Source: Streptomyces albidus (ex Kaewkla and Franco 2022) (GTDB taxonomy: Bacteria; Actinomycetota; Actinomycetes; Streptomycetales; Streptomycetaceae). Taken from it: a stretch of 64,000 nucleotides of DNA. The translations under genes were made by a program, and so were the position numbers. The notes under the pieces are model-generated. The model was not told the origin of the DNA and did not search any database. It was given only the letters and a program-made list of their open reading frames with translations. Shown one piece after another: positions 1 through 64,000 of this stretch (its first letter is position 1; every line of letters begins with the position of its first letter). The DNA lies in assembly GCF_013870515.1 (NCBI RefSeq), contig NZ_JACBXA010000006.1:1-64000 (forward strand), read 5' to 3'.

Positions 1-64
<64 letters not shown>

Positions 65-81
65 CGTCACGGCACGGTGCT

Positions 82-1419
82 CTACGGAACCGGGCGCACG
101 AGACAGGGGCGCTTGTTGTCGAACTTCCAGCCCTCGACGAGGTATTGCATGGCGGCGGAGTCGTCCCGGTCCGACAACGCCTTCTCCTTGTAGAGCTCGT
201 GTGCTGCGAGAAGGCGGTCCATGTCGATCCTGATCCCGAGCCCGGGGAGGTCGGGAACGGCGACCTCCCCGCCGGTGATCCGAGGCGGGTCGACCGTGAG
301 CCGCTCGAGGCCCTCCTGCCAGATCCAGTGCGTGTCCAGGGCGTTGTACTCGCCCGGAGCCGCAGCGCCGCAGTGCGCCATCATCGCCAGGGACACGTCG
401 AAGTGGTTGTTCGAGTGGCAACCCCACGTCAGGCCCATGGCGTTGCACAGCTGAGCCACGCGGACCGAGCCCTGCATCGTCCAGAAGTGCGGGTCCGCCA
501 GCGGGATCGAGACCGACTGGAGCGCGAGCGCGTGAGTGAGCTGGCGCCAGTCCGTCGCGATCATGTTGGTCGCCGTGGGAAGTCCGGTCGCCCGCCGGAA
601 CTCCGCCAGGACCTCGCGGCCGGAGAAGCCTTCTTCCGCGCCGCACGGGTCCTCGGCGTAGGCGAGCGTGCCGAGCAGCGGCTTGCACAACTCGACGGCC
701 TCGCGCAGTGACCACGCGCCGTTCGGGTCGAGCGTGATCCTCGCGTCGGGGAAGTGCTCCTTCAGCGCCCGGATCGCCTTGACCTCCTCACCGCCCTCCA
801 GGACACCGCCCTTGAGCTTGAAGTCGCGGAAGCCGTACAGGTCATACGTCGCCTGCGCCTGCCGGACGATCGCCTCGGGCGTCAGCGCCTCCTCGTGCCG
901 GATCCGGTACCACTCCACGTCGGAGTCGCCCTCGCGTGCGTAGGCCAGGTCGGTGCGGTCCGGGTCCCCCACGTAGAACAGGTAGCCCAGAACCCTGACC
1001 GAGTCCCTCTGCCGGCCGTCGCCCAGCAGCTCCGCGACCGGGACGTCGAGGTGCTGCCCGAGGAGGTCGAGCAACGCCGACTCGACCGCGGTGACGGCGT
1101 GGACGGTGGTGCGCAGGTCGAAGGTCTGCTCGCCCCTCCCACCGGAATCGCGGTCCGAGAACCTCGCCGCGATCTCGCGCAGGACGCGCTTGTGGTCGCC
1201 CAGCTTGGCGCCGACGACCAGCGGTTCGGCGTCCCGCAGCGTCTGCGTGATCTTCTCGCCGCCCGGCACCTCCCCCACGCCCGTACGCCCCTCGGAGTCC
1301 TCGATGAGAACGACGTTGCGGGTGAAGTAGGGGCCGTGCGCACCGGAGAGGTTGAGAGTCATGCAGTCCCGGCCGGCGACCGGATACACGGAGAACCTGG
1401 TGACGGACGGTTGACTCAT
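82..1419 (-). CDS. gudD: Glucarate dehydratase (enolase superfamily)
   Basis: Predicted to dehydrate D-glucarate (and often L-idarate) to 5-keto-4-deoxy-D-glucarate, in the cytoplasm with Mg2+. The 445-residue length matches the usual enzyme. The enolase-superfamily set is visible: KLK at 201-203, DPNGAW at 231-236, EDP at 256-258, and HSNNHFD with H339 as the general base of the glucarate dehydratase subgroup. ATG was chosen because GGAGGAAC lies a few bases upstream; a much longer open frame continues 5' but has no similarity to the family. It lies 121 bp downstream of the GntP permease gene on the same strand, so co-transcription is likely. The next enzyme of the pathway, a ketodeoxyglucarate dehydratase or aldolase, is not in the window. 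Confidence 0.95.
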
Positions 1420-1540
1420 GGCTGGGTTCCTCCGGCGGGGAATCGGGGTTCGGGTTCGGGAATCGCGAGTGCCCGGGCGGTGATTCGGGCTGCCGTCCGC
1501 ACGGGGCCCGGTGCGGAATCCGGCAACGGCCGCCGGAGCG

Positions 1541-2878
1541 TCACACGTTGAGGGCGTCGAGGCATCGTTCGACGACCAGCACGCCGCCCAGGCCGAGGAT
1601 CGCCAGCACCGTCGTATAGGTCGTACGGGCCTTGATCGCCTCGATGACGGACAAGTTGAAGTACTCCTTGAACATCCAGAAGCCCGGGTCGTTGACGTGC
1701 GAGAAGGCGATCGATCCGCAGGAGACGGCGAGCACCATGATCTCGGGGTGGACTCCGCTGCCCGACAGGAGCGGCAGCACCACGCCCGAGGCGGTGACGA
1801 CGGCGACCGTAGCGGACCCGAGGGCCACCCGGAGGATGACCGCGATGAGCCACGCGAGGATGATCGGCGAGATGGACCAGCCGTGCGTGACGTCCTTGAT
1901 GTAGTCCGAGATCCCGCCTTCGACGAGGACCTGCTTGAAGGCGCCGCCGGCACCGATCACCAGCAGGATCATCGCCATCGCCTGGGCAGCCGAGCTGCAC
2001 GAGGCGCTGACCTCGGACAGGCTGCGGCCGATCCGCGGGCCGAAGGCCCAGATCGCCAGCAGCAGGGTCAGCAGGAGCGCGATCGGCGCGGAACCGATGA
2101 AGGCGATGAAGTGCAGGACGGGACCGTCCCCGGAGGCGGCCATGTCGGTCACCGCGGCTCCGGCGATCAGCACGACCGGGAAGAGGGCCACGGACAGCGA
2201 CCAGCCAAGGCCGGGCATCTCCTCGTCGGTGAAGACGCGTTCGCTGGCCAGGCCCTTGGGTATGGAGGGGTTCATCGCCCGGACGAACGGGAGTCGCGGC
2301 CAGACCAGCGCGATGAGCGCACCGAGCGGGACGGCGATGAAGAGCCCGTAGAACAGGGTCAGTCCCACCGACGCGTGGAAGGTCGCGGCCACCGCGGTCG
2401 GGCCGGGGTGGGGCGGCAGGAAGCTGTGCATCGTCGACAGGGCTATCGACATCGGGAGCCCCACCCACAGCAGGTTCTTCTGCGTGACGCGGACGATGGT
2501 GAACGCCACCGGCACGATGATGACGAACGCGACCTCGTAGAACATCGTGACGCCGATGAGCATGGCCGTGACCACCATGGCCACCTGGACGTAGCGAGGC
2601 CCGAAGGCTCCGAGAAGCTTGTCGGCCACGCGCTGTGCGGCTCCGGAGTCCCCCATGACGCGGCCCACCATGGCACCGAGGCCGATGATGAGCATCGTGT
2701 CGCCGATCTGGTCCCCGATGCCTCCCGCGAGCACCTCCGCGATCTTCTCCATCGGTATCCCCTGGACCAGGGCGACTCCGACGGCGACCAGGAGCAGGGC
2801 TGAGAAGCCGTTGAGCTTCACCTTGGTCATGAGGAAGAGCAGGATCAGGACGCTGACCCCGACAGCGACAAGAGGCAT
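1541..2878 (-). CDS. GntP-family permease (gluconate/aldarate:H+ symporter)
   Basis: A 445-residue polytopic membrane protein with about 12-14 hydrophobic segments. It shows GntP-family signatures such as [11 protein letters not shown] (near 170) and [15 protein letters not shown] (near 390). Known GntP members take up gluconate or related sugar acids with protons. Next to gudD and a talarate/galactarate dehydratase-like gene, the substrate here is more likely an aldarate; that is inference. The ATG has AAGGAGTCC at good spacing. It leads a probable two-gene operon with gudD. More than 400 bp of leader with a repeat and an operator-like motif lies upstream. Confidence 0.92.
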
Positions 2879-2968
2879 GTGTCAGGACTCCTTGGGCGTG
2901 ACGTGTGCTTGTGGATCTCGCGGATGACGAGCCGTTCGTCCCGCGGGTGAAGTTCTTCCTGGCGTCGG

Positions 2969-3022
2969 GCCGTCTCGCCGTCTCGCCGTCTGGCCGTCTG
3001 GCCGTCTGGCCGTCTGGCCGTC
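2969..3022. repeat. Octanucleotide tandem repeat, GCCGTCT(C/G)
   Basis: Six head-to-tail 8-mers: two copies of GCCGTCTC, then four of GCCGTCTG, then a partial copy GCCGTC. It lies in the leader of the GntP-gudD operon about 90 bp from the start codon. Copy number could vary by slippage. Confidence 0.9.
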
Positions 3023-3297
3023 GGAACCGAGCGGGCTCGACGCCACGGATCAAGAGGCACTTTCGGCGCGCCTGGAGACGCAACGCGGCTGGGGCCGGCC
3101 GTCATGGCCCCCGTTCGTTCAGGGTTGTGAAACCTCCCGTTCCGCGTCGAGGAGACGCACGGCGTACGGGCCGACGCCCGGTCGGGCGGTGAGGCCTCGT
3201 GCGGTGCACTTCCGGCTGGAGACCGCCTCCCTTGCGGGAGTTCGCCGCGATGAAGGCCTCCACGCGGCTCCGCCTCGGGGTGGGTGTTCCCATGCGG

Positions 3298-3313
3298 AGA
3301 CGCTGTCTACGTA
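3298..3313. promoter_or_regulatory. Operator-like motif, copy 1
   Basis: AGACGCTGTCTACGTA. The left 11 bases are an imperfect inverted repeat (AGAC...GTCT). The same pattern recurs at 4360-4375 upstream of the TauE/SafE gene. It is likely the binding site of a regulator of the aldarate genes, which cannot be named from the window. Confidence 0.5.
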
Positions 3314-3484
3314 TGAGAATGCAGGCTAAGGTTGTGACCCGGCGCGGTCAATGGGGAACGGCCGCCGGTTCCACGGTCCGCCCACCGCCGAGGCCGCGGA
3401 GGCGCCGAGCCCGGACGCGCAACGGCTCCAACTCGCCGTCGGCACACGGAGAGCACCGCCGCCCCGGCCACCCGCCGACCAGGC

Positions 3485-4258
3485 TCAAGAGGCGGAGATC
3501 CCGCTCCACAGGGAGATCGCAAGACCCAGACCGGCGACCGCGATGGCGATGCGCAGCGGAGTCTCGGGAATGTGCCGCACGACCACGGGCCCCACGCGGC
3601 TGCCGATGAGACAGCCGAGACCCAGCGCCAGCGCGGGACCCCAGGCGACAGGTGCCAGGAAGGCGTAGGCGACGGCCGCGGTGACGTTGGCGGCCCCGGT
3701 GGCCATGTTCTTCACCGCGTTGGTCACCGGCAGCGGCTCGCTCGCCGACAGCGACAGCACCGCCAGCATCAGCACGCCCGCGGCGGCCCCGAAGTACCCC
3801 CCGTACAAGCCGACCAGGAGCACCGCACCGGCCTGCGCCGGCAGTGCACGCGACCTGCCTTCCTCGCCGCGCGACAGCCTCGCGCTCAGCCGCCGGAGCG
3901 GTTCACGGACGAGTATCAGCACGGAGCCGAGCGCGATCAGCCACGGCACGATGTATTCGAATGCCGAGGACGGCGTGCCGAGCAGCAGCGCGGCACCTAC
4001 GGATCCGCCCACGGCCGCGATGCCCGCCAGCCGCAGCAGGCGGCTGCGCTGACCGCGCAGTTCCTGCCGCGATCCGGCGGCCGTGCCGACGGTGTTGGTG
4101 AACAGCGCCACCGTGTTGGTGACATTGGCACTCACGGGCGGCAGGCCGACGGCGAGCAGCGCCGGGTAGCTGAAGAGCGAAGCAAGACCGGCGACCGATC
4201 CGACGAGACCGGAAGCGATGCCCGCCCCGGTGAGCAGGACTGCAGAGCCGGCCTCCAC
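3485..4258 (-). CDS. TauE/SafE-family membrane transporter
   Basis: A 257-residue integral membrane protein with about eight hydrophobic segments and two similar halves, each with the small-residue and NTVALFTNTVG / NAVKNMATG type motifs of TauE/SafE (DUF81) proteins. Known members export sulfite, sulfoacetate or other small organic anions. The start is GTG preceded by GGAGGGAGG. It lies between lysR and the GntP operon on the same strand, so it may move an aldarate-related anion; that is inference from context only. An operator-like palindrome lies about 100 bp upstream. Confidence 0.85.
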   Translation of the reverse strand: MEAGSAVLLTGAGIASGLVGSVAGLASLFSYPALLAVGLPPVSANVTNTVALFTNTVGTAAGSRQELRGQRSRLLRLAGIAAVGGSVGAALLLGTPSSAFEYIVPWLIALGSVLILVREPLRRLSARLSRGEEGRSRALPAQAGAVLLVGLYGGYFGAAAGVLMLAVLSLSASEPLPVTNAVKNMATGAANVTAAVAYAFLAPVAWGPALALGLGCLIGSRVGPVVVRHIPETPLRIAIAVAGLGLAISLWSGISAS

Positions 4259-4359
4259 CGGGCCTCCCTCCGGTCGACGTACGCCGCTGGCATCGCCCCG
4301 TCCAGGCGCGACGGTTCAGCGGGGCCGTCTCATACTGCAGTCTTCACGTCTCACATCCA

Positions 4360-4375
4360 AGACAGTGTCTACATA
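4360..4375. promoter_or_regulatory. Operator-like motif, copy 2
   Basis: AGACAGTGTCTACATA. The first 11 bases are a perfect inverted repeat AGACA-G-TGTCT. It matches 3298-3313 at 13 of 16 positions. It lies between the lysR stop and the TauE/SafE start. Confidence 0.55.
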
Positions 4376-4394
4376 GGGAGACGGATGCGCTTCC

Positions 4395-5270
4395 TCACAG
4401 GTGGCCGAGCAGCGCGTGCAGAGCAGGGTTGTCGTTGTTCTTCCGCCAGGCCAGCGTGAGTTCGACCGGCTCGGCATCGACCGGGTGCACCTCCTTGAAG
4501 ACGACCCCGGCGTAGCGCAGCCGCGCTGCGGCCTCAGGCACGAGCGCCACTCCCCAACCTCCGTCGACCAGCGCCAGGATGCTGTGCACCTGGCTGAGGT
4601 ACTGGCTGTGGACGGGCACGACACCGGCGGAGCGGAAGATGCCGATCAGCAGCTCGTGGAAGTAGCGCGCTTCGAGAGGCGAGTACATCAGCACGTCCTG
4701 GCCGTCGAAATCCGCGATGCCCAAGGGCTGGTCACCGGCCGCGAGCGGGTGCCCGGCCGGAAGCGCCGCCAGCAGACGCTCCCGCACGGCCACGCGGGAG
4801 CGAAGGTCCGGATCGGTGACCGGCGGGCGCACCAGGCCCAGATCCAGGCCGTGTTCGGCCAGCGCCTCGAACTGGTCGCGGGTGATCATCTCCCGCAGGA
4901 CGATCTCGACGCCGGGCATTGCCGTTCTCGCCGTCTCCAGCAGAGTGTCGAGCATGGAGTACGCGCTGGCAGCCGTGAAGCCGATGGCGATGCTGCCCGC
5001 CTCTCCGGCGGAGACCTGCCGGACGGCGAGCGTGGCGTGCTGCGCCTGCCGGAGGATGCGGCGCGCCTCGTTGAGAAACGCACGCCCGGCCGGGGTCAGC
5101 CGCACCGAACGGTTCGTACGGTCCAGCAGCCGCACCCCCAAGTCCTTCTCCAGCAACTGGATCTGCCGGCTGAGGGGCGGCTGAGTCATCTGCATCCGCT
5201 CGGCGGCCCTGCCGAAGTGCAGCTCCTCGGCGACGGCCACGAAGTTGGACAGCTGCGTCAGCGTGAACAA
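4395..5270 (-). CDS. LysR-family transcriptional regulator
   Basis: An N-terminal winged helix (residues about 2-60: FVAVAEELHFGRAAERM, QPPLSRQIQLLEKDLG) is followed by a substrate-binding domain with the LTTR pattern LGLVRPP and VHSILALVDGGWGVALVP. The TTG start was chosen because CAGGAGAG precedes it and the product, 291 residues, is of normal LTTR length; the open frame extends about 50 codons further 5' without family similarity. It is divergent from the talarate/galactarate dehydratase-like gene, the usual arrangement for an LTTR controlling its neighbour. It probably senses an aldarate. Confidence 0.9.
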   Translation of the reverse strand: MFTLTQLSNFVAVAEELHFGRAAERMQMTQPPLSRQIQLLEKDLGVRLLDRTNRSVRLTPAGRAFLNEARRILRQAQHATLAVRQVSAGEAGSIAIGFTAASAYSMLDTLLETARTAMPGVEIVLREMITRDQFEALAEHGLDLGLVRPPVTDPDLRSRVAVRERLLAALPAGHPLAAGDQPLGIADFDGQDVLMYSPLEARYFHELLIGIFRSAGVVPVHSQYLSQVHSILALVDGGWGVALVPEAAARLRYAGVVFKEVHPVDAEPVELTLAWRKNNDNPALHALLGHL

Positions 5271-5542
5271 ACGATGCTCTCCTGGTATCGATGGATCCAG
5301 AAATCGTGTTGGACGTGGATCGATCGACGATCCTATTCTCCGAATGGTCCGCAGTGCCCTGCCGGACGCTTCTCGGCAGTCCGGCGACCCTCGGCGCATC
5401 GACTGGATCTCCACGGTCCCCACGGAAGGATCGACCTGGTCGCTGCACCGGCCGGCCTCACCGGCTCAGCACCCCGGGCAGGACGTGGAATCGGAATCGG
5501 CCCGGCACCCATCCACCTCGACCCCAGGGACGCAGCGAAGCC

Positions 5543-6712
5543 GTGAACACGACCCCACTCCACGCCACTCACGCCGGTGACACGAGCCGCGACGCGATCT
5601 GCTGGGTCAGGCTCTCCTCCGTCTCCTTGCCGCTGGACACTCCCGTCAGCGACGCGAAGGTGCTCACCGGGCGGCAGCGGCCGATGACCGAGGTCGCCCT
5701 GCTGTTCGCGGAGATCGCCACCGCCGACGGCCACGAAGGCATCGGTTTCAGCTACTCCAAGAGGGCCGGCGGTCCAGGTCAGTTCGCACACGCGCAGGAG
5801 GTCGCGCCGGACCTCATCGGTGAGGACGCCAACGACATCGGGCGGCTCTGGACGAAGCTGGTGTGGTCAGGGGCGTCCGTGGGCCGCAGCGGACTCGCGA
5901 CGCAGGCGCTCGCCGCCTTCGACGTCGCCCTGTGGGACCTGAAGGCGAAGCGCGCTGGCCTGCCGCTGGCCAAGCTCCTCGGCGCCCACCGCGACTCCGT
6001 ACGCTGCTACAACACCTCCGGCGGCTTCCTGCACACCCCGCTCGACGAGTTGCTGGAGAACGCCTCCGCCTCACTGGCCGACGGCATCGGCGGCATCAAG
6101 GTCAAGGTGGGCCACCCCGACCGCAGGGAAGACCTGCGCCGGCTGACCGCCCTGCGCGAGCGCCTGGGCGACGACGTGCCGCTCATGGCCGACGCCAACC
6201 AGCAGTGGGACCGGCCGACCGCCCGGCGCATGGGCCGCGCCATGGGGGAGTTCGGGCTGGTCTGGCTGGAGGAGCCCCTCGACGCCTACGACGCGCAGGG
6301 TCACGCCGCCCTCGCAGCCTCGTTGGACACCCCGATCGCCACCGGAGAGATGCTCGCTTCCGTCGCGGAGCACTGGGAGTTGATCCGGGCAGGGGCGGCG
6401 GACGTCATCCAGCCCGACGCCCCGCGGATCGGCGGCATCACCCAGTTCCTCAAGCTCGCCGCCCTCGCGGAGCACCAACAGTTGCAGCTCGCACCGCACT
6501 TCGCCATGGAGATCCACCTCCACCTGGCCGCGGCCTACCCGTTCGAACCGTGGGTCGAGCACTTCGACTGGCTGGAGCCGCTGTTCGAGGAACGCCTCGA
6601 GATCGGCGACGGGCGCATGCACCTGCCGACCCGGCCCGGCCTCGGCGTCTCCCTCAGCGAGCAGGCCCGCGCGTGGACGCGGCAGCAGTGCGAGATCGGC
6701 GAGCGGCCCTGA
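5543..6712 (+). CDS. L-talarate/galactarate dehydratase-like enolase-superfamily enzyme
   Basis: A 389-residue protein of the mandelate racemase/muconate lactonising group. Visible catalytic pattern: KVKVG (K186, K188), DANQQW (D217), EEP (E243-E244), ATGE (E269), D292 and APHFAMEIHLHLAAAYP (H319). The K-x-K plus APHFAMEIH arrangement is that of galactarate/L-talarate dehydratases, which dehydrate the acid sugar to a 2-keto-3-deoxy product. GTG is the only plausible start fitting family length; its Shine-Dalgarno sequence is weak. Divergent from lysR with a 272-bp intergenic region. With gudD it would let the cell use both glucarate and galactarate. Exact substrate is inferred. Confidence 0.85.
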   Translation: MNTTPLHATHAGDTSRDAICWVRLSSVSLPLDTPVSDAKVLTGRQRPMTEVALLFAEIATADGHEGIGFSYSKRAGGPGQFAHAQEVAPDLIGEDANDIGRLWTKLVWSGASVGRSGLATQALAAFDVALWDLKAKRAGLPLAKLLGAHRDSVRCYNTSGGFLHTPLDELLENASASLADGIGGIKVKVGHPDRREDLRRLTALRERLGDDVPLMADANQQWDRPTARRMGRAMGEFGLVWLEEPLDAYDAQGHAALAASLDTPIATGEMLASVAEHWELIRAGAADVIQPDAPRIGGITQFLKLAALAEHQQLQLAPHFAMEIHLHLAAAYPFEPWVEHFDWLEPLFEERLEIGDGRMHLPTRPGLGVSLSEQARAWTRQQCEIGERP

Positions 6713-6912
6713 GCCGCTGAACCCCCGGGCCCTCAACAGGGGCGGGCAGGACGGGATTCGACGGGCAGGGCCGAAAACCTAATAGTTGCCTGTGGATACC
6801 ATCTACTAGGGTGCCGTCCCGGTGGCTCCCGCGAGATCACAGGGGACCTTTCCGGTCGCCTGCCCGCGGGACGCACCTGACCAGCACGCCCTGTGAAGCA
6901 CGGAGGTGTCCG

Positions 6913-7809
6913 TTGAGCGCGGACCAGCAGTGGGACATCGTCACCGGAGTCGGACTCACCGCCCTCGCGGTGGCCGCCGGCAGAGCAGCAGAGTCGGCAC
7001 GGCCGGACGCGCTGATGAACGACCCCTACGCGGCGCCACTCGTCGCCGCGGCGCAGCCCTCCGCGCCGCTCCCCTTCACCTCCGGCAGCCCGGGCACGGT
7101 GGGAACGGACGGCCTCCGGGGCGTGGACGAGGAGATGTGGAACGGCACCTCCGACTACGTCGGTCTGCGCTCGCGGGTCTTCGACGACTACTTCCAGCGC
7201 GCGTCCGGGGACGGCATCACGCAGGTCGTGATCCTCGCATCGGGCCTCGACACCCGCCCGTTCCGGCTGGCCTGGCCGTCCGGCACGGTCTGCTTCGAGC
7301 TGGACCAGCCGGCCGTACTGGACTTCAAGTCGGCCACCCTGGAGAAGGAGGGCGCGACTCCCGGCTGCGATCACCGTCCGGTGCCGATCGATCTCCGCAA
7401 CGACTGGGGCGCCGCCCTGGAGGCCGCCGGGTACGACACGTCCCGGCCGACCGCGTGGCTCGCCGAGGGACTGCTTCCGTATCTGCCGCCCGAGGCCGAG
7501 ACGCACCTCTTCAAGGAGGTCACCCGCCTCTCGGCCTCCGGAAGCCGGTTCGCCGTCGAGCGCATCGACAACGTCGCCCATTTGGTGGACGATCCGGCCA
7601 TGCAGGAGCGCGCCGAGGAGTTCGGCCTCGACTTCCCCTCGCTCTTCCCTCGGGGAGAACGCGAGCCTGTGGAGCGTCAACTGACCGGCCTGGGCTGGCA
7701 GCTCCACCACCGCTCCATCCCTGAGAGCGCCACGGCCTTCGACCGCCCCGAGCCCGAACTCCCGATGCTCACGCAGCACGTCACCCACACCTTCGGGCAA
7801 CTCGCCTGA
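6913..7809 (+). CDS. Class I SAM-dependent methyltransferase (LCM-like, PF04072 type)
   Basis: A 298-residue protein. The SAM-binding region is visible as VVILASGLDTRPFRLAWP (near 112) and CFELDQPAVLDFK (near 135), with AEGLLPYLPPE near 195. This is the actinobacterial leucine carboxyl methyltransferase-like family, expanded in streptomycetes and mycobacteria, usually with unknown small-molecule substrate. TTG was chosen because GGAGGT lies 4 bases before it and the domain begins there. It appears monocistronic and ends before a strong bidirectional terminator. Confidence 0.88.
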   Translation: MSADQQWDIVTGVGLTALAVAAGRAAESARPDALMNDPYAAPLVAAAQPSAPLPFTSGSPGTVGTDGLRGVDEEMWNGTSDYVGLRSRVFDDYFQRASGDGITQVVILASGLDTRPFRLAWPSGTVCFELDQPAVLDFKSATLEKEGATPGCDHRPVPIDLRNDWGAALEAAGYDTSRPTAWLAEGLLPYLPPEAETHLFKEVTRLSASGSRFAVERIDNVAHLVDDPAMQERAEEFGLDFPSLFPRGEREPVERQLTGLGWQLHHRSIPESATAFDRPEPELPMLTQHVTHTFGQLA

Positions 7810-7837
7810 GGACGGCGGGAGTTCGGCTCCGCTGACG

Positions 7838-7887
7838 CCGCCTGCCCCTCCCCCATGCCGCAGGACGACGGGGAAGGGGCCAGGCGG
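7838..7887. terminator. Bidirectional terminator hairpin
   Basis: CCGCCTG (7838-7844) pairs with CAGGCGG (7881-7887), and the C-rich and G-rich stretches inside also pair. It sits between two convergent genes, the methyltransferase and the phosphatase-fold gene. Confidence 0.75.
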
Positions 7888-7946
7888 GTCCGGGCTGCAG
7901 CCTCAGGGGCAGCCGCCGGTCACGAGAGCTCCGGCCAGGGATCCGA

Positions 7947-8780
7947 TCAGGGGTTTCCGATCCGGAGAGTGGCCTGGACGGGGAAGTGGTCGCTCGGGTA
8001 CTGGCCGTCGAGCGTGAAGGTGTTGATCCTCGCCGAGGCCGCACGGACACCGGGCGAGGTGAGGATCCAGTCGATGCGCGTACCGGGCTGCATGGGCCCC
8101 TTGTAGTCGTGCCACGTGCGGTACTCCTCGCCGCGCGCCTCCGGCGGTGCCTCCGTCCAGGAATCGACCAACTCGCCTTCCGTCAGCAGCGTTTCGTAGA
8201 CACTGCCCTTCTTCGCGACGGCCGGGACGTTGAAGTCGCCCATGAGGACGCACGGCAGGCTCGCGTCGAAGGGCGGCAGCGGCTCCTCGGGGCGGTGCAT
8301 CTGCTGGACGAGCAGCCGGGCGCCGGCGAGGCGGGCTTCTTCGCTGACGTTGTCCAGATGGGTGTTGAGCGCGTAGAACTCCCCACCGGTGGCCAGGTCC
8401 TGGAAGCGCACCCAGGTGACCAGCCGCGGGGATCCGGCGCCGGGCCACTTCTCCCCGACGAGGTGCGGGTCGTGCGAGATCCAGAAATGCTCGTGCTCCA
8501 GGGGGGCCAGTCGGCCGGTGTCGTAGAAGACGGCCATGAACTCGCCACGGCTGCCGCCCTCACGGCCCGTCCCGATCCAGTCGTACCGCTTCCCGGGCTG
8601 CTGGACGTCCTCATTGATCTCCCGCAACTGCCGGTACAACCCCTCCTGAGTGCCGATGAGTTCGGGCGCCTCCTGCCGGAGAAGGGCCGCCACGGCCGGG
8701 CGTCTCCGGCCCCACGAGCGCGGGGACGCGCTGTCGTAGTCGGCATACCGGAGGTTGAACGTCATGACGCGAAGGTCCAT
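7947..8780 (-). CDS. Endonuclease/exonuclease/phosphatase-family hydrolase
   Basis: A 277-residue single-domain DNase I-like fold. Conserved catalytic landmarks appear in order: MTFNLRYAD (N near 9), GTQEG (E near 46), NTHLDN (H near 140), MGDFNVP (D/N near 187) and SDHFPV (H near 267). Members hydrolyse phosphodiesters in nucleic acids, inositol phosphates or sphingomyelin; nothing here fixes the substrate. No signal peptide is visible, so it is probably cytoplasmic. Monocistronic. Confidence 0.9.
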   Translation of the reverse strand: MDLRVMTFNLRYADYDSASPRSWGRRRPAVAALLRQEAPELIGTQEGLYRQLREINEDVQQPGKRYDWIGTGREGGSRGEFMAVFYDTGRLAPLEHEHFWISHDPHLVGEKWPGAGSPRLVTWVRFQDLATGGEFYALNTHLDNVSEEARLAGARLLVQQMHRPEEPLPPFDASLPCVLMGDFNVPAVAKKGSVYETLLTEGELVDSWTEAPPEARGEEYRTWHDYKGPMQPGTRIDWILTSPGVRAASARINTFTLDGQYPSDHFPVQATLRIGNP

Positions 8781-8849
8781 GGGACATCCGTATCACCGGC
8801 TCGCGGGGGCGTGCGCGACGTCAGGGGCGGTTCTTCGGCCGTGGACCGG

Positions 8850-8940
8850 CCCGTTGACGGAGCTCCGGTGTGTCCCGGGGGTGTACCCGAAGGTGCGCCG
8901 GAAGACGTCGATGAACGAACTGGCCGAAGACCAGCCGGCG
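8850..8940 (-). pseudogene. Remnant of an AraC-family regulator (second helix-turn-helix)
   Basis: Translation of the minus strand gives AGWSSASSFIDVFRRTFGY followed by TPGTHR, which matches the end of the AraC-family DNA-binding domain. The rest of the domain and the effector domain are absent, and the peptide sits inside an unrelated frame. It is a decayed fragment in the 238-bp gap between the phosphatase-fold gene and the DUF4279 gene. Confidence 0.65.
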
Positions 8941-9018
8941 CGAGGCGGAACGGGATGTGGGGGCCTAAGCGGAAGGGGCGACCGTCCAAAGGTCTGCCGC
9001 GGAAGCGGGATTGTGCTC

Positions 9019-9459
9019 TTACAGACCGTCCAGCCACGCGAGAGGATCCTCGTCCATGTGATGCTCCTGGTCCGCAAGTGCGGTGAACGTGACCGGAAGC
9101 GCCAACTCCTTGAGGCGTTCCAACGAAGCCGGAGAGACAGTGAGCTGATCGCCGGTCCCCACCGTGCCCGAAATGTCGATATGCACGACGTGCCCCGACT
9201 CGATCAGGTCCGCGAGCTGCCTCTTCCGTGAGGCCAGTACGCGTGCCAGCGCTCGTACTTGCTCATCAATCGTCGGGGAATGGCTCTCGTCGAGGACAAG
9301 CGCCCGCCAGCCGTTGCCACTGAGCACGCTTGCGTTCGAGGGGACGTCTCCGGGAACCTCCGATGAGAGTAGATGGGAGACGGCCTCATCCGGTTCGCCC
9401 CGAAGCGTGACCACCAGAGCCGTCACTGGGGACTCCCAGTGCCCTCGGCCCTTGGTCAT
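9019..9459 (-). CDS. DUF4279-like protein, paralogue of the adjacent gene
   Basis: A 146-residue soluble protein. Its second half aligns by eye with the neighbouring 9487-9912 product: DEQVRALARVLASRKRQL / SGHVVHIDISG / VSPASLERLKELALPVTFT against HRQLSGALDF...AGQLSSL / AGHDVRLAVYG / LSPEELGRLAGLGLPFRIT. The N-terminal part is more diverged. ATG at 9459 has GGAG upstream. Third from the WXG/Stv gene on the same strand with a 27-bp gap, it could be an immunity or immunity-like protein. Function not established. Confidence 0.7.
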   Translation of the reverse strand: MTKGRGHWESPVTALVVTLRGEPDEAVSHLLSSEVPGDVPSNASVLSGNGWRALVLDESHSPTIDEQVRALARVLASRKRQLADLIESGHVVHIDISGTVGTGDQLTVSPASLERLKELALPVTFTALADQEHHMDEDPLAWLDGL

Positions 9460-9486
9460 CAGGAGGCTCCATGGATGATGAACGCT

Positions 9487-9912
9487 TCAGCGCTGGTTCA
9501 GGTTCGGCGTGATGCGGAACGGGAGGCCGAGACCGGCCAGGCGGCCCAGCTCCTCGGGCGACAACGGGAGTTTCGACTCGTTCCCCGAGAATCCGTAGAC
9601 GGCGAGGCGCACGTCGTGACCCGCAGCCTGCAAGCTACTCAGCTGACCGGCTCTCTGCTCCGCGAAATCCAGCGCGCCACTCAACTGGCGATGGAATTCC
9701 GCTGAGAATCCCATCCCGAAATCCAGCCCCCAGAAGCCTGCTCCATCGGGAATCTGCGAATCTTCGCCCGGGGCGGCAGAGCGGGTGGGGTCACTCCCCA
9801 GACGCTCCGTCACGGAACCGGGGTCCAGATTCATGCCCTCTACGACGAGGGTCACTTCCGTGAGGGTCCAGACTCGGGGTTCATCCTGCGCAGCGATGAT
9901 GTCACCCTCCAA
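9487..9912 (-). CDS. DUF4279 domain protein, candidate immunity protein
   Basis: The domain pattern is visible: TLVVEGMNLDPGSVTERLGS, then DPTRSAAPGE and LSPEELGRLAGLGLPFRI. The frame stays open upstream into the WXG/Stv gene. The start is uncertain: the TTG at 9912 is the first in-frame standard start before the domain, and a coupled start nearer 9945 (CTG) is possible. It begins just after the stop of the toxin-like gene. Position directly behind a polymorphic-toxin gene is the classic place for an immunity gene; that role is inference. Confidence 0.75.
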   Translation of the reverse strand: MEGDIIAAQDEPRVWTLTEVTLVVEGMNLDPGSVTERLGSDPTRSAAPGEDSQIPDGAGFWGLDFGMGFSAEFHRQLSGALDFAEQRAGQLSSLQAAGHDVRLAVYGFSGNESKLPLSPEELGRLAGLGLPFRITPNLNQR

Positions 9913-9955
9913 GACAGCCCGACCCGTCGGATGACACAGCCGTGCCTTCAGCCCG

Positions 9956-11059
9956 TCAACGGCAGGCAGCCCAGTGTACGTTACCCATACCAGGCCGTAG
10001 CAGGTCGGAGACAGTCGCAGGAGCAGCAACGGTCGTGGAATTTTCGTACACGCAGAACTGCTTCGATGCTGACTGCGGCGGCGCAAGGGTGTAATTGGGC
10101 ACTTCGTCACCCGGCCCGAAGCTCTCCACGGCGGGGCCGGGATAGACGCCCCTTTCGACCGAGAGCCCATGCAACCCGGGAAGCTTCTCCCCCTCCATCA
10201 CGTAGAAGTCGAGCGTCGTTCCGGGCGGCACCGTGGCCGTCCCGGCACCTTCTCTCAGATAACCGTGCCCCGCGAAGACCGTCTCTCCATCGGGCCTTCC
10301 GCCTTCCAGTACCCGGTTGGCGAATGAACGCCCGTCGCCCGACGGCCAGTTCCCTTCCGGGAGGTACCGAGGACCGGTCTGCTTGAGCGCTTCCTTGATC
10401 TCCGCCTCGGAGGGACGCGCCGTTTCCGCCCCACGCTCAGACGTTCCCGCCTGATGCCGCAGCTGCGGGCGCATAGCCTCCGCGACCGCCGTTTCCGCAG
10501 TGATCGATTCGACGCCGGCGAACGCCACGTCGCTGAAGACGGTGGCGTCGATACGCGCCGCCCCCATGGAGACTGCTTGGCGCATCCGCGCGGCGAACTC
10601 GACCAGGGTTCTCGCGGCTGCCCCCGCGTGCCCCGACGCACGTTCGGAGGTGAGCGTTCCCGAAGAGATGCCCTCGACGATCGTCGGGGCGTGGATCTCG
10701 AGTTCGGTGGTGATCTTGTTCTTGGCTTCTCCTACGTCGCAGGCGAACTCCGCAAGCGCCTTGGCCATGCTGAGAGCTGCTCGCTCAAGGTCGTCGAGCC
10801 ACCCAGCGCTGGCCGTGCCGGAGAGATCAGCTCGGTGATAGCGCCCCCAGAAGTTCTCGAACGCTTCGATCGCGATGCCGTTGTTGTGGTGAATGACGGA
10901 TCCCGCTTTGGGATTCGTCGCCTGACGGGCGTCGCCCACGACATCGGCGAAGTTCCGCCACGCATCAGCGGCCTCGCGGAGCTGTCCCACCTCGGCGTCC
11001 GGCCACCACATGCCGAACGCATCGATCATGAACCTTTTCGCTTGCTCGAAGGGATCCAT
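9956..11059 (-). CDS. WXG-type secreted protein with Stv-like C-terminal domain (putative polymorphic toxin)
   Basis: A 367-residue protein. Residues about 1-210 are helical and resemble the long WXG/EccC-substrate N-termini of streptomycete type VII effectors (FGMWWPDAEVGQLREAADAW, FENFWGRYH). The C-terminal 140 residues contain VFAGHGYL, TVPPGTTLDFYVMEG, SFGPGDEVPNYTLAPP and the terminal GMGNVHWAACR, which resembles the Stv (putative adhesin) domain of polymorphic toxins. The ATG overlaps the stop of the WXG100-like gene by one base (TGATG), so translation is coupled. Type VII export and toxicity are inferred from architecture; the catalytic activity is unknown. Confidence 0.7.
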   Translation of the reverse strand: MDPFEQAKRFMIDAFGMWWPDAEVGQLREAADAWRNFADVVGDARQATNPKAGSVIHHNNGIAIEAFENFWGRYHRADLSGTASAGWLDDLERAALSMAKALAEFACDVGEAKNKITTELEIHAPTIVEGISSGTLTSERASGHAGAAARTLVEFAARMRQAVSMGAARIDATVFSDVAFAGVESITAETAVAEAMRPQLRHQAGTSERGAETARPSEAEIKEALKQTGPRYLPEGNWPSGDGRSFANRVLEGGRPDGETVFAGHGYLREGAGTATVPPGTTLDFYVMEGEKLPGLHGLSVERGVYPGPAVESFGPGDEVPNYTLAPPQSASKQFCVYENSTTVAAPATVSDLLRPGMGNVHWAACR

Positions 11060-11484
11060 CAGCTCTGGTGCAGCCCCGCTCCACCGGTCGCCCGCTGCAC
11101 TGCCGCAGGACCGATGCGCTCACCGCCGGCCCCGAGCGCGGCGGAGAGCGAACCCGGCACGGGGTCCTCGTCCGCGAAGACCCCCTTGATGTTCTCCTCG
11201 TTGTCGATGTGGCCGTCCGCCATGTCGCTCATCGCGTGATGGACACTCGCAAGCCCCGTGGCGAGGATCTCGACGGCACTCTCGAGCGTGCGGCGCCGCG
11301 GGCCGTACAGGTCACCGAACTCCGTCCCCGGCGCATCACTGCCCCACGGCAGACCGAGGGTCTCCAGACGATTCGTCAGTCGGCCGACCGCTTCGGCCAG
11401 AGCCTCGCTCTGCTTGCCGAAGACCGGAGCTGCCTCCTTCAGGTCGGCCGTCGAGATGTTCAGCACTTCGTTCGGCTGCCCCAT
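11059..11484 (-). CDS. WXG100-like small secreted partner
   Basis: A 141-residue helical protein whose first 100 residues have the two-helix layout of WXG100 proteins: ADLKEAAPVFGKQSEALAEA, then LPWGSD in the turn, then a second helix ending GHIDNEENIKGVF. In ESX/type VII loci such proteins chaperone the export of larger WXG effectors. The start has GGGGAGGGG upstream. First gene of a four-gene operon with the WXG/Stv protein and two DUF4279 proteins. Confidence 0.7.
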   Translation of the reverse strand: MGQPNEVLNISTADLKEAAPVFGKQSEALAEAVGRLTNRLETLGLPWGSDAPGTEFGDLYGPRRRTLESAVEILATGLASVHHAMSDMADGHIDNEENIKGVFADEDPVPGSLSAALGAGGERIGPAAVQRATGGAGLHQS

Positions 11485-11926
11485 GCCGTCCCCTCCCCCG
11501 TGCGCACTGATTCACGAAGGGGTCACTGTGACACAGGGTGGTGACAACGCGCGCATCGGGTCGAGCAAGTCGACCCCCAACAGCCCTAGCTACATGGGCA
11601 CTTGGCATATGCGACTCCCAGTACCGCAGGGCGACCGCCCCGACGTCCGGCGTATTTCGGTGACAGAAAGTTACCATCCGGTACTACTCACCGAGGCTGA
11701 GGTCCGCCGGACCGGCCTCGCTCTCGAACCATGGGCCGCGGCGTTCAATTGAGACGGCCGCCGTCGAGACCATCGGGAGCCCGGAATCGTTCGCGAGCCT
11801 CACACTCACCGCCAGCGCGGGAACTCACGTCGGCAGAGGACCCCCAACTAACGGGCGTGTGGCACCAGTTGCCATCCGTCGTGCAAGGATCCGGGCGAAC
11901 TCCCCGATCGGAAGGAAGAAGCGGAA
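11485..11926. other. Divergent promoter region of the WXG cassette and the DUF6338 gene
   Basis: 442 bp without a credible gene. It must contain leftward and rightward promoters. The clearest feature is the 19-bp palindrome at 11558-11576. Base composition is somewhat less GC-rich than the flanks. Confidence 0.5.
11558..11576. promoter_or_regulatory. Perfect inverted repeat, candidate operator
   Basis: GGGTCGA-gcaag-TCGACCC, two perfect 7-base arms with a 5-base centre. It lies 74 bp upstream of the WXG100-like gene and could control it, the divergent gene, or both. Regulator unknown. Confidence 0.45.
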
Positions 11927-12577
11927 GTGTCTGTACCCGCAACGATCACGCAAGTCGTGATCGTTCTCCTGCTGGTCCTACCCGGCGTCATGTACCAGTT
12001 CGTGCGTGAACGGGCGCGAGGTGTCACACCGGGACACCGGGACTTGGGAGAGCGAATACTCAGAGCGGTGGCGGCGGGCATCGTCCTGGACACTCTCTAC
12101 GTCGCCGCAGGCGGTTCGTGGCTAGTGTCATTCGTCTATGACCGCCGACGTGGTTGGCTGACCGGGATGGCTGACGAGCCTCGCTTGGCGGCTCTGGGGG
12201 CACTCCTCTTGTTGGTCGCATTCCCGGCAGGAGTCGCGTTGTTGATCTCCCGGCTGAGCTTGCGCGGGAGTGGAGCCGTACGAACCCAGACGCCGACGGC
12301 CTGGGATCACGCCTTTCGCCGCCGAGGCCATTGTTTTGTCCGGATCCGCCTCAAGAGCGGCCGGTGGCTTGCTGGTTGGTACGGCGAGAAGGCATACGCG
12401 TCGAGCTACCCGGAACCCGCCGACCTGTATCTCCAGTCGGCATGGGCCGTGTCACGCTCGGGTTGGCTCGAACGTCCCCTCGAACGGTCGGGAGGGATCT
12501 ACATTCGGATGGACGAGGTCGAGTGCCTCGACTTCATTGATGTGCCTCCCGCGTCTGGAAGCGGTACCGATGGATGA
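11927..12577 (+). CDS. DUF6338 family membrane protein
   Basis: A 216-residue protein. Three hydrophobic segments lie in the N-terminal half (residues about 8-25, 45-65 and 87-108). A cytoplasmic C-terminal half follows with the family pattern AWDHAFRRRGHCFVRIRLK, GWYGEKAYASSYPEPADLYL and GIYIRMDEVECLDF. The family is actinobacterial and uncharacterised. The GTG start follows GGAAGAAGCGGAA. It overlaps the next small ORF by 8 bp, so the two are probably co-translated. Confidence 0.8.
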   Translation: MSVPATITQVVIVLLLVLPGVMYQFVRERARGVTPGHRDLGERILRAVAAGIVLDTLYVAAGGSWLVSFVYDRRRGWLTGMADEPRLAALGALLLLVAFPAGVALLISRLSLRGSGAVRTQTPTAWDHAFRRRGHCFVRIRLKSGRWLAGWYGEKAYASSYPEPADLYLQSAWAVSRSGWLERPLERSGGIYIRMDEVECLDFIDVPPASGSGTDG

Positions 12578-12713
12578 TCCAGGGTTGCTGACCGATCCTC
12601 ACGAGGAGAGGGGCTACAGGCCATGCGGCGAAGTGCCCGAGCCCACAGAGGCGCCCCCAACGCCGCCGCCGATCAGTGAACCGTCTGAGCAGACAGCCGA
12701 CAACGAGGACTGA
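12570..12713 (+). CDS. Small partner protein of DUF6338
   Basis: A 47-residue acidic, proline-rich peptide (contains HEERGYRPC and a PPTPPPISEPSEQ tail). The ATG lies inside the last codons of the DUF6338 gene. Similar short ORFs with a GY-P motif often follow DUF6338 genes in streptomycetes, as far as I recall. No function known. Confidence 0.6.
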   Translation: MDDPGLLTDPHEERGYRPCGEVPEPTEAPPTPPPISEPSEQTADNED

Positions 12714-12794
12714 GCCTTCCCAGCTCCGAAGACCGCCCCTCAGGCGGAGGTCACGAGCATCCACATTCGGGGAAGAGCGCGAGCGAGCAAACGA

Positions 12795-12827
12795 CGCGCC
12801 GGTCGAGGCCAGCGGCCTGCCGGCGCG
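12795..12827. terminator. Bidirectional terminator hairpin
   Basis: CGCGCCGG (12795-12802) pairs with CCGGCGCG (12820-12827), and AGGCC pairs with GGCCT inside. It separates the convergent DUF6338 operon and Sua5/YrdC gene. Confidence 0.6.
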
Positions 12828-12961
12828 CCGCTCTGTGCAGGTGCCGGTGCGGGACACGCGCCTTACGGTCCCGGACGACCGACGCGCCGGCCTAAGGGAC
12901 CTACGCGTTCGCGGCGTGGAGCGTGCGCCCGTGACCGGCACTTGGTCGTCCGTCGTGGCGG

Positions 12962-13582
12962 TTACTCGAACCGCTCGGTGTCGCCCGCCCCACGCCGTAC
13001 GATCTCGGCGCCGCCGCCGGAGAAGTCGATGACCGTGGTGGGCTCCGTGCCGCAGTCGCCCGAGTCGATCACCGCGTCCACCACGTGATCGAGCCGCTCC
13101 TTGATCTCCCAGCCCTGCGTCAACGGCTCCTCCTCGTCGGGCAGGAGCAGGGTGCTGGAGAGCACCGGCTCACCGAGCTCGGCGAGCAGGGCCTGAGTGA
13201 CGACGTGGTCCGGGATGCGCACCCCGACGGTCTTCTTCTTCGGGTGCAGCAGCTGCCGGGGCACCTCCTTGGTCGCGGGGAGGATGAAGGTGTAACTCCC
13301 CGGCGTCGCCGCCTTGATCGCGCGGAACACGTCGTTGTCGACCTGTACGAACTGGCCGAGCTGCGCGAAGTTCTCGCACACAAGAGTGAAGTGGTGACGG
13401 TCGTCCAGGTTCCTGATCGACCTGATCCTGCTGATGCCGTCGCGGCTGCCGAGCTGGCATCCCAGCGCGAAGCATGAGTCCGTCGGATACGCGACGAGCG
13501 CGCCGGAGCGAATGCTGTCGGCCACAGTGCTGATGGTGCGGCGTTGCGGGTTCTCGGGGTGCACGTCGTAGTACTTCGCCAT
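12962..13582 (-). CDS. Sua5/YciO/YrdC/YwlC family protein (L-threonylcarbamoyladenylate synthase-like)
   Basis: A 206-residue single YrdC-fold protein with the nucleotide-binding signature ALVAYPTDSCFALGC (near 30), HHFTLVC, FILPATKEVP and VGVRIPDH. True TsaC/Sua5 proteins form threonylcarbamoyl-AMP for tRNA t6A synthesis. The HPENPQRRTI N-terminus is typical of the YciO subgroup, whose role is less clear, so this may not be the essential synthase. ATG at 13582 was preferred over the in-frame GTG one codon upstream. Monocistronic, convergent with the DUF6338 operon. Confidence 0.88.
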   Translation of the reverse strand: MAKYYDVHPENPQRRTISTVADSIRSGALVAYPTDSCFALGCQLGSRDGISRIRSIRNLDDRHHFTLVCENFAQLGQFVQVDNDVFRAIKAATPGSYTFILPATKEVPRQLLHPKKKTVGVRIPDHVVTQALLAELGEPVLSSTLLLPDEEEPLTQGWEIKERLDHVVDAVIDSGDCGTEPTTVIDFSGGGAEIVRRGAGDTERFE

Positions 13583-13785
13583 CACTCGACCCTATGTGAC
13601 CACGCAAGCAGGGCACAGATGACGAGGCTCCCGCCGCCGCGGAGCCGGTCGGCCAACGCGAACAACGAGTCGTGATGCCGCGCTTGATCATGAGCCCGAT
13701 ACCCGTTCGAACACGTGAGGGGGTACGTGGAATCATGGTGCGCACGGTTCCGGGGGGAACCGGTGCGGTGTGACTGGGGGGTTCG

Positions 13786-14148
13786 ATGACACTGCAGGAT
13801 CTGGTGCGCCGTGAGATGACCGCACGGATGTCACCGGAGGAGCGGCTGATCGCGGCACGGTCGGCGCGCCTGTACTTCCAACGGCCCGAAGCGCCGGGCT
13901 TCTTCGTGTCCGAGACCGAAGCCGGTCCTGTGGTGCCGGTGTTCACGTCGTGGGAGCGGCTGGCGTTGTTCGCCGGCGCATGCGCGTGGGCGTCGACGAC
14001 GGTCGCGGACCTTGTGGAGCTGCTTCCCGAGGGCGTGCGCCCGCTTGTTGATCCGCTGGGGCCGCGGCCGTCGCTGCTGGACGTGGAAGCACTGCGAGTT
14101 GTCGAAGTGGCCGACGAGAGGTCGGCAAACGGGGGGATCGAGAAGTGA
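13786..14148 (+). CDS. SseB-like N-terminal domain protein of the RHS operon
   Basis: A 120-residue protein resembling the SseB N-terminal domain: AARSARLYFQRPEAPGFFV, GPVVPVFTSWERLALFA and ALRVVEV. Such proteins are common partners in streptomycete type VII and polymorphic toxin loci. The ATG has a G-rich Shine-Dalgarno run. The stop overlaps the next start (GTGA), marking translational coupling. A role in effector handling is inferred. Confidence 0.75.
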   Translation: MTLQDLVRREMTARMSPEERLIAARSARLYFQRPEAPGFFVSETEAGPVVPVFTSWERLALFAGACAWASTTVADLVELLPEGVRPLVDPLGPRPSLLDVEALRVVEVADERSANGGIEK

Positions 14149-14636
14149 CCAGTCACGACGCGATGTACGGCCGCCAGAGCGGAGACCCTTCCGGCTCCGG
14201 GAGCACACAGCCTGGAGGCGGCTACAGGATCGAGATCGCTTCGGTCCGGAGGATGCTGGATCCGCTGGAGGAGTCGGTCGTCGCCGCACGAAAGATCAAG
14301 GGCGACTGGAAGTCGCTGTCCGAACTGATCCAGAACTCGGCCACGTTCGAGATCGAGGACTCGGCCAAGAAGGTGCTCTCCTCGTGGGGCTTCGCCATGG
14401 GACGCGTCGCTGAGCACACGGACGCGATCGTGGAACGGCTGAACCAGACCATCGCCGCCTACATCCTGGCCGACATGCTCGGCGTGCAGCACTTCACGCC
14501 GACCGAGGACAACATAGCCAAGCTGCCGATCGGCGACGCCGGGAAGTGGGCCTGGGAACACGGCGCCAGGCCCAACTTCGATCCACCACGCAAGATCATG
14601 CAGGAGCCCTGGCCCGAGACGGGGCCGGTCGCATGA
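14145..14636 (+). CDS. Small helical partner of the RHS protein (WXG100-like)
   Basis: A 163-residue protein with a Gly/Ser-rich start, then helices around KIKGDWKSLSEL and VAEHTDAIVERLNQTIAAYI. The layout is that of WXG100-type export partners that precede RHS genes in Streptomyces. Starts at a GTG overlapping the upstream stop and ends overlapping the RHS start (ATGA). Probably a chaperone or co-secreted factor; no enzyme motif is seen. Confidence 0.65.
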   Translation: MTSHDAMYGRQSGDPSGSGSTQPGGGYRIEIASVRRMLDPLEESVVAARKIKGDWKSLSELIQNSATFEIEDSAKKVLSSWGFAMGRVAEHTDAIVERLNQTIAAYILADMLGVQHFTPTEDNIAKLPIGDAGKWAWEHGARPNFDPPRKIMQEPWPETGPVA

Positions 14637-17600
14637 CCTCCCGTGACGCCATGGAAGGCGGCACTCAGGAGCGCATACCGCCGCACAGCGAACCCGGTGA
14701 CGTCATCTTCGGCAATCCCGGAGACGTCGACGACCTGGTCCGCAAACTCCGCGCCTACTCCGGGGCGTTCAAGGACGGACGCGATCAGCTGGACGTCCTC
14801 GAGATGAAGGACTGGTCCGGTGAAGGAGCCGGTGCCTTCGAGCGTGCGACGGAGAAGCTTCCGAAGGAACTGGCCTCCGCGCACAAGTACTTCTCGGCTG
14901 CGGCGAACGCACTGGACGCCTATGCCGACAAGTTGCGCTCGGTGCAGAAGCGGTGCAGACCCCTCATCGAGGATGCGGACGAAGCCCGAGCGGCCTCCAA
15001 GCGGCACTGGAAGAAGGTCACGGCCTACAACGACGCCGTGGACCGCAAGGATGACGTGCTGCCCGAGCGGCCACCCGAGGACGATCCGGGCATCGCCGCG
15101 ATGAACGCCTGCCATGCCCGCCTGGACAAGCTTGAAGCGGAGCTGCAGGGCGTCGTCGACGCCGCCAAGGGCAAGCTCGACAAGGCGGCGGAGAAGGCTC
15201 CGGACAAGCCCGAGGGGTGGGATGCCGTAAAGCAGAAGGGCTCCGACTTCGTCGACGGTTTCAAGGACGGCGTCAGCGGCATCCTGGAGGGCTTCGAGCC
15301 GCTGGCCGACGCCGATTTCAAGGGCGTCGGCATGCAGCTGGCAGGGGTGGTGGACGGTGCCGCATACGCGGCCGAGCACCCCAAGGAGTTCGCCAAAGCC
15401 GCCGTCAACTGGGACGAGTGGAGCCGTAATCCGTCCCGGGCCGCCGGGCAGCTCACGCCCGATGTGCTGCTGGCCCTGGCCTCGGGTGGCACCGGCGCGT
15501 TGCGTCGTGGAGGCGCGATCGCCAAGGAGGCGGCTCAACGCCTCAAGAGCCGCGAGAAAGGGCTGGGCCGGGACGGCAGCGCCCGGGACCGGGCCGACGA
15601 CGACCCGGAGAAGCACGACAAGTGCGATGGGGAGAAGTGCAAGGCCGGAGAGCCGATCGATGTGGCCACCGGCGAGATGGTCATGTCAGCCACGGACGTC
15701 TCCCTGCCCGGCGTCATGCCTCTGACGCTGACACGCAACTACGTGTCGGGGCATCCGTGCGGCGGCTGGTTCGGACGCACCTGGGCAGCCACGCTCGATC
15801 AGCGCCTCGAACTGGACGACAGCGGCATCGTCTACATCTCGGACGACGGCATGCTCCTGACCTACCCCGTGCCCGAGCCCGACGTGCCGACCATGCCCAC
15901 CAGCGGCCCGAGTTGGCCTCTGTGCTGGGACGGCAAGCCCGACGGCACCATGACCCTCACCGTTCCGGAGGAAGGCCGCACCCTCACCTTCGCGCCACTG
16001 CCGGCGGGCGGTCCCGAACTGGCGCTGCGGGAGATCACCGACCGCAACGGACAGAGCATCACCATCGGCTACGAAGCCGGCGGAGCGCCGCAGGAGATCG
16101 TCCACTCCGGCGGTTACCGCATCGGCATCGACACCGATCCGGCGCTGCTGCGCATCACTGCTCTGCGGCTGCTGAACACCGGCGCCGGCAAAGGCAGTCG
16201 GGAGGGCACGACCCTGGTGTCCTTCGGCTACAACGCGGCAGGTGACCTCACGGAGGTCATCAACTCCACGGGTGAGCCGCTGCGTTACGCCTACGACGAC
16301 GAGCACCGCATCACGTCCTGGACCGACCGCAACGGCACCACCTTCGCCTACGTCTACGACCACCGGGGACGCGTCCTGCGCACGGTCGGCCCGGACGGCA
16401 TGATGTCCGGCCGCTTCCACTACGACACGGCGGCTCGTACCACCACCTACACCGACTCCTTCGGCAACCGCACCTCGTACGTCTACAACGAGGCGTACAA
16501 GGTGATCTCGGAGACCGATCCGCTCGGCCACACCACCCGCACGGAATGGGACGAGACCAACCGCCTCCGTACGGCGGTCACCGACCCCGCGGGCCGCACC
16601 ACCAGGTACACCTACGACGAGGGGCGCCTGACCGCCGTCGAACTGCCCGACGGCTCGATGACCACGGCCGACTACAACGACCTCGGACTCCCGGAGGAGA
16701 TACGCGAGGCGAACGGTGCGACCTGGCACCACACCTACACCCACGAGGGCAACCGCACCTCCACCACCGACCCCAGGGGCGCCGAAACCCGCTACGACTA
16801 TGACGACTTGGGCCATCTGACGTCCGTCACCGATGCCCTCGGCCACACCACGACGCTCACCACCGATGCGGCGGGTCTCCCCCTCACCGTCACCGATCCG
16901 CTCGGCCACACGACCCGAGTGAGCAGAGGCCCGCACGGCCGCATCACCGCCCTGACAGACCCACTCGGCCACACCACGCGGCAGGGCTGGACCATCGAGG
17001 GCAAGCCCGCGTGGCGCGAACTCCCTGACGGCGCCCGCGAGACATGGCAGTGGGACGGCGAAGGCAACCTCGTCACGCACACCGACAGGGCCGGCAACAC
17101 CACCGAATACACGCACACCCACTTCGACCTGCCGGCCAGCCGCACCGACCCCGACGGCGCCCGCTACGCGTTCGCCTACGACACCGAACTCCGTCTCGCC
17201 GAGGTCACCAACCCGCAGGGACGGCAGTGGCGTTACGACTACGACGCCACGGGTCGCCTCGTATCCGAAACAGACTTCAACGGCGCGACGCGGACCTATG
17301 AAGTGAGCGCGACCGGCCAACTCCTCGCCCAGACCAACGCGATGGGCGAGACCCTGCGCTTCGCTCACGACCCCTTGGGCCGACCCGTCGAGCAACACGA
17401 CGAAGCAACCGGCGAGGTGACCACCTACGCCTACGGGCCGACAGGTGACCTACTTGGCGCTGCCAATGCAGACGCCGAGATCACCCTGGAACGCGACCTG
17501 CTCGGCCGCATCCTGAGCGAAACGGTCAACGGCGCGACCACGTCGTACGCCTACGACGCGATCGGTCGGCGAACATGCCGCACCACACCGTCGGGCCTCA

Positions 17601-19063
17601 CCTCGACCTGGACCTACGACGAGGCGGGCCGCCCGGCCTCGCTCGGCACCGACCACGGCACACTGACCTTCGCCTACGACGCGGGCGGTCGCGAGACCCA
17701 ACGCCACATCGACGGGGTCGTCCACGAGGCCGACAAGTCCACGGGCGTCACCCTCGCCCAGGACTGGGACGCCACCGGCCGCCTCACCACCCAGACGCTC
17801 CACTCCCCGGCCGAGGAACTCCTTCAGCACCGCAGCTACCGCTACCGCCCGGACGGCTACGTCACCGAGATCCGCGAACTCACCTCCGGCACACGCCACT
17901 TCGAACTCGACCCCGTCGGCCGGGTCACCGGGGTACAGGCACACGGCTGGACTGAGACCTACGCATACGACACGGTCGGCAACCAGACTCAAGCCGCAGC
18001 ACCCGACCACCCCTCACCCGGCGAACGCGCCCACGACGGCACGCTCCTGCTCAGCGCGGGACGCACCACCTACACCCACGACGCCGCAGGCCGCATGACG
18101 CGCAAGACGCGAAAGCTGCTCAACGGCCAGACACGCAGCTGGGCTTACACGTGGAACGCACAGGACCGACTCACCACGGCGACCACTCCAGACGGCGAAC
18201 TCTGGACCTACACCTACGACCCGCTCGGTCGCCGCATCTCCAAGACGGGCTCCAACGGCAGCGCCCTCACCTTCATCTGGGACGGCACACGGCTGGCTGA
18301 ACAAGCCACTCCCGACGGCGCGACCCTCACCTGGGACTACGCCCCCGGAACCCACCGCCCCCTGACCCAGACGAACCACACCTCCACGAAGGCCCAGTCC
18401 GGAACGTCTCTGCTCGCCGGGCTGGAGGACCCGGCCTCGGTCCGCTTCCACGCGATCCTGACCGACCTGACCGGCACCCCCACCGAGCTGGTCACCGCGG
18501 ACGGCCGCATCACCTGGCAACACCGCACCACCCTCTGGGGCACACAACTCCCAGCCCCCGCAGGCGAGATGTACTGTCCTCTCCGCTTTCCGGGGCAGTA
18601 CCACGACCCTGAGACGGGCCTCCACTACAACTACTTCCGCTACTACGACCCCGAGACCGCCCGCTACATCACCCCGGACCCCCTCGGCCTCACCCCGGCC
18701 CCGAACCACCACACGTACGTCCACAACCCGCAGACATGGGCTGACCCACTCGGGTTGATGGGGTGTGAGCCACCAGCGATCGACGAGACGCGGACCGGCA
18801 AGGGGAGCATCGTCAGCAAGCACCCGATGACCTCCGACGAGGCGTTGGCGGCTGGTAAGGACTTCTTGGGTGATGGGTACAAGGAGCTAGGGACGAACCG
18901 GGGCGTCTTCCGAAGCGCAGACGGATTGCGGCAGTTTCGAATGGACCAGGACTCCCTGGACGGGAACCATTGGCCCCATGTTCCGCACGTCCACTTTGAG
19001 ATATTCGAGAATGCAGGTGATAAGAAGGCGCGAGTCAACAATCACGTTCCATTGGAGGACTGA
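14633..19063 (+). CDS. RHS repeat polymorphic toxin
   Basis: A 1476-residue protein. Residues 1-200 are helical and WXG-like (DWSGEGAGAFERATEKLP). A DUF6531-type segment begins near 330 (AGEPIDVATGEMVMS, LTRNYVSG), followed by a long array of YD/RHS repeats (YDYDDLGHLTSVTDALGH type) that would form the cocoon. The RHS core ends near FRYYDPETARYITPDPLGL. The last 100 residues are the variable toxin tip, with GVFRSADGLRQFRMD, HWPHVPHVHFE and NNHVPLED, a His-rich pattern suggesting a nuclease but not one I can name. No PAAR or TcdB-like part is present. The tip is visibly less GC-rich than the repeats. ATG overlaps the upstream gene stop (ATGA). Confidence 0.92.
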   Translation: MTSRDAMEGGTQERIPPHSEPGDVIFGNPGDVDDLVRKLRAYSGAFKDGRDQLDVLEMKDWSGEGAGAFERATEKLPKELASAHKYFSAAANALDAYADKLRSVQKRCRPLIEDADEARAASKRHWKKVTAYNDAVDRKDDVLPERPPEDDPGIAAMNACHARLDKLEAELQGVVDAAKGKLDKAAEKAPDKPEGWDAVKQKGSDFVDGFKDGVSGILEGFEPLADADFKGVGMQLAGVVDGAAYAAEHPKEFAKAAVNWDEWSRNPSRAAGQLTPDVLLALASGGTGALRRGGAIAKEAAQRLKSREKGLGRDGSARDRADDDPEKHDKCDGEKCKAGEPIDVATGEMVMSATDVSLPGVMPLTLTRNYVSGHPCGGWFGRTWAATLDQRLELDDSGIVYISDDGMLLTYPVPEPDVPTMPTSGPSWPLCWDGKPDGTMTLTVPEEGRTLTFAPLPAGGPELALREITDRNGQSITIGYEAGGAPQEIVHSGGYRIGIDTDPALLRITALRLLNTGAGKGSREGTTLVSFGYNAAGDLTEVINSTGEPLRYAYDDEHRITSWTDRNGTTFAYVYDHRGRVLRTVGPDGMMSGRFHYDTAARTTTYTDSFGNRTSYVYNEAYKVISETDPLGHTTRTEWDETNRLRTAVTDPAGRTTRYTYDEGRLTAVELPDGSMTTADYNDLGLPEEIREANGATWHHTYTHEGNRTSTTDPRGAETRYDYDDLGHLTSVTDALGHTTTLTTDAAGLPLTVTDPLGHTTRVSRGPHGRITALTDPLGHTTRQGWTIEGKPAWRELPDGARETWQWDGEGNLVTHTDRAGNTTEYTHTHFDLPASRTDPDGARYAFAYDTELRLAEVTNPQGRQWRYDYDATGRLVSETDFNGATRTYEVSATGQLLAQTNAMGETLRFAHDPLGRPVEQHDEATGEVTTYAYGPTGDLLGAANADAEITLERDLLGRILSETVNGATTSYAYDAIGRRTCRTTPSGLTSTWTYDEAGRPASLGTDHGTLTFAYDAGGRETQRHIDGVVHEADKSTGVTLAQDWDATGRLTTQTLHSPAEELLQHRSYRYRPDGYVTEIRELTSGTRHFELDPVGRVTGVQAHGWTETYAYDTVGNQTQAAAPDHPSPGERAHDGTLLLSAGRTTYTHDAAGRMTRKTRKLLNGQTRSWAYTWNAQDRLTTATTPDGELWTYTYDPLGRRISKTGSNGSALTFIWDGTRLAEQATPDGATLTWDYAPGTHRPLTQTNHTSTKAQSGTSLLAGLEDPASVRFHAILTDLTGTPTELVTADGRITWQHRTTLWGTQLPAPAGEMYCPLRFPGQYHDPETGLHYNYFRYYDPETARYITPDPLGLTPAPNHHTYVHNPQTWADPLGLMGCEPPAIDETRTGKGSIVSKHPMTSDEALAAGKDFLGDGYKELGTNRGVFRSADGLRQFRMDQDSLDGNHWPHVPHVHFEIFENAGDKKARVNNHVPLED

Positions 19064-19085
19064 TGACACGGAAGCGGGAGTCCTG

Positions 19086-19310
19086 ATGATCAAAATCGGC
19101 GTCGTAGGAAGAATTGAATCCGGAGATGATCAGGGCAAGTTCGTGAAGGTTCAGGAACTGGCAGACGAGCCACCGAGTTACCTGGTTCTCACCGCAGCGG
19201 ATGACGCCTTCATGACTGAGGGCGGCGACGAATGGGTAGAGGATTTTGAGTCGCTGCGACAATTCTTTGAAGAGGCACGTTGGGTGGTCAGCTGGGAGAA
19301 CGTAGGATAG
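19086..19310 (+). CDS. Putative immunity protein of the RHS toxin
   Basis: A 74-residue acidic protein (MIKIGVVGRIESGDDQGKFV...) starting 22 bp after the RHS stop, with GCGGGAG before the ATG. Low GC, small size and position directly after a toxin tip fit a cognate immunity gene. I see no named family. The WVEDFESLRQFFEE stretch is amphipathic and acidic, plausible for a toxin-blocking surface. Confidence 0.7.
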   Translation: MIKIGVVGRIESGDDQGKFVKVQELADEPPSYLVLTAADDAFMTEGGDEWVEDFESLRQFFEEARWVVSWENVG

Positions 19311-19785
19311 TTGCTCATCGCCTTGACATTGCCCGAGAACGAATTCGCAATCCCGAGTTAGTTGCTAGGCATGATCTGGCTGGCGACAACAGGGCCACCC
19401 GGGACGAATTCAACGTCTTGCTTCTTGCTGGGACCCGGACAAGTCTGCGTCACGCAGCCTCCGGGAGGCCGAGAGGTACGTCAGGCAACTTGTTCTGTGT
19501 TCGAGGGAGCGATCAGCCTCTTCCCTGGACGTTGCTTCCTCCTTCCGTCGAAGGCGGAGGCGAGCATGAAGCGAGACGCAAGCAGGACCGCCCGCCGAAA
19601 GGGCCCGCTGCCCAGTGAGTGGTCACCAACTCGCCCCCGCCGCCCGTCCCCTCGGCCCGCATGTGCTCACAAGCCGGCCAGGGGGCGCCCACACGGTCGC
19701 CCCCCGGTCCGCCCCACCGGAATGTATCCGCTTTGTATGCCCGCCCCCTTGAATCGCTCGGTCACCCGACGACGAGGGGAGCAAC
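19311..19785. other. 475-bp region after the RHS immunity gene
   Basis: No confident gene. The first 120 bp are less GC-rich and one frame reads RIVAHRLDIARERIRNP, with helical character, which may be a remnant of a displaced toxin tip or immunity gene. The distal part is GC-rich and must carry the M23 peptidase promoter. Confidence 0.4.
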
Positions 19786-20361
19786 ATGCACAAGCACGTT
19801 CGCCGTTCGCTGATCACCATGAGCGTTGTCGTGGCCGCCGCGGTCACCACGCCGATCGCCGTCGCGACGCCCGACGCGTCTTCGGACGCCACGGCGAGCG
19901 CACGGCCGGCCTTCAGAATGCCGTTCGAGTGCGGCCAGAGATGGCTCGGCAGCAACTGGCAGGGACACAGCCCGGGCCACTCGATCGACTGGAACCACTA
20001 CGACGCCAACGGCAACCGGGACGACCTCGGCCGCCGCGTCTTCGCCAGCGCCGGGGGCAAGGTACTGGCCTCGTACTACTCGACGGACACCGGCTACGGC
20101 AACACCATCGTGATCGGGCACGGAGACGGCTGGCAGACCCGATACGCGCATCTGAAGGCCCGTGACGTGAAGAAGGGTGCCACCGTCAAGGTCGGTCAGA
20201 GGATCGGGCAGGTCGGCAAGTCGTCGGCCAAGTACGACATCACCGCGCACCTGCACTACGAGCAGATGCACGACGGGGACACCGTCGTCTCGGTCGTCCA
20301 GGGCGTCATGTGGGGCGACTATCTCAAGCGCAACCAGACCAGCAAGAACCGGTGCAGCTGA
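19786..20361 (+). CDS. Secreted M23 (LytM-type) metallopeptidase
   Basis: A 191-residue protein. A signal peptide occupies residues 1-28 or so (positively charged start, then SVVVAAAVTTPIAVA). The catalytic M23 domain follows, with HSPGHSIDW (near 61-69), GYGNTIVIGHGDGWQTRYAHL and the HLHYE zinc motif (near 155). Members cut glycine-containing or D-amino acid crosslinks in peptidoglycan. The short form lacks the extra binding domains found in larger streptomycete M23 enzymes. GAGGGGAG precedes the ATG. Probably monocistronic and secreted by Sec. Confidence 0.92.
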   Translation: MHKHVRRSLITMSVVVAAAVTTPIAVATPDASSDATASARPAFRMPFECGQRWLGSNWQGHSPGHSIDWNHYDANGNRDDLGRRVFASAGGKVLASYYSTDTGYGNTIVIGHGDGWQTRYAHLKARDVKKGATVKVGQRIGQVGKSSAKYDITAHLHYEQMHDGDTVVSVVQGVMWGDYLKRNQTSKNRCS

Positions 20362-20456
20362 CGGTCCAACGGCGCGAGTGCCGTGTCTGCCGCCACCATC
20401 GATCGGGGGCGTGGCGTCAACTCCTCACGGCTACAAGCACGTTGGACGGCGCTGCC

Positions 20457-20515
20457 AGCGCGGCGAAGCGGGTACGGACGGCCGAACCCCGGCGTCGCCC
20501 CCGCTTCGCCGCGCT
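20457..20515. terminator. Strong bidirectional hairpin between convergent genes
   Basis: AGCGCGGCGAAGCGGG (20457-20472) is perfectly complementary to CCCGCTTCGCCGCGCT (20500-20515), a 16-bp stem with a 27-base loop. It separates the M23 peptidase from the AfsR-like gene, which converge here. Confidence 0.75.
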
Positions 20516-20540
20516 CCGTAGCATCCCGGGCCCCGGACCA

Positions 20541-20580
20541 CCGCGTCACCGCGTCACCGCGTCACCGCGTCACCGCGTCA
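20541..20580. repeat. Octanucleotide tandem repeat, five copies of CCGCGTCA
   Basis: Five perfect head-to-tail copies. The TCA of the last copy is the TGA stop codon of the AfsR-like gene read on the minus strand, so slippage would change only the 3' untranslated region. Confidence 0.95.
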
Positions 20581-23466
20581 CCGCAACGACCGCAGCTTCG
20601 CGTCCACGAGCTCGGCCTGATCGGGTGCGTCGAGGCGGCGCCACGTCGACAGCGACCGGTGGAAGTAGCGCCGGGCCGTCTGCTCCCGGCCGGTCGCGTG
20701 GTGCAACTCCCCCAGCAGGCACGCCACTCGGGCCTCCGCGCGGCGGTCCCCCAGCTGCTGCTGCACGGCGAGCGCTCCGGTCAGCAAGGCTGAGGCCTCC
20801 CTCGCATTGCCCTGGCGCAGACACAGTTCTCCGATGCTCTGCTGCACATAGGCAGCGCAGTGCGTGTCGGAGAGGTCGTCGAAGATGCCGAGCGCCCGCT
20901 CCAACTCGGCCTGCGCCACGTGCGGTTCGCCGCGCAGCTCGTGCAGTTCGGCGATCCGGCGGCGCACCTGTGCCTCGCGGTGCCTGTCTCCGACGGCACG
21001 CGACAACTCCAGCGCCCCGTCGAGCCATCCGGACGCGGCCTGCGGATCCTTGCGCTCCAACCAGACCGACGCGATCGCGTTGTGGGCGACCGCTTCGCCG
21101 TGCGGGTCGCCTGCCTTGCCGAAGGCGTGCAGCGCGTGGACGAACGCGTCCAGCGCGGAGTCCAGATCCTCGACCACCCGGTACACGGACCCGATGCCCG
21201 CCGATGCGACTGCCTCACCCGGCAGATGGCCGATGTCGGCGAAGATCTCGCGGGACCGTTCGAACGACGCGAGGGCGTCGGCGTAGCGGTCCTGGTAGAG
21301 GTGGAGTTGACCGAGGTTGCGCAGCAGGGCCGCCGCCCGCGCGTCGGACGCGTCCGGCATCGCGTCGAGCACGAGCTGATGCGTCCTGAGCCAGTCGCCG
21401 TAGTAGCCGCGCATGTCGAAGAAGCTCGCCAGCTCGACGGCGAGATCGGCGGCACGGGAGGTCTGGCCGAGCCGCACCGCGGCATCCACCGCGCCGACGA
21501 GGATGCGCCGTTCGCTCTCGAACCACTCCACGGGCCGTGCCCGTACGGTCTCCGCCAGCGCGGACTCGGGGCCGGTCAGCGGTGTGGGATCGCCGAGCAC
21601 GCCGAGGAAGCGGTTGGGCATCGCCGAGTTCGCGGTGCGGGCGAGCCCGATCAGGGCGTCGGTGACGAGCAGTTGCTGCCGCACCCGCTCTGTCCGGCCG
21701 TCCGCCTCGGCCAACTCCCTTGCGTAGCAGCGCAGCAGGTCGTGCATGCGGTAGCGCTGGAGTCCGACGCGGTCCGTTCCCACGACCTCGACCAGGTGCT
21801 CGTCGAGAAGTGTCTCCAGCGCACCGGACGCCTCGTCGGCGTGACCGATCACCACCGCGGCGGTCCAGCCCGCCACTGCGACGTCCGCCAGCTGACCGAA
21901 GGCGCGGAAGACACTCTTGGCGGATTCGGGCAGATGCCGGTAGCTCAGCTCCGCGCCCGCCCGTACCTCCATCTCGCCTGTACGGAGCTGGTCCAGCCGT
22001 CCGCGCTCGTCGTGCAGGAAGTCGGCCAGCGCGCCGACGGTCCACCCTGGACGGTTCGCCAGCCGGGCGCCCGCGATCCGTACGGCCAGCGGCAGCGACC
22101 CGCAGCCGGCGACCACCCGGTCGACCTCGGCTTCCACCAGGCGCAGCCGGTCCGGTCCGACGATGGCGCCGAAGAGCGCGCGGGCGTCCTCGCGTTTCAT
22201 CACGCCGAGCGGGGACTGGTACGCGGGCAGCCCGGGCATGCGGCGCCGCGAGCTGACGAGCACCGCCGAACCGCCCGTGCCCGGGAGCAGGGGACGCACC
22301 TGCGCGCTGCCGGAGGCGTCGTCGAGGACGATGAGGAACCGCCGTTGAGCCAGGCGGGAGCGGAACAGGGCTGCACGTTCGCTCAGTTCACCGGGGATGG
22401 TGCTGTCGATGACTCCGAGACCGCGCAGCATCTCGGCCAGTACGTCGGCGGGTTCGCGCGGCTGATCGCTGGTCCCGCCGAGATCGACGTAGAGCTGGCC
22501 GTCCGGGAAGGCGTCACTCACGCGATGCGCCACATGCACCGCGAGCGTGGACTTCCCGCATCCGGGCGGGCCCGACACGGTCGCGACGACCGGCTGCCGC
22601 CCGGCCGCCGCCAACAGCCGTTCCAGTACGGCGATCTCCTCGGCGCGCCCGGTGAAGTCCGGTACGTCCATGGGCAGTTGGCACACCGGTGCGGGGGTGG
22701 CCGAACGGCGCCTGCCGGCGTAGCCGTTGATCTCCTCCCCCATGGTGCGCAGGGGCTCGCTCGGCTCGATGCCGAGCTCGGCGGCGATGATGCGCTCCGC
22801 CTCGGCGTACGCCGCACGGGCCTCGGTCGTGCGGCCTGAGTTGTGCAGCGCCTGTACGACCATCCGCCACAGGTCCTCGCGCAGCGGGTTCTCGGTCAGC
22901 CGGGACCGTAAGTCGGCGACAAGGGACGTGTAGTCCCCCAATCGCAGCCGGATCTCCAGGCATTCGTCGACCGCGACCGATCGCAGTCCCTCGATCCTGG
23001 TGACCGCCGGATCCCACACCACGCTGGACGGCACGTCCTGAAGCACGCCGCCGCGCCAGAGTCCGAGTGCCGACTCGTAACTGCGCAGCGCCGCGGCCTC
23101 GTTGCCGTGGTCGCGTTCCGCGCGGGCGCGTTCAAGTCGCTCTTCGAAGAGCAGCATGTCGACGTCTCCGGACGCGACGTCGAGGGCGTAGCCCGACGGC
23201 TCCGTCCGCAGCCCGTCGGTGTCGACCCCCGCCGTGGCCAGTGCCTGCCGCAACGCTCGTACGTACGTACGGACGTTGGCGACCGCGGACCTCGGGGCGC
23301 CGCCGGGCCAGAGGACTTCGGTCAGCAGGTCGAGCGACACGAACCCGCTCGGCTGCAACAGCAGCGTGGCCAGAACCGCTCTGGGCTTCGGCCCGCCTAT
23401 CCGGACGGGGACACCGTCCACCCGCACCTGGAGTGGCCCCAGGACTCCGAACGTCGGCTCCCCCAT
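20578..23466 (-). CDS. AfsR/SARP-family regulator (BTAD + NB-ARC + TPR)
   Basis: A 962-residue one-component regulator. Residues 1-95 form an OmpR-type winged helix, about 100-245 the BTAD (all-helical) domain, and about 265-560 an NB-ARC ATPase with P-loop GPPGCGKS near 299-306 and FLIVLDDASGSAQ as Walker B. Helical TPR repeats fill the rest (for example ALLRNLGQLHLYQDRYADAL and EAVASAGIGSVYRVVEDLDSAL). Relatives (AfsR, large SARPs) control secondary metabolism or development in Streptomyces. ATG at 23466 was chosen because GGAGG lies 7 bases before it; a GTG two codons upstream is the alternative. No biosynthetic cluster is adjacent, so the target is unclear. Confidence 0.92.
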   Translation of the reverse strand: MGEPTFGVLGPLQVRVDGVPVRIGGPKPRAVLATLLLQPSGFVSLDLLTEVLWPGGAPRSAVANVRTYVRALRQALATAGVDTDGLRTEPSGYALDVASGDVDMLLFEERLERARAERDHGNEAAALRSYESALGLWRGGVLQDVPSSVVWDPAVTRIEGLRSVAVDECLEIRLRLGDYTSLVADLRSRLTENPLREDLWRMVVQALHNSGRTTEARAAYAEAERIIAAELGIEPSEPLRTMGEEINGYAGRRRSATPAPVCQLPMDVPDFTGRAEEIAVLERLLAAAGRQPVVATVSGPPGCGKSTLAVHVAHRVSDAFPDGQLYVDLGGTSDQPREPADVLAEMLRGLGVIDSTIPGELSERAALFRSRLAQRRFLIVLDDASGSAQVRPLLPGTGGSAVLVSSRRRMPGLPAYQSPLGVMKREDARALFGAIVGPDRLRLVEAEVDRVVAGCGSLPLAVRIAGARLANRPGWTVGALADFLHDERGRLDQLRTGEMEVRAGAELSYRHLPESAKSVFRAFGQLADVAVAGWTAAVVIGHADEASGALETLLDEHLVEVVGTDRVGLQRYRMHDLLRCYARELAEADGRTERVRQQLLVTDALIGLARTANSAMPNRFLGVLGDPTPLTGPESALAETVRARPVEWFESERRILVGAVDAAVRLGQTSRAADLAVELASFFDMRGYYGDWLRTHQLVLDAMPDASDARAAALLRNLGQLHLYQDRYADALASFERSREIFADIGHLPGEAVASAGIGSVYRVVEDLDSALDAFVHALHAFGKAGDPHGEAVAHNAIASVWLERKDPQAASGWLDGALELSRAVGDRHREAQVRRRIAELHELRGEPHVAQAELERALGIFDDLSDTHCAAYVQQSIGELCLRQGNAREASALLTGALAVQQQLGDRRAEARVACLLGELHHATGREQTARRYFHRSLSTWRRLDAPDQAELVDAKLRSLR

Positions 23467-23649
23467 CCGCACGCCTCCGCGGTGCTCCTCAATTGCGGCG
23501 CAGCGTACCGGTGTACGAGGGACGCCGAACAGGGTTTCGGTCGATGTCTGCCGCCGTCCCTCCGGGCCGGGACGGCCCTCGACGCAGAGGCAGGCGGCTG
23601 GAGCCGGTCCGTCGGAAGGTCACGGTTCAGCGTGGGCAGGGATTCGCGG

Positions 23650-23868
23650 AGCAAGTAGGTGCCCCAGGGAGCGCGCGCGTACAGGCGAGGCCGACCGGAA
23701 GAGCCGCACTTCCGTGAAGGGCAAGTCCGCCCCGGAGCGCGGCGGGAAGCGCTCCGGCCACCGCAGGGTTCCAGGGGCGGCCCGACTCGCGACCAGCTCC
23801 ACAACGAGGCACGGGAGCGCGGCATCAAGGGCCGCTCCTCCATGAACAAGCAGGCGCTCGGCCGCTGA
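23650..23868 (+). pseudogene. Decayed plasmid-stabilisation-type small protein
   Basis: One frame reads RERARTGEADRKSRTS and then RGGKRSG; a second frame, from about 23775, continues PTRDQLHNEARERGIKGRSS and MNKQALGR before a stop at 23868. Together they match the end of a common streptomycete 'plasmid stabilization' protein (Rho N-terminal-like motif), but a frameshift separates them and the N-terminus is missing. Confidence 0.65.
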
Positions 23869-24035
23869 CCGGCACCCACTGGAGCGGGGTTCACCTCACA
23901 GCGAGGTCTGCCACGCGCCCGCACTGACCCCGATCCACACACCGTCGAACAGCTCGCCTCTCGGCCAACGCCCGCTCACAGGAGCCGATCCGCGGCCTCG
24001 GCGGTCCGCACCGGGCCATGCCCCTCTCACGCCGC

Positions 24036-24281
24036 TCAGCGCGTACGCGAGCGCCGGCCTGCGAGGAGGGAGTCGTCGTGCGGGCGGGCGCCCGGCAGCC
24101 GGTGCCGTGCGGCGATCAGCGCCGCGTCGATGTCGTTGGTGCCCGTGGCGATGCACAGGCTGTAGGCCACGTCGTCCAGGCGCCGCCGGGCTTCGGGGCT
24201 GCCCTCGTCGGCGTGGAGTTCACGGAGAATCTCGTACTGCTTGAGCGTCTTGCTCAGAACGGCCGAGTGGGCCATCAGCAT
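24036..24281 (-). CDS. DUF5133 domain protein
   Basis: An 81-residue protein (LMAHSAVLSKTLKQYEILRE, DDVAYSLCIATGTNDIDAAL) matching the streptomycete DUF5133 family, a short helical protein of unknown function, often found near ANTAR or stress regulators. AGGAGG lies just before the ATG. Third of three small minus-strand genes. Confidence 0.85.
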   Translation of the reverse strand: MLMAHSAVLSKTLKQYEILRELHADEGSPEARRRLDDVAYSLCIATGTNDIDAALIAARHRLPGARPHDDSLLAGRRSRTR

Positions 24282-24395
24282 GGCTGGCCTCCTTCGATCG
24301 GTTCCGGGCCAGACTGCACAGACGTCGTGGCACTCCGCAAACTCGCGGCGCCCGCCCGCCCGTGCGCCGCCTGCCGGGCAGAGGAGCCGGGCCCG

Positions 24396-24665
24396 TCACA
24401 TGCCCGGTGCGAGCACCGAGCTGTCAGTCGCGACGAGTACGGCGAAGACCACGATGTCGGCGATGCCGAGCACGAGTCCCGCCGTGGCACGGGAGCGGCG
24501 TGCGGTGCCGCGCTTGAGGGAGCGGACGGCGAGTACGACGGCGATCGGGCCGAGCACGACGTTCAGCACGAGGAGGCCGATCAGCCCCAGTACGAACGAG
24601 GTGACCGCCATGCCTTCGGTGTCGCGCGCTCCGGTCCGCCTGCGGGGACCTGCGGTGAGTTCCAT
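24396..24665 (-). CDS. DUF4190-type small membrane protein
   Basis: An 89-residue protein with a hydrophilic N-terminus (RRRTGARDTEG) and two hydrophobic segments (VTSFVLGLIGLLVLNVVLGP and TAGLVLGIADIVVFAVLVA), the DUF4190 pattern, linked by a basic loop. AGGAGG precedes the ATG. Probably in an operon with 24683-24838, 17 bp upstream. Function unknown. Confidence 0.8.
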   Translation of the reverse strand: MELTAGPRRRTGARDTEGMAVTSFVLGLIGLLVLNVVLGPIAVVLAVRSLKRGTARRSRATAGLVLGIADIVVFAVLVATDSSVLAPGM

Positions 24666-24682
24666 CGGTTGCCTCCTTCGTC

Positions 24683-24838
24683 TCAGGCGGTCCGGGTACG
24701 TCCGCGCTCACGCACGGCGAACACGAGCAGATACAGCCCGATGGCTGCTGCGGCGACAAGGGCGACGGGCAGAGGGACGTGTGCCGATGCACCCAGCACC
24801 GCTTCCAGAAGCAGCGGGATCAGAAGGGGGAAGATCAC
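24683..24838 (-). CDS. Small two-segment membrane peptide
   Basis: A 51-residue peptide, almost wholly hydrophobic (IFPLLIPLLLEAVLGASAH, PVALVAAAAIGLYLLVFAV) with a basic RERGRTRTA tail. GTG at 24838 was preferred because AGAGAGG lies 5 bases before it; the longer open frame upstream runs through the tRNA remnant and is not credible protein. No family recognised. Confidence 0.55.
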   Translation of the reverse strand: MIFPLLIPLLLEAVLGASAHVPLPVALVAAAAIGLYLLVFAVRERGRTRTA

Positions 24839-24897
24839 GGATACCTCTCTTCTCATGGGGCTGACGGTTCGCTGACCGGCGGCGGGTGTCCCGTCCC

Positions 24898-24922
24898 GGC
24901 GGTTCGATTCCGTCAACGCCCA
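24898..24922 (+). other. tRNA 3'-end remnant (T arm plus acceptor strand)
   Basis: GGCGG-TTCGATT-CCGTC forms a T arm (one G-U pair), followed by AACGCCCA as an acceptor 3' strand. No matching GGGCGTT 5' strand or anticodon arm is found in the preceding 80 bases, so this is not a functional tRNA. It looks like an attachment-site relic of an integrated element. Confidence 0.45.
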
Positions 24923-25102
24923 TGAGGGATCAGGTAGTTGCAAGGTCTTCACGAACGTGAAGCAGCTCGGCCCATCGAGGCGGACCGCCTCGGATGTGCT
25001 CGCCGCCTCGACGAGCCCGCGAGATCCGCGAGTTCGTACCGCCGTGGCATCGAAGCCCCGCGAGGCGACGGCAGTTGCCCCGCGGCTATGGGCCCGGTGG
25101 CT

Positions 25103-25405
25103 TCAGGGACGCGGGTCGATGCGTCGCCACGACCGACGTCCGCTGCCTCCACGCCCGGCGACCGACTGGCAGCGCGGGCACACCCGCTTCACACCGTCCG
25201 CCTTGCCGCCCGATTCGGGCAGCGCATCCGCCCAGCTGACGTGAGGGAAGCGGCTCAGCTGCGCACGGTGAAGCGGGAGCCCGCAGACCGTCTGGTTCTG
25301 CCCGGGCAGCCAAGCGTGGACCTCTCCGGCGGGCAGCCGCACACCGTCCTCCTCGTCGGTCCACTGACTCGAAGCCGCGACCGCGAAGTTCTTCTCCCGT
25401 GCCAT
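25103..25405 (-). CDS. Conserved small protein with a CPRC motif
   Basis: A 100-residue protein with WTDEEDGVRLPAGEVHAWLP, CGLPLHRAQLSRFPHVSW and a VKRVCPRCQ end, resembling small streptomycete proteins of unknown function. The Cys and His residues could bind zinc. GGAGGGGA precedes the ATG by about 11 bases. Divergent from the sigma factor gene, so both may share a stress promoter region. Confidence 0.6.
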   Translation of the reverse strand: MAREKNFAVAASSQWTDEEDGVRLPAGEVHAWLPGQNQTVCGLPLHRAQLSRFPHVSWADALPESGGKADGVKRVCPRCQSVAGRGGSGRRSWRRIDPRP

Positions 25406-25515
25406 GTCCGTCGAGTCCCCTCCCCGTCAGGTGCCGACACCAGCCTTCTCCAGCGGCGCTTCGCCTCTCGCAGCCCCCGCTGCCGGGCCGGCCGCAACCG
25501 AATCGGCGGCTGCGT

Positions 25516-25539
25516 GTTTGAGTCCGCACACCGGGGTCA
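25516..25539 (+). promoter_or_regulatory. Possible SigB-type promoter upstream of the sigma factor gene
   Basis: GTTT (25516-25519), 14 bases, then GGGTCA (25534-25539), close to the GTTT-N14-GGGTAY form used by SigB/SigF-type factors, with one clear deviation in the -10. It lies 135 bp before the sigma ORF, consistent with autoregulation. Confidence 0.3.
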
Positions 25540-25674
25540 TACGGATCCGCAGTGCTTCGGACAGCAGGCACATCCGCGGGAGACGAACCGGCCTTGAGCT
25601 GGGATCTCCTCAGGCTGTGCAGCGTCCTCCCGCGAACTCCTCGATCCGCAGTTCTCCGGGAGGGATGCAGTCCC

Positions 25675-26505
25675 ATGAGCGTGACGCCACTTCGTTCTCA
25701 GCCCCGGCATTCCCACGACGACGCCCCCGACACGGCCGCCGACTTCGAGAGGCTGGCGGCCCTGCCGCCCGGCCCGGAGGCAGACGAGCTCCGCGAGAAG
25801 CTCGTGTCGGCGTGGCTGCCGATGGCGCACCGCCTTGCCCGCAAGTTCCGCAACCGCGGTGAGCCGCTGGAAGACCTCGAACAGGTCGCCGCGCTCGGGC
25901 TGTTCAAGGTGGTGGACCGCTACGACCCTCACCGGGGAGTGGCATTCGAGAGCTTCGCGATTCCCACCGTCATCGGCGAACTGAAGCGCCACTTCCGTGA
26001 CTACACGTGGGACGTGCACGTGCCCCGCCGCGTGCAGAACCTGCGCAACCAGGTCCGTACGAGCATCCGGGCCCTCAGCACCGGCCTCGACTCCCGGCAG
26101 CCGACGGTGGCCCAGGTCGCCGAGCACAGCGGCCTGTCGGAGGAAGACGTACAACTAGGCCTGGAGGCGCTGGGCAGCTACAAGTCGCTCTCCCTGGACG
26201 CACCCGCGGGAGGAAGCGAAGAGGACGGCTTCGCGCTGCTGGACGGCATGGGACGCACGGAGCCCGGCTTCGAACTGACGGAGTGGCGCGAGACCGTCAA
26301 GCCCCTCCTGCGCCGCCTGCCCGACCGCGAGCGCCGAATCCTCTATCTGCGGTTCTTCCGTGGTCAGACGCAGTCCCAGATCGCCGAGCAGCTCGGCTGC
26401 TCCCAGATGCACATCTCACGCCTCATCTCCCGGACGTGCGAGCACCTGCGCCGCGAAGCGGAACGCGACCGGGCTGCTGAGGACGCCGAGTTGATCGCCG
26501 CGTGA
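25675..26505 (+). CDS. SigB/SigF/SigG-type alternative sigma factor
   Basis: A 276-residue sigma-70 family protein. Region 2 is seen in LPMAHRLARKFRNRGEPLED, QVAALGLFKVVDRYDP and FESFAIPTVIGELKRHFRD, with the VHVPRRVQNLR stretch characteristic of the SigB/F group. Region 3 lies near QPTVAQVAEHSGLSEEDV, and region 4 is the helix-turn-helix TQSQIAEQLGCSQMHISRLI. These factors drive stress or development regulons and are usually held by anti-sigma factors; none is adjacent. ATG at 25675 follows GGAGGG at long spacing. A terminator hairpin follows the stop. Confidence 0.93.
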   Translation: MSVTPLRSQPRHSHDDAPDTAADFERLAALPPGPEADELREKLVSAWLPMAHRLARKFRNRGEPLEDLEQVAALGLFKVVDRYDPHRGVAFESFAIPTVIGELKRHFRDYTWDVHVPRRVQNLRNQVRTSIRALSTGLDSRQPTVAQVAEHSGLSEEDVQLGLEALGSYKSLSLDAPAGGSEEDGFALLDGMGRTEPGFELTEWRETVKPLLRRLPDRERRILYLRFFRGQTQSQIAEQLGCSQMHISRLISRTCEHLRREAERDRAAEDAELIAA

Positions 26506-26517
26506 GACAGGCGGCTC

Positions 26518-26536
26518 CGCCCGGCGACGCCGGGCG
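26518..26536 (+). terminator. Terminator hairpin after the sigma factor gene
   Basis: CGCCCGGC-GAC-GCCGGGCG, a perfect 8-bp stem with a 3-base loop, 12 bases after the stop. A second hairpin, TGCTCGC/GCGAGCA (26563-26588), lies before the next gene. Confidence 0.65.
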
Positions 26537-26636
26537 CTTGAACGGGATCCGCCCGGCTCCGTTGCTCGCCACGGCCGTGTAGCGAGCAGGAGCGGAACGG
26601 CGGTCCACATCTCGAACCAACGCACAGGACGGCAAC

Positions 26637-27950
26637 ATGAGAGCGCAAGAGAAGGGTACTGGGCGCGGCATGGCAAAGAGGCCGGAGAACATCTTCGTGC
26701 TGGGTCTCGACGAGCGAAATCGCGAGCTCCTGCACGACCTGCCCCAACTCGAGGCGTACCGCTTCCATGAACTCCTGGGGCAGGAAGAGCTCATGCAGGA
26801 CGAATCCGTCCCGCTGCGCAGCCTGCTGGAGAAGGCGGAGAGCAGGCTGAACGCGTTCGACGGCCCGATCGACGCGATCGTGGGGTACTGGGACTTCCCG
26901 GTGAGCTCGATGGTGCCGATTCTGTGCGAGCGCTACGGTCTGCCGTCGGCCTCCTTGGAATCGGTCGTCAAGTGTGAGGACAAGTACTGGAGCCGGCTGG
27001 AGCAGCAGAAGGCCTGCGATGCCCACCCGGCGTTCGGTCTGGTGGACCTGGAGAACCCGAAGCCGCCGCCGGGAGTGAATTTCCCGATGTGGGTCAAGCC
27101 GGTGAAGGCCTTCTCCTCGGAGCTGGCGTTCAAGGTGGAGGACGCCGAGCAGTTCGACGACGCGATCGCCCGGATCCGGGAGGGCGTCGGCAGGATCGGT
27201 GAGGCGTTCGACTACGTGCTGTCGATGCTGGACCTTCCGCCGGACGTAGCGGAGGCGGGCGGCCAGGCGGCCTGTCTGGCCGAGGAGGAGATCTCCGGCC
27301 AGGAACTCACCGTGGAGGGCTACTGCCACGACGGCGAGGTTCACGTCTACGGGGTGATCGACTCCGTGCTGTACCCCGACACGTCGAGCTTCCTGCGGTA
27401 CCAGTACCCGTCCCGGGTTCCGGACGAGATCGCCGACCGGCTGGCGGACATCTCCAGCCGGGTCATCCGGCAGATCGGTCTGAACAACTCGACGTTCAAC
27501 ATCGAGTACTTCTGGGACCCCGAGCAGGACCAGCTCAACATCGTGGAGGTCAATCCGCGGCTGTCGCAGTCGCACGCCCCGCTGTTCGAGTACGTCGACG
27601 GTGTGCCCAACCACGAATGCCTGATCCGCCTCGCGCTCGGCCGGGATCCGCAACTGCCGTACCGCAAGGGCCCGTACAAGCACGCCGCGAAGTGGTTCCT
27701 GCGGCACTTCTCGGACGCCTACGTACGCCGCGTCCCGAGCGGGAGCGACATATCCCGGGTCGAGCGGGAGGTTCCCGACACCATTGTCGACATCACCGCC
27801 GAGGAAGGGCAGCGGCTGTCGGACCTGACGCTCCAGGACAGCTACAGCTACGAATTGGCGGCCTTCCACATCGGAGCCGACGACGAAGCCGGGCTCGAAG
27901 AGAAGTACCAGCGCTGCCTGGAACTTCTGCCATTCGAATTCGACGAGTAG
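26637..27950 (+). CDS. ATP-grasp domain ligase
   Basis: A 437-residue protein. Residues about 1-110 form a pre-ATP-grasp region (IFVLGLDERNRELLHDL), followed by the ATP-grasp fold: FPMWVKPVKAFSSELAFKV (nucleotide-binding Lys), AEEEISGQELTVEGY, NSTFNIEYFW (near 288) and VEVNPRLS (near 304), the last two supplying Mg2+ ligands. ATP-grasp enzymes join a carboxylate to an amine, thiol or similar group through an acyl phosphate. The substrate is unknown; a peptide or amide bond is plausible because the next gene, 12 bp away, is a CocE/NonD hydrolase. ATG at 26670 is an alternative start. Confidence 0.88.
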   Translation: MRAQEKGTGRGMAKRPENIFVLGLDERNRELLHDLPQLEAYRFHELLGQEELMQDESVPLRSLLEKAESRLNAFDGPIDAIVGYWDFPVSSMVPILCERYGLPSASLESVVKCEDKYWSRLEQQKACDAHPAFGLVDLENPKPPPGVNFPMWVKPVKAFSSELAFKVEDAEQFDDAIARIREGVGRIGEAFDYVLSMLDLPPDVAEAGGQAACLAEEEISGQELTVEGYCHDGEVHVYGVIDSVLYPDTSSFLRYQYPSRVPDEIADRLADISSRVIRQIGLNNSTFNIEYFWDPEQDQLNIVEVNPRLSQSHAPLFEYVDGVPNHECLIRLALGRDPQLPYRKGPYKHAAKWFLRHFSDAYVRRVPSGSDISRVEREVPDTIVDITAEEGQRLSDLTLQDSYSYELAAFHIGADDEAGLEEKYQRCLELLPFEFDE

Positions 27951-27962
27951 GAGACACCCAGA

Positions 27963-29987
27963 ATGAGGGAGGTCAGCGCCTCGACGCAGACCGTCCAGGA
28001 GGAGGAGCACGTCTGGATCCCCATGCGGGACGGGACGCGGCTGGCCGGCCGCATCTGGCGGCCGGTCGCCTCCGACACCGACCCGGTGCCGGGAATCCTG
28101 GAGTTCATCCCCTATCGCAAGCGTGATCTGACCGCCGTACGGGACTCGATCCACCACCCGTACATGGCCGGCCACGGCTACGCATGCGTGCGAGTGGATC
28201 TGCGCGGGAGCGGGGATTCCGAGGGCGTGCTCGCCGACGAGTACCTCGAGGAGGAGTTCCGCGACGGCGAGGACATCCTCCAGTGGGTGGCCGAGCAGCC
28301 CTGGTGCAACGGCCGCACCGGAATGATGGGCATCTCCTGGGGCGGCTTCAACGCCCTTCAGCTCGCCGCGCGCCGGCCCCCGGGCCTCGGCGCCGTCGCC
28401 GCGCTGAGCTTCAGCGACGACCGCTATGCCGACGACGTGCACTACATGGGCGGGTGCCTGCTCAGCGACAACCTGTCATGGGCGTCGACCATGCTCGCCT
28501 ACATCTCCTGCCCGCCCGACCCGCAGGTGGTCGGTTCCCGATGGCGGGAGATGTGGTACGAGCGCCTCGACGGGATGAGCCCTTGGCTGGCCGAGTGGCT
28601 GACCCATCAACGTCGCGACGACTACTGGCGCCACGGCTCCGTGTGCGAGGACTACTCCGACATCGAGTGCCCGGTCCTCGCGGTCAGCGGCTGGGCCGAC
28701 GGCTACTCCAACGCCGTCTTCCGCTTGATGGAGGAGCTCGACGTGCCCCGGCGGGGGCTGATCGGCCCGTGGTCGCACAAATACCCGCACCTCGGCCAGC
28801 CGGGACCCGCCATCGGCTTCCTGCAGGAACTCGTCCGCTGGTGGGATCACTGGCTCAAGGACGAGGACAACGGCGCGATGGACGGGCCCATGCTGTGCAC
28901 GTGGATGCAGGAGAGCATGCCGCCGTCCACGGCCTACGACGAGCGTCCCGGACGCTGGGTGGGCGAACCCGGTTGGCTCTCACCGCACGTCGAACGCGTG
29001 CAGCACCCTCTGGGCGACCACCGGATCGGCAAGGCCGACGAGAAGCTCAGCTCGCCGCCGCTGAACGTGCAGTCGCCGCTGTCGGTAGGCCAGTTCGCTG
29101 GAAAGTGGTGCTCCTACAACGCACCTCCGGACCTGCCCTACGACCAGCGGGAAGAAGACGGCGGCTCGCTGGTCTTCGACAGCGAACCGTTGAAGGAACG
29201 CTGCGAGATCCTCGGTGCGCCGGTCCTGCACGCGACGCTGGAAGTGGACCGTCCCGTGGCGATGGCGGCGGTCCGGCTGTCCGACGTGTCGCCGGACGGA
29301 CGCGCGACGCGGGTGACGTACGGGCTGCTCAATCTCACTCACCGCAACGGGCACGCCGAGCCGGAAGTCCTGGTGCCGGGTGAGCGCTACCAGGTCAGCG
29401 TGCAACTCAACGGCGTGGCCCAAGCGTTCCCGGCGGGTCACCGGATCCGCATCGCGCTGTCGACGTCCTACTGGCCGCTGGCCTGGCCGCCGCCCGAGCC
29501 GGTGCTGATGACGGTGCATCCGGAGGAGAGCACGCTCGAACTGCCGATCCGCCCGATCTCCGAACCCGACGAGCTGCCGACGCCGCTGTTCGGCGAGCCC
29601 GAAGGCGCGCCGCCGCTGTCGAGCGAAGTGGTCCGGCCCGGAGAGCAGCGCTGGACGGTCTCGCGTGATCTCGTCGACTACGGGTCCGCTCTGGAAGTCG
29701 TGAAGGATCTCGGCGTCACGTACATGGAGGACATCGACCTCACGCTGACCCGCAGCAGCCGCGAGCGCTACACCTGGACCGGGGACGACTTCGACTCCGT
29801 GGCCGGGGACATCGAGTGGGTCATGGGCTTCGCCCGCGACGACTGGGACGTGCGCACCACGACGCGTACGAGGCTGACATCCGACTCGTCGAACTTCTAT
29901 CTGCACGCCACGATGGACGCCTACGAGGGCGCCCGCCGCGTGCGCTCCCGCAACTGGGAGTGGACGATTCCCCGTGATGGCGTCTAG
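27963..29987 (+). CDS. CocE/NonD-family alpha/beta hydrolase (X-Pro dipeptidyl-peptidase type)
   Basis: A 674-residue protein. The N-terminal S15-type hydrolase contains GISWGG (S125), WADGYS (D246) and GPWSHKYPH (H272) as the catalytic triad. The C-terminal half has the galactose-binding jelly-roll pattern of CocE proteins (VLHATLEVDRPVAMAAVRLSD, QAFPAGHRIRIALSTSYWPL). Characterised members cut esters or N-terminal dipeptides. No signal peptide is seen. It forms a tight operon with the ATP-grasp ligase and ends before a strong terminator. The product may hydrolyse or recycle what the ligase makes; that is inference. Confidence 0.9.
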   Translation: MREVSASTQTVQEEEHVWIPMRDGTRLAGRIWRPVASDTDPVPGILEFIPYRKRDLTAVRDSIHHPYMAGHGYACVRVDLRGSGDSEGVLADEYLEEEFRDGEDILQWVAEQPWCNGRTGMMGISWGGFNALQLAARRPPGLGAVAALSFSDDRYADDVHYMGGCLLSDNLSWASTMLAYISCPPDPQVVGSRWREMWYERLDGMSPWLAEWLTHQRRDDYWRHGSVCEDYSDIECPVLAVSGWADGYSNAVFRLMEELDVPRRGLIGPWSHKYPHLGQPGPAIGFLQELVRWWDHWLKDEDNGAMDGPMLCTWMQESMPPSTAYDERPGRWVGEPGWLSPHVERVQHPLGDHRIGKADEKLSSPPLNVQSPLSVGQFAGKWCSYNAPPDLPYDQREEDGGSLVFDSEPLKERCEILGAPVLHATLEVDRPVAMAAVRLSDVSPDGRATRVTYGLLNLTHRNGHAEPEVLVPGERYQVSVQLNGVAQAFPAGHRIRIALSTSYWPLAWPPPEPVLMTVHPEESTLELPIRPISEPDELPTPLFGEPEGAPPLSSEVVRPGEQRWTVSRDLVDYGSALEVVKDLGVTYMEDIDLTLTRSSRERYTWTGDDFDSVAGDIEWVMGFARDDWDVRTTTRTRLTSDSSNFYLHATMDAYEGARRVRSRNWEWTIPRDGV

Positions 29988-29999
29988 GAGCCCGAGCGC

Positions 30000-30060
30000 G
30001 GTGCTTCCTTCGCGCCACCGGACCACGGCGCCACCCGGTGCCTTCCGGTGGCGCAGCACC
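30000..30060 (+). terminator. Terminator hairpin after the ATP-grasp/CocE operon
   Basis: GCGCCACCGG (30012-30021) pairs with CCGGTGGCGC (30045-30054). Outside it GGTGCT (30000-30005) pairs with AGCACC (30055-30060), giving 16 paired bases with an internal loop. Confidence 0.7.
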
Positions 30061-30167
30061 GCGTCACGGTCGATCACGACTCCCGGTGACGCTTCCGTCG
30101 CCGACGGCCAGGAACTGGTCGAGCTCGTCCCTTGTATACGGGGAGGGGGACCCAGATCATGGCGGTA

Positions 30168-30187
30168 GTCTGCAACGGTCTGCAACG
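30168..30187. repeat. Tandem 10-mer GTCTGCAACG x2
   Basis: Two adjacent copies in the 304-bp gap before the first GAF-ANTAR gene. The core GTCTGCAAC also forms the tip of the 23-bp hairpin at 33879-33927. The remainder of this gap (30061-30291) contains a CCCGTACGGG palindrome and no gene. Confidence 0.6.
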
Positions 30188-30291
30188 GCCCCCGTACGGG
30201 CCCCGGGGTATGACTGTGGTCGCCGGGGTCGACTTGCCGGCTTCCTGGGAGATCATTGGCAGGGAGCAGCAAGTGTGGGAGGTGAAGCACG

Positions 30292-31074
30292 GTGCGAACA
30301 GGTTGGGGCTCCTCAGCAGAGGACCCCGGCGAACCTGAGAGCTGGAAACAGTCCGCGAGTGACAGTGCGCAATGGCGTGACTTCATGGCGGAGATGACCA
30401 CTCAGGGGGCGACTGCGGCGGAGCTTCCGCCGCGCTTGTGCAGTGCGTGTGTCCGGTTGCTTCCCGTAGCGGGAGCCTCCATCTCCATAGTCGGCAGCGA
30501 AGGCTCCCCCGTGACCCTGTGCGCCAGCGACGGGGTGGCTGCGCGCCTGGCGGAGATCCAGTACACGCTGGGTGAAGGGCCGTGCCGCTATGCCACGCAA
30601 GTGAAGGCACCCGTCCTGGCCGGCGATCTGACAGACGGTCCGGATTCGCGGCGGTGGCCGCTGTTCGCCCGAGAGGCAGTGGCTGCGGGGGCGAGCGCCG
30701 TCTTCTCGTTCCCTCTGAGCCAGGGCGGCAGCGTGCTGGGAACGATGGACCTGTACGACCCCGTTCCGCGCCGCCTGGCTGATCGCTACATCCCCGTGGC
30801 CCTCCGGGCGGCTGAGGCCGTCACGCTTGCCCTCGGGACGCTGCACCACGAGCAGTCCACTGGGAGCGAGGCAGGAGTAGCCTGGTTCTTGCAGGCTGAA
30901 GCCAATCATGAAGAGGTCTACAGAGCGGCCGGCATGCTGATGGTGCGGCTGGGCGTAGGGGCCGACGAGGCAATGGCCAGGCTCCGGGCCCGGGCTTTCT
31001 CGCTGGATAGAACCGTCACTGAGGTAGCCAAGGACATCGTCAATCGTACGGACGACTTCGGTGCCAGTGATTGA
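30292..31074 (+). CDS. GAF and ANTAR domain regulator 1
   Basis: A 260-residue protein. The GAF domain spans about 45-180 (VRLLPVAGASISIVGSEG, LGEGPCRYA, SFPLSQGGSVLGTMDLY). An ANTAR-type helical tail follows (VYRAAGMLMVRLGVGADEAM, ARLRARAFS). ANTAR domains bind dual-hexaloop RNA hairpins and act as antiterminators; GAF domains sense a ligand. The GTG start follows GGGAGGTGAAG. First of three adjacent paralogues. Confidence 0.88.
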   Translation: MRTGWGSSAEDPGEPESWKQSASDSAQWRDFMAEMTTQGATAAELPPRLCSACVRLLPVAGASISIVGSEGSPVTLCASDGVAARLAEIQYTLGEGPCRYATQVKAPVLAGDLTDGPDSRRWPLFAREAVAAGASAVFSFPLSQGGSVLGTMDLYDPVPRRLADRYIPVALRAAEAVTLALGTLHHEQSTGSEAGVAWFLQAEANHEEVYRAAGMLMVRLGVGADEAMARLRARAFSLDRTVTEVAKDIVNRTDDFGASD

Positions 31075-31113
31075 GGCCCCTTTCTCAGCATGCGCGACAG
31101 GAGACCATCCCCA

Positions 31114-31902
31114 ATGAGCCGCGAGACCCGGGTAAGCAGGGCCTTTGTTGCCTTGGCCGATACCCTCACCGAAGACTTCGATCCGCTGGCGCTCTTCCAG
31201 CGGTTGATAGACCACTGCACCGCGCTGCTCGCAGTGGACGCGGCCGGCGTGATGATGGAGGACGCACGGGGCAGCCTCCGGACGATGGCGGCCTCCAGCG
31301 AGGAGGCCGTCCTGCTGGAGCTGCTCCAGCTGCAGAACAACTCCGGTCCCTGCCTCAAGAGTTACTACGAGCGGCGCCGCATCGACGTCCCTGACCTGGC
31401 AAAGGAGCGGGAACGCTGGCCGGAGGTGGTGCCGTACGCCCTCGGGGCCGGATTCGCGTCGATGTTCACCCTGCCGTTGCGGCTGCACGAGCATGTCGTG
31501 GGCACGGTCAACCTCTTCCGCACCGAGAAGGGGTCACTGCCGGCAGACGATCAGGTTCTGGCACAGGGGCTGGCTGATGCGACCGTGCTGGCGCTGGTGC
31601 AGTGGTCGACGGAGCCGTCGCGTGCCGACGACCTCCTGACCAGGATGCAGAGCGTGATCGCGGCGAAGGCCTCGCTGGAGATGGCCAAGGGGATCCTCGC
31701 GGAGCACGGCGACGTCTCGTTCCCCACGGCCGCACGCACACTGCGCACCTACGCCCAGCGACGGGGCGCGCGCCTCGTCGACATCGCTGACGCGCTCACC
31801 TCCAGGAACCTCGCTCCTGATGTCGTGTTCGCCGACGAGCCGGCTCACGGGGCAGGCTCAAGCATCGCGGGCACCGAAGGGAGCGGCAGTGTCGGAGGCT
31901 GA
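31114..31902 (+). CDS. GAF and ANTAR domain regulator 2
   Basis: A 262-residue protein with the same two-part layout: GAF (LLAVDAAGVMMEDARGSLRT, YALGAGFASMFTLPLRLHEH, VGTVNLFR) and ANTAR (QSVIAAKASLEMAKGILAEH, AARTLRTYAQRRGARLVDIA). ATG at 31114 follows CAGGAGA; an ATG 8 codons upstream lacks a good site. Its 3' end overlaps the start of the third paralogue by 14 bp, so the two are co-translated. Confidence 0.88.
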   Translation: MSRETRVSRAFVALADTLTEDFDPLALFQRLIDHCTALLAVDAAGVMMEDARGSLRTMAASSEEAVLLELLQLQNNSGPCLKSYYERRRIDVPDLAKERERWPEVVPYALGAGFASMFTLPLRLHEHVVGTVNLFRTEKGSLPADDQVLAQGLADATVLALVQWSTEPSRADDLLTRMQSVIAAKASLEMAKGILAEHGDVSFPTAARTLRTYAQRRGARLVDIADALTSRNLAPDVVFADEPAHGAGSSIAGTEGSGSVGG

Positions 31903-32596
31903 GGAAACGTCGACGGCAGCTTCCTCAAGACCGGCAGGGAAGCTGCGCTCCCAACACTCGTCCGTGGGTGCCCTGCAGGAGGTGGTGGCCTCTGCCACCA
32001 CGCTCGTGCAGGGCACCGACTACGCCGGAGTATCGGTCCTGAGCAGGAACAACCAGTTCGAAAGCCCGGCCTATACCAACGACTTGGTCCGGCAGATCGA
32101 TCTGCTTCAGCAGGAGACCGGTGAAGGGCCCTGCCTCGAAGCCATGGACGACGATGAAGAATTTCTGATCATCACCGACATGGAACGCGAGGAACGCTGG
32201 CCACGCTTCGCCCGGCGCGCCCACCAACTCGGCATCCGCTCCATGCTCTCGTGCCGGCTCCTCACCGAGCACGGCACCCGCGGAGCGCTGAACCTGCACG
32301 CGCGAGAGGCAGGGGCCTTCAACGAGACCGCAGCGGAGACGGCTGCGGTGTTCGCCGTGCACGCCTCTTCCGTACTCACGCAGGTGCTGCTGATCGAGTC
32401 CCTCAACACGGCCGTCCAAAGCCGTAAGCACATCGGTGAAGCGACGGGCATCCTCATGGAACGTCATGGGATCCCCTCCGAAGAGGCGTTCTCGATGCTC
32501 GTGCGTGCCTCACAGAACTCGAACACCAAGCTGCGGGAGATCGCCGAACGTCTCGTGGCCACACGGATTTTTCCGCCCCCATCGGGCACTCCCTGA
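31889..32596 (+). CDS. GAF and ANTAR domain regulator 3
   Basis: A 235-residue protein. GAF is seen in LVQGTDYAGVSVLSRNNQFE, QQETGEGPCLEAM and GIRSMLSCRLLTEHGTRGAL, and ANTAR in QSRKHIGEATGILMERHGIP and SEEAFSMLVRASQNSN. The GTG start with AAGGGAG lies inside the preceding gene. The three paralogues differ most in the GAF ligand region, so they may sense different signals. Confidence 0.88.
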   Translation: MSEAEETSTAASSRPAGKLRSQHSSVGALQEVVASATTLVQGTDYAGVSVLSRNNQFESPAYTNDLVRQIDLLQQETGEGPCLEAMDDDEEFLIITDMEREERWPRFARRAHQLGIRSMLSCRLLTEHGTRGALNLHAREAGAFNETAAETAAVFAVHASSVLTQVLLIESLNTAVQSRKHIGEATGILMERHGIPSEEAFSMLVRASQNSNTKLREIAERLVATRIFPPPSGTP

Positions 32597-32786
32597 GAGC
32601 TGATCACGTCTCGTCCTGAATCGGAGGCGTGTGGATTCAACTGGGGGGTAGTGGACACGCAGGCTGCGATGAACCCGGGTTCCACAGCAGCTCAGGTCTC
32701 ATCGGTTCAAAACAGCAGCCGATGAGGCCGCCTTCAACTCGGGACGGATGAGTGCCGGGGTCTCGACGGCCGATGCGCCAGGTTGC

Positions 32787-32860
32787 GTTGTCTCCAGTGG
32801 CCACGTTGTCTCCACTGTTCGAAGACGTCGGGGTTGTCTCCAGTGTTCGAAGACGTCGGG
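32787..32860. repeat. 28-bp tandem repeat with GTTGTCTCCA units
   Basis: Units 32805-32832 and 32833-32860 differ at one base; both begin GTTGTCTCCA and contain GTTCGAAGACGTCGGG. A third GTTGTCTCCA lies at 32787. Clustered short terminal repeats of this kind occur at the ends of some insertion sequences. Confidence 0.7.
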
Positions 32861-32974
32861 CATCGCGGGACTGCCTGCTCGTCGGTCCGGCTGCGACCAC
32901 CTCGCATGTGATGACCGAGGCGGATTCAGCCTGACTTGAACACCCGCTGACGGGTTTTCACCGTTTCTTGACGC

Positions 32975-32989
32975 GTTCTTGACAAGAAC
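32975..32989 (+). promoter_or_regulatory. Palindromic promoter element of the carboxypeptidase gene
   Basis: GTTCTTGACAAGAAC is a perfect 15-base palindrome around a central A. It contains TTGACA as a possible -35 with CAATCT 18 bases later as a possible -10. A second TTTCTTGAC lies just upstream. A regulator binding this palindrome would cover the -35. Confidence 0.5.
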
Positions 32990-33056
32990 ATGCGAATGCG
33001 GCCAATCTCAAGCCTCTCTATCCGGTGCCCCACTGTTCAAGGAGAGGCAACCCCAC

Positions 33057-33827
33057 ATGAGTTCACGTTCTGCCAGAGCGCTGCTGTCGGTGCTGACGGG
33101 CGCGGGCCTGATGTTCGCCGTCCCCGCCGCCACGCCCGCTTTCGCGAGCTCCGCACCCGTCGCTGCCGCTGAGGCGACCGTCACCGACGGTTGCTACACC
33201 TGGAGCGGGGCGCTCAGCGAGGGCGCGTCCGGTGAAGCAGTACGGCAGCTGCAGATCAGGGTCGCCGGCTACCCGGGGAGCGGCAGCCAGCTGGCCATCG
33301 ACGGGCAGTTCGGCCCGGGCACCAAGGCCGCGGTGCAGCGCTTCCAGTCGGCCTACGGCCTGTCCGCCGACGGCGTCGCGGGCGCGGCGACCTTCAACAA
33401 GATCTACGAGCTGCAGGACGACGACTGCTCCCCGGTCAACTTCACCTACGGCGAGCTGAACAACTGCAACTCCGACTGGTCCGGCGGCAAGGTCAGCGCC
33501 GCCACGGCCCGCGCCAACGCCCTCGTCACCATGTGGAAGCTCCAGGCCATGAGGCACGCCATGGGCGACAAGCCGATCACGGTCAACGGCGGCTTCCGCA
33601 GCGTCGCCTGCAACAGCTCGGTCGGAGGCGCGGCCAACAGCCGCCACATGTACGGGCACGCGGCCGACCTCGGCGCCGGCTCGCAAGGCTTCTGCGCCCT
33701 GGCGCAGGCGGCCCGCAACCACGGCTTCACGGAGATCCTCGGCCCGGGCTACCCCGGTCACGACGACCACACCCACGTCGCGGGCGGCGACGGCCGGTTC
33801 TGGTCGGCCCCCAGCTGCGGCATCTGA
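33057..33827 (+). CDS. Secreted zinc D-Ala-D-Ala carboxypeptidase (M15 type) with peptidoglycan-binding domain
   Basis: A 256-residue protein. Signal peptide at about 1-36 (LLSVLTGAGLMFAVPAATPA, FASSAPVA). A peptidoglycan-binding module follows (GASGEAVRQLQIRVAGYPGS, IDGQFGPGTKAAVQRFQSAY). The C-terminal M15A domain has VNGGFRSVACNSSVGGA, SRHMYGHAADLG (zinc His and Asp) and GHDDHTHVAG (last zinc His). The arrangement is that of the Streptomyces albus G type enzyme, which trims the terminal D-Ala from cell-wall pentapeptides. Cysteines in the mature part suggest disulfides. GGAGAGG precedes the ATG. Confidence 0.93.
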   Translation: MSSRSARALLSVLTGAGLMFAVPAATPAFASSAPVAAAEATVTDGCYTWSGALSEGASGEAVRQLQIRVAGYPGSGSQLAIDGQFGPGTKAAVQRFQSAYGLSADGVAGAATFNKIYELQDDDCSPVNFTYGELNNCNSDWSGGKVSAATARANALVTMWKLQAMRHAMGDKPITVNGGFRSVACNSSVGGAANSRHMYGHAADLGAGSQGFCALAQAARNHGFTEILGPGYPGHDDHTHVAGGDGRFWSAPSCGI

Positions 33828-33878
33828 GCCGAAGGGCCGCCTGGCGGTTCGATGTCGCGACGCCTGACGGCCGCGACT

Positions 33879-33927
33879 GCTGATGTGCCCCTGTTGCAGA
33901 CATGGTCTGCAACAGGGGCACATCAGC
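33879..33927. terminator. Perfect 23-bp hairpin
   Basis: Bases 33879-33901 are exactly complementary to 33905-33927, with ATG as the 3-base loop. It lies 52 bases after the carboxypeptidase stop and 16 bases beyond the end of the displaced methyltransferase tail at 33943. That is where a terminator shared by two convergent genes would be. No T tract follows, as usual in streptomycetes. Confidence 0.75.
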
Positions 33928-33942
33928 GAGATGCCAGGTCAG

Positions 33943-34004
33943 TCAGCCCCGCTTCGCCACCGGCTCCAGGATCGCCACGCACTCCATGTGGTGCGTGGTC
34001 GGGA
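33943..34004 (-). repeat. Displaced copy of the RNA methyltransferase 3' end (att-like repeat, distal)
   Basis: 62 bp matching 39557-39618 with four mismatches. Read on the minus strand it encodes THHMECVAILEPVAKRG and a TGA stop, the same end as the intact gene. Two of the mismatches are silent (ATC CTG here, ATT TTG in the intact gene). Confidence 0.85.
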
Positions 34005-34391
34005 GCCCTGCACGAAGAACGAGACAGGCAGGTGCGCGGTTCAAGTTGGGCTCGTGGATCCCGTTGACGAAGAAGCGGGGTCACTGTCGGTTCGGCAGGC
34101 ACCGATGCCGACAGCGGTACACCGACGCTGCCGAGATGAACCACCGAGGGCGCCACGCCTCCGGCATGCGTCCGTCGGCCGGGCAACGTCAAGAAATGGG
34201 ATCACGGTCAACTCACGTGTGTACTAGTGTTGTTGACGCTGCGCACCTTCCCGGAGGGTACGTCGGCGGTGTTCAAGTGCCGGTCCTCGACCGTGACTGA
34301 CGAGTGGTTTCCAGCGCGTGCTTCACGCGGTGTGAGTGCGGGGCCCGGCAGGGCCCCCTGCCATTCCAGCTCACGCCCAGGAGTGGTCCGT
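34005..34391. other. Island left end, non-coding
   Basis: No gene is visible. It contains CTGTCGG...CCGACAG pairing near 34085-34115, a GTACTAGT core near 34217 flanked by GTCAAC/GTTGAC arms, and a hairpin GGGGCCC/GGGCCCC at 34340-34357. The GTACTAGT-type core resembles operators of GntR-like regulators of actinomycete mobile elements, but the match is short. Confidence 0.4.
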
Positions 34392-34520
34392 ATGAACCCC
34401 GTGGAGTACAAGCCTGCACGTCGTAGCCAGCTTCGCAAGTTTCTGGCCGACGTCGCCGTAGGCGTCATCGCGAATCTCGTGGTGATGGCCCTTATCGCGG
34501 CAGCACACCTGGTCTTCTGA
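34392..34520 (+). CDS. Small membrane peptide, DUF6408-like
   Basis: A 42-residue peptide, MNPVEYKPARRSQLRKFLAD then VAVGVIANLVVMALIAAAHL. One basic amphipathic start and one membrane segment, as in the short DUF6408 proteins of Streptomyces. It lies inside the island, on the strand opposite the helicases, and is separated from them by a bidirectional terminator. Function unknown. Confidence 0.55.
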   Translation: MNPVEYKPARRSQLRKFLADVAVGVIANLVVMALIAAAHLVF

Positions 34521-34527
34521 CCCAGGC

Positions 34528-34556
34528 GTGTGGCGGGTCCGGAGAGCCCGCCACAC
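34528..34556. terminator. Bidirectional terminator in the island
   Basis: GTGTGGCGGG (34528-34537) pairs with CCCGCCACAC (34547-34556) around a 9-base loop, between the stops of the small peptide and the first nuclease-helicase. Confidence 0.75.
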
Positions 34557-34576
34557 CGAATTGCCCGAAACTCCGG

Positions 34577-36697
34577 TCAGAACAGCTTCGGATCCGCTTC
34601 CCGTGAGCGCGACTTCTTCCTGTTGCGGGGACGCTTCCCCCTCCGCGGCCGGGAAACGTGCGGTATGCGTGCCTCCTGCGGCAGGTTCTCCCAGGTGGGG
34701 CGCAGTCCTTGGACGTCGACCGTGCCGACCAACTCCTTCAGGTAGTCGCGGGTCTCTTCATCCGTGGAATAGAGCACGGTTGCACGGCTCGCACGGGTCA
34801 TCAACACGTGGTACGCATGACGGACGAGACGGGCGAACTCGTCCTCGTCGACGCTGCCGGCCTTCACCTTCGGATCGAACGAACCTGGTTCTGCAACGCG
34901 CTTGACCCCCTTTTCGGGACCCGCGCAGTGCTTGCCCCTGCGGAAGACCCACCGGTCGCCCCGACGCACCATGTCATCGCCCATGATCACGCCGCACCAG
35001 TCCCATTCGAGGCCCTGCGCCGTGTACACACAGCCGACCTGGTCGAGGCCGTTCTCATGCACGGACCAGATCTTTGACGGCGGTGCGCCGTTCTCGCAGA
35101 AGGATTCGCTGTACGCATTCCACGGACGGTGCCAATCACCTATGCGGACATCGGGCTCAAGCCTCTTCTCCTCCCCGAGCGGCTTCGTCCAAGGCCAGCA
35201 GTAACCCGCGACCATCCGGGCAGACGCCCCGGCCATGGCTTCGGTGCGGATGACCCGTTCCATCTCCTCCGGACTGTCCACCACTTCGACGTGCATGAGT
35301 CCGTCCTGTCTCCACTCCTCAGGCTTCTCGTCCGCCACCCCGAGCACCCCGCGTACCCAGCGGATGTAGGCGTCGCTGCCGCCGCAACGGAACTGCTCCC
35401 GGAGTCTGTGCCGCTGGAGGTGAGCGCCGTGCCGCTCGGCCGCGTCCTCGATCAGCTTCACTGTCCCGACCTCGTTGGGCCGCACGGACTGTCCCTCGTC
35501 CAGGAAAAAGACCGTCAGATGCGAGGCAGCGAGGAGCTCGTCCACCTGCGGTCCTGTGCCCTGCTGTTCCGGCTTCCAGAAGCGGTTGGTCGAGCGGTTC
35601 CGCAAACGGTGGGCCTCGTCGCAAATCAGCACGTCCACAGGAGGATCCGGCGGAGTGACGAACTGGCTGAAGTAGGTGAAGCTCTCCCTGAACTGCCGGT
35701 CGCCGTATCCGACGTGTTCCTGGAGCGCACCGTTGAAGGCCCTGCTGCCGCTGGCGTACTTCACGGACCGCCCCTGCGCCTCGAACTCCGCCTTGAGCTG
35801 GAGGCCGACGGCGCTTTTGCCGGTGCCGGCGCCGCCGGTCACCAGGAAGACCACCCGCCGCTCGTCCGGCACCAGGGCAGGGTGGCAGGGGTCCGGGAGC
35901 ACTTGAGAGGCCGTGCCCAGGATCTGATCGGCGAGCACCTTCTGCCGCCCCCGCAGCGTGAATACCGTGTCCTCACCGCGCGACGAGATCATCGCATCGA
36001 GCAGGGGCGTGTTGCGCAACCCCATGCTCCTCAAGAGAGCCTCGGCCTCCGAGGCACCGCCCTCTTCGGCGAAGCTCTCCCGCAGATCGGCCATCAGCCG
36101 GGCACGGCCGTCGTTCGTGTACACCCGGGCGTAAGGGCCGGTGGGCGCATCGATGCCAGTCAGGGGCTGCACGGAATCGTCCGTGGCGTTGTGCAGGTAG
36201 GCGAATCCACCGCATTCGAACTCGATCCCGTTCATGGGCCCTCTGTCGCCCGTGAAAGCCTCGTAGTACTCCCGCAGTTGGAGAGCCGGATGCTTTTTCT
36301 TCTCTCCGATGCCCGGTACATGCACCAGGTCCGCAGTGGCCTGTTCCACCCTGGTCACCAGCGACCAGCGCTTCAACTCGACGAGCTGCACGGACGGCCG
36401 GGCCTCTTGCGGATGTCGGCCCACGAGCACGACGTCGATGAGCCGAGGATCACTCCGGCTTTCGGTCTCATCGAGGGTGGCGGCGCATTCGACGATCATC
36501 TCTACATTGCCTCGACCGGCGGCAACCAGGTCGTTGGCAAGGCTCACCAGGCTCTCCGCCCAGGCGGAACGCTCCGTCAGTGAGGCGTCCGAGCCTCGGA
36601 AGTGCCGCCATCTGTGAGCGAGGTACGGCACCATGTGCCGCCTTGAGTTCATGGTGAGCAGATCCTGCGCTGCCAACTTCAGCAGGAGCATGGACAC
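34577..36697 (-). CDS. PD-(D/E)XK nuclease-like + DUF2075 SF1 helicase protein A
   Basis: A 706-residue protein. An N-terminal domain (about 35-180) carries the restriction-endonuclease-like pattern ID...VELK (D88, E107, K109). The helicase part has GGAGTGKS (288-295), DVLICDEAHR (DEAHR 360-364), FLDEGQSVR (near 399), REQFRCGGSDAY (near 433), GCVYTAQGLEWDW and VLMTRASRATVLYS. This is the DUF2075 group related to Schlafen-type helicases. The tail is very basic and may bind nucleic acid. GTG at 36697 was chosen because TGGGGG lies upstream; an ATG two codons later is possible. A paralogue follows upstream at 36915-38804. Predicted role: nucleic-acid degradation in phage defence, by inference. 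Confidence 0.85.
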   Translation of the reverse strand: MSMLLLKLAAQDLLTMNSRRHMVPYLAHRWRHFRGSDASLTERSAWAESLVSLANDLVAAGRGNVEMIVECAATLDETESRSDPRLIDVVLVGRHPQEARPSVQLVELKRWSLVTRVEQATADLVHVPGIGEKKKHPALQLREYYEAFTGDRGPMNGIEFECGGFAYLHNATDDSVQPLTGIDAPTGPYARVYTNDGRARLMADLRESFAEEGGASEAEALLRSMGLRNTPLLDAMISSRGEDTVFTLRGRQKVLADQILGTASQVLPDPCHPALVPDERRVVFLVTGGAGTGKSAVGLQLKAEFEAQGRSVKYASGSRAFNGALQEHVGYGDRQFRESFTYFSQFVTPPDPPVDVLICDEAHRLRNRSTNRFWKPEQQGTGPQVDELLAASHLTVFFLDEGQSVRPNEVGTVKLIEDAAERHGAHLQRHRLREQFRCGGSDAYIRWVRGVLGVADEKPEEWRQDGLMHVEVVDSPEEMERVIRTEAMAGASARMVAGYCWPWTKPLGEEKRLEPDVRIGDWHRPWNAYSESFCENGAPPSKIWSVHENGLDQVGCVYTAQGLEWDWCGVIMGDDMVRRGDRWVFRRGKHCAGPEKGVKRVAEPGSFDPKVKAGSVDEDEFARLVRHAYHVLMTRASRATVLYSTDEETRDYLKELVGTVDVQGLRPTWENLPQEARIPHVSRPRRGKRPRNRKKSRSREADPKLF

Positions 36698-36773
36698 GAG
36701 GTGGTTCCCCCAGGGCACGAGTGATTCGTGCGGGTGGGGGCATGTCCTCGTGTGGGGAAGCCCGTCGGGCCGC
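36694..36773 (-). promoter_or_regulatory. Structured 5' leader A sequestering the ribosome site
   Basis: Read on the minus strand: GCCCG-A-CGGGC (36770-36760), then ACACGAGG (36753-36746) pairing with CCTCGTGT (36701-36694) across the GTG start, CCCCCA (36740-36735) pairing with TGGGGG (36712-36707), and GCACGA (36731-36726) pairing with TCGTGC (36720-36715). The Shine-Dalgarno region and start codon would be paired in the folded state. Confidence 0.6.
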
Positions 36774-36914
36774 AATCGGTTCCGGAGATCTTAGGCAATG
36801 AGCCGGTTGCCGAGGAACGACGGCAAGGCTGTCGGCGCGAACCACAGGGGTCGTGGCTGAATCGCGGTGTAGAGGCGCCGGCTCGGATCCTCCTGCCGGA
36901 ACCAGGGCGCGCCG

Positions 36915-38804
36915 TCAGGCCATGGCAGTGTCCCGCTCCAGACTTCGGCCCACCAGCTCTCGCAGCTTCTCCCGGGTCTCCGGGTCCGTCGAGTACACGA
37001 GCGTGCCGATCATGCCCCGGGTCAGCAGCACCTTGTAGGTGTTGCGAATGAGACGGTCCACGTCGGCGTCCGGTGTGGACCGCTTGAAGATGGGATCCTT
37101 GGACGCCGTGCGGTCCGTGACCCACCGGTCTCCGCGCCAGACCAGGTCGGGCCCGATGATGACGCCGGACCAGTCGTACTCGAAGCCCTGGGCGGTGTAG
37201 ACGCAGCCGACCTGTCCGAAACCTGCGGGGTCGGTCGCCCATAGCGCTGCCGGGGGCGCACCCGAGACGGCTCGGTCGCCGCGCACGTTCCAGGGGCGAG
37301 CCCAGTCGCCGATGACGACGTCGAGCGGCAGCGACTCCCCGGGCTCGGGCTCCTCAGACCAACGCCAGCAATAGCCGGCGGACATACGAGCGCTGTAGTT
37401 CTGGGCGCGGCAACCGTCGAGGAAGCCTTCCATCTCCTGCGGACTGTCGGCGACCAACAACTGCATGCGATCGTCCGGCTCCCAAACCACCGGGCCGCCG
37501 GGTTCCAGGCCGAGTCCTCGTACCACCCAGCGCAGATAAGCGTCGCTGCCGCCACAACGGAACTGGCTCTCCAGCGGCACGACATGGCAGTCCAGGCCCT
37601 TTGCCGTCGCGGCGGCCTTGATCTCGTCCACAGTGCCCATCTCGCCAGGCCGTACCACCTGGTGTTCATCGAGCAGAAACACGGGAACGCGGGCGACGTC
37701 GATGAGTTCGTCGATCTGCCGCCTACCGGTGCGGTGGGCTGCGGGCGTGTAGCGGTTGGCGGAGGTCTCACGGATGCGGTGGGCCTCGTCGCAGATCAGG
37801 ACGTCAAGGGAGTTCTTCTCCGTGGTCATGAAGCTGTTGAAGTACTTGAACAGCTCCTGCACCGCACGCTTGCGGGTACCCGCGACCTTCCGCATCGTCT
37901 TGGTGAACGACTGGGAGCCGGTGGCGTGCAGGGCCGGAACGCCCTGCCTGTACAGCTCACCGAGCAGGGAGAGCGCGATAACGCTCTTTCCGGTGCCGGG
38001 CCCGCCGGTGACGACCACGACTTCCTTGCAGTCGGACTGCTTCGCCCTACGCACGGCGTTGAGCACCGACCGGTAAGCGACCTGCTGTTCGTCGAGCAGG
38101 ACGAACTGCTCGCGTTCACGCACCTCTTGGGCCGCGACCGCCATCAGCTGCTTCGACGGGACCGTCTTGCCCGCCAGGAGTTCGTCGGCCGAGCGGGCGC
38201 CCACGTGCTTGTCACTGAGTCTGGCTCGGAGGTGGTCGACGAACTCTCCGCGCTGCTCACCGCTGAACAACTGGCCGTAGCCGTCGAGGTCTGTCGCGCG
38301 CAGACCGCTGACGCCGAATTCGGTGGCGTTGTGGAGGAATGCCACACCGCTGATCCGGCCGGGGTGCTCGGCCACCGCCCCGTTGAAGTTGACGAGGTAC
38401 TCGCAGTAGCGCCGCACCTGCTCGATGGGGTTGAGAACCGGATGCGTGTAGGCGTCGACGCGGCACAACGAAGGATCTTCCTCGTCAGGTTCGGCCTGAC
38501 TCCACTGCTTCAACTCCACAACCACGAATGAGGATTCGCCCGTCATCGGGTGCACCCCGGCGAGCACGGCGTCTGCACGCTTGCTGTTCAGCGGCAGCGC
38601 GTACTCCAGCATGACCTCGACATCGCCCAGGCCCGCGTCGGTGAGTGCGGCCGTCAGCGCGGGGATGCTTCGCTCCCAGGAGCGCATTTCCGATGCACCC
38701 GGCCGGTAACCGTGCATGTGGACGAACTGCTCAGCAAGGTGGAGGTAGAGCGAGCCCTCGAGGGCCATGACAGCGACCGTTTTCGCGGACGCGCGGAACA
38801 GCAA
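36915..38804 (-). CDS. PD-(D/E)XK nuclease-like + DUF2075 SF1 helicase protein B
   Basis: A 629-residue paralogue of protein A. The nuclease-like pattern is ADAVLAG...VVVELKQW (D78, E97, K99). The helicase has GGPGTGKS (267-274), DVLICDEAHR (DEAHR 339-343), FLLDEHQVVR, SQFRCGGSDAYLRWV, GCVYTAQGFEYDWSGVIIG and VLLTRGMIGTLVYSTD. It lacks the basic C-terminal tail of A. TTG at 38804 was chosen because TGGGGGAAGTTC lies directly before it; the open frame continues 96 codons upstream through the leader but that part is not conserved. Divergence between A and B is large, so they likely form a two-part system rather than a recent copy. Confidence 0.85.
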   Translation of the reverse strand: MLFRASAKTVAVMALEGSLYLHLAEQFVHMHGYRPGASEMRSWERSIPALTAALTDAGLGDVEVMLEYALPLNSKRADAVLAGVHPMTGESSFVVVELKQWSQAEPDEEDPSLCRVDAYTHPVLNPIEQVRRYCEYLVNFNGAVAEHPGRISGVAFLHNATEFGVSGLRATDLDGYGQLFSGEQRGEFVDHLRARLSDKHVGARSADELLAGKTVPSKQLMAVAAQEVREREQFVLLDEQQVAYRSVLNAVRRAKQSDCKEVVVVTGGPGTGKSVIALSLLGELYRQGVPALHATGSQSFTKTMRKVAGTRKRAVQELFKYFNSFMTTEKNSLDVLICDEAHRIRETSANRYTPAAHRTGRRQIDELIDVARVPVFLLDEHQVVRPGEMGTVDEIKAAATAKGLDCHVVPLESQFRCGGSDAYLRWVVRGLGLEPGGPVVWEPDDRMQLLVADSPQEMEGFLDGCRAQNYSARMSAGYCWRWSEEPEPGESLPLDVVIGDWARPWNVRGDRAVSGAPPAALWATDPAGFGQVGCVYTAQGFEYDWSGVIIGPDLVWRGDRWVTDRTASKDPIFKRSTPDADVDRLIRNTYKVLLTRGMIGTLVYSTDPETREKLRELVGRSLERDTAMA

Positions 38805-38895
38805 GAACTTCCCCCAGGCAGCACGAAGTGACTCGTGCGGGTGGGGGCGTGTCCTTCGAACCTCCACCGCGGTGGAGCGGAAGCCCGTCGGGCCG
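38805..38895 (-). promoter_or_regulatory. Structured 5' leader B sequestering the ribosome site
   Basis: Same order as leader A: GCCCG-A-CGGGC (38893-38883), an extra palindrome CTCCACCGCGGTGGAG (38862-38877), CCCCCA (38847-38842) pairing with TGGGGG (38816-38811), and GCACGA (38838-38833) pairing with TCGTGC (38826-38821). The TTG start follows the paired TGGGGG by 6 bases. Confidence 0.6.
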
Positions 38896-39556
38896 CGTTG
38901 ACGATCCGTTCGAGGATACCTGGCGGCGGTGCGAGCGGTGCCTGGGCTGCTGGGGCCGACCTGGATGCTTCTTCTGCATCGCGTTACACGCCCAGTGCCA
39001 GCGCCGCACCCACGGCGATCCGCCGCATCTGGGTCAGGACAGCAGGCGCGTATGGGTGGGCGTGATCTGCACCTCGAGGAAGCACAAATCATCAGGGGCG
39101 TGTCCGACCCATGCTGGATACGTAGTCGTATTTCACCAGTTCACTCACGCGACCAAGGGTGATGTCTGGGCAAAGCTCGCCCTTTCGGCCCCTTCTCTTG
39201 CCCGGTCTGCCGATGCGGCCTGCACACCTCGGGGAGGACCACACTCCGTATGGGGATGCCCGGCGCTGCCAGGAACTGCGGGTCCTGGCTGCGTCGGGAC
39301 GTTGCCAGGTGGAGGACGGCATGACGCTGCTCGTACAGTCGCCCTGGCCGGGACGAACGTCGGTGCGTTGGGGCGGTCGTCTCTCGAACCGCACCCATTT
39401 CGCGCGTAATTCGGCGCTACCGAGGAAGCACGGGCGGCGGCCAGCCGACCCGCAGCGCCGTGCTTCCGGGAGACCGTCAGAAAGAGCGTCCCTTCAACAC
39501 CAAGGCATTGCTTCCATCAGCCGCACTGCACCTCACGCACAAGCGAGACTTCGTAC
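38896..39556. other. Island right end, non-coding
   Basis: 660 bp with no convincing gene; several short overlapping frames have no recognisable motif. It should hold the promoter of the nuclease-helicase operon and the former recombination region of the element. No integrase or excisionase is recognisable. Confidence 0.45.
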
Positions 39557-39618
39557 TCAGCCCCGCTTCGCCACCGGCTCCAAAATCGCCACGCACTCCA
39601 TGTGGTGCGTCATCGGGA
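39557..39618 (-). repeat. RNA methyltransferase 3' end (att-like repeat, proximal)
   Basis: The last 62 bp of the intact methyltransferase gene, repeated at 33943-34004. The low-GC codons ATT TTG in this copy, unusual next to the rest of the gene, suggest that this tail was supplied by the inserted element. Confidence 0.8.
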
Positions 39619-40906
39619 AGAGGTCGAAGGCGCGCAGGAAGCGCGGCACGTACCCCGCGGTCTTGAAGTAGCCCAAGTCCCGTGCCAGCGCGGCCGGATC
39701 GCACGCCACGTAGCCGATACGGCGCGGGCCCAGGCCGGCGATGTTCTGCACCGTCTGCTTGCCCGCGCCCGCGCGCGGCGGGTCCAGCACCACGAGGTCG
39801 GCCTCGGTGATGCCCGTACGGGGAAGCACCGACTCGACCTTGCCCTGTTCGATGCGGACCCGGTCGAAGTCGGACAGGTTGCGGCGGGCGTCCTCGACGG
39901 CACGCTTGGACGACTCGATGCCGAGTACGGCCCCCGCGTCGCCGACGCGGTCCGCGAGAGCGCCCGCGAAGAGGCCGACGCCGCAGTAGAGGTCCAGGGC
40001 CATCTCGCCCTTGCGCGGCGTGAGTCCGCGCATCAGCGCGTCCACGAGCAGTTCCGCGGACTGCGGGTGCACCTGCCAGAAGCCGCCCGCGCCGATGCGC
40101 CAGGTGCGGTCGTCTGCGCGCTCCCGCACGAAGTCACGCCCGTGCACGCGGTGCAGCGTCCCCTTGTCGGTGGCCTTCTCCCCCACCCTCAACACCGAGA
40201 CCGGCTTGTCCAGTTCGACGAGAGGGAGGCGTCCGCCGGGCTTCGGCGTGAGCACCACCTGGCGGTCCTGGGAGCCGGTGGCCGCCGTCGCCTCGATGCC
40301 GGCGATCTGCGGCCATTCACGGCTTTCGATGCCGAGCTCCTCGATGCCCTCGGAGGCGATGAGGCAGTGGTCGACGGGCTCCACCTCGTGCGAGCGGTGC
40401 CGCCGCAGCCCTGCCCGTCCTTCGTCGTCCACCGCGAACTGCACGCGCGTACGCCACGCGGGCACCTCACCGGCGGGCACCTTGTCGCCGGGTGCGGGCT
40501 CGACGGTGCCGTCCCAGGAGACGTCCTCCGGGGTCATCCCGGCCAGGTGCTGAAGCTGTTCGGTGAGCACCTCGCCCTTCATCCGCCGCTGCGCACCGGG
40601 CTTGGCGTGCTGCCAGTCGCACCCTCCGCAGCGGCCGGGGCCGGAGAAGGGGCAGGGCGCGGGGATGCGGTCCTTGGAGGCGTCGAGGACCTCGACGGCG
40701 TCCGCGCGGAGGAAGCGGGAGTCCTCACGGCCTTCGGTGACGCGCGCGACGACGCGTTCGCCGGGCAGCGTGTGCCGTACGAACAGCACTCGTCCCGCTT
40801 CCGTGCGGGCGACGCAGTGTCCGCCGTGGGCGACGGGGCCGATCTCGACCTCGTACTCCTCACCGACGAGCGAGGGCGCGAGGGCATCTGCGGGTGCTTC
40901 GGGCAT
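39557..40906 (-). CDS. TrmA/RumA-family RNA (uracil-5)-methyltransferase
   Basis: A 449-residue protein. An N-terminal TRAM domain (GEEYEVEIGPVAHGGHCVAR) is followed by the Fe-S cysteine cluster CPFSGPGRCGGCDWQH, a central domain, and the methyltransferase with LDLYCGVGLFAGALA (SAM), VLDPPRAG and YVACDPAALARDLGYF (catalytic Cys). It methylates U in rRNA or tRNA. Complete despite carrying the att-like tail. In other streptomycetes this gene usually lies directly behind an APC-type permease gene, as far as I recall; here the nicotinate cluster lies between them. Confidence 0.93.
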   Translation of the reverse strand: MPEAPADALAPSLVGEEYEVEIGPVAHGGHCVARTEAGRVLFVRHTLPGERVVARVTEGREDSRFLRADAVEVLDASKDRIPAPCPFSGPGRCGGCDWQHAKPGAQRRMKGEVLTEQLQHLAGMTPEDVSWDGTVEPAPGDKVPAGEVPAWRTRVQFAVDDEGRAGLRRHRSHEVEPVDHCLIASEGIEELGIESREWPQIAGIEATAATGSQDRQVVLTPKPGGRLPLVELDKPVSVLRVGEKATDKGTLHRVHGRDFVRERADDRTWRIGAGGFWQVHPQSAELLVDALMRGLTPRKGEMALDLYCGVGLFAGALADRVGDAGAVLGIESSKRAVEDARRNLSDFDRVRIEQGKVESVLPRTGITEADLVVLDPPRAGAGKQTVQNIAGLGPRRIGYVACDPAALARDLGYFKTAGYVPRFLRAFDLFPMTHHMECVAILEPVAKRG

Positions 40907-41046
40907 GGCGGGGACAGCTCCAGAGATACGAGATCAGCGGGTGCCCGGCGCAGAGGTTCGGACGGCGGAGCCGCGGGCCGGGCAGCCCCTCAGTCTACTT
41001 GCCGCAACGGGCACCCCCGTCCCCCCATTACCTGCCCCGTATCCGC

Positions 41047-41799
41047 TCAGTACCCTCCGCCCAGCAGGGCCCCCGCGCCAGGCACCATGGTCTTCAGGCC
41101 GAGGTCCGACAGGATGCGGTGCGCGGTGGCGGTCGCCGCGGACAGTACGGGCAGCCCTGAGGCGTCCTCCACGTGCTGTACGGCTGAGAGCGAAGGCATC
41201 TGCACGCAGGCGGAGAGCACGACGGCGTCCGCGCGGGCGAGATCGAGCCGGCGCCAGTGCTCGCGGAGGTCGCCGGGGTCGAGCCGGGCCACCGCGAGGT
41301 TGTCGGGCACCTCGAGGCTGAGGGAGTCGACGACCTCGGTCCCGGCGTCCTGGATGTAGTCGACGACCGTCTCCGTGAGCGGCTTCATGTACGGGGTGAC
41401 GACCGCGACCCGCCTGGCTCCCAGTGCCTCGATGCCGCTGAGCAGCGCACCCGCGCTGGAGACGACCGGAACCTCGGCGTCCTGCCCCCGGAGTACGGAG
41501 GTGATCTCGTCCTCCGCGACGCAGTGGTGGCCGGGGCCCTGGGCCATGATCGCCACGAGGCAGGCGGTGGCGACGACGTCGGGACGGGCGTCGGCGAGCT
41601 CGAGGGTCGCCCGCTCCGTCTGGGCGTTCATGCCCTTCAGCTGCTCGGGGGTCACCTTCTGCATGCGCATCCGGCTGCTGTGGAAGACGAACCGGTCTTC
41701 GGGCAGTACCTCCTCGCGGGAGCGCATCATGCGCGGAAGCTCGGTCTCCATCGTCAGGTTGGAGCTGGGGACGATCATGCCTATGCGGTGGTCTGCCAT
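41047..41799 (-). CDS. maiA: Maleate cis-trans isomerase
   Basis: A 250-residue protein of the Asp/Glu racemase superfamily with the two catalytic cysteines TACLVAI (C80) and SACVQMPS (C198), and IVPSSNLTMETELP near the N-terminus. Maleate isomerase converts maleate to fumarate, the last step of the maleamate pathway. ATG at 41799 follows TGGAGGCCCCG; the longer frame upstream is not conserved. A composite regulatory site lies about 60 bp upstream, so it has its own promoter although it is part of the cluster. Confidence 0.9.
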   Translation of the reverse strand: MADHRIGMIVPSSNLTMETELPRMMRSREEVLPEDRFVFHSSRMRMQKVTPEQLKGMNAQTERATLELADARPDVVATACLVAIMAQGPGHHCVAEDEITSVLRGQDAEVPVVSSAGALLSGIEALGARRVAVVTPYMKPLTETVVDYIQDAGTEVVDSLSLEVPDNLAVARLDPGDLREHWRRLDLARADAVVLSACVQMPSLSAVQHVEDASGLPVLSAATATAHRILSDLGLKTMVPGAGALLGGGY

Positions 41800-41857
41800 C
41801 GGGGCCTCCAGGGTCTCCGGCGGATCGGCTGGTTCACGTCTCCGCCGCACACAGAGT

Positions 41858-41889
41858 TAATCCGAACACGTACTACTTGGTGGCGCAAG
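41858..41889 (-). promoter_or_regulatory. Nicotinate-regulon composite site, copy 1
   Basis: TAATCCGAACACGTACTA (41858-41875) followed by CTTG-N6-CAAG (41876-41889) on the plus strand. The same pair occurs at 52725-52757. It lies upstream of maiA and probably contains the operator of the cluster regulator. Confidence 0.65.
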
Positions 41890-41945
41890 AGCCCCGGATG
41901 TCCTGCTCTCCGGGGCCCGGAACCGTTCAGCGGACACCGCCCAGG

Positions 41946-42428
41946 TCACCCCTGGCCGGACAGCCCCTCCCAGTGGTCGGCCAGCGCCGTCAGCTCCCGC
42001 ATCAGCTGACTGCGCTCCGTGGTCGATCCGTACTGTTCCAGCAGTCGCTCGTCCAGTGCCCGCGCGCGGTCGTCGGCCTCCTGGAGCGCCCTCTCGCCGT
42101 CCTCGGTGAGGAAGAGCAGCTTGCGGCGGCCGTCGTCCGCGGCCGTCTTGCGGACGATGAGCCCCCGCCGCTCCAGCCGGCGGGCGACGTCCGCCATCGT
42201 GGAGGTGTCCAGCGCCACCGCGGAGGCCATCGCGCTCTGGTCCCGTCCGGGGGCGGCGTTCACGGCAGTGAGGACCGCGAACTGCGGGCCGGTCAGCGTC
42301 GGATCGACGCTGCGCACCCATGCCGCGAGATACGCCTGGTACAGACGGCGAACCTGGTAGCCGGGGGCTGCGAGCAGGGCTGCGGGCGGCGCTGCCGCAC
42401 CCGGGGCCGGTGAGGTCTTGTCAGCCAT
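41946..42428 (-). CDS. MarR-family regulator of the nicotinate cluster
   Basis: A 160-residue winged-helix protein (RRLYQAYLAAWVRSVDPTLT, AVNAAPGRDQSAMASAVALD, VARRLERRGLIVRKTAADDG, RKLLFLTEDGERAL). NicR, which controls nicotinate degradation in pseudomonads, is of the same family, so an orthologous role is likely. The CTTG-N6-CAAG element near maiA and nicX is the candidate site. ATG at 42428 was chosen over an upstream extension without similarity. Confidence 0.88.
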   Translation of the reverse strand: MADKTSPAPGAAAPPAALLAAPGYQVRRLYQAYLAAWVRSVDPTLTGPQFAVLTAVNAAPGRDQSAMASAVALDTSTMADVARRLERRGLIVRKTAADDGRRKLLFLTEDGERALQEADDRARALDERLLEQYGSTTERSQLMRELTALADHWEGLSGQG

Positions 42429-42486
42429 GCAGCCCACTAAAGCACGGCCCCGGGAGGCGAGGTCGGTTGCGTCAGGCACCGGCTTC

Positions 42487-43341
42487 TCACCCGGCGAGCT
42501 GCGCGCTCAACGCCGAGCGCAGCGCGGCCAGAGCGGCGTCGGGGTTGTCCCAGAAGACCATGTGCCCGGCATCCGGAATGCCCGTCAGCCGCGCCCCGAG
42601 GTGCGTACGGGCGGCCTCCTTCACGCCTTCCGCGGTGACGACGGGGCTGTCCTTGCCGTAGAGCAGCTCCGTCGGACCGGGCACCGACGGCCACCAGGAG
42701 AAGAAGTCCTCCGACTCGAAGCTGTGGTGCGTCTCCGCGAGCGCTTCCTCGCCGCAGCTGGAGAGCCAGCGGGCACGCAACTCCTGTTCGCGGCGCGGCC
42801 ATCGCGGCCAGGCGCGCGCGACCTCGTCCGCGTCGGTGCCGCGCACGGCCTGCTCCAGCTGTCCGAGGAAGGCGGCCAGCGTCGTCGGGTACGGGTCCCG
42901 GCCCGGGCCGCTCATCGGCGGATCGATCAGCACGGTGCCGCGCAGCGCCACCTTCGCGCGCACTGCCGCGACCGCCGCGATGCGGGCGCCCATCGAGTGG
43001 CCTGCCAGCAGCGGACGTTCGAGGCCGAGACCGGTCACCCATGCCTCGGTGTCCTCCGCGTACGCCTCCAGGTCGTAGCTGTCGCCGCTGTCGGAGAAGC
43101 CGCGCCCCCGGATGTCGGGGACGACCGGACGGACCAGGTCGGTGAGGCGGCGGGCGACGAAGTCCATGGTGACGGCGGGAGACGTGATGCCCGGCAGCAG
43201 CAGGAGCGGCACTCGGGACTCCCCCGCGGAGCCGTAGTCGAGGGCGTGCAGCCGCAGGGAGCCGGAGCGTATCCAGCGGCTGGTGGCGGGGACGTCGGCG
43301 AGATCGGCGAGGGCGGGCTGGGTGATGAACCGTTGTGGCAT
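42487..43341 (-). CDS. nicD: N-formylmaleamate deformylase-like alpha/beta hydrolase
   Basis: A 284-residue alpha/beta hydrolase with AGHSMGAR (S116 nucleophile) and the oxyanion-region LLLLPGITSP. GIPDAGHMVFWDNP holds the catalytic His. NicD removes the formyl group from N-formylmaleamate to give maleamate. ATG at 43341 follows GAGGAACCCGC. The upstream neighbour is the maleamate amidase, so the two enzymes act in sequence. Confidence 0.88.
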   Translation of the reverse strand: MPQRFITQPALADLADVPATSRWIRSGSLRLHALDYGSAGESRVPLLLLPGITSPAVTMDFVARRLTDLVRPVVPDIRGRGFSDSGDSYDLEAYAEDTEAWVTGLGLERPLLAGHSMGARIAAVAAVRAKVALRGTVLIDPPMSGPGRDPYPTTLAAFLGQLEQAVRGTDADEVARAWPRWPRREQELRARWLSSCGEEALAETHHSFESEDFFSWWPSVPGPTELLYGKDSPVVTAEGVKEAARTHLGARLTGIPDAGHMVFWDNPDAALAALRSALSAQLAG

Positions 43342-43369
43342 GCGGGTTCCTCGGGGTGGTGACGGCTGA

Positions 43370-44062
43370 TCAGTGGGCGGGACGGTCGGGCGGACCGCCG
43401 GCGGGCAGCGAGCCCAGATACGCGAGGGCGTCGGAGAGCGGTACGACGTCGCCGTACTTGGCCTGGATGTCGAACAGGGCGGCGTCGTGGGGGCCTTGGG
43501 CACGGTCTCCGGCGCATTCACGCGGGACCAGCACCGGGAAGCCGGACTGGACGGCGTCCACGGCGGTTGCCCTGACGCAGCCACTGGTCGTCGCACCGCA
43601 CACCAGCACCGTGTCGCAGCCCAAGCCGACCAGCACGGCGCTCAGGTTCGTGCCGAAGAACGCGGATGCGCCCTTCTTCACGACGAGTTGGTCCCCGGGC
43701 TTCCGGGGCAGCCTCGGGTCGAGGGCGACGGCCTCGGTGCCTTCGACGAGGGCACGCATCCCATGTGCCTTGTCCAGCCAGGTGATCGAGCGTCCCTCCG
43801 CCTCGGCGGCGGTGTAGGCGATGGCGGTGAAGACGACCGGGACTCCGGCGGGCCGGGCGGCCTCCACGAGGGTTCCGGTCGCCTCGACGACGTCCGTCAG
43901 GTCGGCGCCCGAGGGATAGGAGTCCTCGGTGAACCCTCGGGTGAGGTCGACGACGACCACGGCGGGGCGGCTGCCGCGCCGCACGGGTGCGCCGAACCCG
44001 GCGCGCTCGTAGGTGCGTTCGGTCTCCTCGCCGTAGCCGTCCGCTCGGGTTGCCGGGTTCAC
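43370..44062 (-). CDS. nicF: Maleamate amidohydrolase (isochorismatase family)
   Basis: A 230-residue isochorismatase-fold protein. Catalytic triad: AVVVVDLTRGF (D39), VVKKGASAFFGT (Lys near 129) and CGATTSGCVRATAVDA (C162). This is the N-carbamoylsarcosine amidase-like group to which NicF belongs; it releases ammonia from maleamate to give maleate. The GTG start overlaps the CoxG stop (GTGA), with GGAG upstream. Confidence 0.9.
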   Translation of the reverse strand: MNPATRADGYGEETERTYERAGFGAPVRRGSRPAVVVVDLTRGFTEDSYPSGADLTDVVEATGTLVEAARPAGVPVVFTAIAYTAAEAEGRSITWLDKAHGMRALVEGTEAVALDPRLPRKPGDQLVVKKGASAFFGTNLSAVLVGLGCDTVLVCGATTSGCVRATAVDAVQSGFPVLVPRECAGDRAQGPHDAALFDIQAKYGDVVPLSDALAYLGSLPAGGPPDRPAH

Positions 44063-44769
44063 CTCGTGCTCCTCGCGCCGCAGCAGTGGTGCTTCTCGCG
44101 GGTCAGTACGCGCCCGAGCAGCCACCCTTCGAACAACCCGAAGGCGAACGCCCCCACCACAGGGCCGTACTTGGCGACGGCCGGAGGGACGAGCACGGAG
44201 AGCCCGTTCAGTTCGGACGCGGCGCCTTCGGACGGGGCTTTGAACCCGGACTGCGCTGCGGCGGCGGGCAGTTGAGAAGCGGACGCGGAACCGGGGGCCG
44301 GTCCCGCGGCGTCCGTGCCCCGCCGGTCCTGGTCCAGCAGGCTGCCGAGGTTGCGCGCGAACTGCTGGAGGATCCGGTCCGAGACGGCGCCCACCGCGCC
44401 CTTGCCGAACTGCGCGATCTTGCCCCGGATGACGAGGTCGGTGACCAGCCGCAGTTCGGCGCCCTCCGGCGCCTCCGCCACCTCGAGGCTGACCTCGGCC
44501 TCGGCGTCGCCGCTGCCGTGGGTGTCCGCGCCACGGGCCTGGACCCGCAGCCGCCGCTTCTCGGCGTCGACCTCCAGGAACCGTACGGTGCCGGCGTAGG
44601 CGGCCGTGATCGGGCCGACCTTCACCTTCACCCTGCCGGACCATGCGTCGCCGTCGCTGCCCTCCAGCGTGGCGCCCGGCATGCAGGAGGCGACGCGTTC
44701 GACGTCGTTGACGAGGGCGAACACCTCGTCCGGCGTGGCTCTCACCGCGACCGCGTTGCTGAGCTGCAT
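44059..44769 (-). CDS. CoxG-type SRPBCC protein
   Basis: A 236-residue protein. The first 145 residues form an SRPBCC/CoxG fold (MQLSNAVAVRATPDEVFALV, CMPGATLEGSDGDAWSGRVK, GAVGAVSDRILQQFARNLG). The C-terminal third has a low-complexity linker and a hydrophobic segment (VGAFAFGLFEGWLLG), suggesting a membrane anchor. CoxG proteins help recruit or mature molybdenum hydroxylases of the CO dehydrogenase type. It lies directly behind the small Fe-S subunit gene (28-bp overlap). Confidence 0.85.
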   Translation of the reverse strand: MQLSNAVAVRATPDEVFALVNDVERVASCMPGATLEGSDGDAWSGRVKVKVGPITAAYAGTVRFLEVDAEKRRLRVQARGADTHGSGDAEAEVSLEVAEAPEGAELRLVTDLVIRGKIAQFGKGAVGAVSDRILQQFARNLGSLLDQDRRGTDAAGPAPGSASASQLPAAAAQSGFKAPSEGAASELNGLSVLVPPAVAKYGPVVGAFAFGLFEGWLLGRVLTREKHHCCGARSTR

Positions 44770-45311
44770 GGGGCCTCCTCGTCCTCTCCTGTGCCCTCGA
44801 TCCGGTGCCGCAGCGCGGCCCGGCGGCTTGTGGCGCAGTCGTCGATCGCCTCGACGATGCTCTGATAGCCGGTGCAGCGGCAGAGATTGGAGGCGACGAC
44901 CTCGCGTATCTCCTCCTTCGACGCCTCCGGCCGCTCGGCGAGGAACCCCTCGGCGAGCATCAGGAAACCGGGAGTGCAGAAGCCGCACTGCAGTCCGTGG
45001 TGTTCGCTGAACGCCTGCTGGAGATCGCTGAGTTCGCGCCCCGGAGCCAGGGACTCGACCGTACGGATCTCGCTCCCTTCGGCCTGCGCCGCGAACATCA
45101 GGCAGGCCCGCACGGGGCTGCCGTCGAGCAGCACCGTGCATGCCCCGCAGATCCCGTGCTCGCAGCCGACATGGGTACCTGTCAGCCGCAGGTCGTGACG
45201 GAGCACGTCGACGAGCGTGCGGCGGGGCTCGGTGAGCACCTCGTGGTCCTCGCCGTTGACGTGCAGGCCGATGAGCTGCTGCTGCAGTGCCTGTCGTGTG
45301 GTGTCCGTCAT
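44742..45311 (-). CDS. Molybdenum hydroxylase [2Fe-2S] subunit
   Basis: A 189-residue CoxS/NdhS-like subunit. The plant-type ferredoxin cluster lies in THVGCEHGICGACTVLLDG, and the second cluster in LQCGFCTPGFLM and SNLCRCTGYQSI. It carries electrons between the molybdopterin and FAD subunits. The ATG overlaps the stop of the large subunit (ATGA). Context assigns it to a nicotinate hydroxylase. The C-terminal extension past residue 165 is not conserved. Confidence 0.93.
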   Translation of the reverse strand: MTDTTRQALQQQLIGLHVNGEDHEVLTEPRRTLVDVLRHDLRLTGTHVGCEHGICGACTVLLDGSPVRACLMFAAQAEGSEIRTVESLAPGRELSDLQQAFSEHHGLQCGFCTPGFLMLAEGFLAERPEASKEEIREVVASNLCRCTGYQSIVEAIDDCATSRRAALRHRIEGTGEDEEAPCSSATRSR

Positions 45312-47677
45312 CGCATCCGCTCCAGTGCGCCGGCCACCGTCTCCGGTGTGACCGGGGTGTCGTCGAGCTCCACGCCCGTGGGCAGCAGAGCGTCATTGAC
45401 CGCGTTGAGCACCGCGGCGGGCGCGCCGATGGTGCCTCCCTCACCGACTCCCTTGGCCCCGGTCTCGGTGAAGGCGCACGGCGTCTCGAGGTGATGGACG
45501 GTCACCTCCGGGATCTCCAGCGCCGTGGGGACCTTGTACTCCATGAAGCTGACGGCGGACGGGGCGCCTTGCTCGTCGTAGGTGACCTGCTCGAAGAGCG
45601 CTCCGGCGATGCCCTGGGCGATCCCGCCCCTGGTCTGGCCCTCGACGACCTTGGGGTTGATCGCCACTCCGCAGTCCTCCACGCAGACGTAGCGGAGGAT
45701 CTCCACCTGCCCTGTTCCTTCGTGGAGTTCGACGACAACGCCGTGCGTGGCGTTGGAGAAGGTGCCGTCGCCCAGAGCGTCGAAGGAGGCGGTCGCCGTC
45801 AGCCCGGGTTCCACGTCCTTGGGCAGCAGGTGCGCCTTGAGGTAGGCGATGTCGGCCAGTTCCCGGTACGTCACGGCACGGCCGTCGCGGGGGCGGCGCA
45901 CCAGCCCCTGCCCCAACTCCAGGTCCTCCGCGGGGGTTTCCAGTACGGACGCGGCGATCACCTTCAGCTTCTCGCCGAGCTTGCCGGCGGCCAGCCTGAC
46001 CGCACTGCCGCCGATGGCGACGGAGCGGCTGGCGAACGTGCCCCAGCCGTAGGTGATGCGGTCGGTGTCGCCCTGGTGGATGCGCACTTGGGCGATGTCC
46101 AGGCCGAGTTCGTCCGCCGCGATCTGGGCCAGCGTCGTCTCGTGGCTCTGCCCGTGGCTCATCGTGCCGGTGGTGACGACGAGGGCGCCGCTGGTGTCCA
46201 TCCGCGCCTCGGAGATGTCGAAGCCCGGGACGACCTCCATCTTGCGCTGTGCGAAGGCGGCCGAACCGTAGCCCGTGCGCTCGCTGAAGCAGGAGTAGCC
46301 GATGCCGATGTGCCGGCCCTCGCCTTCCGCCTTCTCCTTCATCTCGTACCAGCCCTCCTCGCGCAGCGAGGACTCGCACAGGTTCAGCGACTCCAGGTAC
46401 GAACCCGGGTCGTAGGTCACGTTGTTGACGCCCGTGTACGGGAACTCGGTGATGAGGTTGCGGCGGCGGATGTCCGTGGGGCCCAGGCCGAGTTCCCGGG
46501 CGGCCCGCTCGAAGAGCCGTTCCATGACCATCACGTACTGCGGGCGGCTCACGCCCCGATACGGCGCTGTGGGCGCCTTGTTGGTGGTGACGGCGCGTGC
46601 CCGCACCCGGTATGCGGGGACCTTGTAGACGCCCGGCATCTCGGCCGACGCCATCAGCGGCTCGATGCCCGCCGTGAAGGGATAGCAGGAGTAGGCGCCC
46701 ATGTCGCAGACGATGGAGGCGTCCAGGCCGAGTATCCGGCCCTCCTCGTCGAAGGCGGCGCGCACGTCGTAGTGCTGCTCCCGCGCGAGGAAGGCAGCCG
46801 ACAGCGCGTCCTTGCGGTCCTCGATCCACTTCACGGGCCGCTCCAGCCGCATGGCGGCAGCGCCCACGGCGATCTCCTCGCGGCCGACCACGCACTTCTG
46901 GCCGAAGCCCCCGCCCATGTCGGGGACGACCACCCGCACCGCGCGCTCGTCGAGTCCCAGGCAGCGGGCGGCTGTCGTACGCACCTGGTGCGGCACCTGC
47001 GTGGAGGTCTGGAGCAGCAGCTGGTCCTCGCGGTGGTCCCAGCTCGCGACGACGCCGCGCGTCTCCAGCGGGAGCGCGTTCTGACGGCCCGTCCTGGTCT
47101 CGACGTGGACCACGCAGGGCGCCTCGTCGAAGGTGGCGTCGATGCCCTCGGTGGCGAACATCGAGACGTCCAGCAGGGTGTTGGCAGCCGCCTCGTCGTG
47201 GACGAGGGGTGCGTCCGGGGCGAGCGCCTGCTCCTCGGAGGTGACGGGAGTACGGGTCTCGTACGTCACCTTCGCCGCCTCCAGCCCGTCCTCGGCGGCG
47301 TACGCGTCGCGGGCGATCACCACCGCGAGCGGCTCCCCCGCGTAACGCACGCGGTCCCGCGCCAGCACCGGCATCCCGGTCGGGACGAACTCGGTGAGCG
47401 GACGGCCGAGCCGGGCGGTGATGTCGGCGAGGCCCAGGTCCTCGGCGCTGAACGCCGCGACGACGCCCGGCACCCGGCGCACCTGGGACAGGTCGAGGGA
47501 GGTGACCGTGGCGTGGGCGACGGTACTCCGTACGAACTGGGCGTGCAGCATCCCGGGCAGTTCGAGGTCGTCGGTGAAGCGTCCGCGTCCGGTCAGCAGC
47601 CGCGGGTCCTCGCGGCGGCCGACGGAGGCGCCGATCCAGGCGCCCTCGGCGGGAGTACGGGGAGGGGGTGCGGTCAT
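45308..47677 (-). CDS. Molybdenum hydroxylase large (molybdopterin) subunit
   Basis: A 789-residue xanthine dehydrogenase-family large subunit (CoxL-like). Start region GASVGRREDPRLLTGRGRFT; cofactor-binding PDMGGGFGQKCVVGREEI and GTMSHGQSHETTLAQI; the catalytic Glu is in GVGEGGTIGAPAAVLNAVN near the C-terminus. It should hydroxylate an N-heterocycle at carbon; with NicC, NicX, NicD, NicF and MaiA beside it, nicotinate to 6-hydroxynicotinate is the natural reading. ATG at 47677 overlaps the FAD-subunit stop (ATGA). Confidence 0.92.
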   Translation of the reverse strand: MTAPPPRTPAEGAWIGASVGRREDPRLLTGRGRFTDDLELPGMLHAQFVRSTVAHATVTSLDLSQVRRVPGVVAAFSAEDLGLADITARLGRPLTEFVPTGMPVLARDRVRYAGEPLAVVIARDAYAAEDGLEAAKVTYETRTPVTSEEQALAPDAPLVHDEAAANTLLDVSMFATEGIDATFDEAPCVVHVETRTGRQNALPLETRGVVASWDHREDQLLLQTSTQVPHQVRTTAARCLGLDERAVRVVVPDMGGGFGQKCVVGREEIAVGAAAMRLERPVKWIEDRKDALSAAFLAREQHYDVRAAFDEEGRILGLDASIVCDMGAYSCYPFTAGIEPLMASAEMPGVYKVPAYRVRARAVTTNKAPTAPYRGVSRPQYVMVMERLFERAARELGLGPTDIRRRNLITEFPYTGVNNVTYDPGSYLESLNLCESSLREEGWYEMKEKAEGEGRHIGIGYSCFSERTGYGSAAFAQRKMEVVPGFDISEARMDTSGALVVTTGTMSHGQSHETTLAQIAADELGLDIAQVRIHQGDTDRITYGWGTFASRSVAIGGSAVRLAAGKLGEKLKVIAASVLETPAEDLELGQGLVRRPRDGRAVTYRELADIAYLKAHLLPKDVEPGLTATASFDALGDGTFSNATHGVVVELHEGTGQVEILRYVCVEDCGVAINPKVVEGQTRGGIAQGIAGALFEQVTYDEQGAPSAVSFMEYKVPTALEIPEVTVHHLETPCAFTETGAKGVGEGGTIGAPAAVLNAVNDALLPTGVELDDTPVTPETVAGALERMR

Positions 47678-48540
47678 CGGGCCATCGCCTCCTCGCATGC
47701 TCGCGCGACGAGCGTCCGGATGAGACTCCGGCGGTACCGCGCGCTGCCGTTCGCGTCCGAGGGAGGGTTCACGGACTCCGCGGCCACGGCGGCGCACCGG
47801 GCGAACAGTTCGGGGCCCGGCATGCCGCCGTTCAGAACCTCCTCCGCCTCGGGTACGCGCACCGGTGACGGTGCGACACCGCCCAGCGCCACGCGCCCGC
47901 CGGACAACTCCCCGCCGCTGGGGGCGAGTTCGAGGTCCACAGCGGCGGAGACGACAGCGAAGTCGCCGCGCCTCTCGGCGAATTCAGCAAGTGCCGCTCG
48001 CGGGGCGGGCCTTGGGAAGACCACCTCGGTGAGCAGCTCGTCTGGTTCCAGGGCTGTCGTGTAGTAGCCGAGGAAGAAGTCCGCCGCCTCGATGCGGCGT
48101 TCACCACGCGGACCCCGGGCGACGAGGACGGCGTCGAGCAGCAAGGCCAGCAGACACCACTCGGCCGTGGAGTCGGCGTGCGCGAGGCTGCCTCCGACCG
48201 TCCCGCGCGTGCGGATGGGCAGATGCCCGATCCAGCGCATCGCGTCCCGTATCACCGCGAACTCGGTGCCCAGCACCTCGGGCGGTGCCGTCTCCATCGC
48301 GTGATGGGTGGTGAGCGCGCCGACGTGCAACGCACCGTCCTGGTCCGTACGCAGCCCGTCGAGGCCGGTCAGACCGCCGATGTCGACCAGGTGCGCCGGC
48401 CGGGCGAGCCGGAAGTTCATCATCGCGACCAGGCTCTGGCCACCCGCGATGATCTTCGCCTCGTCACCGAGCTCGGCGAGCAGCCGGGCGGCACCCTCGA
48501 CGTCGCGCGCACGGTGGTACGTGAAAGCGGCGGGCTTCAT
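47674..48540 (-). CDS. Molybdenum hydroxylase FAD subunit
   Basis: A 288-residue CoxM-like FAD-binding protein: IIAGGQSLVAMMNFRLARPA (FAD), RTRGTVGGSLAHADSTAEW, LEPDELLTEVVFP and RRGDFAVVSAAVDLEL. It leads the three-subunit hydroxylase genes, M-L-S order, followed by coxG. ATG at 48540 was chosen because AGGAG lies 5 bases before it; a GTG two codons upstream is the alternative. Confidence 0.92.
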   Translation of the reverse strand: MKPAAFTYHRARDVEGAARLLAELGDEAKIIAGGQSLVAMMNFRLARPAHLVDIGGLTGLDGLRTDQDGALHVGALTTHHAMETAPPEVLGTEFAVIRDAMRWIGHLPIRTRGTVGGSLAHADSTAEWCLLALLLDAVLVARGPRGERRIEAADFFLGYYTTALEPDELLTEVVFPRPAPRAALAEFAERRGDFAVVSAAVDLELAPSGGELSGGRVALGGVAPSPVRVPEAEEVLNGGMPGPELFARCAAVAAESVNPPSDANGSARYRRSLIRTLVARACEEAMAR

Positions 48541-48645
48541 CTTCACTCCTCTCCGACTCCCCTGCGGCGGGCGGGACCCGACTTCCGTCTGCGGGGCACG
48601 AGTTGCGGTACACGAACCGGGCGGCCCGCGCCCCGCCCGTACAGA

Positions 48646-50064
48646 TCACCCCTGTACGGGCTCCTTCTCGGCGTGGAGCGGGACGGCGACCGGCTCCGGC
48701 GGCGGCCCCTCGTCGATGTCGTCGAGCGACTTGCCCTTGGTCTCGGGAGCGGCGATAGCCATCCAGACCACGGCGAGGACGACCACGACGCCGAGCACCG
48801 CGAACGTCATCGGCAGCCCGAGCAGCGGCCACATCACCGAGCCGAAGAGCATCGGGGCGAAGCCGGTGCTGACGCGGCTCACCGAGGAGGCCCAGCCGAA
48901 GCCGCTGGCCCGCAGCGTCGTGGGGTAGAGCTCGGCGGCGTAGGCGTAGAGCACCGGAATGGTCAGCTGGATCAGGAAGCCGAAGGCGGCGATCCAGATC
49001 ATCGCGGCGGTCTCGACCTTCAGCATCGCCGCGAAGCCCACGAGCGCTCCGGTGGCGATCGGCGCCGAGACGCCGATGAGCCACTTCCGCCCGACGACAT
49101 CGACGAGCCACGTGGAGGCGAGTACGCCCAGGATGCCCACGCCGCTCATCAGCGTGGGGCCCATGAAGGACGCGGTGTCGTCGTAGCCCTCCTGCTTGAG
49201 GATCGAGGGCATCCAGGTCAGGGCGGCGTAGTAGACCAGCATGATCGTGACGAACAGCAGCCAGCAGACCGACGTGATGCGGGGGTTGTACTTCCACAGC
49301 CTCCGGAACTGGTCGACTCCGGCACGCAGCCCCTTCGGCCGGTCGGCGCCGTCGCCGGCGGCCGGCACGGGGATCTCGTACTGCTCGGGGAGGGCGCCGG
49401 TGCGGGCGACGAGGTCGTCGATGACCTGCCGCGCCTCGGCGTTCCTGCCCACGCGCGTGAGGTAGATCGGCGACTCCGGGACGCCGCGGCGTATCCAGAA
49501 CAGCAGCAGGGCGGGCAGCACCATCGTGGAGAGCATCCAGCGCCAGTTGCCGGGCAGCGGCACCATCGTGGTCGCCACCAGCCCGCACAGCGTGACGCCG
49601 ATCGGCCACCACAGGTCGAGCGCCGTGAGGATGCGGCCGCGGTGCTTCCTCGGCGAGAACTCGCTGACGAGGGCGTAGTCGACGGGAATGCAGCCGCCGA
49701 GGCCGACGCCCGCGAGGAAGCGGAGCACCAGGAATACGGAGAACTCGGGCGAGAGCGCGCCGAGCACGGAGAAGAGCGCGAAGATCAAAAGGGTGGCGCT
49801 GAACGCCTTCTTGCGGCCGATGCGGTCGGCGATGCCGCCCCACACGACGGCTCCGACCGCCATGCCGACCAGGTTCGCCGTCGCGACGAGCCCGCTCTCG
49901 GCGATGGACAGGCCGAACTCCTTGCTCAGCAACGGCATCAGGAAGCCGTTGAGCGCGATGTCCCACGCGTCGAAGAGGTAGCCGAGGCCGCCGATGATGA
50001 AGATCCTGCCCTGAACACCCCATTTCCATGGGAGTTCCTGAACTATCTGATCGCCTGTCTTCAC
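48646..50064 (-). CDS. MFS transporter, probable nicotinate or pyridine uptake
   Basis: A 472-residue major facilitator with 12 hydrophobic segments and the sugar-porter-like signatures GGIADRIGRKKAFSATLLIF and FLAGVGLGGCIPVDYALVSE. The C-terminal APETKGKSLDDI is typical of the group. NicT and related aromatic-acid carriers of nicotinate clusters are of this superfamily. GTG at 50064 follows GGAGCG. Substrate assignment is by context only. Confidence 0.85.
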   Translation of the reverse strand: MKTGDQIVQELPWKWGVQGRIFIIGGLGYLFDAWDIALNGFLMPLLSKEFGLSIAESGLVATANLVGMAVGAVVWGGIADRIGRKKAFSATLLIFALFSVLGALSPEFSVFLVLRFLAGVGLGGCIPVDYALVSEFSPRKHRGRILTALDLWWPIGVTLCGLVATTMVPLPGNWRWMLSTMVLPALLLFWIRRGVPESPIYLTRVGRNAEARQVIDDLVARTGALPEQYEIPVPAAGDGADRPKGLRAGVDQFRRLWKYNPRITSVCWLLFVTIMLVYYAALTWMPSILKQEGYDDTASFMGPTLMSGVGILGVLASTWLVDVVGRKWLIGVSAPIATGALVGFAAMLKVETAAMIWIAAFGFLIQLTIPVLYAYAAELYPTTLRASGFGWASSVSRVSTGFAPMLFGSVMWPLLGLPMTFAVLGVVVVLAVVWMAIAAPETKGKSLDDIDEGPPPEPVAVPLHAEKEPVQG

Positions 50065-50172
50065 GGTTCGCTCCACGGTTCGGTGATGGCACATTCGTGG
50101 TGTCGGGCAACGGGCACAGCCGCCGGTTCGCTCTGCTCTCAGCGGGACGTCACGGCGACGCACCCGCGCGGC

Positions 50173-51441
50173 TCACCGGGAGAACTGGTAGGAGAAGGCC
50201 CCCATGTCGGGGTCGTTGAGCGGCGTGCCGCTCCACAGCCACTCGTAGGAGACGTCGGACTCCCCGTCGAAGTGCTCGAGCTTCGCGTCGCGTTCACGCT
50301 GCTCGGGCCCGTCGGGGAAGTGGTAGAAGGTCATGTTCTTGAAGGAGGCCTGCTGCACCATCCCGGCGTGCTTGGCCCGCCGGTCCACGTAGCGGCGCAG
50401 CGCCGGCCGGATGCCGTCGACGGTGACGGCGCCCAGCTCCTCGGCGAGTACGGCGGCGTCCTCCATGGCCTGCGAGGCGCCTTGTGCCTGGTAGGGAAGC
50501 ATCGCATGGCACGCGTCGCCGAGGAGCGCGACGTTTCCGTCCATCCACACGGGGTCGGGGAGCCGGTGGTAGAGCGCGAAGCAGGAGACGTCCTCCTTGG
50601 CCTTGGAGAGCATCGCCGGGACGCGGTCGTCCCAGCCCGGGAAGGCCTCGGCCAGCTCCTCGGCACTGGACGGGACGACCCACCGCTGCGCGACCTCGTC
50701 GGTGCACGGGACGCACGCCACGACGTTCAGGTACTCGCCGCCGCGGATCATGTAGTGCACCAGGTGCCGGTCCGGGCCGTACCAGATGGTGCTCTGGAAG
50801 CGGTCGACGAGCCAGCGCGTGGCCGGGTCCGCAGCGATCAGGTCTCCGGGGATGAGCGCCCTGAAGGCCATCTCGCCGGAGAAGCGCAGGGTGTCCCGGC
50901 CGCCCATGAGATCGCGTACGCGGGACCTGATGCCGTCCGCCCCGATCAGGGCGTCGCTCTCGAACCGGGCGCCGTCGGAGGTGACGGCGACCGGGCGCAG
51001 CGGATCCGTACGGTCCAGCTCGACGACCTTGGCGTCGGTGTGCAGCTCGACGAGGGGTCCGGGGCCGTCCGGATCCGTGCAGGCGTCCATGATCACGCGG
51101 TGCAGATCGGCGCGGTGGTAGTGCCAGTACGGGGCGTTGTACTTGTCCTTGCAGTGACGGCCCAGCCTCGTCAGGGCGACCACGCTGCCGTCCTTCCAGC
51201 GCCGCCGGACCTGGTCCTGCGGCTCGGTGTGGATGGCCTCCAGCTGCGGGCGCAGCCCGAGCCCGAGCAGGATCCGGCTTGCGTTGGGCGCCGTCTGGAT
51301 TCCGGCTCCCACCTCGCCCAGCTCGGGGGCCTGCTCCAGGACGGTGACCCGGATGCCCCTGTGCCGCAGGGCGAGGGCGGCGGTCATGCCGCCGAGTCCG
51401 CCGCCGACGACGGTGACTTCGAAAGACTGGCTGGACGCCAA
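50173..51441 (-). CDS. nicC: FAD-dependent monooxygenase, 6-hydroxynicotinate 3-monooxygenase-like
   Basis: A 422-residue class A flavoprotein hydroxylase. FAD motifs: VTVVGGGLGGMTAALALRHR at the N-terminus, ALIGADGIRSRVRDLMGG and VALLGDACHAMLPYQAQGAS. NicC decarboxylates and hydroxylates 6-hydroxynicotinate to 2,5-dihydroxypyridine with NADH and O2. It is adjacent to nicX, the next step. It is about 40 residues longer than the pseudomonad enzyme. The TTG start has GGAGGAACA before it. A salicylate hydroxylase-like role would be the alternative without the context. Confidence 0.85.
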   Translation of the reverse strand: MASSQSFEVTVVGGGLGGMTAALALRHRGIRVTVLEQAPELGEVGAGIQTAPNASRILLGLGLRPQLEAIHTEPQDQVRRRWKDGSVVALTRLGRHCKDKYNAPYWHYHRADLHRVIMDACTDPDGPGPLVELHTDAKVVELDRTDPLRPVAVTSDGARFESDALIGADGIRSRVRDLMGGRDTLRFSGEMAFRALIPGDLIAADPATRWLVDRFQSTIWYGPDRHLVHYMIRGGEYLNVVACVPCTDEVAQRWVVPSSAEELAEAFPGWDDRVPAMLSKAKEDVSCFALYHRLPDPVWMDGNVALLGDACHAMLPYQAQGASQAMEDAAVLAEELGAVTVDGIRPALRRYVDRRAKHAGMVQQASFKNMTFYHFPDGPEQRERDAKLEHFDGESDVSYEWLWSGTPLNDPDMGAFSYQFSR

Positions 51442-51512
51442 TGTTCCTCCAAGGCGCGTGAACTGGGTGTTCGTGGGGCGCCGGCGGCCGCGAAGGCCGT
51501 ACCGGGCGCTGG

Positions 51513-52544
51513 TCAGTCCTCGACGAGCCGGCCACCCACGACGGTGTCCGTGCCGTCGACGGAGACGGTGCAGCCGCGCATCGCGATGTCCACGTGCGCG
51601 TACGACTCGCGGCCCAGGACCGGGTGCGGACCTGTCGACCAGAGGAAGTTCCCGGCGAACGCACGGGCGTCCATGCCCATCAGCTCGCCCTTGCCGTACA
51701 GGGCCGTGGCGAACCAGTCGGCGCTCTTCATCAGGCCCCAGCCCATGTGGGAGAGGCTGCGGGCCCACTGGTCGTCCGCGTCCTCGAAGAAGCTCTCCAG
51801 CAGCTTCGCCTCGGCGCCACCCGAGATCTTCTCGATGTGCCCGTCGGCGATGTGCAGCGTGACGGGGTCGCGGACGTACTCCTTGAAGGGCAGCAGGATG
51901 TCGCCCTCGGCCAGCACCAGCTGCCCGTCGGAGAACTCCGGCCAGCACAGCACCATCGTGCTGGGCCAGTGGTCCCAGCGGCCGGGGTCGTCGGCGAAGC
52001 CCACCTGGAACTCGGGGTGCGCGCCCTTGAGCTGAACGGTCAGATCGGTGCCCGCGTCGGAGGTGACGCGCATGATCTCCGAGCGCTTCAGCAGGCCGGC
52101 CGCCTGGAGCACGCGCTCCTTGTCGCCCTCCTGAGGGAGATTGCGTATGAGCACGTCAGGTGCGTCGCAGACGAAGATGATCCGGGTGCCCGCCTTGAGG
52201 ATCTCCTGCTGAAGGGGGGCGTGGATGAAGCCCTCCTGGGTGAGGTCGACGACGAGGTCGGCCGACTTCAGCAGGTCCTGGGCGGTGCTGTCGTTGAGCA
52301 CGGAGGTCAGTCCCGGCCCGGAGCCGGTGCGTGTGCTGTCCGACGGGGACGCGTTGCCGCCGGGCACGGTGGCGGCGATGACGTGGGCTCCCAGCGACTT
52401 CGCGGCTCCGAAGGCCGCGGCGACGTAGTCCCCTCGGCTTCCCGGCTCGGACAGGACGACGACGTGCTCGTCCTCCTTCAGCTTGCACAGCTCCAGTTCG
52501 CGGGTGAAGGCGTCCAGCAGGTCGACGGACGACAGATCGAACAT
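51513..52544 (-). CDS. nicX: 2,5-dihydroxypyridine 5,6-dioxygenase
   Basis: A 343-residue protein matching the NicX extradiol-like dioxygenase family. Probable iron ligands are SLSHMGWG (H266) and ESYAHVDIAM (H317, D319), spaced as in the characterised enzyme. It opens 2,5-dihydroxypyridine to N-formylmaleamate using Fe(II) and O2. CTGGAGGAACACCC precedes the ATG. First gene of the main cluster transcript; two palindromic elements lie in its upstream region. Confidence 0.92.
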   Translation of the reverse strand: MFDLSSVDLLDAFTRELELCKLKEDEHVVVLSEPGSRGDYVAAAFGAAKSLGAHVIAATVPGGNASPSDSTRTGSGPGLTSVLNDSTAQDLLKSADLVVDLTQEGFIHAPLQQEILKAGTRIIFVCDAPDVLIRNLPQEGDKERVLQAAGLLKRSEIMRVTSDAGTDLTVQLKGAHPEFQVGFADDPGRWDHWPSTMVLCWPEFSDGQLVLAEGDILLPFKEYVRDPVTLHIADGHIEKISGGAEAKLLESFFEDADDQWARSLSHMGWGLMKSADWFATALYGKGELMGMDARAFAGNFLWSTGPHPVLGRESYAHVDIAMRGCTVSVDGTDTVVGGRLVED

Positions 52545-52616
52545 GGGTGTTCCTCCAGGAGTCTTCGCTTCAGCTATGGACCGCGGGACGGTGCCTCCCC
52601 GGTACGGGAGCGTCCG

Positions 52617-52637
52617 TCTCAATGCGTCGCGTTGAGA
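52617..52637. promoter_or_regulatory. Near-perfect 21-bp palindrome upstream of nicX
   Basis: TCTCAA and TTGAGA arms flank a GCG-t-CGC centre; only one base pair in the palindrome fails. It lies 73 bp before the nicX ATG, a position suited to an operator distinct from the composite site. Confidence 0.5.
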
Positions 52638-52724
52638 TCACAGGGAACGAGCGCAGGCCGAATCCGGCCCTCCGCTTTGCCTTTGACCAGCAGAAATACG
52701 CAGGCTCTGGGTGCCTGGTGGAAC

Positions 52725-52757
52725 TAATCCGAACACGTACTAACTTGCCTTGGCAAG
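52725..52757 (-). promoter_or_regulatory. Nicotinate-regulon composite site, copy 2
   Basis: TAATCCGAACACGTACTA (52725-52742) identical to copy 1, one extra A, then CTTGCC-TT-GGCAAG (52744-52757), a perfect inverted repeat of the CTTG-N6-CAAG type. It lies about 180 bp upstream of nicX. Confidence 0.7.
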
Positions 52758-52946
52758 GGTTCGCGCAGGAGTTCACGGGGATTTTTCAGGGGCGTCTGAT
52801 CGATCAGGCGTTGCGTCTGCGCCGGTACGAAAGAGTCGTACGACCGCGCCCCCGGGCGGGCCCGTAGCGCGGATGAGAGCCAACTCGGCCTCGTTCGGGC
52901 GGAGTTGTGGAAGCCCTCTGTATGCCGCGCCTGTTCGCCGGGCCCG

Positions 52947-54992
52947 CTACTTCTCGCGCCCGTTGCGCTTGCCGGACGAGGGGCCGGCGGCGGGCCCCCG
53001 CCGCACCGAACCGGGCGCCGCCCAGTTCGCGCGCTTCTTCAGCCGCTTGCGTGCCAGCTCGGACGACTCCAGCTGCCAGGGCACCGAGGTCACCATGACG
53101 CCGGGCGTGTAGAGCAGCCGTCCCTTCAGGCGCAGCGCGCTCTGGTTGTGCAGCAGTTGCTCGTACCAGCGGCCCACGACGTACTCCGGGATGTACACGC
53201 TCACCACGTCGCGGGGATTCTCCTTGCGCAGCCGCTTCACGTAGTCGATGACGGGGCGCGTGATCTCGCGGTAGGGCGAGTCCAGGATCTTCAGCGGTAC
53301 GTCGATGCCGGCCTCTTCCCAGTCCTTGCGCAGCTGTGCGGTCTCCTGGGCGTCCACGCTGATGGTGAGCGCCTCCAGGGAGTCCGAGCGCATCAGACGG
53401 GCGTAGGCGAGCGCACGCAGCGTCGGCTTGTGCGTCTTGGAGACCAGGACGATGGAGTGGACGCGGGAGGGCCGCACGCGCTTCTCGTCGGGGTCGTCCG
53501 CGGCGAGTTCCTCCGAGACGAGGTCGTAGTGCCGCCGGATCGCCGTCATCACGCCGTAGAAGAGCAGCATGCCCAAGAGCGAGACCCACGCGCCGTGCGA
53601 GAACTTCGTGACCAGCACGACGACCAGGACGAGCCCCGTGAAGAAGGCACCGAAGGAGTTGATCGCCCGGGAGCGGTGCATGCGGCGGCGCGCGCTCGTG
53701 TCGGTCTCGTCGCTCAGCAGGCGGTTCCAGTGACGGACCATGCCGATCTGGCTGAGGGTGAAGGAGACGAAGACGCCGACGATGTAGAGCTGGATGAGGC
53801 GCGTGGAGTCGGCCTCGTAGACGACGACCAGTATCGCGGCGGCACCGGAGAGCATCACGATGCCGTTGGAGAAGGCGAGACGGTCGCCGCGGGTGTGCAA
53901 CTGCCGCGGCAGGTAACGGTCCTGGGCGAGGATCGAGCCGAGGAGCGGGAAGCCGTTGTAGGCGGTGTTGGCGGCGAGGAAGAGGACCAGGGCGGTCGCT
54001 CCGGCCAGGAACACGAACGGGGCCGTGCCGTCCCCGAACACCGCGGCCGCCACTTGGGAGATGACCGGGTTCTGGGCGTAACCCGGGCCTGCCGGCTGGC
54101 CGTTGATGATCAGGTCCTTCGCCGGGTTCTCCGCCATCTTCACATGGGTGACCAGTGCCAGGATGATCACGCCGCAGAACATCACGACGGCGATCAGGCC
54201 CATCATCGCGAGGGTGTTGGCGGCGTTCTTGGACTTGGGCTTGCGGAAGGCCGGCACGCCGTTGCTGATCGCCTCGACCCCCGTGAGGGCCGCGCAGCCG
54301 GAGGAGAACGCACGCAGCAGGAGGAATGCGAGGGCGAAACCCGCCAGTCCGCCGCCGTGTTCGGCCTGGATCTCGAAGTCGGCAGTGGGCGCCCGCATCT
54401 CCTGTCCGAGCACTGCCCCGCGTATGACCCCCCACGCGATCATCAGGAAGACGCCGGCGACGAAGCAGTACGTGGGAATCGCGAACAGCTTGCCCGACTC
54501 CCGTACCCCCCGCAGATTCATCAGCGTCAGCAGGAGGATCGTCACGACCGCTGCGGCGGTCTTGTGCTCGACGATGAACGGCACCGCCGAACCGAGGTTC
54601 TCCACGCCCGAGGAGATGGAGACCGCCACCGTCAGCACGTAGTCGACGAGCAGGGCGCTGGCGACCGTCAGACCCGCGCGGCGGCCGAGGTTGGTGGTGG
54701 CGACCTCGTAGTCACCACCGCCGGACGGGTAGGCGCGCACGTTCTGCCGGTAGGAAGCGACCACCGTGAACATCAGCACCACGACCGCGAGGGCGATCCA
54801 CGGGCTGAAGTGATACGCCGACGCACCGGCGATGGACAGGACGAGCAGCACCTCTCCCGGTGCGTACGCCACCGACGAGAGCGGGTCGGAGGCGAAGACC
54901 GGCAGCGCGATGCGCTTGGGCAGCAGCGTTTCGCCGAGCCGGTCGCTGCGAAGCGCTCGCCCCAGCAGGAGTCGTTTTGGCAGATGGGTCAT
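52947..54992 (-). CDS. APC-superfamily permease, KimA-like potassium transporter
   Basis: A 681-residue protein with 12 hydrophobic segments (residues about 30-470) and a soluble C-terminal domain. It resembles Bacillus KimA closely: SDPLSSVAYAPGEVLLVLSI, SYRQNVRAYPSGGGDYEVAT, LLVDYVLTVAVSISSG, FSSGCAALTGVEAISNGVPA, and HNQSALRLKGRLL near the end. KimA imports K+ with protons and is inhibited by c-di-AMP through its C-terminal domain. It is divergent from two TrkA-type genes, which supports a role in K+ transport. ATG at 54992 or GTG at 55001 could be the start; neither has a clear Shine-Dalgarno. Confidence 0.85.
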   Translation of the reverse strand: MTHLPKRLLLGRALRSDRLGETLLPKRIALPVFASDPLSSVAYAPGEVLLVLSIAGASAYHFSPWIALAVVVLMFTVVASYRQNVRAYPSGGGDYEVATTNLGRRAGLTVASALLVDYVLTVAVSISSGVENLGSAVPFIVEHKTAAAVVTILLLTLMNLRGVRESGKLFAIPTYCFVAGVFLMIAWGVIRGAVLGQEMRAPTADFEIQAEHGGGLAGFALAFLLLRAFSSGCAALTGVEAISNGVPAFRKPKSKNAANTLAMMGLIAVVMFCGVIILALVTHVKMAENPAKDLIINGQPAGPGYAQNPVISQVAAAVFGDGTAPFVFLAGATALVLFLAANTAYNGFPLLGSILAQDRYLPRQLHTRGDRLAFSNGIVMLSGAAAILVVVYEADSTRLIQLYIVGVFVSFTLSQIGMVRHWNRLLSDETDTSARRRMHRSRAINSFGAFFTGLVLVVVLVTKFSHGAWVSLLGMLLFYGVMTAIRRHYDLVSEELAADDPDEKRVRPSRVHSIVLVSKTHKPTLRALAYARLMRSDSLEALTISVDAQETAQLRKDWEEAGIDVPLKILDSPYREITRPVIDYVKRLRKENPRDVVSVYIPEYVVGRWYEQLLHNQSALRLKGRLLYTPGVMVTSVPWQLESSELARKRLKKRANWAAPGSVRRGPAAGPSSGKRNGREK

Positions 54993-55070
54993 CCTGGGCA
55001 CGGGGAGGATCGTATGCGGTCGGCCGTGCGATCCTGATACGGCCCGCTGTACGTGACGAGAGGGACGGGC

Positions 55071-55739
55071 GTGCATGTAGTGATCATGGGCTGCGGCCGA
55101 GTTGGCGCTGAGCTCGCACAGGCATTGGAGCAGCAGGGCCATACAGTCGCGGTCGTGGACCAGGACCCGACGGCATTCCGCCGTCTGGGATCGGGCTTCG
55201 GCGGGCGACGGGTGTCCGGTGTGGGATTCGACCAGGACACCCTGCGGGAGGCCGGCATCGAGGAGGCCGGCGCCTTCGCGGCGGTCAGCAGCGGCGACAA
55301 CTCGAACATCATCGCAGCCCGGGTGGCCAGGGAGATGTTCGGAATCGAGCACGTCGCCGCCCGCATCTACGACCCCAAGCGGGCCGAGGTCTACCAGCGC
55401 CTGGGCATCCCCACCGTGGCGACGGTGCGGTGGACGGCCGACCAGATGCTGCGCCGGCTGCTTCCCTCAGGCGCCGAACCGCTGTGGCGGGACCCCAGCG
55501 GCGGAGTGCAGTTGGCGGAGGTGCACACGTCCGCGAAGTGGGTGGGTCACCGTGTCAGCAAGCTCCAGGAGGAGGGCGGCGTCCGCGTGGCGTTCCTCAC
55601 ACGCGTGGGCGAGGCGATGCTGCCGACCTCGGAAACGGTGCTCCAGGAAGGCGATCTGGTGCATGTGATGATGCGCTGCGATCAGATCGATCAGGTGGAG
55701 GCCGTCTTCTCGAGGGGCCCCGAGGAGGGAAATTCGTGA
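55071..55739 (+). CDS. TrkA-type K+ channel/transporter regulatory protein 1
   Basis: A 222-residue protein with an RCK N-terminal Rossmann domain (VVIMGCGRVGAELAQALEQQ, AVVDQD) and a TrkA-C domain (WVGHRVSKLQEEGGVRVAFL). Binds NAD(H) or ATP and gates K+ transport. GTG at 55071 follows GAGAGGGACGGGC. The divergent gene encodes the KimA-like permease, sharing a promoter region of about 80 bp. Confidence 0.9.
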   Translation: MHVVIMGCGRVGAELAQALEQQGHTVAVVDQDPTAFRRLGSGFGGRRVSGVGFDQDTLREAGIEEAGAFAAVSSGDNSNIIAARVAREMFGIEHVAARIYDPKRAEVYQRLGIPTVATVRWTADQMLRRLLPSGAEPLWRDPSGGVQLAEVHTSAKWVGHRVSKLQEEGGVRVAFLTRVGEAMLPTSETVLQEGDLVHVMMRCDQIDQVEAVFSRGPEEGNS

Positions 55740-55773
55740 ACGGCGCACGCACAGCGAACAGGGGACGCGGCCG

Positions 55774-56436
55774 ATGAGGGTAGCTATTGCGGGTGCGGGC
55801 GCCGTCGGCCGCTCCATCGCGGGCGAGCTGCTGGAGAACGGGCACGAGGTGCTGCTCATCGACAAGGCGCCGACAGCGATCTCGGTGGAGCGTGTGCCGC
55901 AGGCCGAGTGGCTCCTGGCCGACGCCTGCGAGATCACCTCGCTCGACGAGGCGGCCCTGGAACGCTGCAACGTGGTCATCGCGGCGACGGGCGACGACAA
56001 GGTCAACCTCGTGGTCTCGCTGCTCGCCAAGACCGAGTACGGGGTGCCGCGGGTCGTCTCGCGCGTCAACAACCCCAAGAACGAATGGCTGTTCAACGAA
56101 TCGTGGGGCGTCGACGTCGCCGTCTCGACCCCGCGGCTGATGTCGGCCCTGGTCGAGGAGGCGGTGAGCGTCGGCGACCTGGTGCGCCTGCTCCGCTTCT
56201 CGCAGGGTGACGCGAACCTGGTCGAGTTGACGCTGCCGCCGGAGGCTGCGCTGGCCGGGACCCGGGTGGGCGACGTCTCCTGGCCGGAGGACACGGCCCT
56301 GGTCACCATCATCCGCGGCAACAGGGTGCTGGTGCCGGACAAGGACGACGCGCTGGAGGTGGGCGACGAGCTGCTGTTCGTCGCCGCACCCGCGCGTGAA
56401 GAGCAGTTGGAGGACCTGCTGTCGGTCCGGGGCTGA
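55774..56436 (+). CDS. TrkA-type K+ channel/transporter regulatory protein 2
   Basis: A 220-residue paralogue: VAIAGAGAVGRSIAGELLEN, VVIAATGDDKVNLVVSLLAK, then a TrkA-C domain with GTRVGDVSWPEDTALVTIIR. Only 34 bp after the first gene, so they form an operon and probably a heteromeric regulator, like the CeoB/CeoC pair of mycobacteria. Confidence 0.9.
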   Translation: MRVAIAGAGAVGRSIAGELLENGHEVLLIDKAPTAISVERVPQAEWLLADACEITSLDEAALERCNVVIAATGDDKVNLVVSLLAKTEYGVPRVVSRVNNPKNEWLFNESWGVDVAVSTPRLMSALVEEAVSVGDLVRLLRFSQGDANLVELTLPPEAALAGTRVGDVSWPEDTALVTIIRGNRVLVPDKDDALEVGDELLFVAAPAREEQLEDLLSVRG

Positions 56437-56550
56437 CCTGCCGCGGCTCCACGGCGGTCCACACGTCAGTCACGTCGCGACACCGTCAACCAGGCGCAGC
56501 GCTGGGGCAGTTCCCCCTGATGCCGCGCCCGGAGACCGCACCGGGTGTGC

Positions 56551-57438
56551 TCAGCGGCGGTGGCGCCCGGCCTGTCCGCGGCCGGGGTCCTCCGGCAGCC
56601 TCTCCGACTCGGCGAGCAGCTCACGGGAGGCGTCGTCGGAGAGAGCGTCGCCGATGTCCCCGAGGGTCTTCTCCTCGCGCTCCCGTTCCTTCTCGGCCCG
56701 CTCCTCGGCCTCCATCTCGGCGATGACATTGATCGGCGCCGGGGCCTTCGCCAGGAAGATCCAGGTCAGATAGACGGCCAGCAGGAACGGCGGGATCTTC
56801 AACGCCACGGTGACCCAGCCGAACCTGGTGGCGTCGGCCCCCGAGAGGTACATCGGGAAGAGGATGGCGCTCTTGCCGAGCAGGATGAGGCCCCATGCGT
56901 AACTGGCCTTCGTGTAGGCCTTCTTGCGGCCCGGATTCCTCTTGCGCCAGGACAGGTTCTCCTTGAACACCGGCCCGAGGACCAAGCCGAGGAGCGGCAC
57001 GCCCGCGGCCGCTGTGATGATGTACGCCAGGGCGAGACCCAGCGTGTAGAGCATGCCCGGCAGGTAGAACGCCTTGGCGTCGCCGGTCATCATCGCGAAC
57101 AGCACACCGAAGGCAACACCGAAGACGCCGCTGAAGGCGTGCTTGACGGTGTCCTTGCGGATCAGCCGGAAGACGCCCAGCACGGCGGACAGGCCGAGGG
57201 CCGTCAGCGCCGCGGCGTGGATGTCCTTGTTGATGGTGAACATGGTGATGAAGACGAGGCCGGGGACCGTCGTCTCCACGAGGCCGCGCACTCCGCCGAA
57301 GGCGTCGAAGAGGGCTGCTTCCGTGACGGCGCGCGGCGCCGCCGCCTCGCCGTCGGTTCGGGTCGCGGTTCCGGATTCCGGGCCTGCGTCGGCCCGTTCG
57401 CCGGTTCCGTCGGCGGCCGGCTTGTCGAGGGGGGTCAC
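56551..57438 (-). CDS. DUF3159 membrane protein
   Basis: A 295-residue protein. A hydrophilic N-terminus is followed by about six hydrophobic segments (VPGLVFITMFTINKDIHAAA, GMLYTLGLALAYIITAAAGV, AYAWG type) and an acidic, helical C-terminus (EMEAEERAEKEREREEKT). DUF3159 proteins are actinobacterial and uncharacterised. The GTG start follows CAGGAGTAGCGG, which overlaps the end of the OB-fold gene, so the two are co-translated. Confidence 0.88.
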   Translation of the reverse strand: MTPLDKPAADGTGERADAGPESGTATRTDGEAAAPRAVTEAALFDAFGGVRGLVETTVPGLVFITMFTINKDIHAAALTALGLSAVLGVFRLIRKDTVKHAFSGVFGVAFGVLFAMMTGDAKAFYLPGMLYTLGLALAYIITAAAGVPLLGLVLGPVFKENLSWRKRNPGRKKAYTKASYAWGLILLGKSAILFPMYLSGADATRFGWVTVALKIPPFLLAVYLTWIFLAKAPAPINVIAEMEAEERAEKEREREEKTLGDIGDALSDDASRELLAESERLPEDPGRGQAGRHRR

Positions 57439-57441
57439 CCG

Positions 57442-57852
57442 CTACTCCTGTCCGAGGGGTCGCAGCTCGTACTTCGGGTTGAACATCACCGGGCGGCCGT
57501 GACTGAGCGAGACCCTGCCCCAGGCGACCAGGATGCGCCCCGGCTCTATGCCCGCTATGGCGCGACGGCCCAGCCAGACCACGTCCAGGGCGGCGGAACC
57601 GTCGAACAGCTCCGCCTCCAGGGTCGGCACCCCGGCACGCGGCCGGAGGGTGACGGTGCGCAGCGTACCTGTGACCCGCACGATCTGGCGGTCACCGCAG
57701 GCGGCGATGCGGGTGCAGCCCTTGCTGTCCGCCTCCTCCCGCAGCTCCTGCGAGTGGAGGTCCTCCTCGGAGGAGGACAGCCGCTCGAGGAAGCGCTTGA
57801 AGCGCCCGCCCCCGCCTCGCTCGTCCTTCTCTGCTCGGATGGCCCCTGTCAT
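57442..57852 (-). CDS. OB-fold nucleic-acid-binding protein
   Basis: A 136-residue protein with an OB-fold (RQIVRVTGTLRTVTLRPRAG, LEAELFDGSAALDVVWLGRR, IEPGRILVAWGRVS). Small OB-fold proteins of this type are conserved next to DUF3159 and DUF3710 in Streptomyces. Precise role unknown; single-stranded DNA or RNA binding is inferred from fold. ATG at 57852 begins the conserved part. Confidence 0.8.
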   Translation of the reverse strand: MTGAIRAEKDERGGGGRFKRFLERLSSSEEDLHSQELREEADSKGCTRIAACGDRQIVRVTGTLRTVTLRPRAGVPTLEAELFDGSAALDVVWLGRRAIAGIEPGRILVAWGRVSLSHGRPVMFNPKYELRPLGQE

Positions 57853-58111
57853 GGTGCCAGGGTACCGGTGTGCCCCTGGCCCGATGACGCCCCAGGACCC
57901 GTACGGATGATGCTGCTCGGGGCTCGTACGGGCAGCCGCGCGGAAGGCGCTCATACGCCCGCCGGAGGCCCCCGGGCACGTCCGCCGCACCACGGGCGTC
58001 ACCCGGCCGTGCGAGGCCCACACAGCGGTCCTGCGTGCACTCCCGCCGGCTTCACCGGACCCGGAGCCCTGCTTCAGGACTCCGTACGGACACCTCCCCC
58101 GCGGCCAGTAC

Positions 58112-58254
58112 GAGCAGCGGAACCCTGGAAGACGAAGGCGATCGGTCGCGGCGCAGGATCCGTCTCAGCCGAGGGCGTCCACGCTGCCAGGGGAAGTTGA
58201 GCAGCGCGACCTGCCCGAGCCCGACCGGCCTTTGACAGCGACGAGTTGACCTCT
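58112..58254 (-). pseudogene. Decayed ABC-transporter ATP-binding fragment
   Basis: One frame reads GQLVAVKGRSGSGRS, a Walker A with changed residues (GRSGSGRS for GPSGSGKS). A second frame reads PIAFVFQGSAA, the Q-loop context. The rest of the gene is missing and the frames do not join. Remnant of a LolD/MacB-like ATPase. Confidence 0.6.
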
Positions 58255-58398
58255 CGGGTGCTGAAGGAGCCTCCGCGCAGGGCGCGTGTAGGACGCTCGC
58301 GATGCCCGTTGGTGCGGGTGCTCGCCCACGCCCAGCGGGCGCGCCAACCGGTGCGGAAAGGCTTGGAGTTGGCGCCCGTCACCGCCGCACCCGGACAC

Positions 58399-58436
58399 GG
58401 CTGTGGGGTGCCCGCTCATGCGGACACCCCACAGCC
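58399..58436 (-). terminator. Terminator of the dut-DUF3710 operon
   Basis: GGCTGTGGGGTG (58399-58410) pairs perfectly with CACCCCACAGCC (58425-58436), a 12-bp stem. The 14-base loop itself can pair CCGC/GCGG. It lies 15 bases past the DUF3710 stop. Confidence 0.8.
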
Positions 58437-58450
58437 GAGAACTCGGCGGC

Positions 58451-59233
58451 TCAGCGCACCTCGCTGATCTCCGGGCCGCGCTGGAGCTTGTCGAGACCGC
58501 CCGCGAAGCGGGAGCCCTCCTCGACGGTCTCCTGCTGGACCCCGTCCGGAACCATCTGCGCGTCCTCGGGCAGCTTGAGGACGATCGGGTCACGGGGAGC
58601 CATCGGGGACTCGCCACGTACGACCACGGTGTCCTGGAAGATCTGCTCCAGCAGCACGCCCGCCTCCGGCTGGACCGCGCCCTGGCCGGAGATCACACCG
58701 CGCAGGAACCAGCGCGGGCCGTCGACACCGATGAAGCGGACGACCTGGACGCCGTTCGTACCGTCCGGCAGCTGCACCGGGACCTGCGCGCGCAGCTCCC
58801 AGCCCAGCGGGCCCTCGACCTCGTCGATGACACCGCCCTGCTTGGTGATCCCCGTCGCGATCTCCTCACGCACCTCTTCCCAGAGGCCCTCGCGCTTGGG
58901 CGCGGCGAACGCCTGGAGCTGGACGGCGCTGTCCCGGATCACGAGCGTGGCCGCGACGATCGCGTCCCCCGCGACCTCGACCCGCAGCTCCATGCCCTCG
59001 ACGCCCGGTACGTACATGCCGCCGAGGTTCACGCGGCTGTTGCCCGGGTCGGTCACCTCGCTCACATCCCAGGGACCGTCGGGGCGAGGCGCCGGCGGCA
59101 GCTTCACGCGGGCGGCTGCGGCGTCGGTGACGCCGTCGGCAGGGTCAGACTGCCGGGCGGCGTCCTGCCCGTCCGTCGCGTCCGCGGCGCCCGTCTCAGG
59201 CTCTTCGCTCTTGTTGCGACGACGTCCGAACAC
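58451..59233 (-). CDS. DUF3710 protein
   Basis: A 260-residue soluble protein conserved in actinobacteria (PRPDGPWDVSEV, NLGGMYVPGVEGMELRVEVA, VQVVRFIGVDGPRWFLRGVI). Always close to dut in Streptomyces and mycobacteria. GTG start with AGAGGACA upstream, two bases from the dut stop. Function unknown. Confidence 0.9.
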   Translation of the reverse strand: MFGRRRNKSEEPETGAADATDGQDAARQSDPADGVTDAAAARVKLPPAPRPDGPWDVSEVTDPGNSRVNLGGMYVPGVEGMELRVEVAGDAIVAATLVIRDSAVQLQAFAAPKREGLWEEVREEIATGITKQGGVIDEVEGPLGWELRAQVPVQLPDGTNGVQVVRFIGVDGPRWFLRGVISGQGAVQPEAGVLLEQIFQDTVVVRGESPMAPRDPIVLKLPEDAQMVPDGVQQETVEEGSRFAGGLDKLQRGPEISEVR

Positions 59234-59234
59234 G

Positions 59235-59756
59235 TCACTGTCCTCTCAGGTCGGATTGCCGGTCGGCTCCGACCGGAACGTAGTCATTCTGATGTGCGGC
59301 GGCCTGGTTGTGACCGCCTGTGGAGCCGAATCCCCCCGCGGCCCGTGCCGAGCCCGGCAACTCCGCCACCTCGTGGAAACGCACCTTCTCCACTTGCTGG
59401 ACGATGAGTTGGGCAATGCGGTCGAGTCGCTCGAACCGCACGGACTCGCGCGGATCAAGATTGGCCACAATCACCTTGATCTCTCCACGGTACCCGGCGT
59501 CGACGGTTCCGGGTGCATTGACCAAGGAGATGCCACAGCGGGCTGCGAGCCCGGAACGCGGGTGCACGAACGCCGCGTAGCCGTCGGGCAGCGCGATCGA
59601 GATCCCCGTGGGCACGACGGCACGCTCGCCCGGCGCGAGCTCCACTGCCTCGGTGGTCACGAGGTCGCAGCCCGCGTCGCCGGGATGCGCGTAGGCCGGC
59701 ACGGGGACGTCCGGGTCGAGTCGCCTGAGGAGTACGTCGACGGGCTGCCTGGTCAC
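59235..59756 (-). CDS. dut: dUTP diphosphatase (dUTPase)
   Basis: A 173-residue trimeric dUTPase with all five motifs in order: [27 protein letters not shown] (catalytic Asp), RIAQLIV and [11 protein letters not shown]. It hydrolyses dUTP to dUMP. GTG at 59756 overlaps the thioesterase gene stop (GTGA) and has GAGGTGAACCC before it. An HQND-rich tail of about 20 residues extends past the usual end. Confidence 0.95.
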
Positions 59757-60382
59757 GGGTTCACCTCGAAGGCTCGGGCTCGGCGGACCTGGTCGGGATC
59801 GGCCATCGCGGCCTTGATCTCCTCGTCCCGTCCGTGTTCGGTGAAGTGCTCGACCTTCACCGTGATGAAGAGCGCGTCGGCACGTACGGCGACCGGTCCG
59901 TCGGGGGCGCCGATCCTGCCCGTCGCGCTGCTGAAGATCTTCCGCCCCCGCACGGCGGTGACGGCGGCGCTCAGATGCAGCGCGGTGTCGACTGGCACGG
60001 GACGCACGAAGTCCGTCTCCAGCCGCCCGGTCACCGCGATCGTCTGCATCAGCCAGCCCAGGGAGCCCATCGTCTCGTCCAGGGCGGTGGTCAGCACTCC
60101 GCCGTGTGCCAGCCCTGGAGCACCCTGGTGCACCGGACGCACGGTGAACTCGGCGGTGACGTCCACGCCTTGACCTGCTCTGATCTCCAGGTGAAGCCCG
60201 TGTTCCTGTGCGCCGCCGCATCCGAAACAGTGCTGGTAGTGGGAGCCGAGAAGCTCGCCGGGGGCCGGTGCGTCGGGGTGGCGTACCGGGGCGACGGCGC
60301 CGGGCGGCGGCGTCAGCGATGTCTTCGGCGGTCGCGGGCGGTCCGACGGATCCGGCCCGTTCCGCGGTGGGGCTGCACTCAC
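59753..60382 (-). CDS. PaaI-family hotdog thioesterase
   Basis: A 209-residue protein. Variable N-terminus to about 45, then [20 protein letters not shown] and the hotdog motif [17 protein letters not shown] with the catalytic Asp/Glu region, then [20 protein letters not shown]. Such enzymes hydrolyse acyl-CoA thioesters; substrate unknown. GTG start. It is at the head of the dut-DUF3710 operon. Confidence 0.87.
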
Positions 60383-60478
60383 GTGTGCAGACCTTACCTT
60401 CGAGTTCGCGCGGGACGGCGCCGTACCTGGCCCGGAGCTCCTGAGAGAGCCGCACAGCGCCCATGACAGGCTTGGTGC

Positions 60479-61018
60479 ATGGTCGCTCCGGAACAGCCCT
60501 ACGACGAACGTCTGACCGCTCCCCGCTCGTGGTGGCTCATCGCCGCCCTGATCGGTCTCGCGGCCGGGCTTCTGATGCTCCCGCTGGGCACGTTGCCGAT
60601 GCTGGGCGGGCTTGTCGCAGGGGCGGCGCTCGCCGCCGTGCTGGTCAGCTCCTACGGCTCGGTGCGGATCCGTGTCGTCGCCGGTTCACTGGTCGCGGGC
60701 GACGCGCGCATCCCGCTCTCGGCACTCGGCGCGGCGCATGTGCTTGACCGGGAAGAGGCCTTCGCCTGGCGTACACACAAGGCGGATCCGCGCGCACACA
60801 TGCTGTTGAGGAGCTACATCCCCACGGCGCTGCGCGTGGAGGTCAGCGACCCGGACGATCCGACGCCGTACGTCTATCTCTCGACGCGCTCTCCCCGGCG
60901 GCTGGCCGATGCGCTGGCGTCGTCCCCGTCGTCAGAGGGGTCCGAGAGGTACGGCAAGACCGCCGAACCTGAAGAGAGTTCCGACGCGGCCGGACCGTCC
61001 ACCGGCCCGACGGCGTAG
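60479..61018 (+). CDS. DUF3093 membrane protein
   Basis: A 179-residue protein with two hydrophobic segments ([20 protein letters not shown] and [17 protein letters not shown]) and a soluble part with [20 protein letters not shown] and [20 protein letters not shown]3093 is actinobacterial and of unknown function. Divergent from the thioesterase gene; the intergenic gap is 96 bp. Confidence 0.88.
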
Positions 61019-61024
61019 CCGCGT

Positions 61025-61894
61025 TCAGGGAGAAGAGGGCCGCGAAGGGGGCAGTGCGGGCCGTGCCGTCGTCGCTCCGTACGGCAGCGCCTCCCAGCCG
61101 TCGCCGTCGCCGCGGAGGTCCGCGCGGATCTTCTCGGCGATCTTCTTCGTGTCGCGGCTGTTCATGACGGCGCCCACCGCGGCGCCCACCATGAAGGGCG
61201 TCAGGTTCGGCAGGTTGCGCACGGTGCGCTTGAGCAGCTGCTGCCGCAGCTCGCGCTTCATCTGGCCGCCCAGGGCGGCGTTCAAGGTCGTGGGGCGCGT
61301 GACGTCGATGCCGCGCTCGGAGGTCCACGCCCCGAGGTAGGCGGCGGCACGCTGTTTCACATTGCCGGGCGGGCGGTGCCCGTACACCTCGTGGAGTTCA
61401 GCGATGAGCTTCAGCTCCACCGAGGCCACGCCGACGATCTCGGCCGCCAGCTCAGCGGGCATCGCCGGGGGCACAGGCATCATCGCGGCGGCGCCGACTC
61501 CGGCGCCGACCGTCGCCGATCCGCGCGCTGCTCCGGCCACCAGCTTGTCGGCGATCTCCTCCGGGCCGAGCCCGGGGAACTGCTCCCGCAGCGTCGCGAG
61601 ATCGCGCACCGGAATACGCGGGGCGACATCGATGACACGGTCGGCGACGACACCGAGGAAGGTGCGCACCTTGCCGCGCTGCTTCTCTGTCTCGTGGCTG
61701 CCGCCCGACGCGTCGTGCGGCACGGCCGGCTCCGCCCCCACCGTCTTCCCCTCTCTCTGTGCGGCATCGCGCCCCCTGCGCGGCCACGGGAGACGGGCAC
61801 GAGGGCGCGACTTCGCGGGCAGCGGCACGAGCGAGGACGGCTGGTCAGGCTCTCCTCGCTCGTCGTCTTGCGCGGCCCGCTCGTCGTCAGCCAC
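61025..61894 (-). CDS. Conserved streptomycete protein with a small-residue hydrophobic core
   Basis: A 289-residue protein. The first 80 residues are low-complexity and charged. Then VRTFLGVVADRVIDVAPRIP, AGAARGSATVGAGVGAAAMM, VELKLIAELHEVYGHRPPGN and LTPFMVGAAVGAVMNSRDTK. The last could insert in the membrane. Resembles EcsC-like actinobacterial proteins but I am not certain of the family. GTG start. Converges with the DUF3093 gene. Confidence 0.65.
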   Translation of the reverse strand: MADDERAAQDDERGEPDQPSSLVPLPAKSRPRARLPWPRRGRDAAQREGKTVGAEPAVPHDASGGSHETEKQRGKVRTFLGVVADRVIDVAPRIPVRDLATLREQFPGLGPEEIADKLVAGAARGSATVGAGVGAAAMMPVPPAMPAELAAEIVGVASVELKLIAELHEVYGHRPPGNVKQRAAAYLGAWTSERGIDVTRPTTLNAALGGQMKRELRQQLLKRTVRNLPNLTPFMVGAAVGAVMNSRDTKKIAEKIRADLRGDGDGWEALPYGATTARPALPPSRPSSP

Positions 61895-61913
61895 TACGGA
61901 AGCCCCACTCCGC

Positions 61914-62213
61914 TCAGGCCGCGCAGTCGCGGCAGATCGGGTGGCCGTTCTTCTCGGCGGCCAGCTGGGACCGGTGGTGAACCAGGAAGCAGCTCATGCA
62001 GGTGAACTCGTCGGCCTGCCGGGGCAGCACCCGGACGGACAGCTCCTCGTTCGAGAGGTCTGCGCCCGGCAGCTCCAGGCCCTCGGCCTGCTCGAACTCG
62101 TCCACATCCACATTGGTAGCGGACTTGTCGTTACGCCGGGCCTTCAGCTCCTCGATGCTGTCCTCGTTGACGTCGTCATCGGTCTTGCGTGGGGTGTCGT
62201 AATCCGTAGCCAT
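61914..62213 (-). CDS. DUF4193 zinc-binding protein
   Basis: A 99-residue acidic protein ending in FTCMSCFLVHHRSQLAAE and CRDC, a four-cysteine zinc site. DUF4193 is highly conserved in actinobacteria next to dut and DUF3710. AGAGGGGGAGAGCAAC precedes the ATG. The long acidic N-terminus (KTDDDVNEDSIEEL) is typical. Function unknown. Confidence 0.92.
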   Translation of the reverse strand: MATDYDTPRKTDDDVNEDSIEELKARRNDKSATNVDVDEFEQAEGLELPGADLSNEELSVRVLPRQADEFTCMSCFLVHHRSQLAAEKNGHPICRDCAA

Positions 62214-62606
62214 GTTGCTCTCCCCCTCTGGGTTTCTTTGGTGTCTCAGCGCACGTAACGCGTGAGAGGCCGGACTTGTGCCCGACCTGAGGCGGAGATT
62301 TTGCCTCACATCAAGGTCTGTTACTCAATCGACACCCAACCGCACCCCTGAAGAGGTGATCGCGTCGGCTGCCGAGGAGGACCTTAAACGGTCCCCTTGT
62401 CGCGCTGCGCGCACGCACCCCGGGTACTGCCCATCATTTCCACCTGCGGAAACCTGGATTTTCCGGGAATTCTTCCCGAACCGAGATCACCGAGGGTGTG
62501 AGAGGGCGAATCGGGGTGTGTGATCGATCACAGGAGCGGTTCTTGTGCACCTGTGGACAAATTCCGCATATAGCGAACGGGAGCGGTTGCTGCTCGGCCT
62601 GTGATC
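62214..62606. other. 393-bp region upstream of the DUF4193 gene
   Basis: No gene. It contains a palindrome TGTGATCGATCACA (62519-62532), listed separately, and must carry the DUF4193 promoter, probably near the TTGATGTGAGGCAAAAT stretch read on the minus strand. Confidence 0.5.
62519..62532. promoter_or_regulatory. TGTGATCGATCACA palindrome
   Basis: A perfect 14-bp palindrome reminiscent of CRP/FNR-family sites (TGTGA-N-TCACA), but with a 4-base rather than 6-base centre. It lies between the histidine kinase end and the DUF4193 start. Function uncertain. Confidence 0.35.
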
Positions 62607-63887
62607 TCAGACCGGAAGCACGACCCGTAGTACAAGGCCACCCTCCTCTCGTGGTTCGGCCGTCACCGTCCCGCCGTGCGCCCGCGCGACCGACCGCACG
62701 ATCGACAGTCCGAGGCCTACGCCCTTGTCGCTGCCGGTGCGGTCGCTGCGCAGCCGCCGGAAGGGCTCGAAGAGGTTGTCGATCTCGTAACCCGGCACGG
62801 CGGGGCCTGTGTTCTCCACCACCAGTACGGCGTGGCCCGGTACCGCTTCGGTGCCGACCGCGACCCATCCGCCCTCCTGCTGGTTGTAACGCACGGCGTT
62901 CTGCAGAAGGTTGAGTGCGACGCGCTCGAGGAGTACCCCGTTCCCCTGTACATAGGCAGGCTGACGCACGCCGCGCAGCTCCACGCCCTTGTTGTCCGCC
63001 TCCGCGCGCACCTGCTCGACGGCCTGGCAGGCCACCTCCGCGAGATCGACGGGCTTGCGGGCGACGATCTCGTTCTCGCTGCGGGCGAGCAGCAGCAGCC
63101 CTTCCACGAGTTGTTCGCTGCGCTCGTTCGTCGCCAGCAGGGTCTTGCCCAGTTGCTGAAGCTCCGGCGAGGCCTGTGGATCGGAGAGCTGGACCTCGAG
63201 CAGGGTCCGGTTGATGGCCAGGGGTGTGCGCAACTCGTGTGAGGCGTTCGCCACGAATCTCTGCTGCGCGGTGAACGCGCGGTCCAGCCGGTCCAGCATG
63301 TCGTCGAAGGTGTCGGAGAGCTCCTTCAACTCGTCGTCGGGGCCCTCCAGTTCGATCCGCTTGTGGAGGTCGGAGCTCGCGACCTGGCGGGCCGTGCGCG
63401 TGATGCGGCCGAGCGGTGAGAGCACCCGCCCGGCCATCACGTAGCCGAAGGCGAACGCGGCCACCGCGAGCCCGAGCAGGGCCAGCAGCGAGCGCTGAAG
63501 CAGCTCGTCCAGAGCTATGGCGCGCTGCGCGTCCGTGCAGTCGCTCAGCCGCTCCATGAACTGCCCGCTCGGCAGCGTGCCGGTAAGCCCGGGGCAACTG
63601 TCCGATGTGAGCTGGGCGTTGGCGTTGAGGATGCGGAACGGCAGCTTGCTGCCCTCGTGGAGCGCCTGCGCCGCGAGGAGGTAGATGATCGTCAGCAGCA
63701 CCATGCCGGCGATGAGGAACATCCCGCCGTACAGCAGCGTGAGCCGTATACGGATGGTCGGCCGCAGCCAGGGGTACGGGCGGGAGGGCTCTCGCGGGTC
63801 CCATGTGGGCTTCGGCGGTGCCGAGGCCGGGACCGGGGGCTGCTGCGGGGACCGTGCGGAGCCCGAGGGCGTCGTGGAGGCTGCCAT
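62607..63887 (-). CDS. Sensor histidine kinase (HisKA/HATPase)
   Basis: A 426-residue membrane kinase. Two transmembrane segments (about 47-72 and 132-152) flank an extracellular part of about 60 residues with two cysteines (C98 and C117). Then HAMP, HisKA with NASHELRTPLA (H217), and an HATPase with NLLQNAVRYN, DNLFEPFRRL and GVGLGLSIVRSV. It pairs with the response regulator encoded 5 bp upstream. No signal is evident from the sequence. Confidence 0.93.
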   Translation of the reverse strand: MAASTTPSGSARSPQQPPVPASAPPKPTWDPREPSRPYPWLRPTIRIRLTLLYGGMFLIAGMVLLTIIYLLAAQALHEGSKLPFRILNANAQLTSDSCPGLTGTLPSGQFMERLSDCTDAQRAIALDELLQRSLLALLGLAVAAFAFGYVMAGRVLSPLGRITRTARQVASSDLHKRIELEGPDDELKELSDTFDDMLDRLDRAFTAQQRFVANASHELRTPLAINRTLLEVQLSDPQASPELQQLGKTLLATNERSEQLVEGLLLLARSENEIVARKPVDLAEVACQAVEQVRAEADNKGVELRGVRQPAYVQGNGVLLERVALNLLQNAVRYNQQEGGWVAVGTEAVPGHAVLVVENTGPAVPGYEIDNLFEPFRRLRSDRTGSDKGVGLGLSIVRSVARAHGGTVTAEPREEGGLVLRVVLPV

Positions 63888-63892
63888 GGCGG

Positions 63893-64000
63893 TCAGATCC
63901 GGTATCCGGCGCCGGGCACGGTGTGGATCACCGCGGGCTCACCGAGCTTGCGGCGCAGCGTCATCACCGTCACGCGCACGACGTTCGTGAACGGGTCGGT
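63893..64000 (-). CDS. OmpR-family response regulator (partial, C-terminus only)
   Basis: The last 35 codons are present and read DPFTNVVRVTVMTLRRKLG then PAVIHTVPGAGYRI, the end of the winged-helix DNA-binding domain. The N-terminal receiver domain lies beyond the window. Same strand and 5 bp before the kinase gene, so a two-component operon. Confidence 0.9.
   Translation of the reverse strand, partial: TDPFTNVVRVTVMTLRRKLGEPAVIHTVPGAGYRI

Follow-up and report, generated by a model that had tools for sequence, protein, structure and literature searches.

How the end of a single gene came to lie twice in the same genome, and what the DNA between the two ends does there, is the question raised by this locus of Streptomyces albidus. 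The window, i.e. the whole stretch of 64,000 nucleotides analysed, contains an intact RNA (uracil-5) methyltransferase gene of the RumA/TrmA family (39557-40906, minus strand; trmA below), whose 449-aa product carries the Pfam domains TRAM and tRNA_U5-meth_tr and matches the NCBIfam rumA/RlmD model TIGR00479 at 199.6 bits (cut-off 183.55). The last 62 nt of this gene (39557-39618, minus strand; the proximal, attL-like copy) recur at 33943-34004 on the same strand (the distal, attR-like copy) with four mismatches (58/62, 94%), and the starts of the two copies are 5614 nt apart. An earlier note on this DNA had described this repeat, a distal copy that keeps the C-terminus and stop codon, and low-GC ATT TTG codons in the proximal copy where the distal one has ATC CTG. 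All of this was borne out: the distal copy is in frame as far as its stop, and ATT TTG is uncommon, found in 5/109 trmA ends (window included) against 30/109 for ATC CTG. A chance origin can be dismissed from the repeat itself, from a search of the strain's own genome with 33830-34060, where the other copy came up with E=3.6e-20, and from a profile of 125 trmA ends (the window's own included), under which two sites in the window score strongly (1.7e-16 and 5.5e-11) and the next reaches 0.0036. In the same genome search there were no further copies at E<=0.001, on a contig that ends at window position 1.

Past the distal copy lies the perfect hairpin that had also been noted before, with arms of 23 nt at 33879-33901 and 33905-33927, complete complementarity and a loop of 3 nt. 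It is a possible terminator; a scan for T-tract terminators did not list it, and Rfam, run on 33800-39700, returned only below-threshold microRNA-type matches, located on this hairpin. The earlier description of a 5.7-kb island holds for the enclosed interval, with the minor correction that the unique part between the tails is 34005-39556, or 5552 bp. At its left end, 39471-39544 (minus strand) weakly resembles the sequence directly 3' of trmA in many Streptomyces (nhmmer, E=1.7e-4, 113 loci of 260 nt), a faint hint that the island may derive from an ICE or IME. The right end showed no clear similarity by eye. One GACGCTC-type motif is present in 38901-39560 and none in 34005-34300.

The trmA end was then compared across Streptomyces. 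Of 80 named loci, 15 have a second tail within 10 kb downstream of trmA and on its strand, and at 20 bits none has one upstream or on the opposite strand. Sequence of the left-end type lies within 260 nt of trmA in 37/80 loci at 30 bits and in 43/80 at 15 bits. In one genome (G027), the DNA past the second tail corresponds to the DNA directly 3' of trmA in another (G023) over 343 nt at 0.87 identity, and on the near side the match between the two is limited to the 88-nt tail. In S. hiroshimensis the repeats (75 nt, 0.99 identity) enclose a 6-kb element with an integrase. G029, G032 and G017 each have more than one extra tail, and a few tails are found in other positions: in G013, 183 kb upstream of trmA, and in G249, G252 and G403, megabases away from it. 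Other islands at the site carry defence, toxin-antitoxin, restriction and CRISPR genes.

A family of tyrosine integrases (PF00589, about 370 aa) is linked to the site. It was detected in 46/392 Streptomyces genomes at E<=1e-60, and in all 38 genomes that have the integrase and trmA on one contig it lies downstream on the same strand, at a distance of up to 60 kb in 25, 116-176 kb in nine and 0.47-2.3 Mb in four. A serine recombinase was also considered as the site's enzyme and rejected, as the 36 PF07508 matches (14/17 genomes), judged by eye against the positions of trmA and its tails, were off-contig or far. The window has no tRNA that could have served as the target. No close relatives of the integrase were found in phage collections, where all 1555 records were below 60%; among plasmid records, one was at 60-80% and 349 were lower.

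Judged from these sequence comparisons, the trmA/rumA-family gene of Streptomyces has at its 3' end a recurrent, stacked integration hotspot, into which mobile DNA, often with defence genes, has repeatedly been inserted with the gene left unharmed. In the mechanism that we propose, an element carrying a copy of the last ~60 bp would recombine with the trmA end, restoring the C-terminus and moving the older tail to the far side of the element; repeated events could build arrays, and elements could decay into integrase-less islands. We found no prior description of the trmA-end site or of the module described below in the open-access literature.

For the island in the window, a decayed element resembling the cis-mobilisable elements known as CIMEs fits best. 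In CIMEs and tandem accretion, as presented in PMC5704250, att repeats are kept, the integrase is lost and elements stack in tandem at a gene end. The island is similar in its attL/attR-like direct repeats at the end of a gene, in lacking integrase and transfer genes by Pfam among its three genes and ten further ORFs (a choice from the ORF list, each at least 85 aa, inside or reaching into the island), and in that integrase-bearing elements, such as that of S. hiroshimensis, occupy the same site in relatives. It differs in the actinobacterial RNA methyltransferase target and in the small size of the islands, which often hold defence genes. Streptococcal ICEs integrate into the same target gene family, and according to PMC4701971 they have single serine integrases, repeats of 2-21 bp and a changed reading frame at the rumA end, whereas the Streptomyces site has tyrosine integrases and a tail of ~45-75 bp that restores the protein end. 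Taken together, we think it probable that the island is an integrase-less, CIME-like resident of a stacked tyrosine-integrase hotspot, with a leader-controlled cargo that likely serves anti-phage defence or exclusion. Zhang and Loria reportedly described, in 2017, site-specific accretion of a Streptomyces pathogenicity island with cis-mobilisation, at another site and with other cargo.

The earlier note's main proposal, integration at the gene's 3' end by an element supplying a new tail, is partly supported by these data. It stands for the class, given the second tails, the uniform orientation of the integrases, the G027/G023 pair and S. hiroshimensis; it is unproven for the copy in the window, whose history would follow by analogy. 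That note had named two observations that could count against insertion. The first, repeats in relatives without the helicases, was found, and it shows that the site is general without refuting insertion. The second, a flank below 33942 that is never beside trmA, was also found among the relatives read, where no gene family downstream of trmA is conserved in more than 9/109 loci either; that the distal copy is the original tail can therefore not be demonstrated. An empty site for S. albidus was not found, with 129 downstream regions searched over their first 6 kb on the same strand (E<=1e-15, at least 120 nt) and none matching the 2.5 kb below 33942, and in the closest relatives, G413 and G257, the orthologue (85-86%) of the M15 gene from this flank is away from trmA.

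The unconserved flank would also suit a different history, in which the distal copy is the attachment end of another element and the island is one unit of an array continuing below 33942. The genomes with more than one extra tail, and several in which integrases and helicase modules lie more than 100 kb downstream of trmA, are consistent with such an array. However, no further tail was found in the genome, albeit with the contig ending at window position 1, and CTGACCTGG after the distal stop resembles by eye the TGACCTG of relatives; we regard this history as possible but somewhat doubtful. We consider it improbable that incoming DNA with a trmA end gave rise to the second tail by recombining, homologously or illegitimately, with the resident gene, with no site-specific recombinase involved. 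The weak left-end match would agree with it, as would the lack of a recognised integrase in the island and of any match to the integrase family in the genome at E<=1e-60 (5 of 12 candidates scored). So would seven genomes with helicases 0.3-25 kb behind trmA (G375, G331, G095, G255, G158, G322 and S. zaomyceticus) in which the 10-59 kb read contained no second tail, a result that also tells against the earlier note. However, across many genomes the tails and integrases are strictly oriented and positioned, as fits a site-specific system, and 62 bp is a short homology for homologous recombination.

As for the cargo of the CIME-like island, Pfam agrees with the earlier note in finding two helicase genes, a small peptide gene and no integrase. 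Hel2 (36915-38768, minus strand; possible TTG start at 38804; PF09848 E=1e-90) and its paralogue Hel1 (34577-36691, minus strand; E=2.7e-94; 38% identity, same architecture) each join an N-terminal PD-(D/E)XK-like domain to a helicase, and their full-length PF09848 matches (316.8 and 305.1 bits, cut-off 24) place both among the SLFN-g3 helicases. The peptide (42 aa; 34392-34520, plus strand; PF19946, 78.6 bits) is a DUF6408 protein encoded convergently to Hel1, with one hydrophobic stretch that by eye could be a membrane helix. The three genes form a conserved module (34209-38927) that occurs as one DNA block at 75-81% identity in 7/21 relatives' loci, its limits falling at 34207-34238 and 38923-38950 in window coordinates, and that is also found away from trmA. 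The stacking of the site, and the cargo being a conserved module with leaders, had escaped the earlier note.

In the nuclease-like domain of Hel2, the D and ExK of the PD-(D/E)XK motif are present as D78, E97 and K99, which are invariant in six sequences and would be the catalytic residues. The AlphaFold model of full-length Hel2 was poor (pLDDT 55.6) and that of the N-terminal domain alone good (84.1). The best solved matches of this domain are nucleases, led by Can2 (Z 9.1, rmsd 3.8, 137 aligned), with EndoMS, HamA (Z 5.3) and Shedu lower. Foldseek with the domain gave no match at E<=0.001 (best 1.1e-3), viral structures yielded no hit at that threshold, and no solved structures related to Hel2 by sequence were found. 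As in two-part nuclease-helicase defence such as Hachiman, to which HamA belongs, a nuclease-like domain is joined to an SF1-type helicase. In architecture, the module differs in that nuclease and helicase share one chain in two paralogues, and further in its DUF6408 partner and leaders. PADLOC gave partial matches only, to PDC-S41, Nhi and AbiO (best 1.8e-18).

Both helicase genes are preceded by near-identical leaders of ~70-95 nt, at 38805-38896 for Hel2 and 36701-36773 for Hel1 (both minus strand), scoring 107.9 and 76.3 bits with a model, R1, that was built from 33 of the 38 leaders read, the window's own copies included. The likely Shine-Dalgarno sequence GGGGGA sits within the hairpin of the Hel2 leader. 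Each helicase mRNA would start with a conserved hairpin that covers its likely ribosome-binding site, probably keeping helicase translation at a low level until some signal opens the structure. The leader shows hardly any covariation, with a double change in 1 of 16 pairs. A coding function is not favoured, because many copies have ACG in place of the ATG of a possible short ORF. The leader was found in 55/246 genomes, and 66 of 85 leader matches were within 300 nt before a Hel match, among the Hel matches listed. The other 19 have no listed Hel match within 300 nt: in five, the DNA read contains no intact Hel gene (G027, G077, G143 and G185, with a broken copy in G028), and in 14 the Hel1 match is partial, distant or not listed, G095, the only one checked, having Hel1.

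The domain content, together with the defence and toxin-antitoxin genes of other islands at the site, suggests that the cargo likely acts in anti-phage defence or in the exclusion of incoming DNA. A DNA-processing or maintenance cassette, for repair or plasmid upkeep, is a less convincing but conceivable reading: the helicase domain resembles DSH9, RecD2 and PriA, and Hel2 relatives occur on 37 plasmid records, 11 of them from Streptomyces, but the Hel2 family is patchily distributed (111/392 Streptomyces genomes) and its hotspot is shared with restriction, CRISPR and toxin genes. A more specific version of the defence role, which we put forward as speculative and rather unlikely in its entirety, is a new system in which a shared infection-sensing leader RNA silences the two nuclease-helicases, the DUF6408 membrane peptide is a sensor, anchor or toxin, and the system spreads through the trmA-end hotspot, its integrase-less islands being moved in trans.

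The trmA site could serve as a fixed address at which to seek Streptomyces defence genes and as a natural landing site for which matching integrases exist. With the module, leader control can be put to the test on nuclease-helicases that have a conserved peptide partner, DUF6408. DUF6408 was found in 35/295 genomes and, among the Hel matches listed, was within 2.5 kb of one in 34 of the 35. For the 49 Hel2/trmA pairs on the same contig that could be typed among the matches listed, Hel2 was up to 35 kb downstream in 17, 57-165 kb downstream in five, within 200 kb upstream in none and farther away in 27. Among viral contigs, there was one relative (L268).

The island in the window, whose unique part (34005-39556) lies between two copies of the 3' end, or tail, of the methyltransferase gene trmA (39557-40906, minus strand), probably resembles a cis-mobilisable element (CIME): it is integrase-less, sits in a recurrent hotspot at the trmA end and carries a putative defence module. 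The earlier note had described a 62-nt direct repeat, and the distal copy (33943-34004) was confirmed to match the proximal one (39557-39618) in the same orientation with four mismatches; in the 6.66-Mb own genome, assembled in 496 contigs, a search found one second tail copy. The target gene was intact; its product is a methyltransferase of the RumA/TrmA family (449 aa) that has a TRAM domain. The repeats enclose three genes: two for SLFN-g3 helicases, both minus-strand (Hel1, 34577-36691; Hel2, 36915-38768), and a plus-strand gene for the 42-aa DUF6408 peptide (34392-34520). The GC content was 0.658 in the unique part versus 0.677 and 0.714 in the flanks. The perfect hairpin at 33879-33927 gave below-threshold scores with microRNA models, an effect of shape that long perfect hairpins produce.

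Duplication of the trmA tail is class-wide. When 60 relatives plus the own genome were first searched with the whole protein, its last ~25 residues turned up in additional copies, of which many lay in the trmA orientation, 4-51 kb downstream. Among 80 named loci, the best 80 of 578 confirmed, read with flanks of ~10 kb both ways (median 9.9 kb), a second tail was found downstream on the same strand in 15 at 20 bits (11 at 25, 9 at 30), at distances of 0.9 to 9.7 kb, while none of the 80 had one on the opposite strand or upstream on either strand at 20 bits. Within 260 nt of the trmA end, 37 (30 bits) to 43 (15 bits) of these loci had a conserved left-end sequence with abundant TGACGCTC/TGACGCAC repeats, a sequence found in none of the upstream stretches; the weak left end of the window's island is counted against the CIME-like reading. 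No conserved downstream neighbour of trmA emerged from clustering 109 non-redundant regions (125 before duplicate removal), the commonest protein family occurring in nine. Exceptions to the pattern were genome G013, with one tail 183 kb upstream of the gene, and G249, G252 and G403, with tails megabases distant.

PF00589 matches adjoining the tails led to a family of ~370-aa tyrosine recombinases, present in 46/392 Streptomyces at E<=1e-60, with some copies truncated or interrupted. The position of trmA was determined in all 46; in eight the two genes were on different contigs, and in the other 38 the integrase was always downstream of trmA and in its orientation: 25 lay within 60 kb, nine at 116-176 kb and four at 0.47-2.3 Mb. 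The nine (G015, G116, G212, G249, G261, G294, G308, G393 and G403) form a second distance cluster, which would suit either a greatly enlarged hotspot or an additional site. S. hiroshimensis appears to have a small but complete element: within 6 kb lie the left end, a helix-turn-helix gene, the integrase and a repeat of 75 nt (0.99 identity). In G192, ~470 kb from trmA, locus L233 combines a trmA tail with part of an integrase and a variant of the helicase module. The window's island probably entered through this integrase family and may now be stranded, or depend on outside help to move; the own genome gave no family match at E<=1e-60, an absence that is counted against the reading.

The earlier note had also proposed that the flank from 33942 downwards should adjoin trmA in relatives; in the relatives read it was absent beside trmA, which is counted against the CIME-like reading, and no island-free relative was found for the window's species. 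Elsewhere, the DNA beyond the second tail in G027 aligned with that directly behind trmA in G023 (343 nt, 0.87), while on the near side the alignment was limited to the 88-nt tail. As the post-trmA DNA of G023 begins with the common left end, it represents a site without that one island, not a wholly empty one. The locus pairs L112/L157 and L162/L149 showed a similar trend, less cleanly because of similar sequence on both sides.

The hotspot is rich in defence genes, not exclusive to them, as judged from 20 hand-picked, non-random proteins that represent 11 of the 15 islands flanked by tails. Domains of defence or toxin-antitoxin systems occurred in five of the 11: Fic/Doc in L122, PIN in L093, type ISP/IIG restriction in L109 and, together with AbiEii, in L105 (a second scan agreed), and Cas1, Cas2 and a restriction-fold toxin in L092. 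The others held the sole integrase found among the chosen proteins (L099), a signalling pair (L154), a permease (L111) or a helix-turn-helix domain (L112), and the proteins scanned from L119 and L129 had no domain found. An additional island in G004 (L046) carries type I restriction, and genes that we take, from sequence alone, to be BREX-like recur downstream of trmA.

The helicase module is conserved. A block corresponding to 34209-38927 aligned as a single piece with sharp ends at 75-81% identity in 7/21 loci read, including one at trmA (G375) and others not near it; additional loci had the module in two pieces, Hel2 inverted or Hel2 alone. Hel2 relatives occurred in 111/392 genomes, and 49 same-contig pairs with trmA could be typed among the matches listed, the rest being on different contigs or unlisted: on the downstream side 17 were within 35 kb and five at 57-165 kb, on the upstream side none was within 200 kb, and 27 were farther apart, indicating that the module is recurrent, not obligate, cargo. 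This presence elsewhere is counted against the CIME-like reading, as is the lack of a second tail, unlike in the window, in seven genomes with helicases behind trmA (59 kb read in G375, ~39-40 kb in G331, G095 and G322, 20 kb in G255 and G158, 10 kb in S. zaomyceticus). These could have longer islands or lost tails, or the module could have entered by another route.

DUF6408 was found in 35/295 genomes, in 34 within 2.5 kb of a Hel match (22 within 300 bp, among matches listed); in the 35th (G028, a short match) it adjoins a broken Hel gene. Differences by codon position (1299, 713 and 1187 in 15 sequences) showed no clear third-position excess, and selection on the peptide is suggested instead by its conserved protein motif and constant neighbourhood.

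Hel1 and Hel2 (38% identity) are preceded by the same leader element, arranged as GCGGCCCG..GGGCTTCC, a variable part, then CCCCCA-CC-CGCACGA...TCGTGC...TGGGGG, its last G run placed just before the start like a ribosome-binding site. The alignment of 33 copies (of 38 read) had 79% mean identity, and the resulting model gave 85 matches in 55/246 genomes, 66 of them within 300 nt before a Hel match among those listed, linking the leader to the helicases. No Rfam family matched it. An RNA structure is likely on energy and conservation, not on covariation (a double change in 1/16 predicted pairs), and the leader may block helicase translation; a DNA-level operator is also conceivable. Solitary leaders, with no helicase gene seen in the 11-12 kb read, occurred in four genomes (L299, L300, L301 and L302), that of G185 (L302) ~2 kb behind trmA.

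The Walker motifs and D78, E97 and K99 were invariant in six Hel sequences. The predicted fold of the N-terminal 218 residues (pLDDT 84.1) had nucleases as its top matches when aligned with solved structures: Can2 (Z 9.1, rmsd 3.8, 137 aligned), followed by Cdn1, EndoMS, BsoBI, HamA of Hachiman (Z 5.3, rmsd 4.4, 146 aligned) and SduA. Foldseek itself found nothing at E<=0.001, its best value being 1.1e-3. In the full-length model, which was poor, the helicase part resembles DSH9, RecD2 and PriA. The module may act against phages or incoming DNA, and we leave it outside any named defence system. A Hel2 relative with 58% identity lies on a contig from a viral collection (L268).

The concepts nearest to this island are CIMEs and accretion (PMC5704250) and the rumA-targeting ICEs of Streptococcus. 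The latter share its target family but not the enzyme, using serine integrases (PMC4701971).

On the other side of trmA, between it and a permease gene (from 52947), lies a cluster (41047-52622) that looks like nicotinate degradation, as judged by sequence. In the close relatives G257 and G413, the nearest edge of this cluster is 51-56 kb downstream of trmA and the permease-side DNA adjoins trmA, pointing to local rearrangement.
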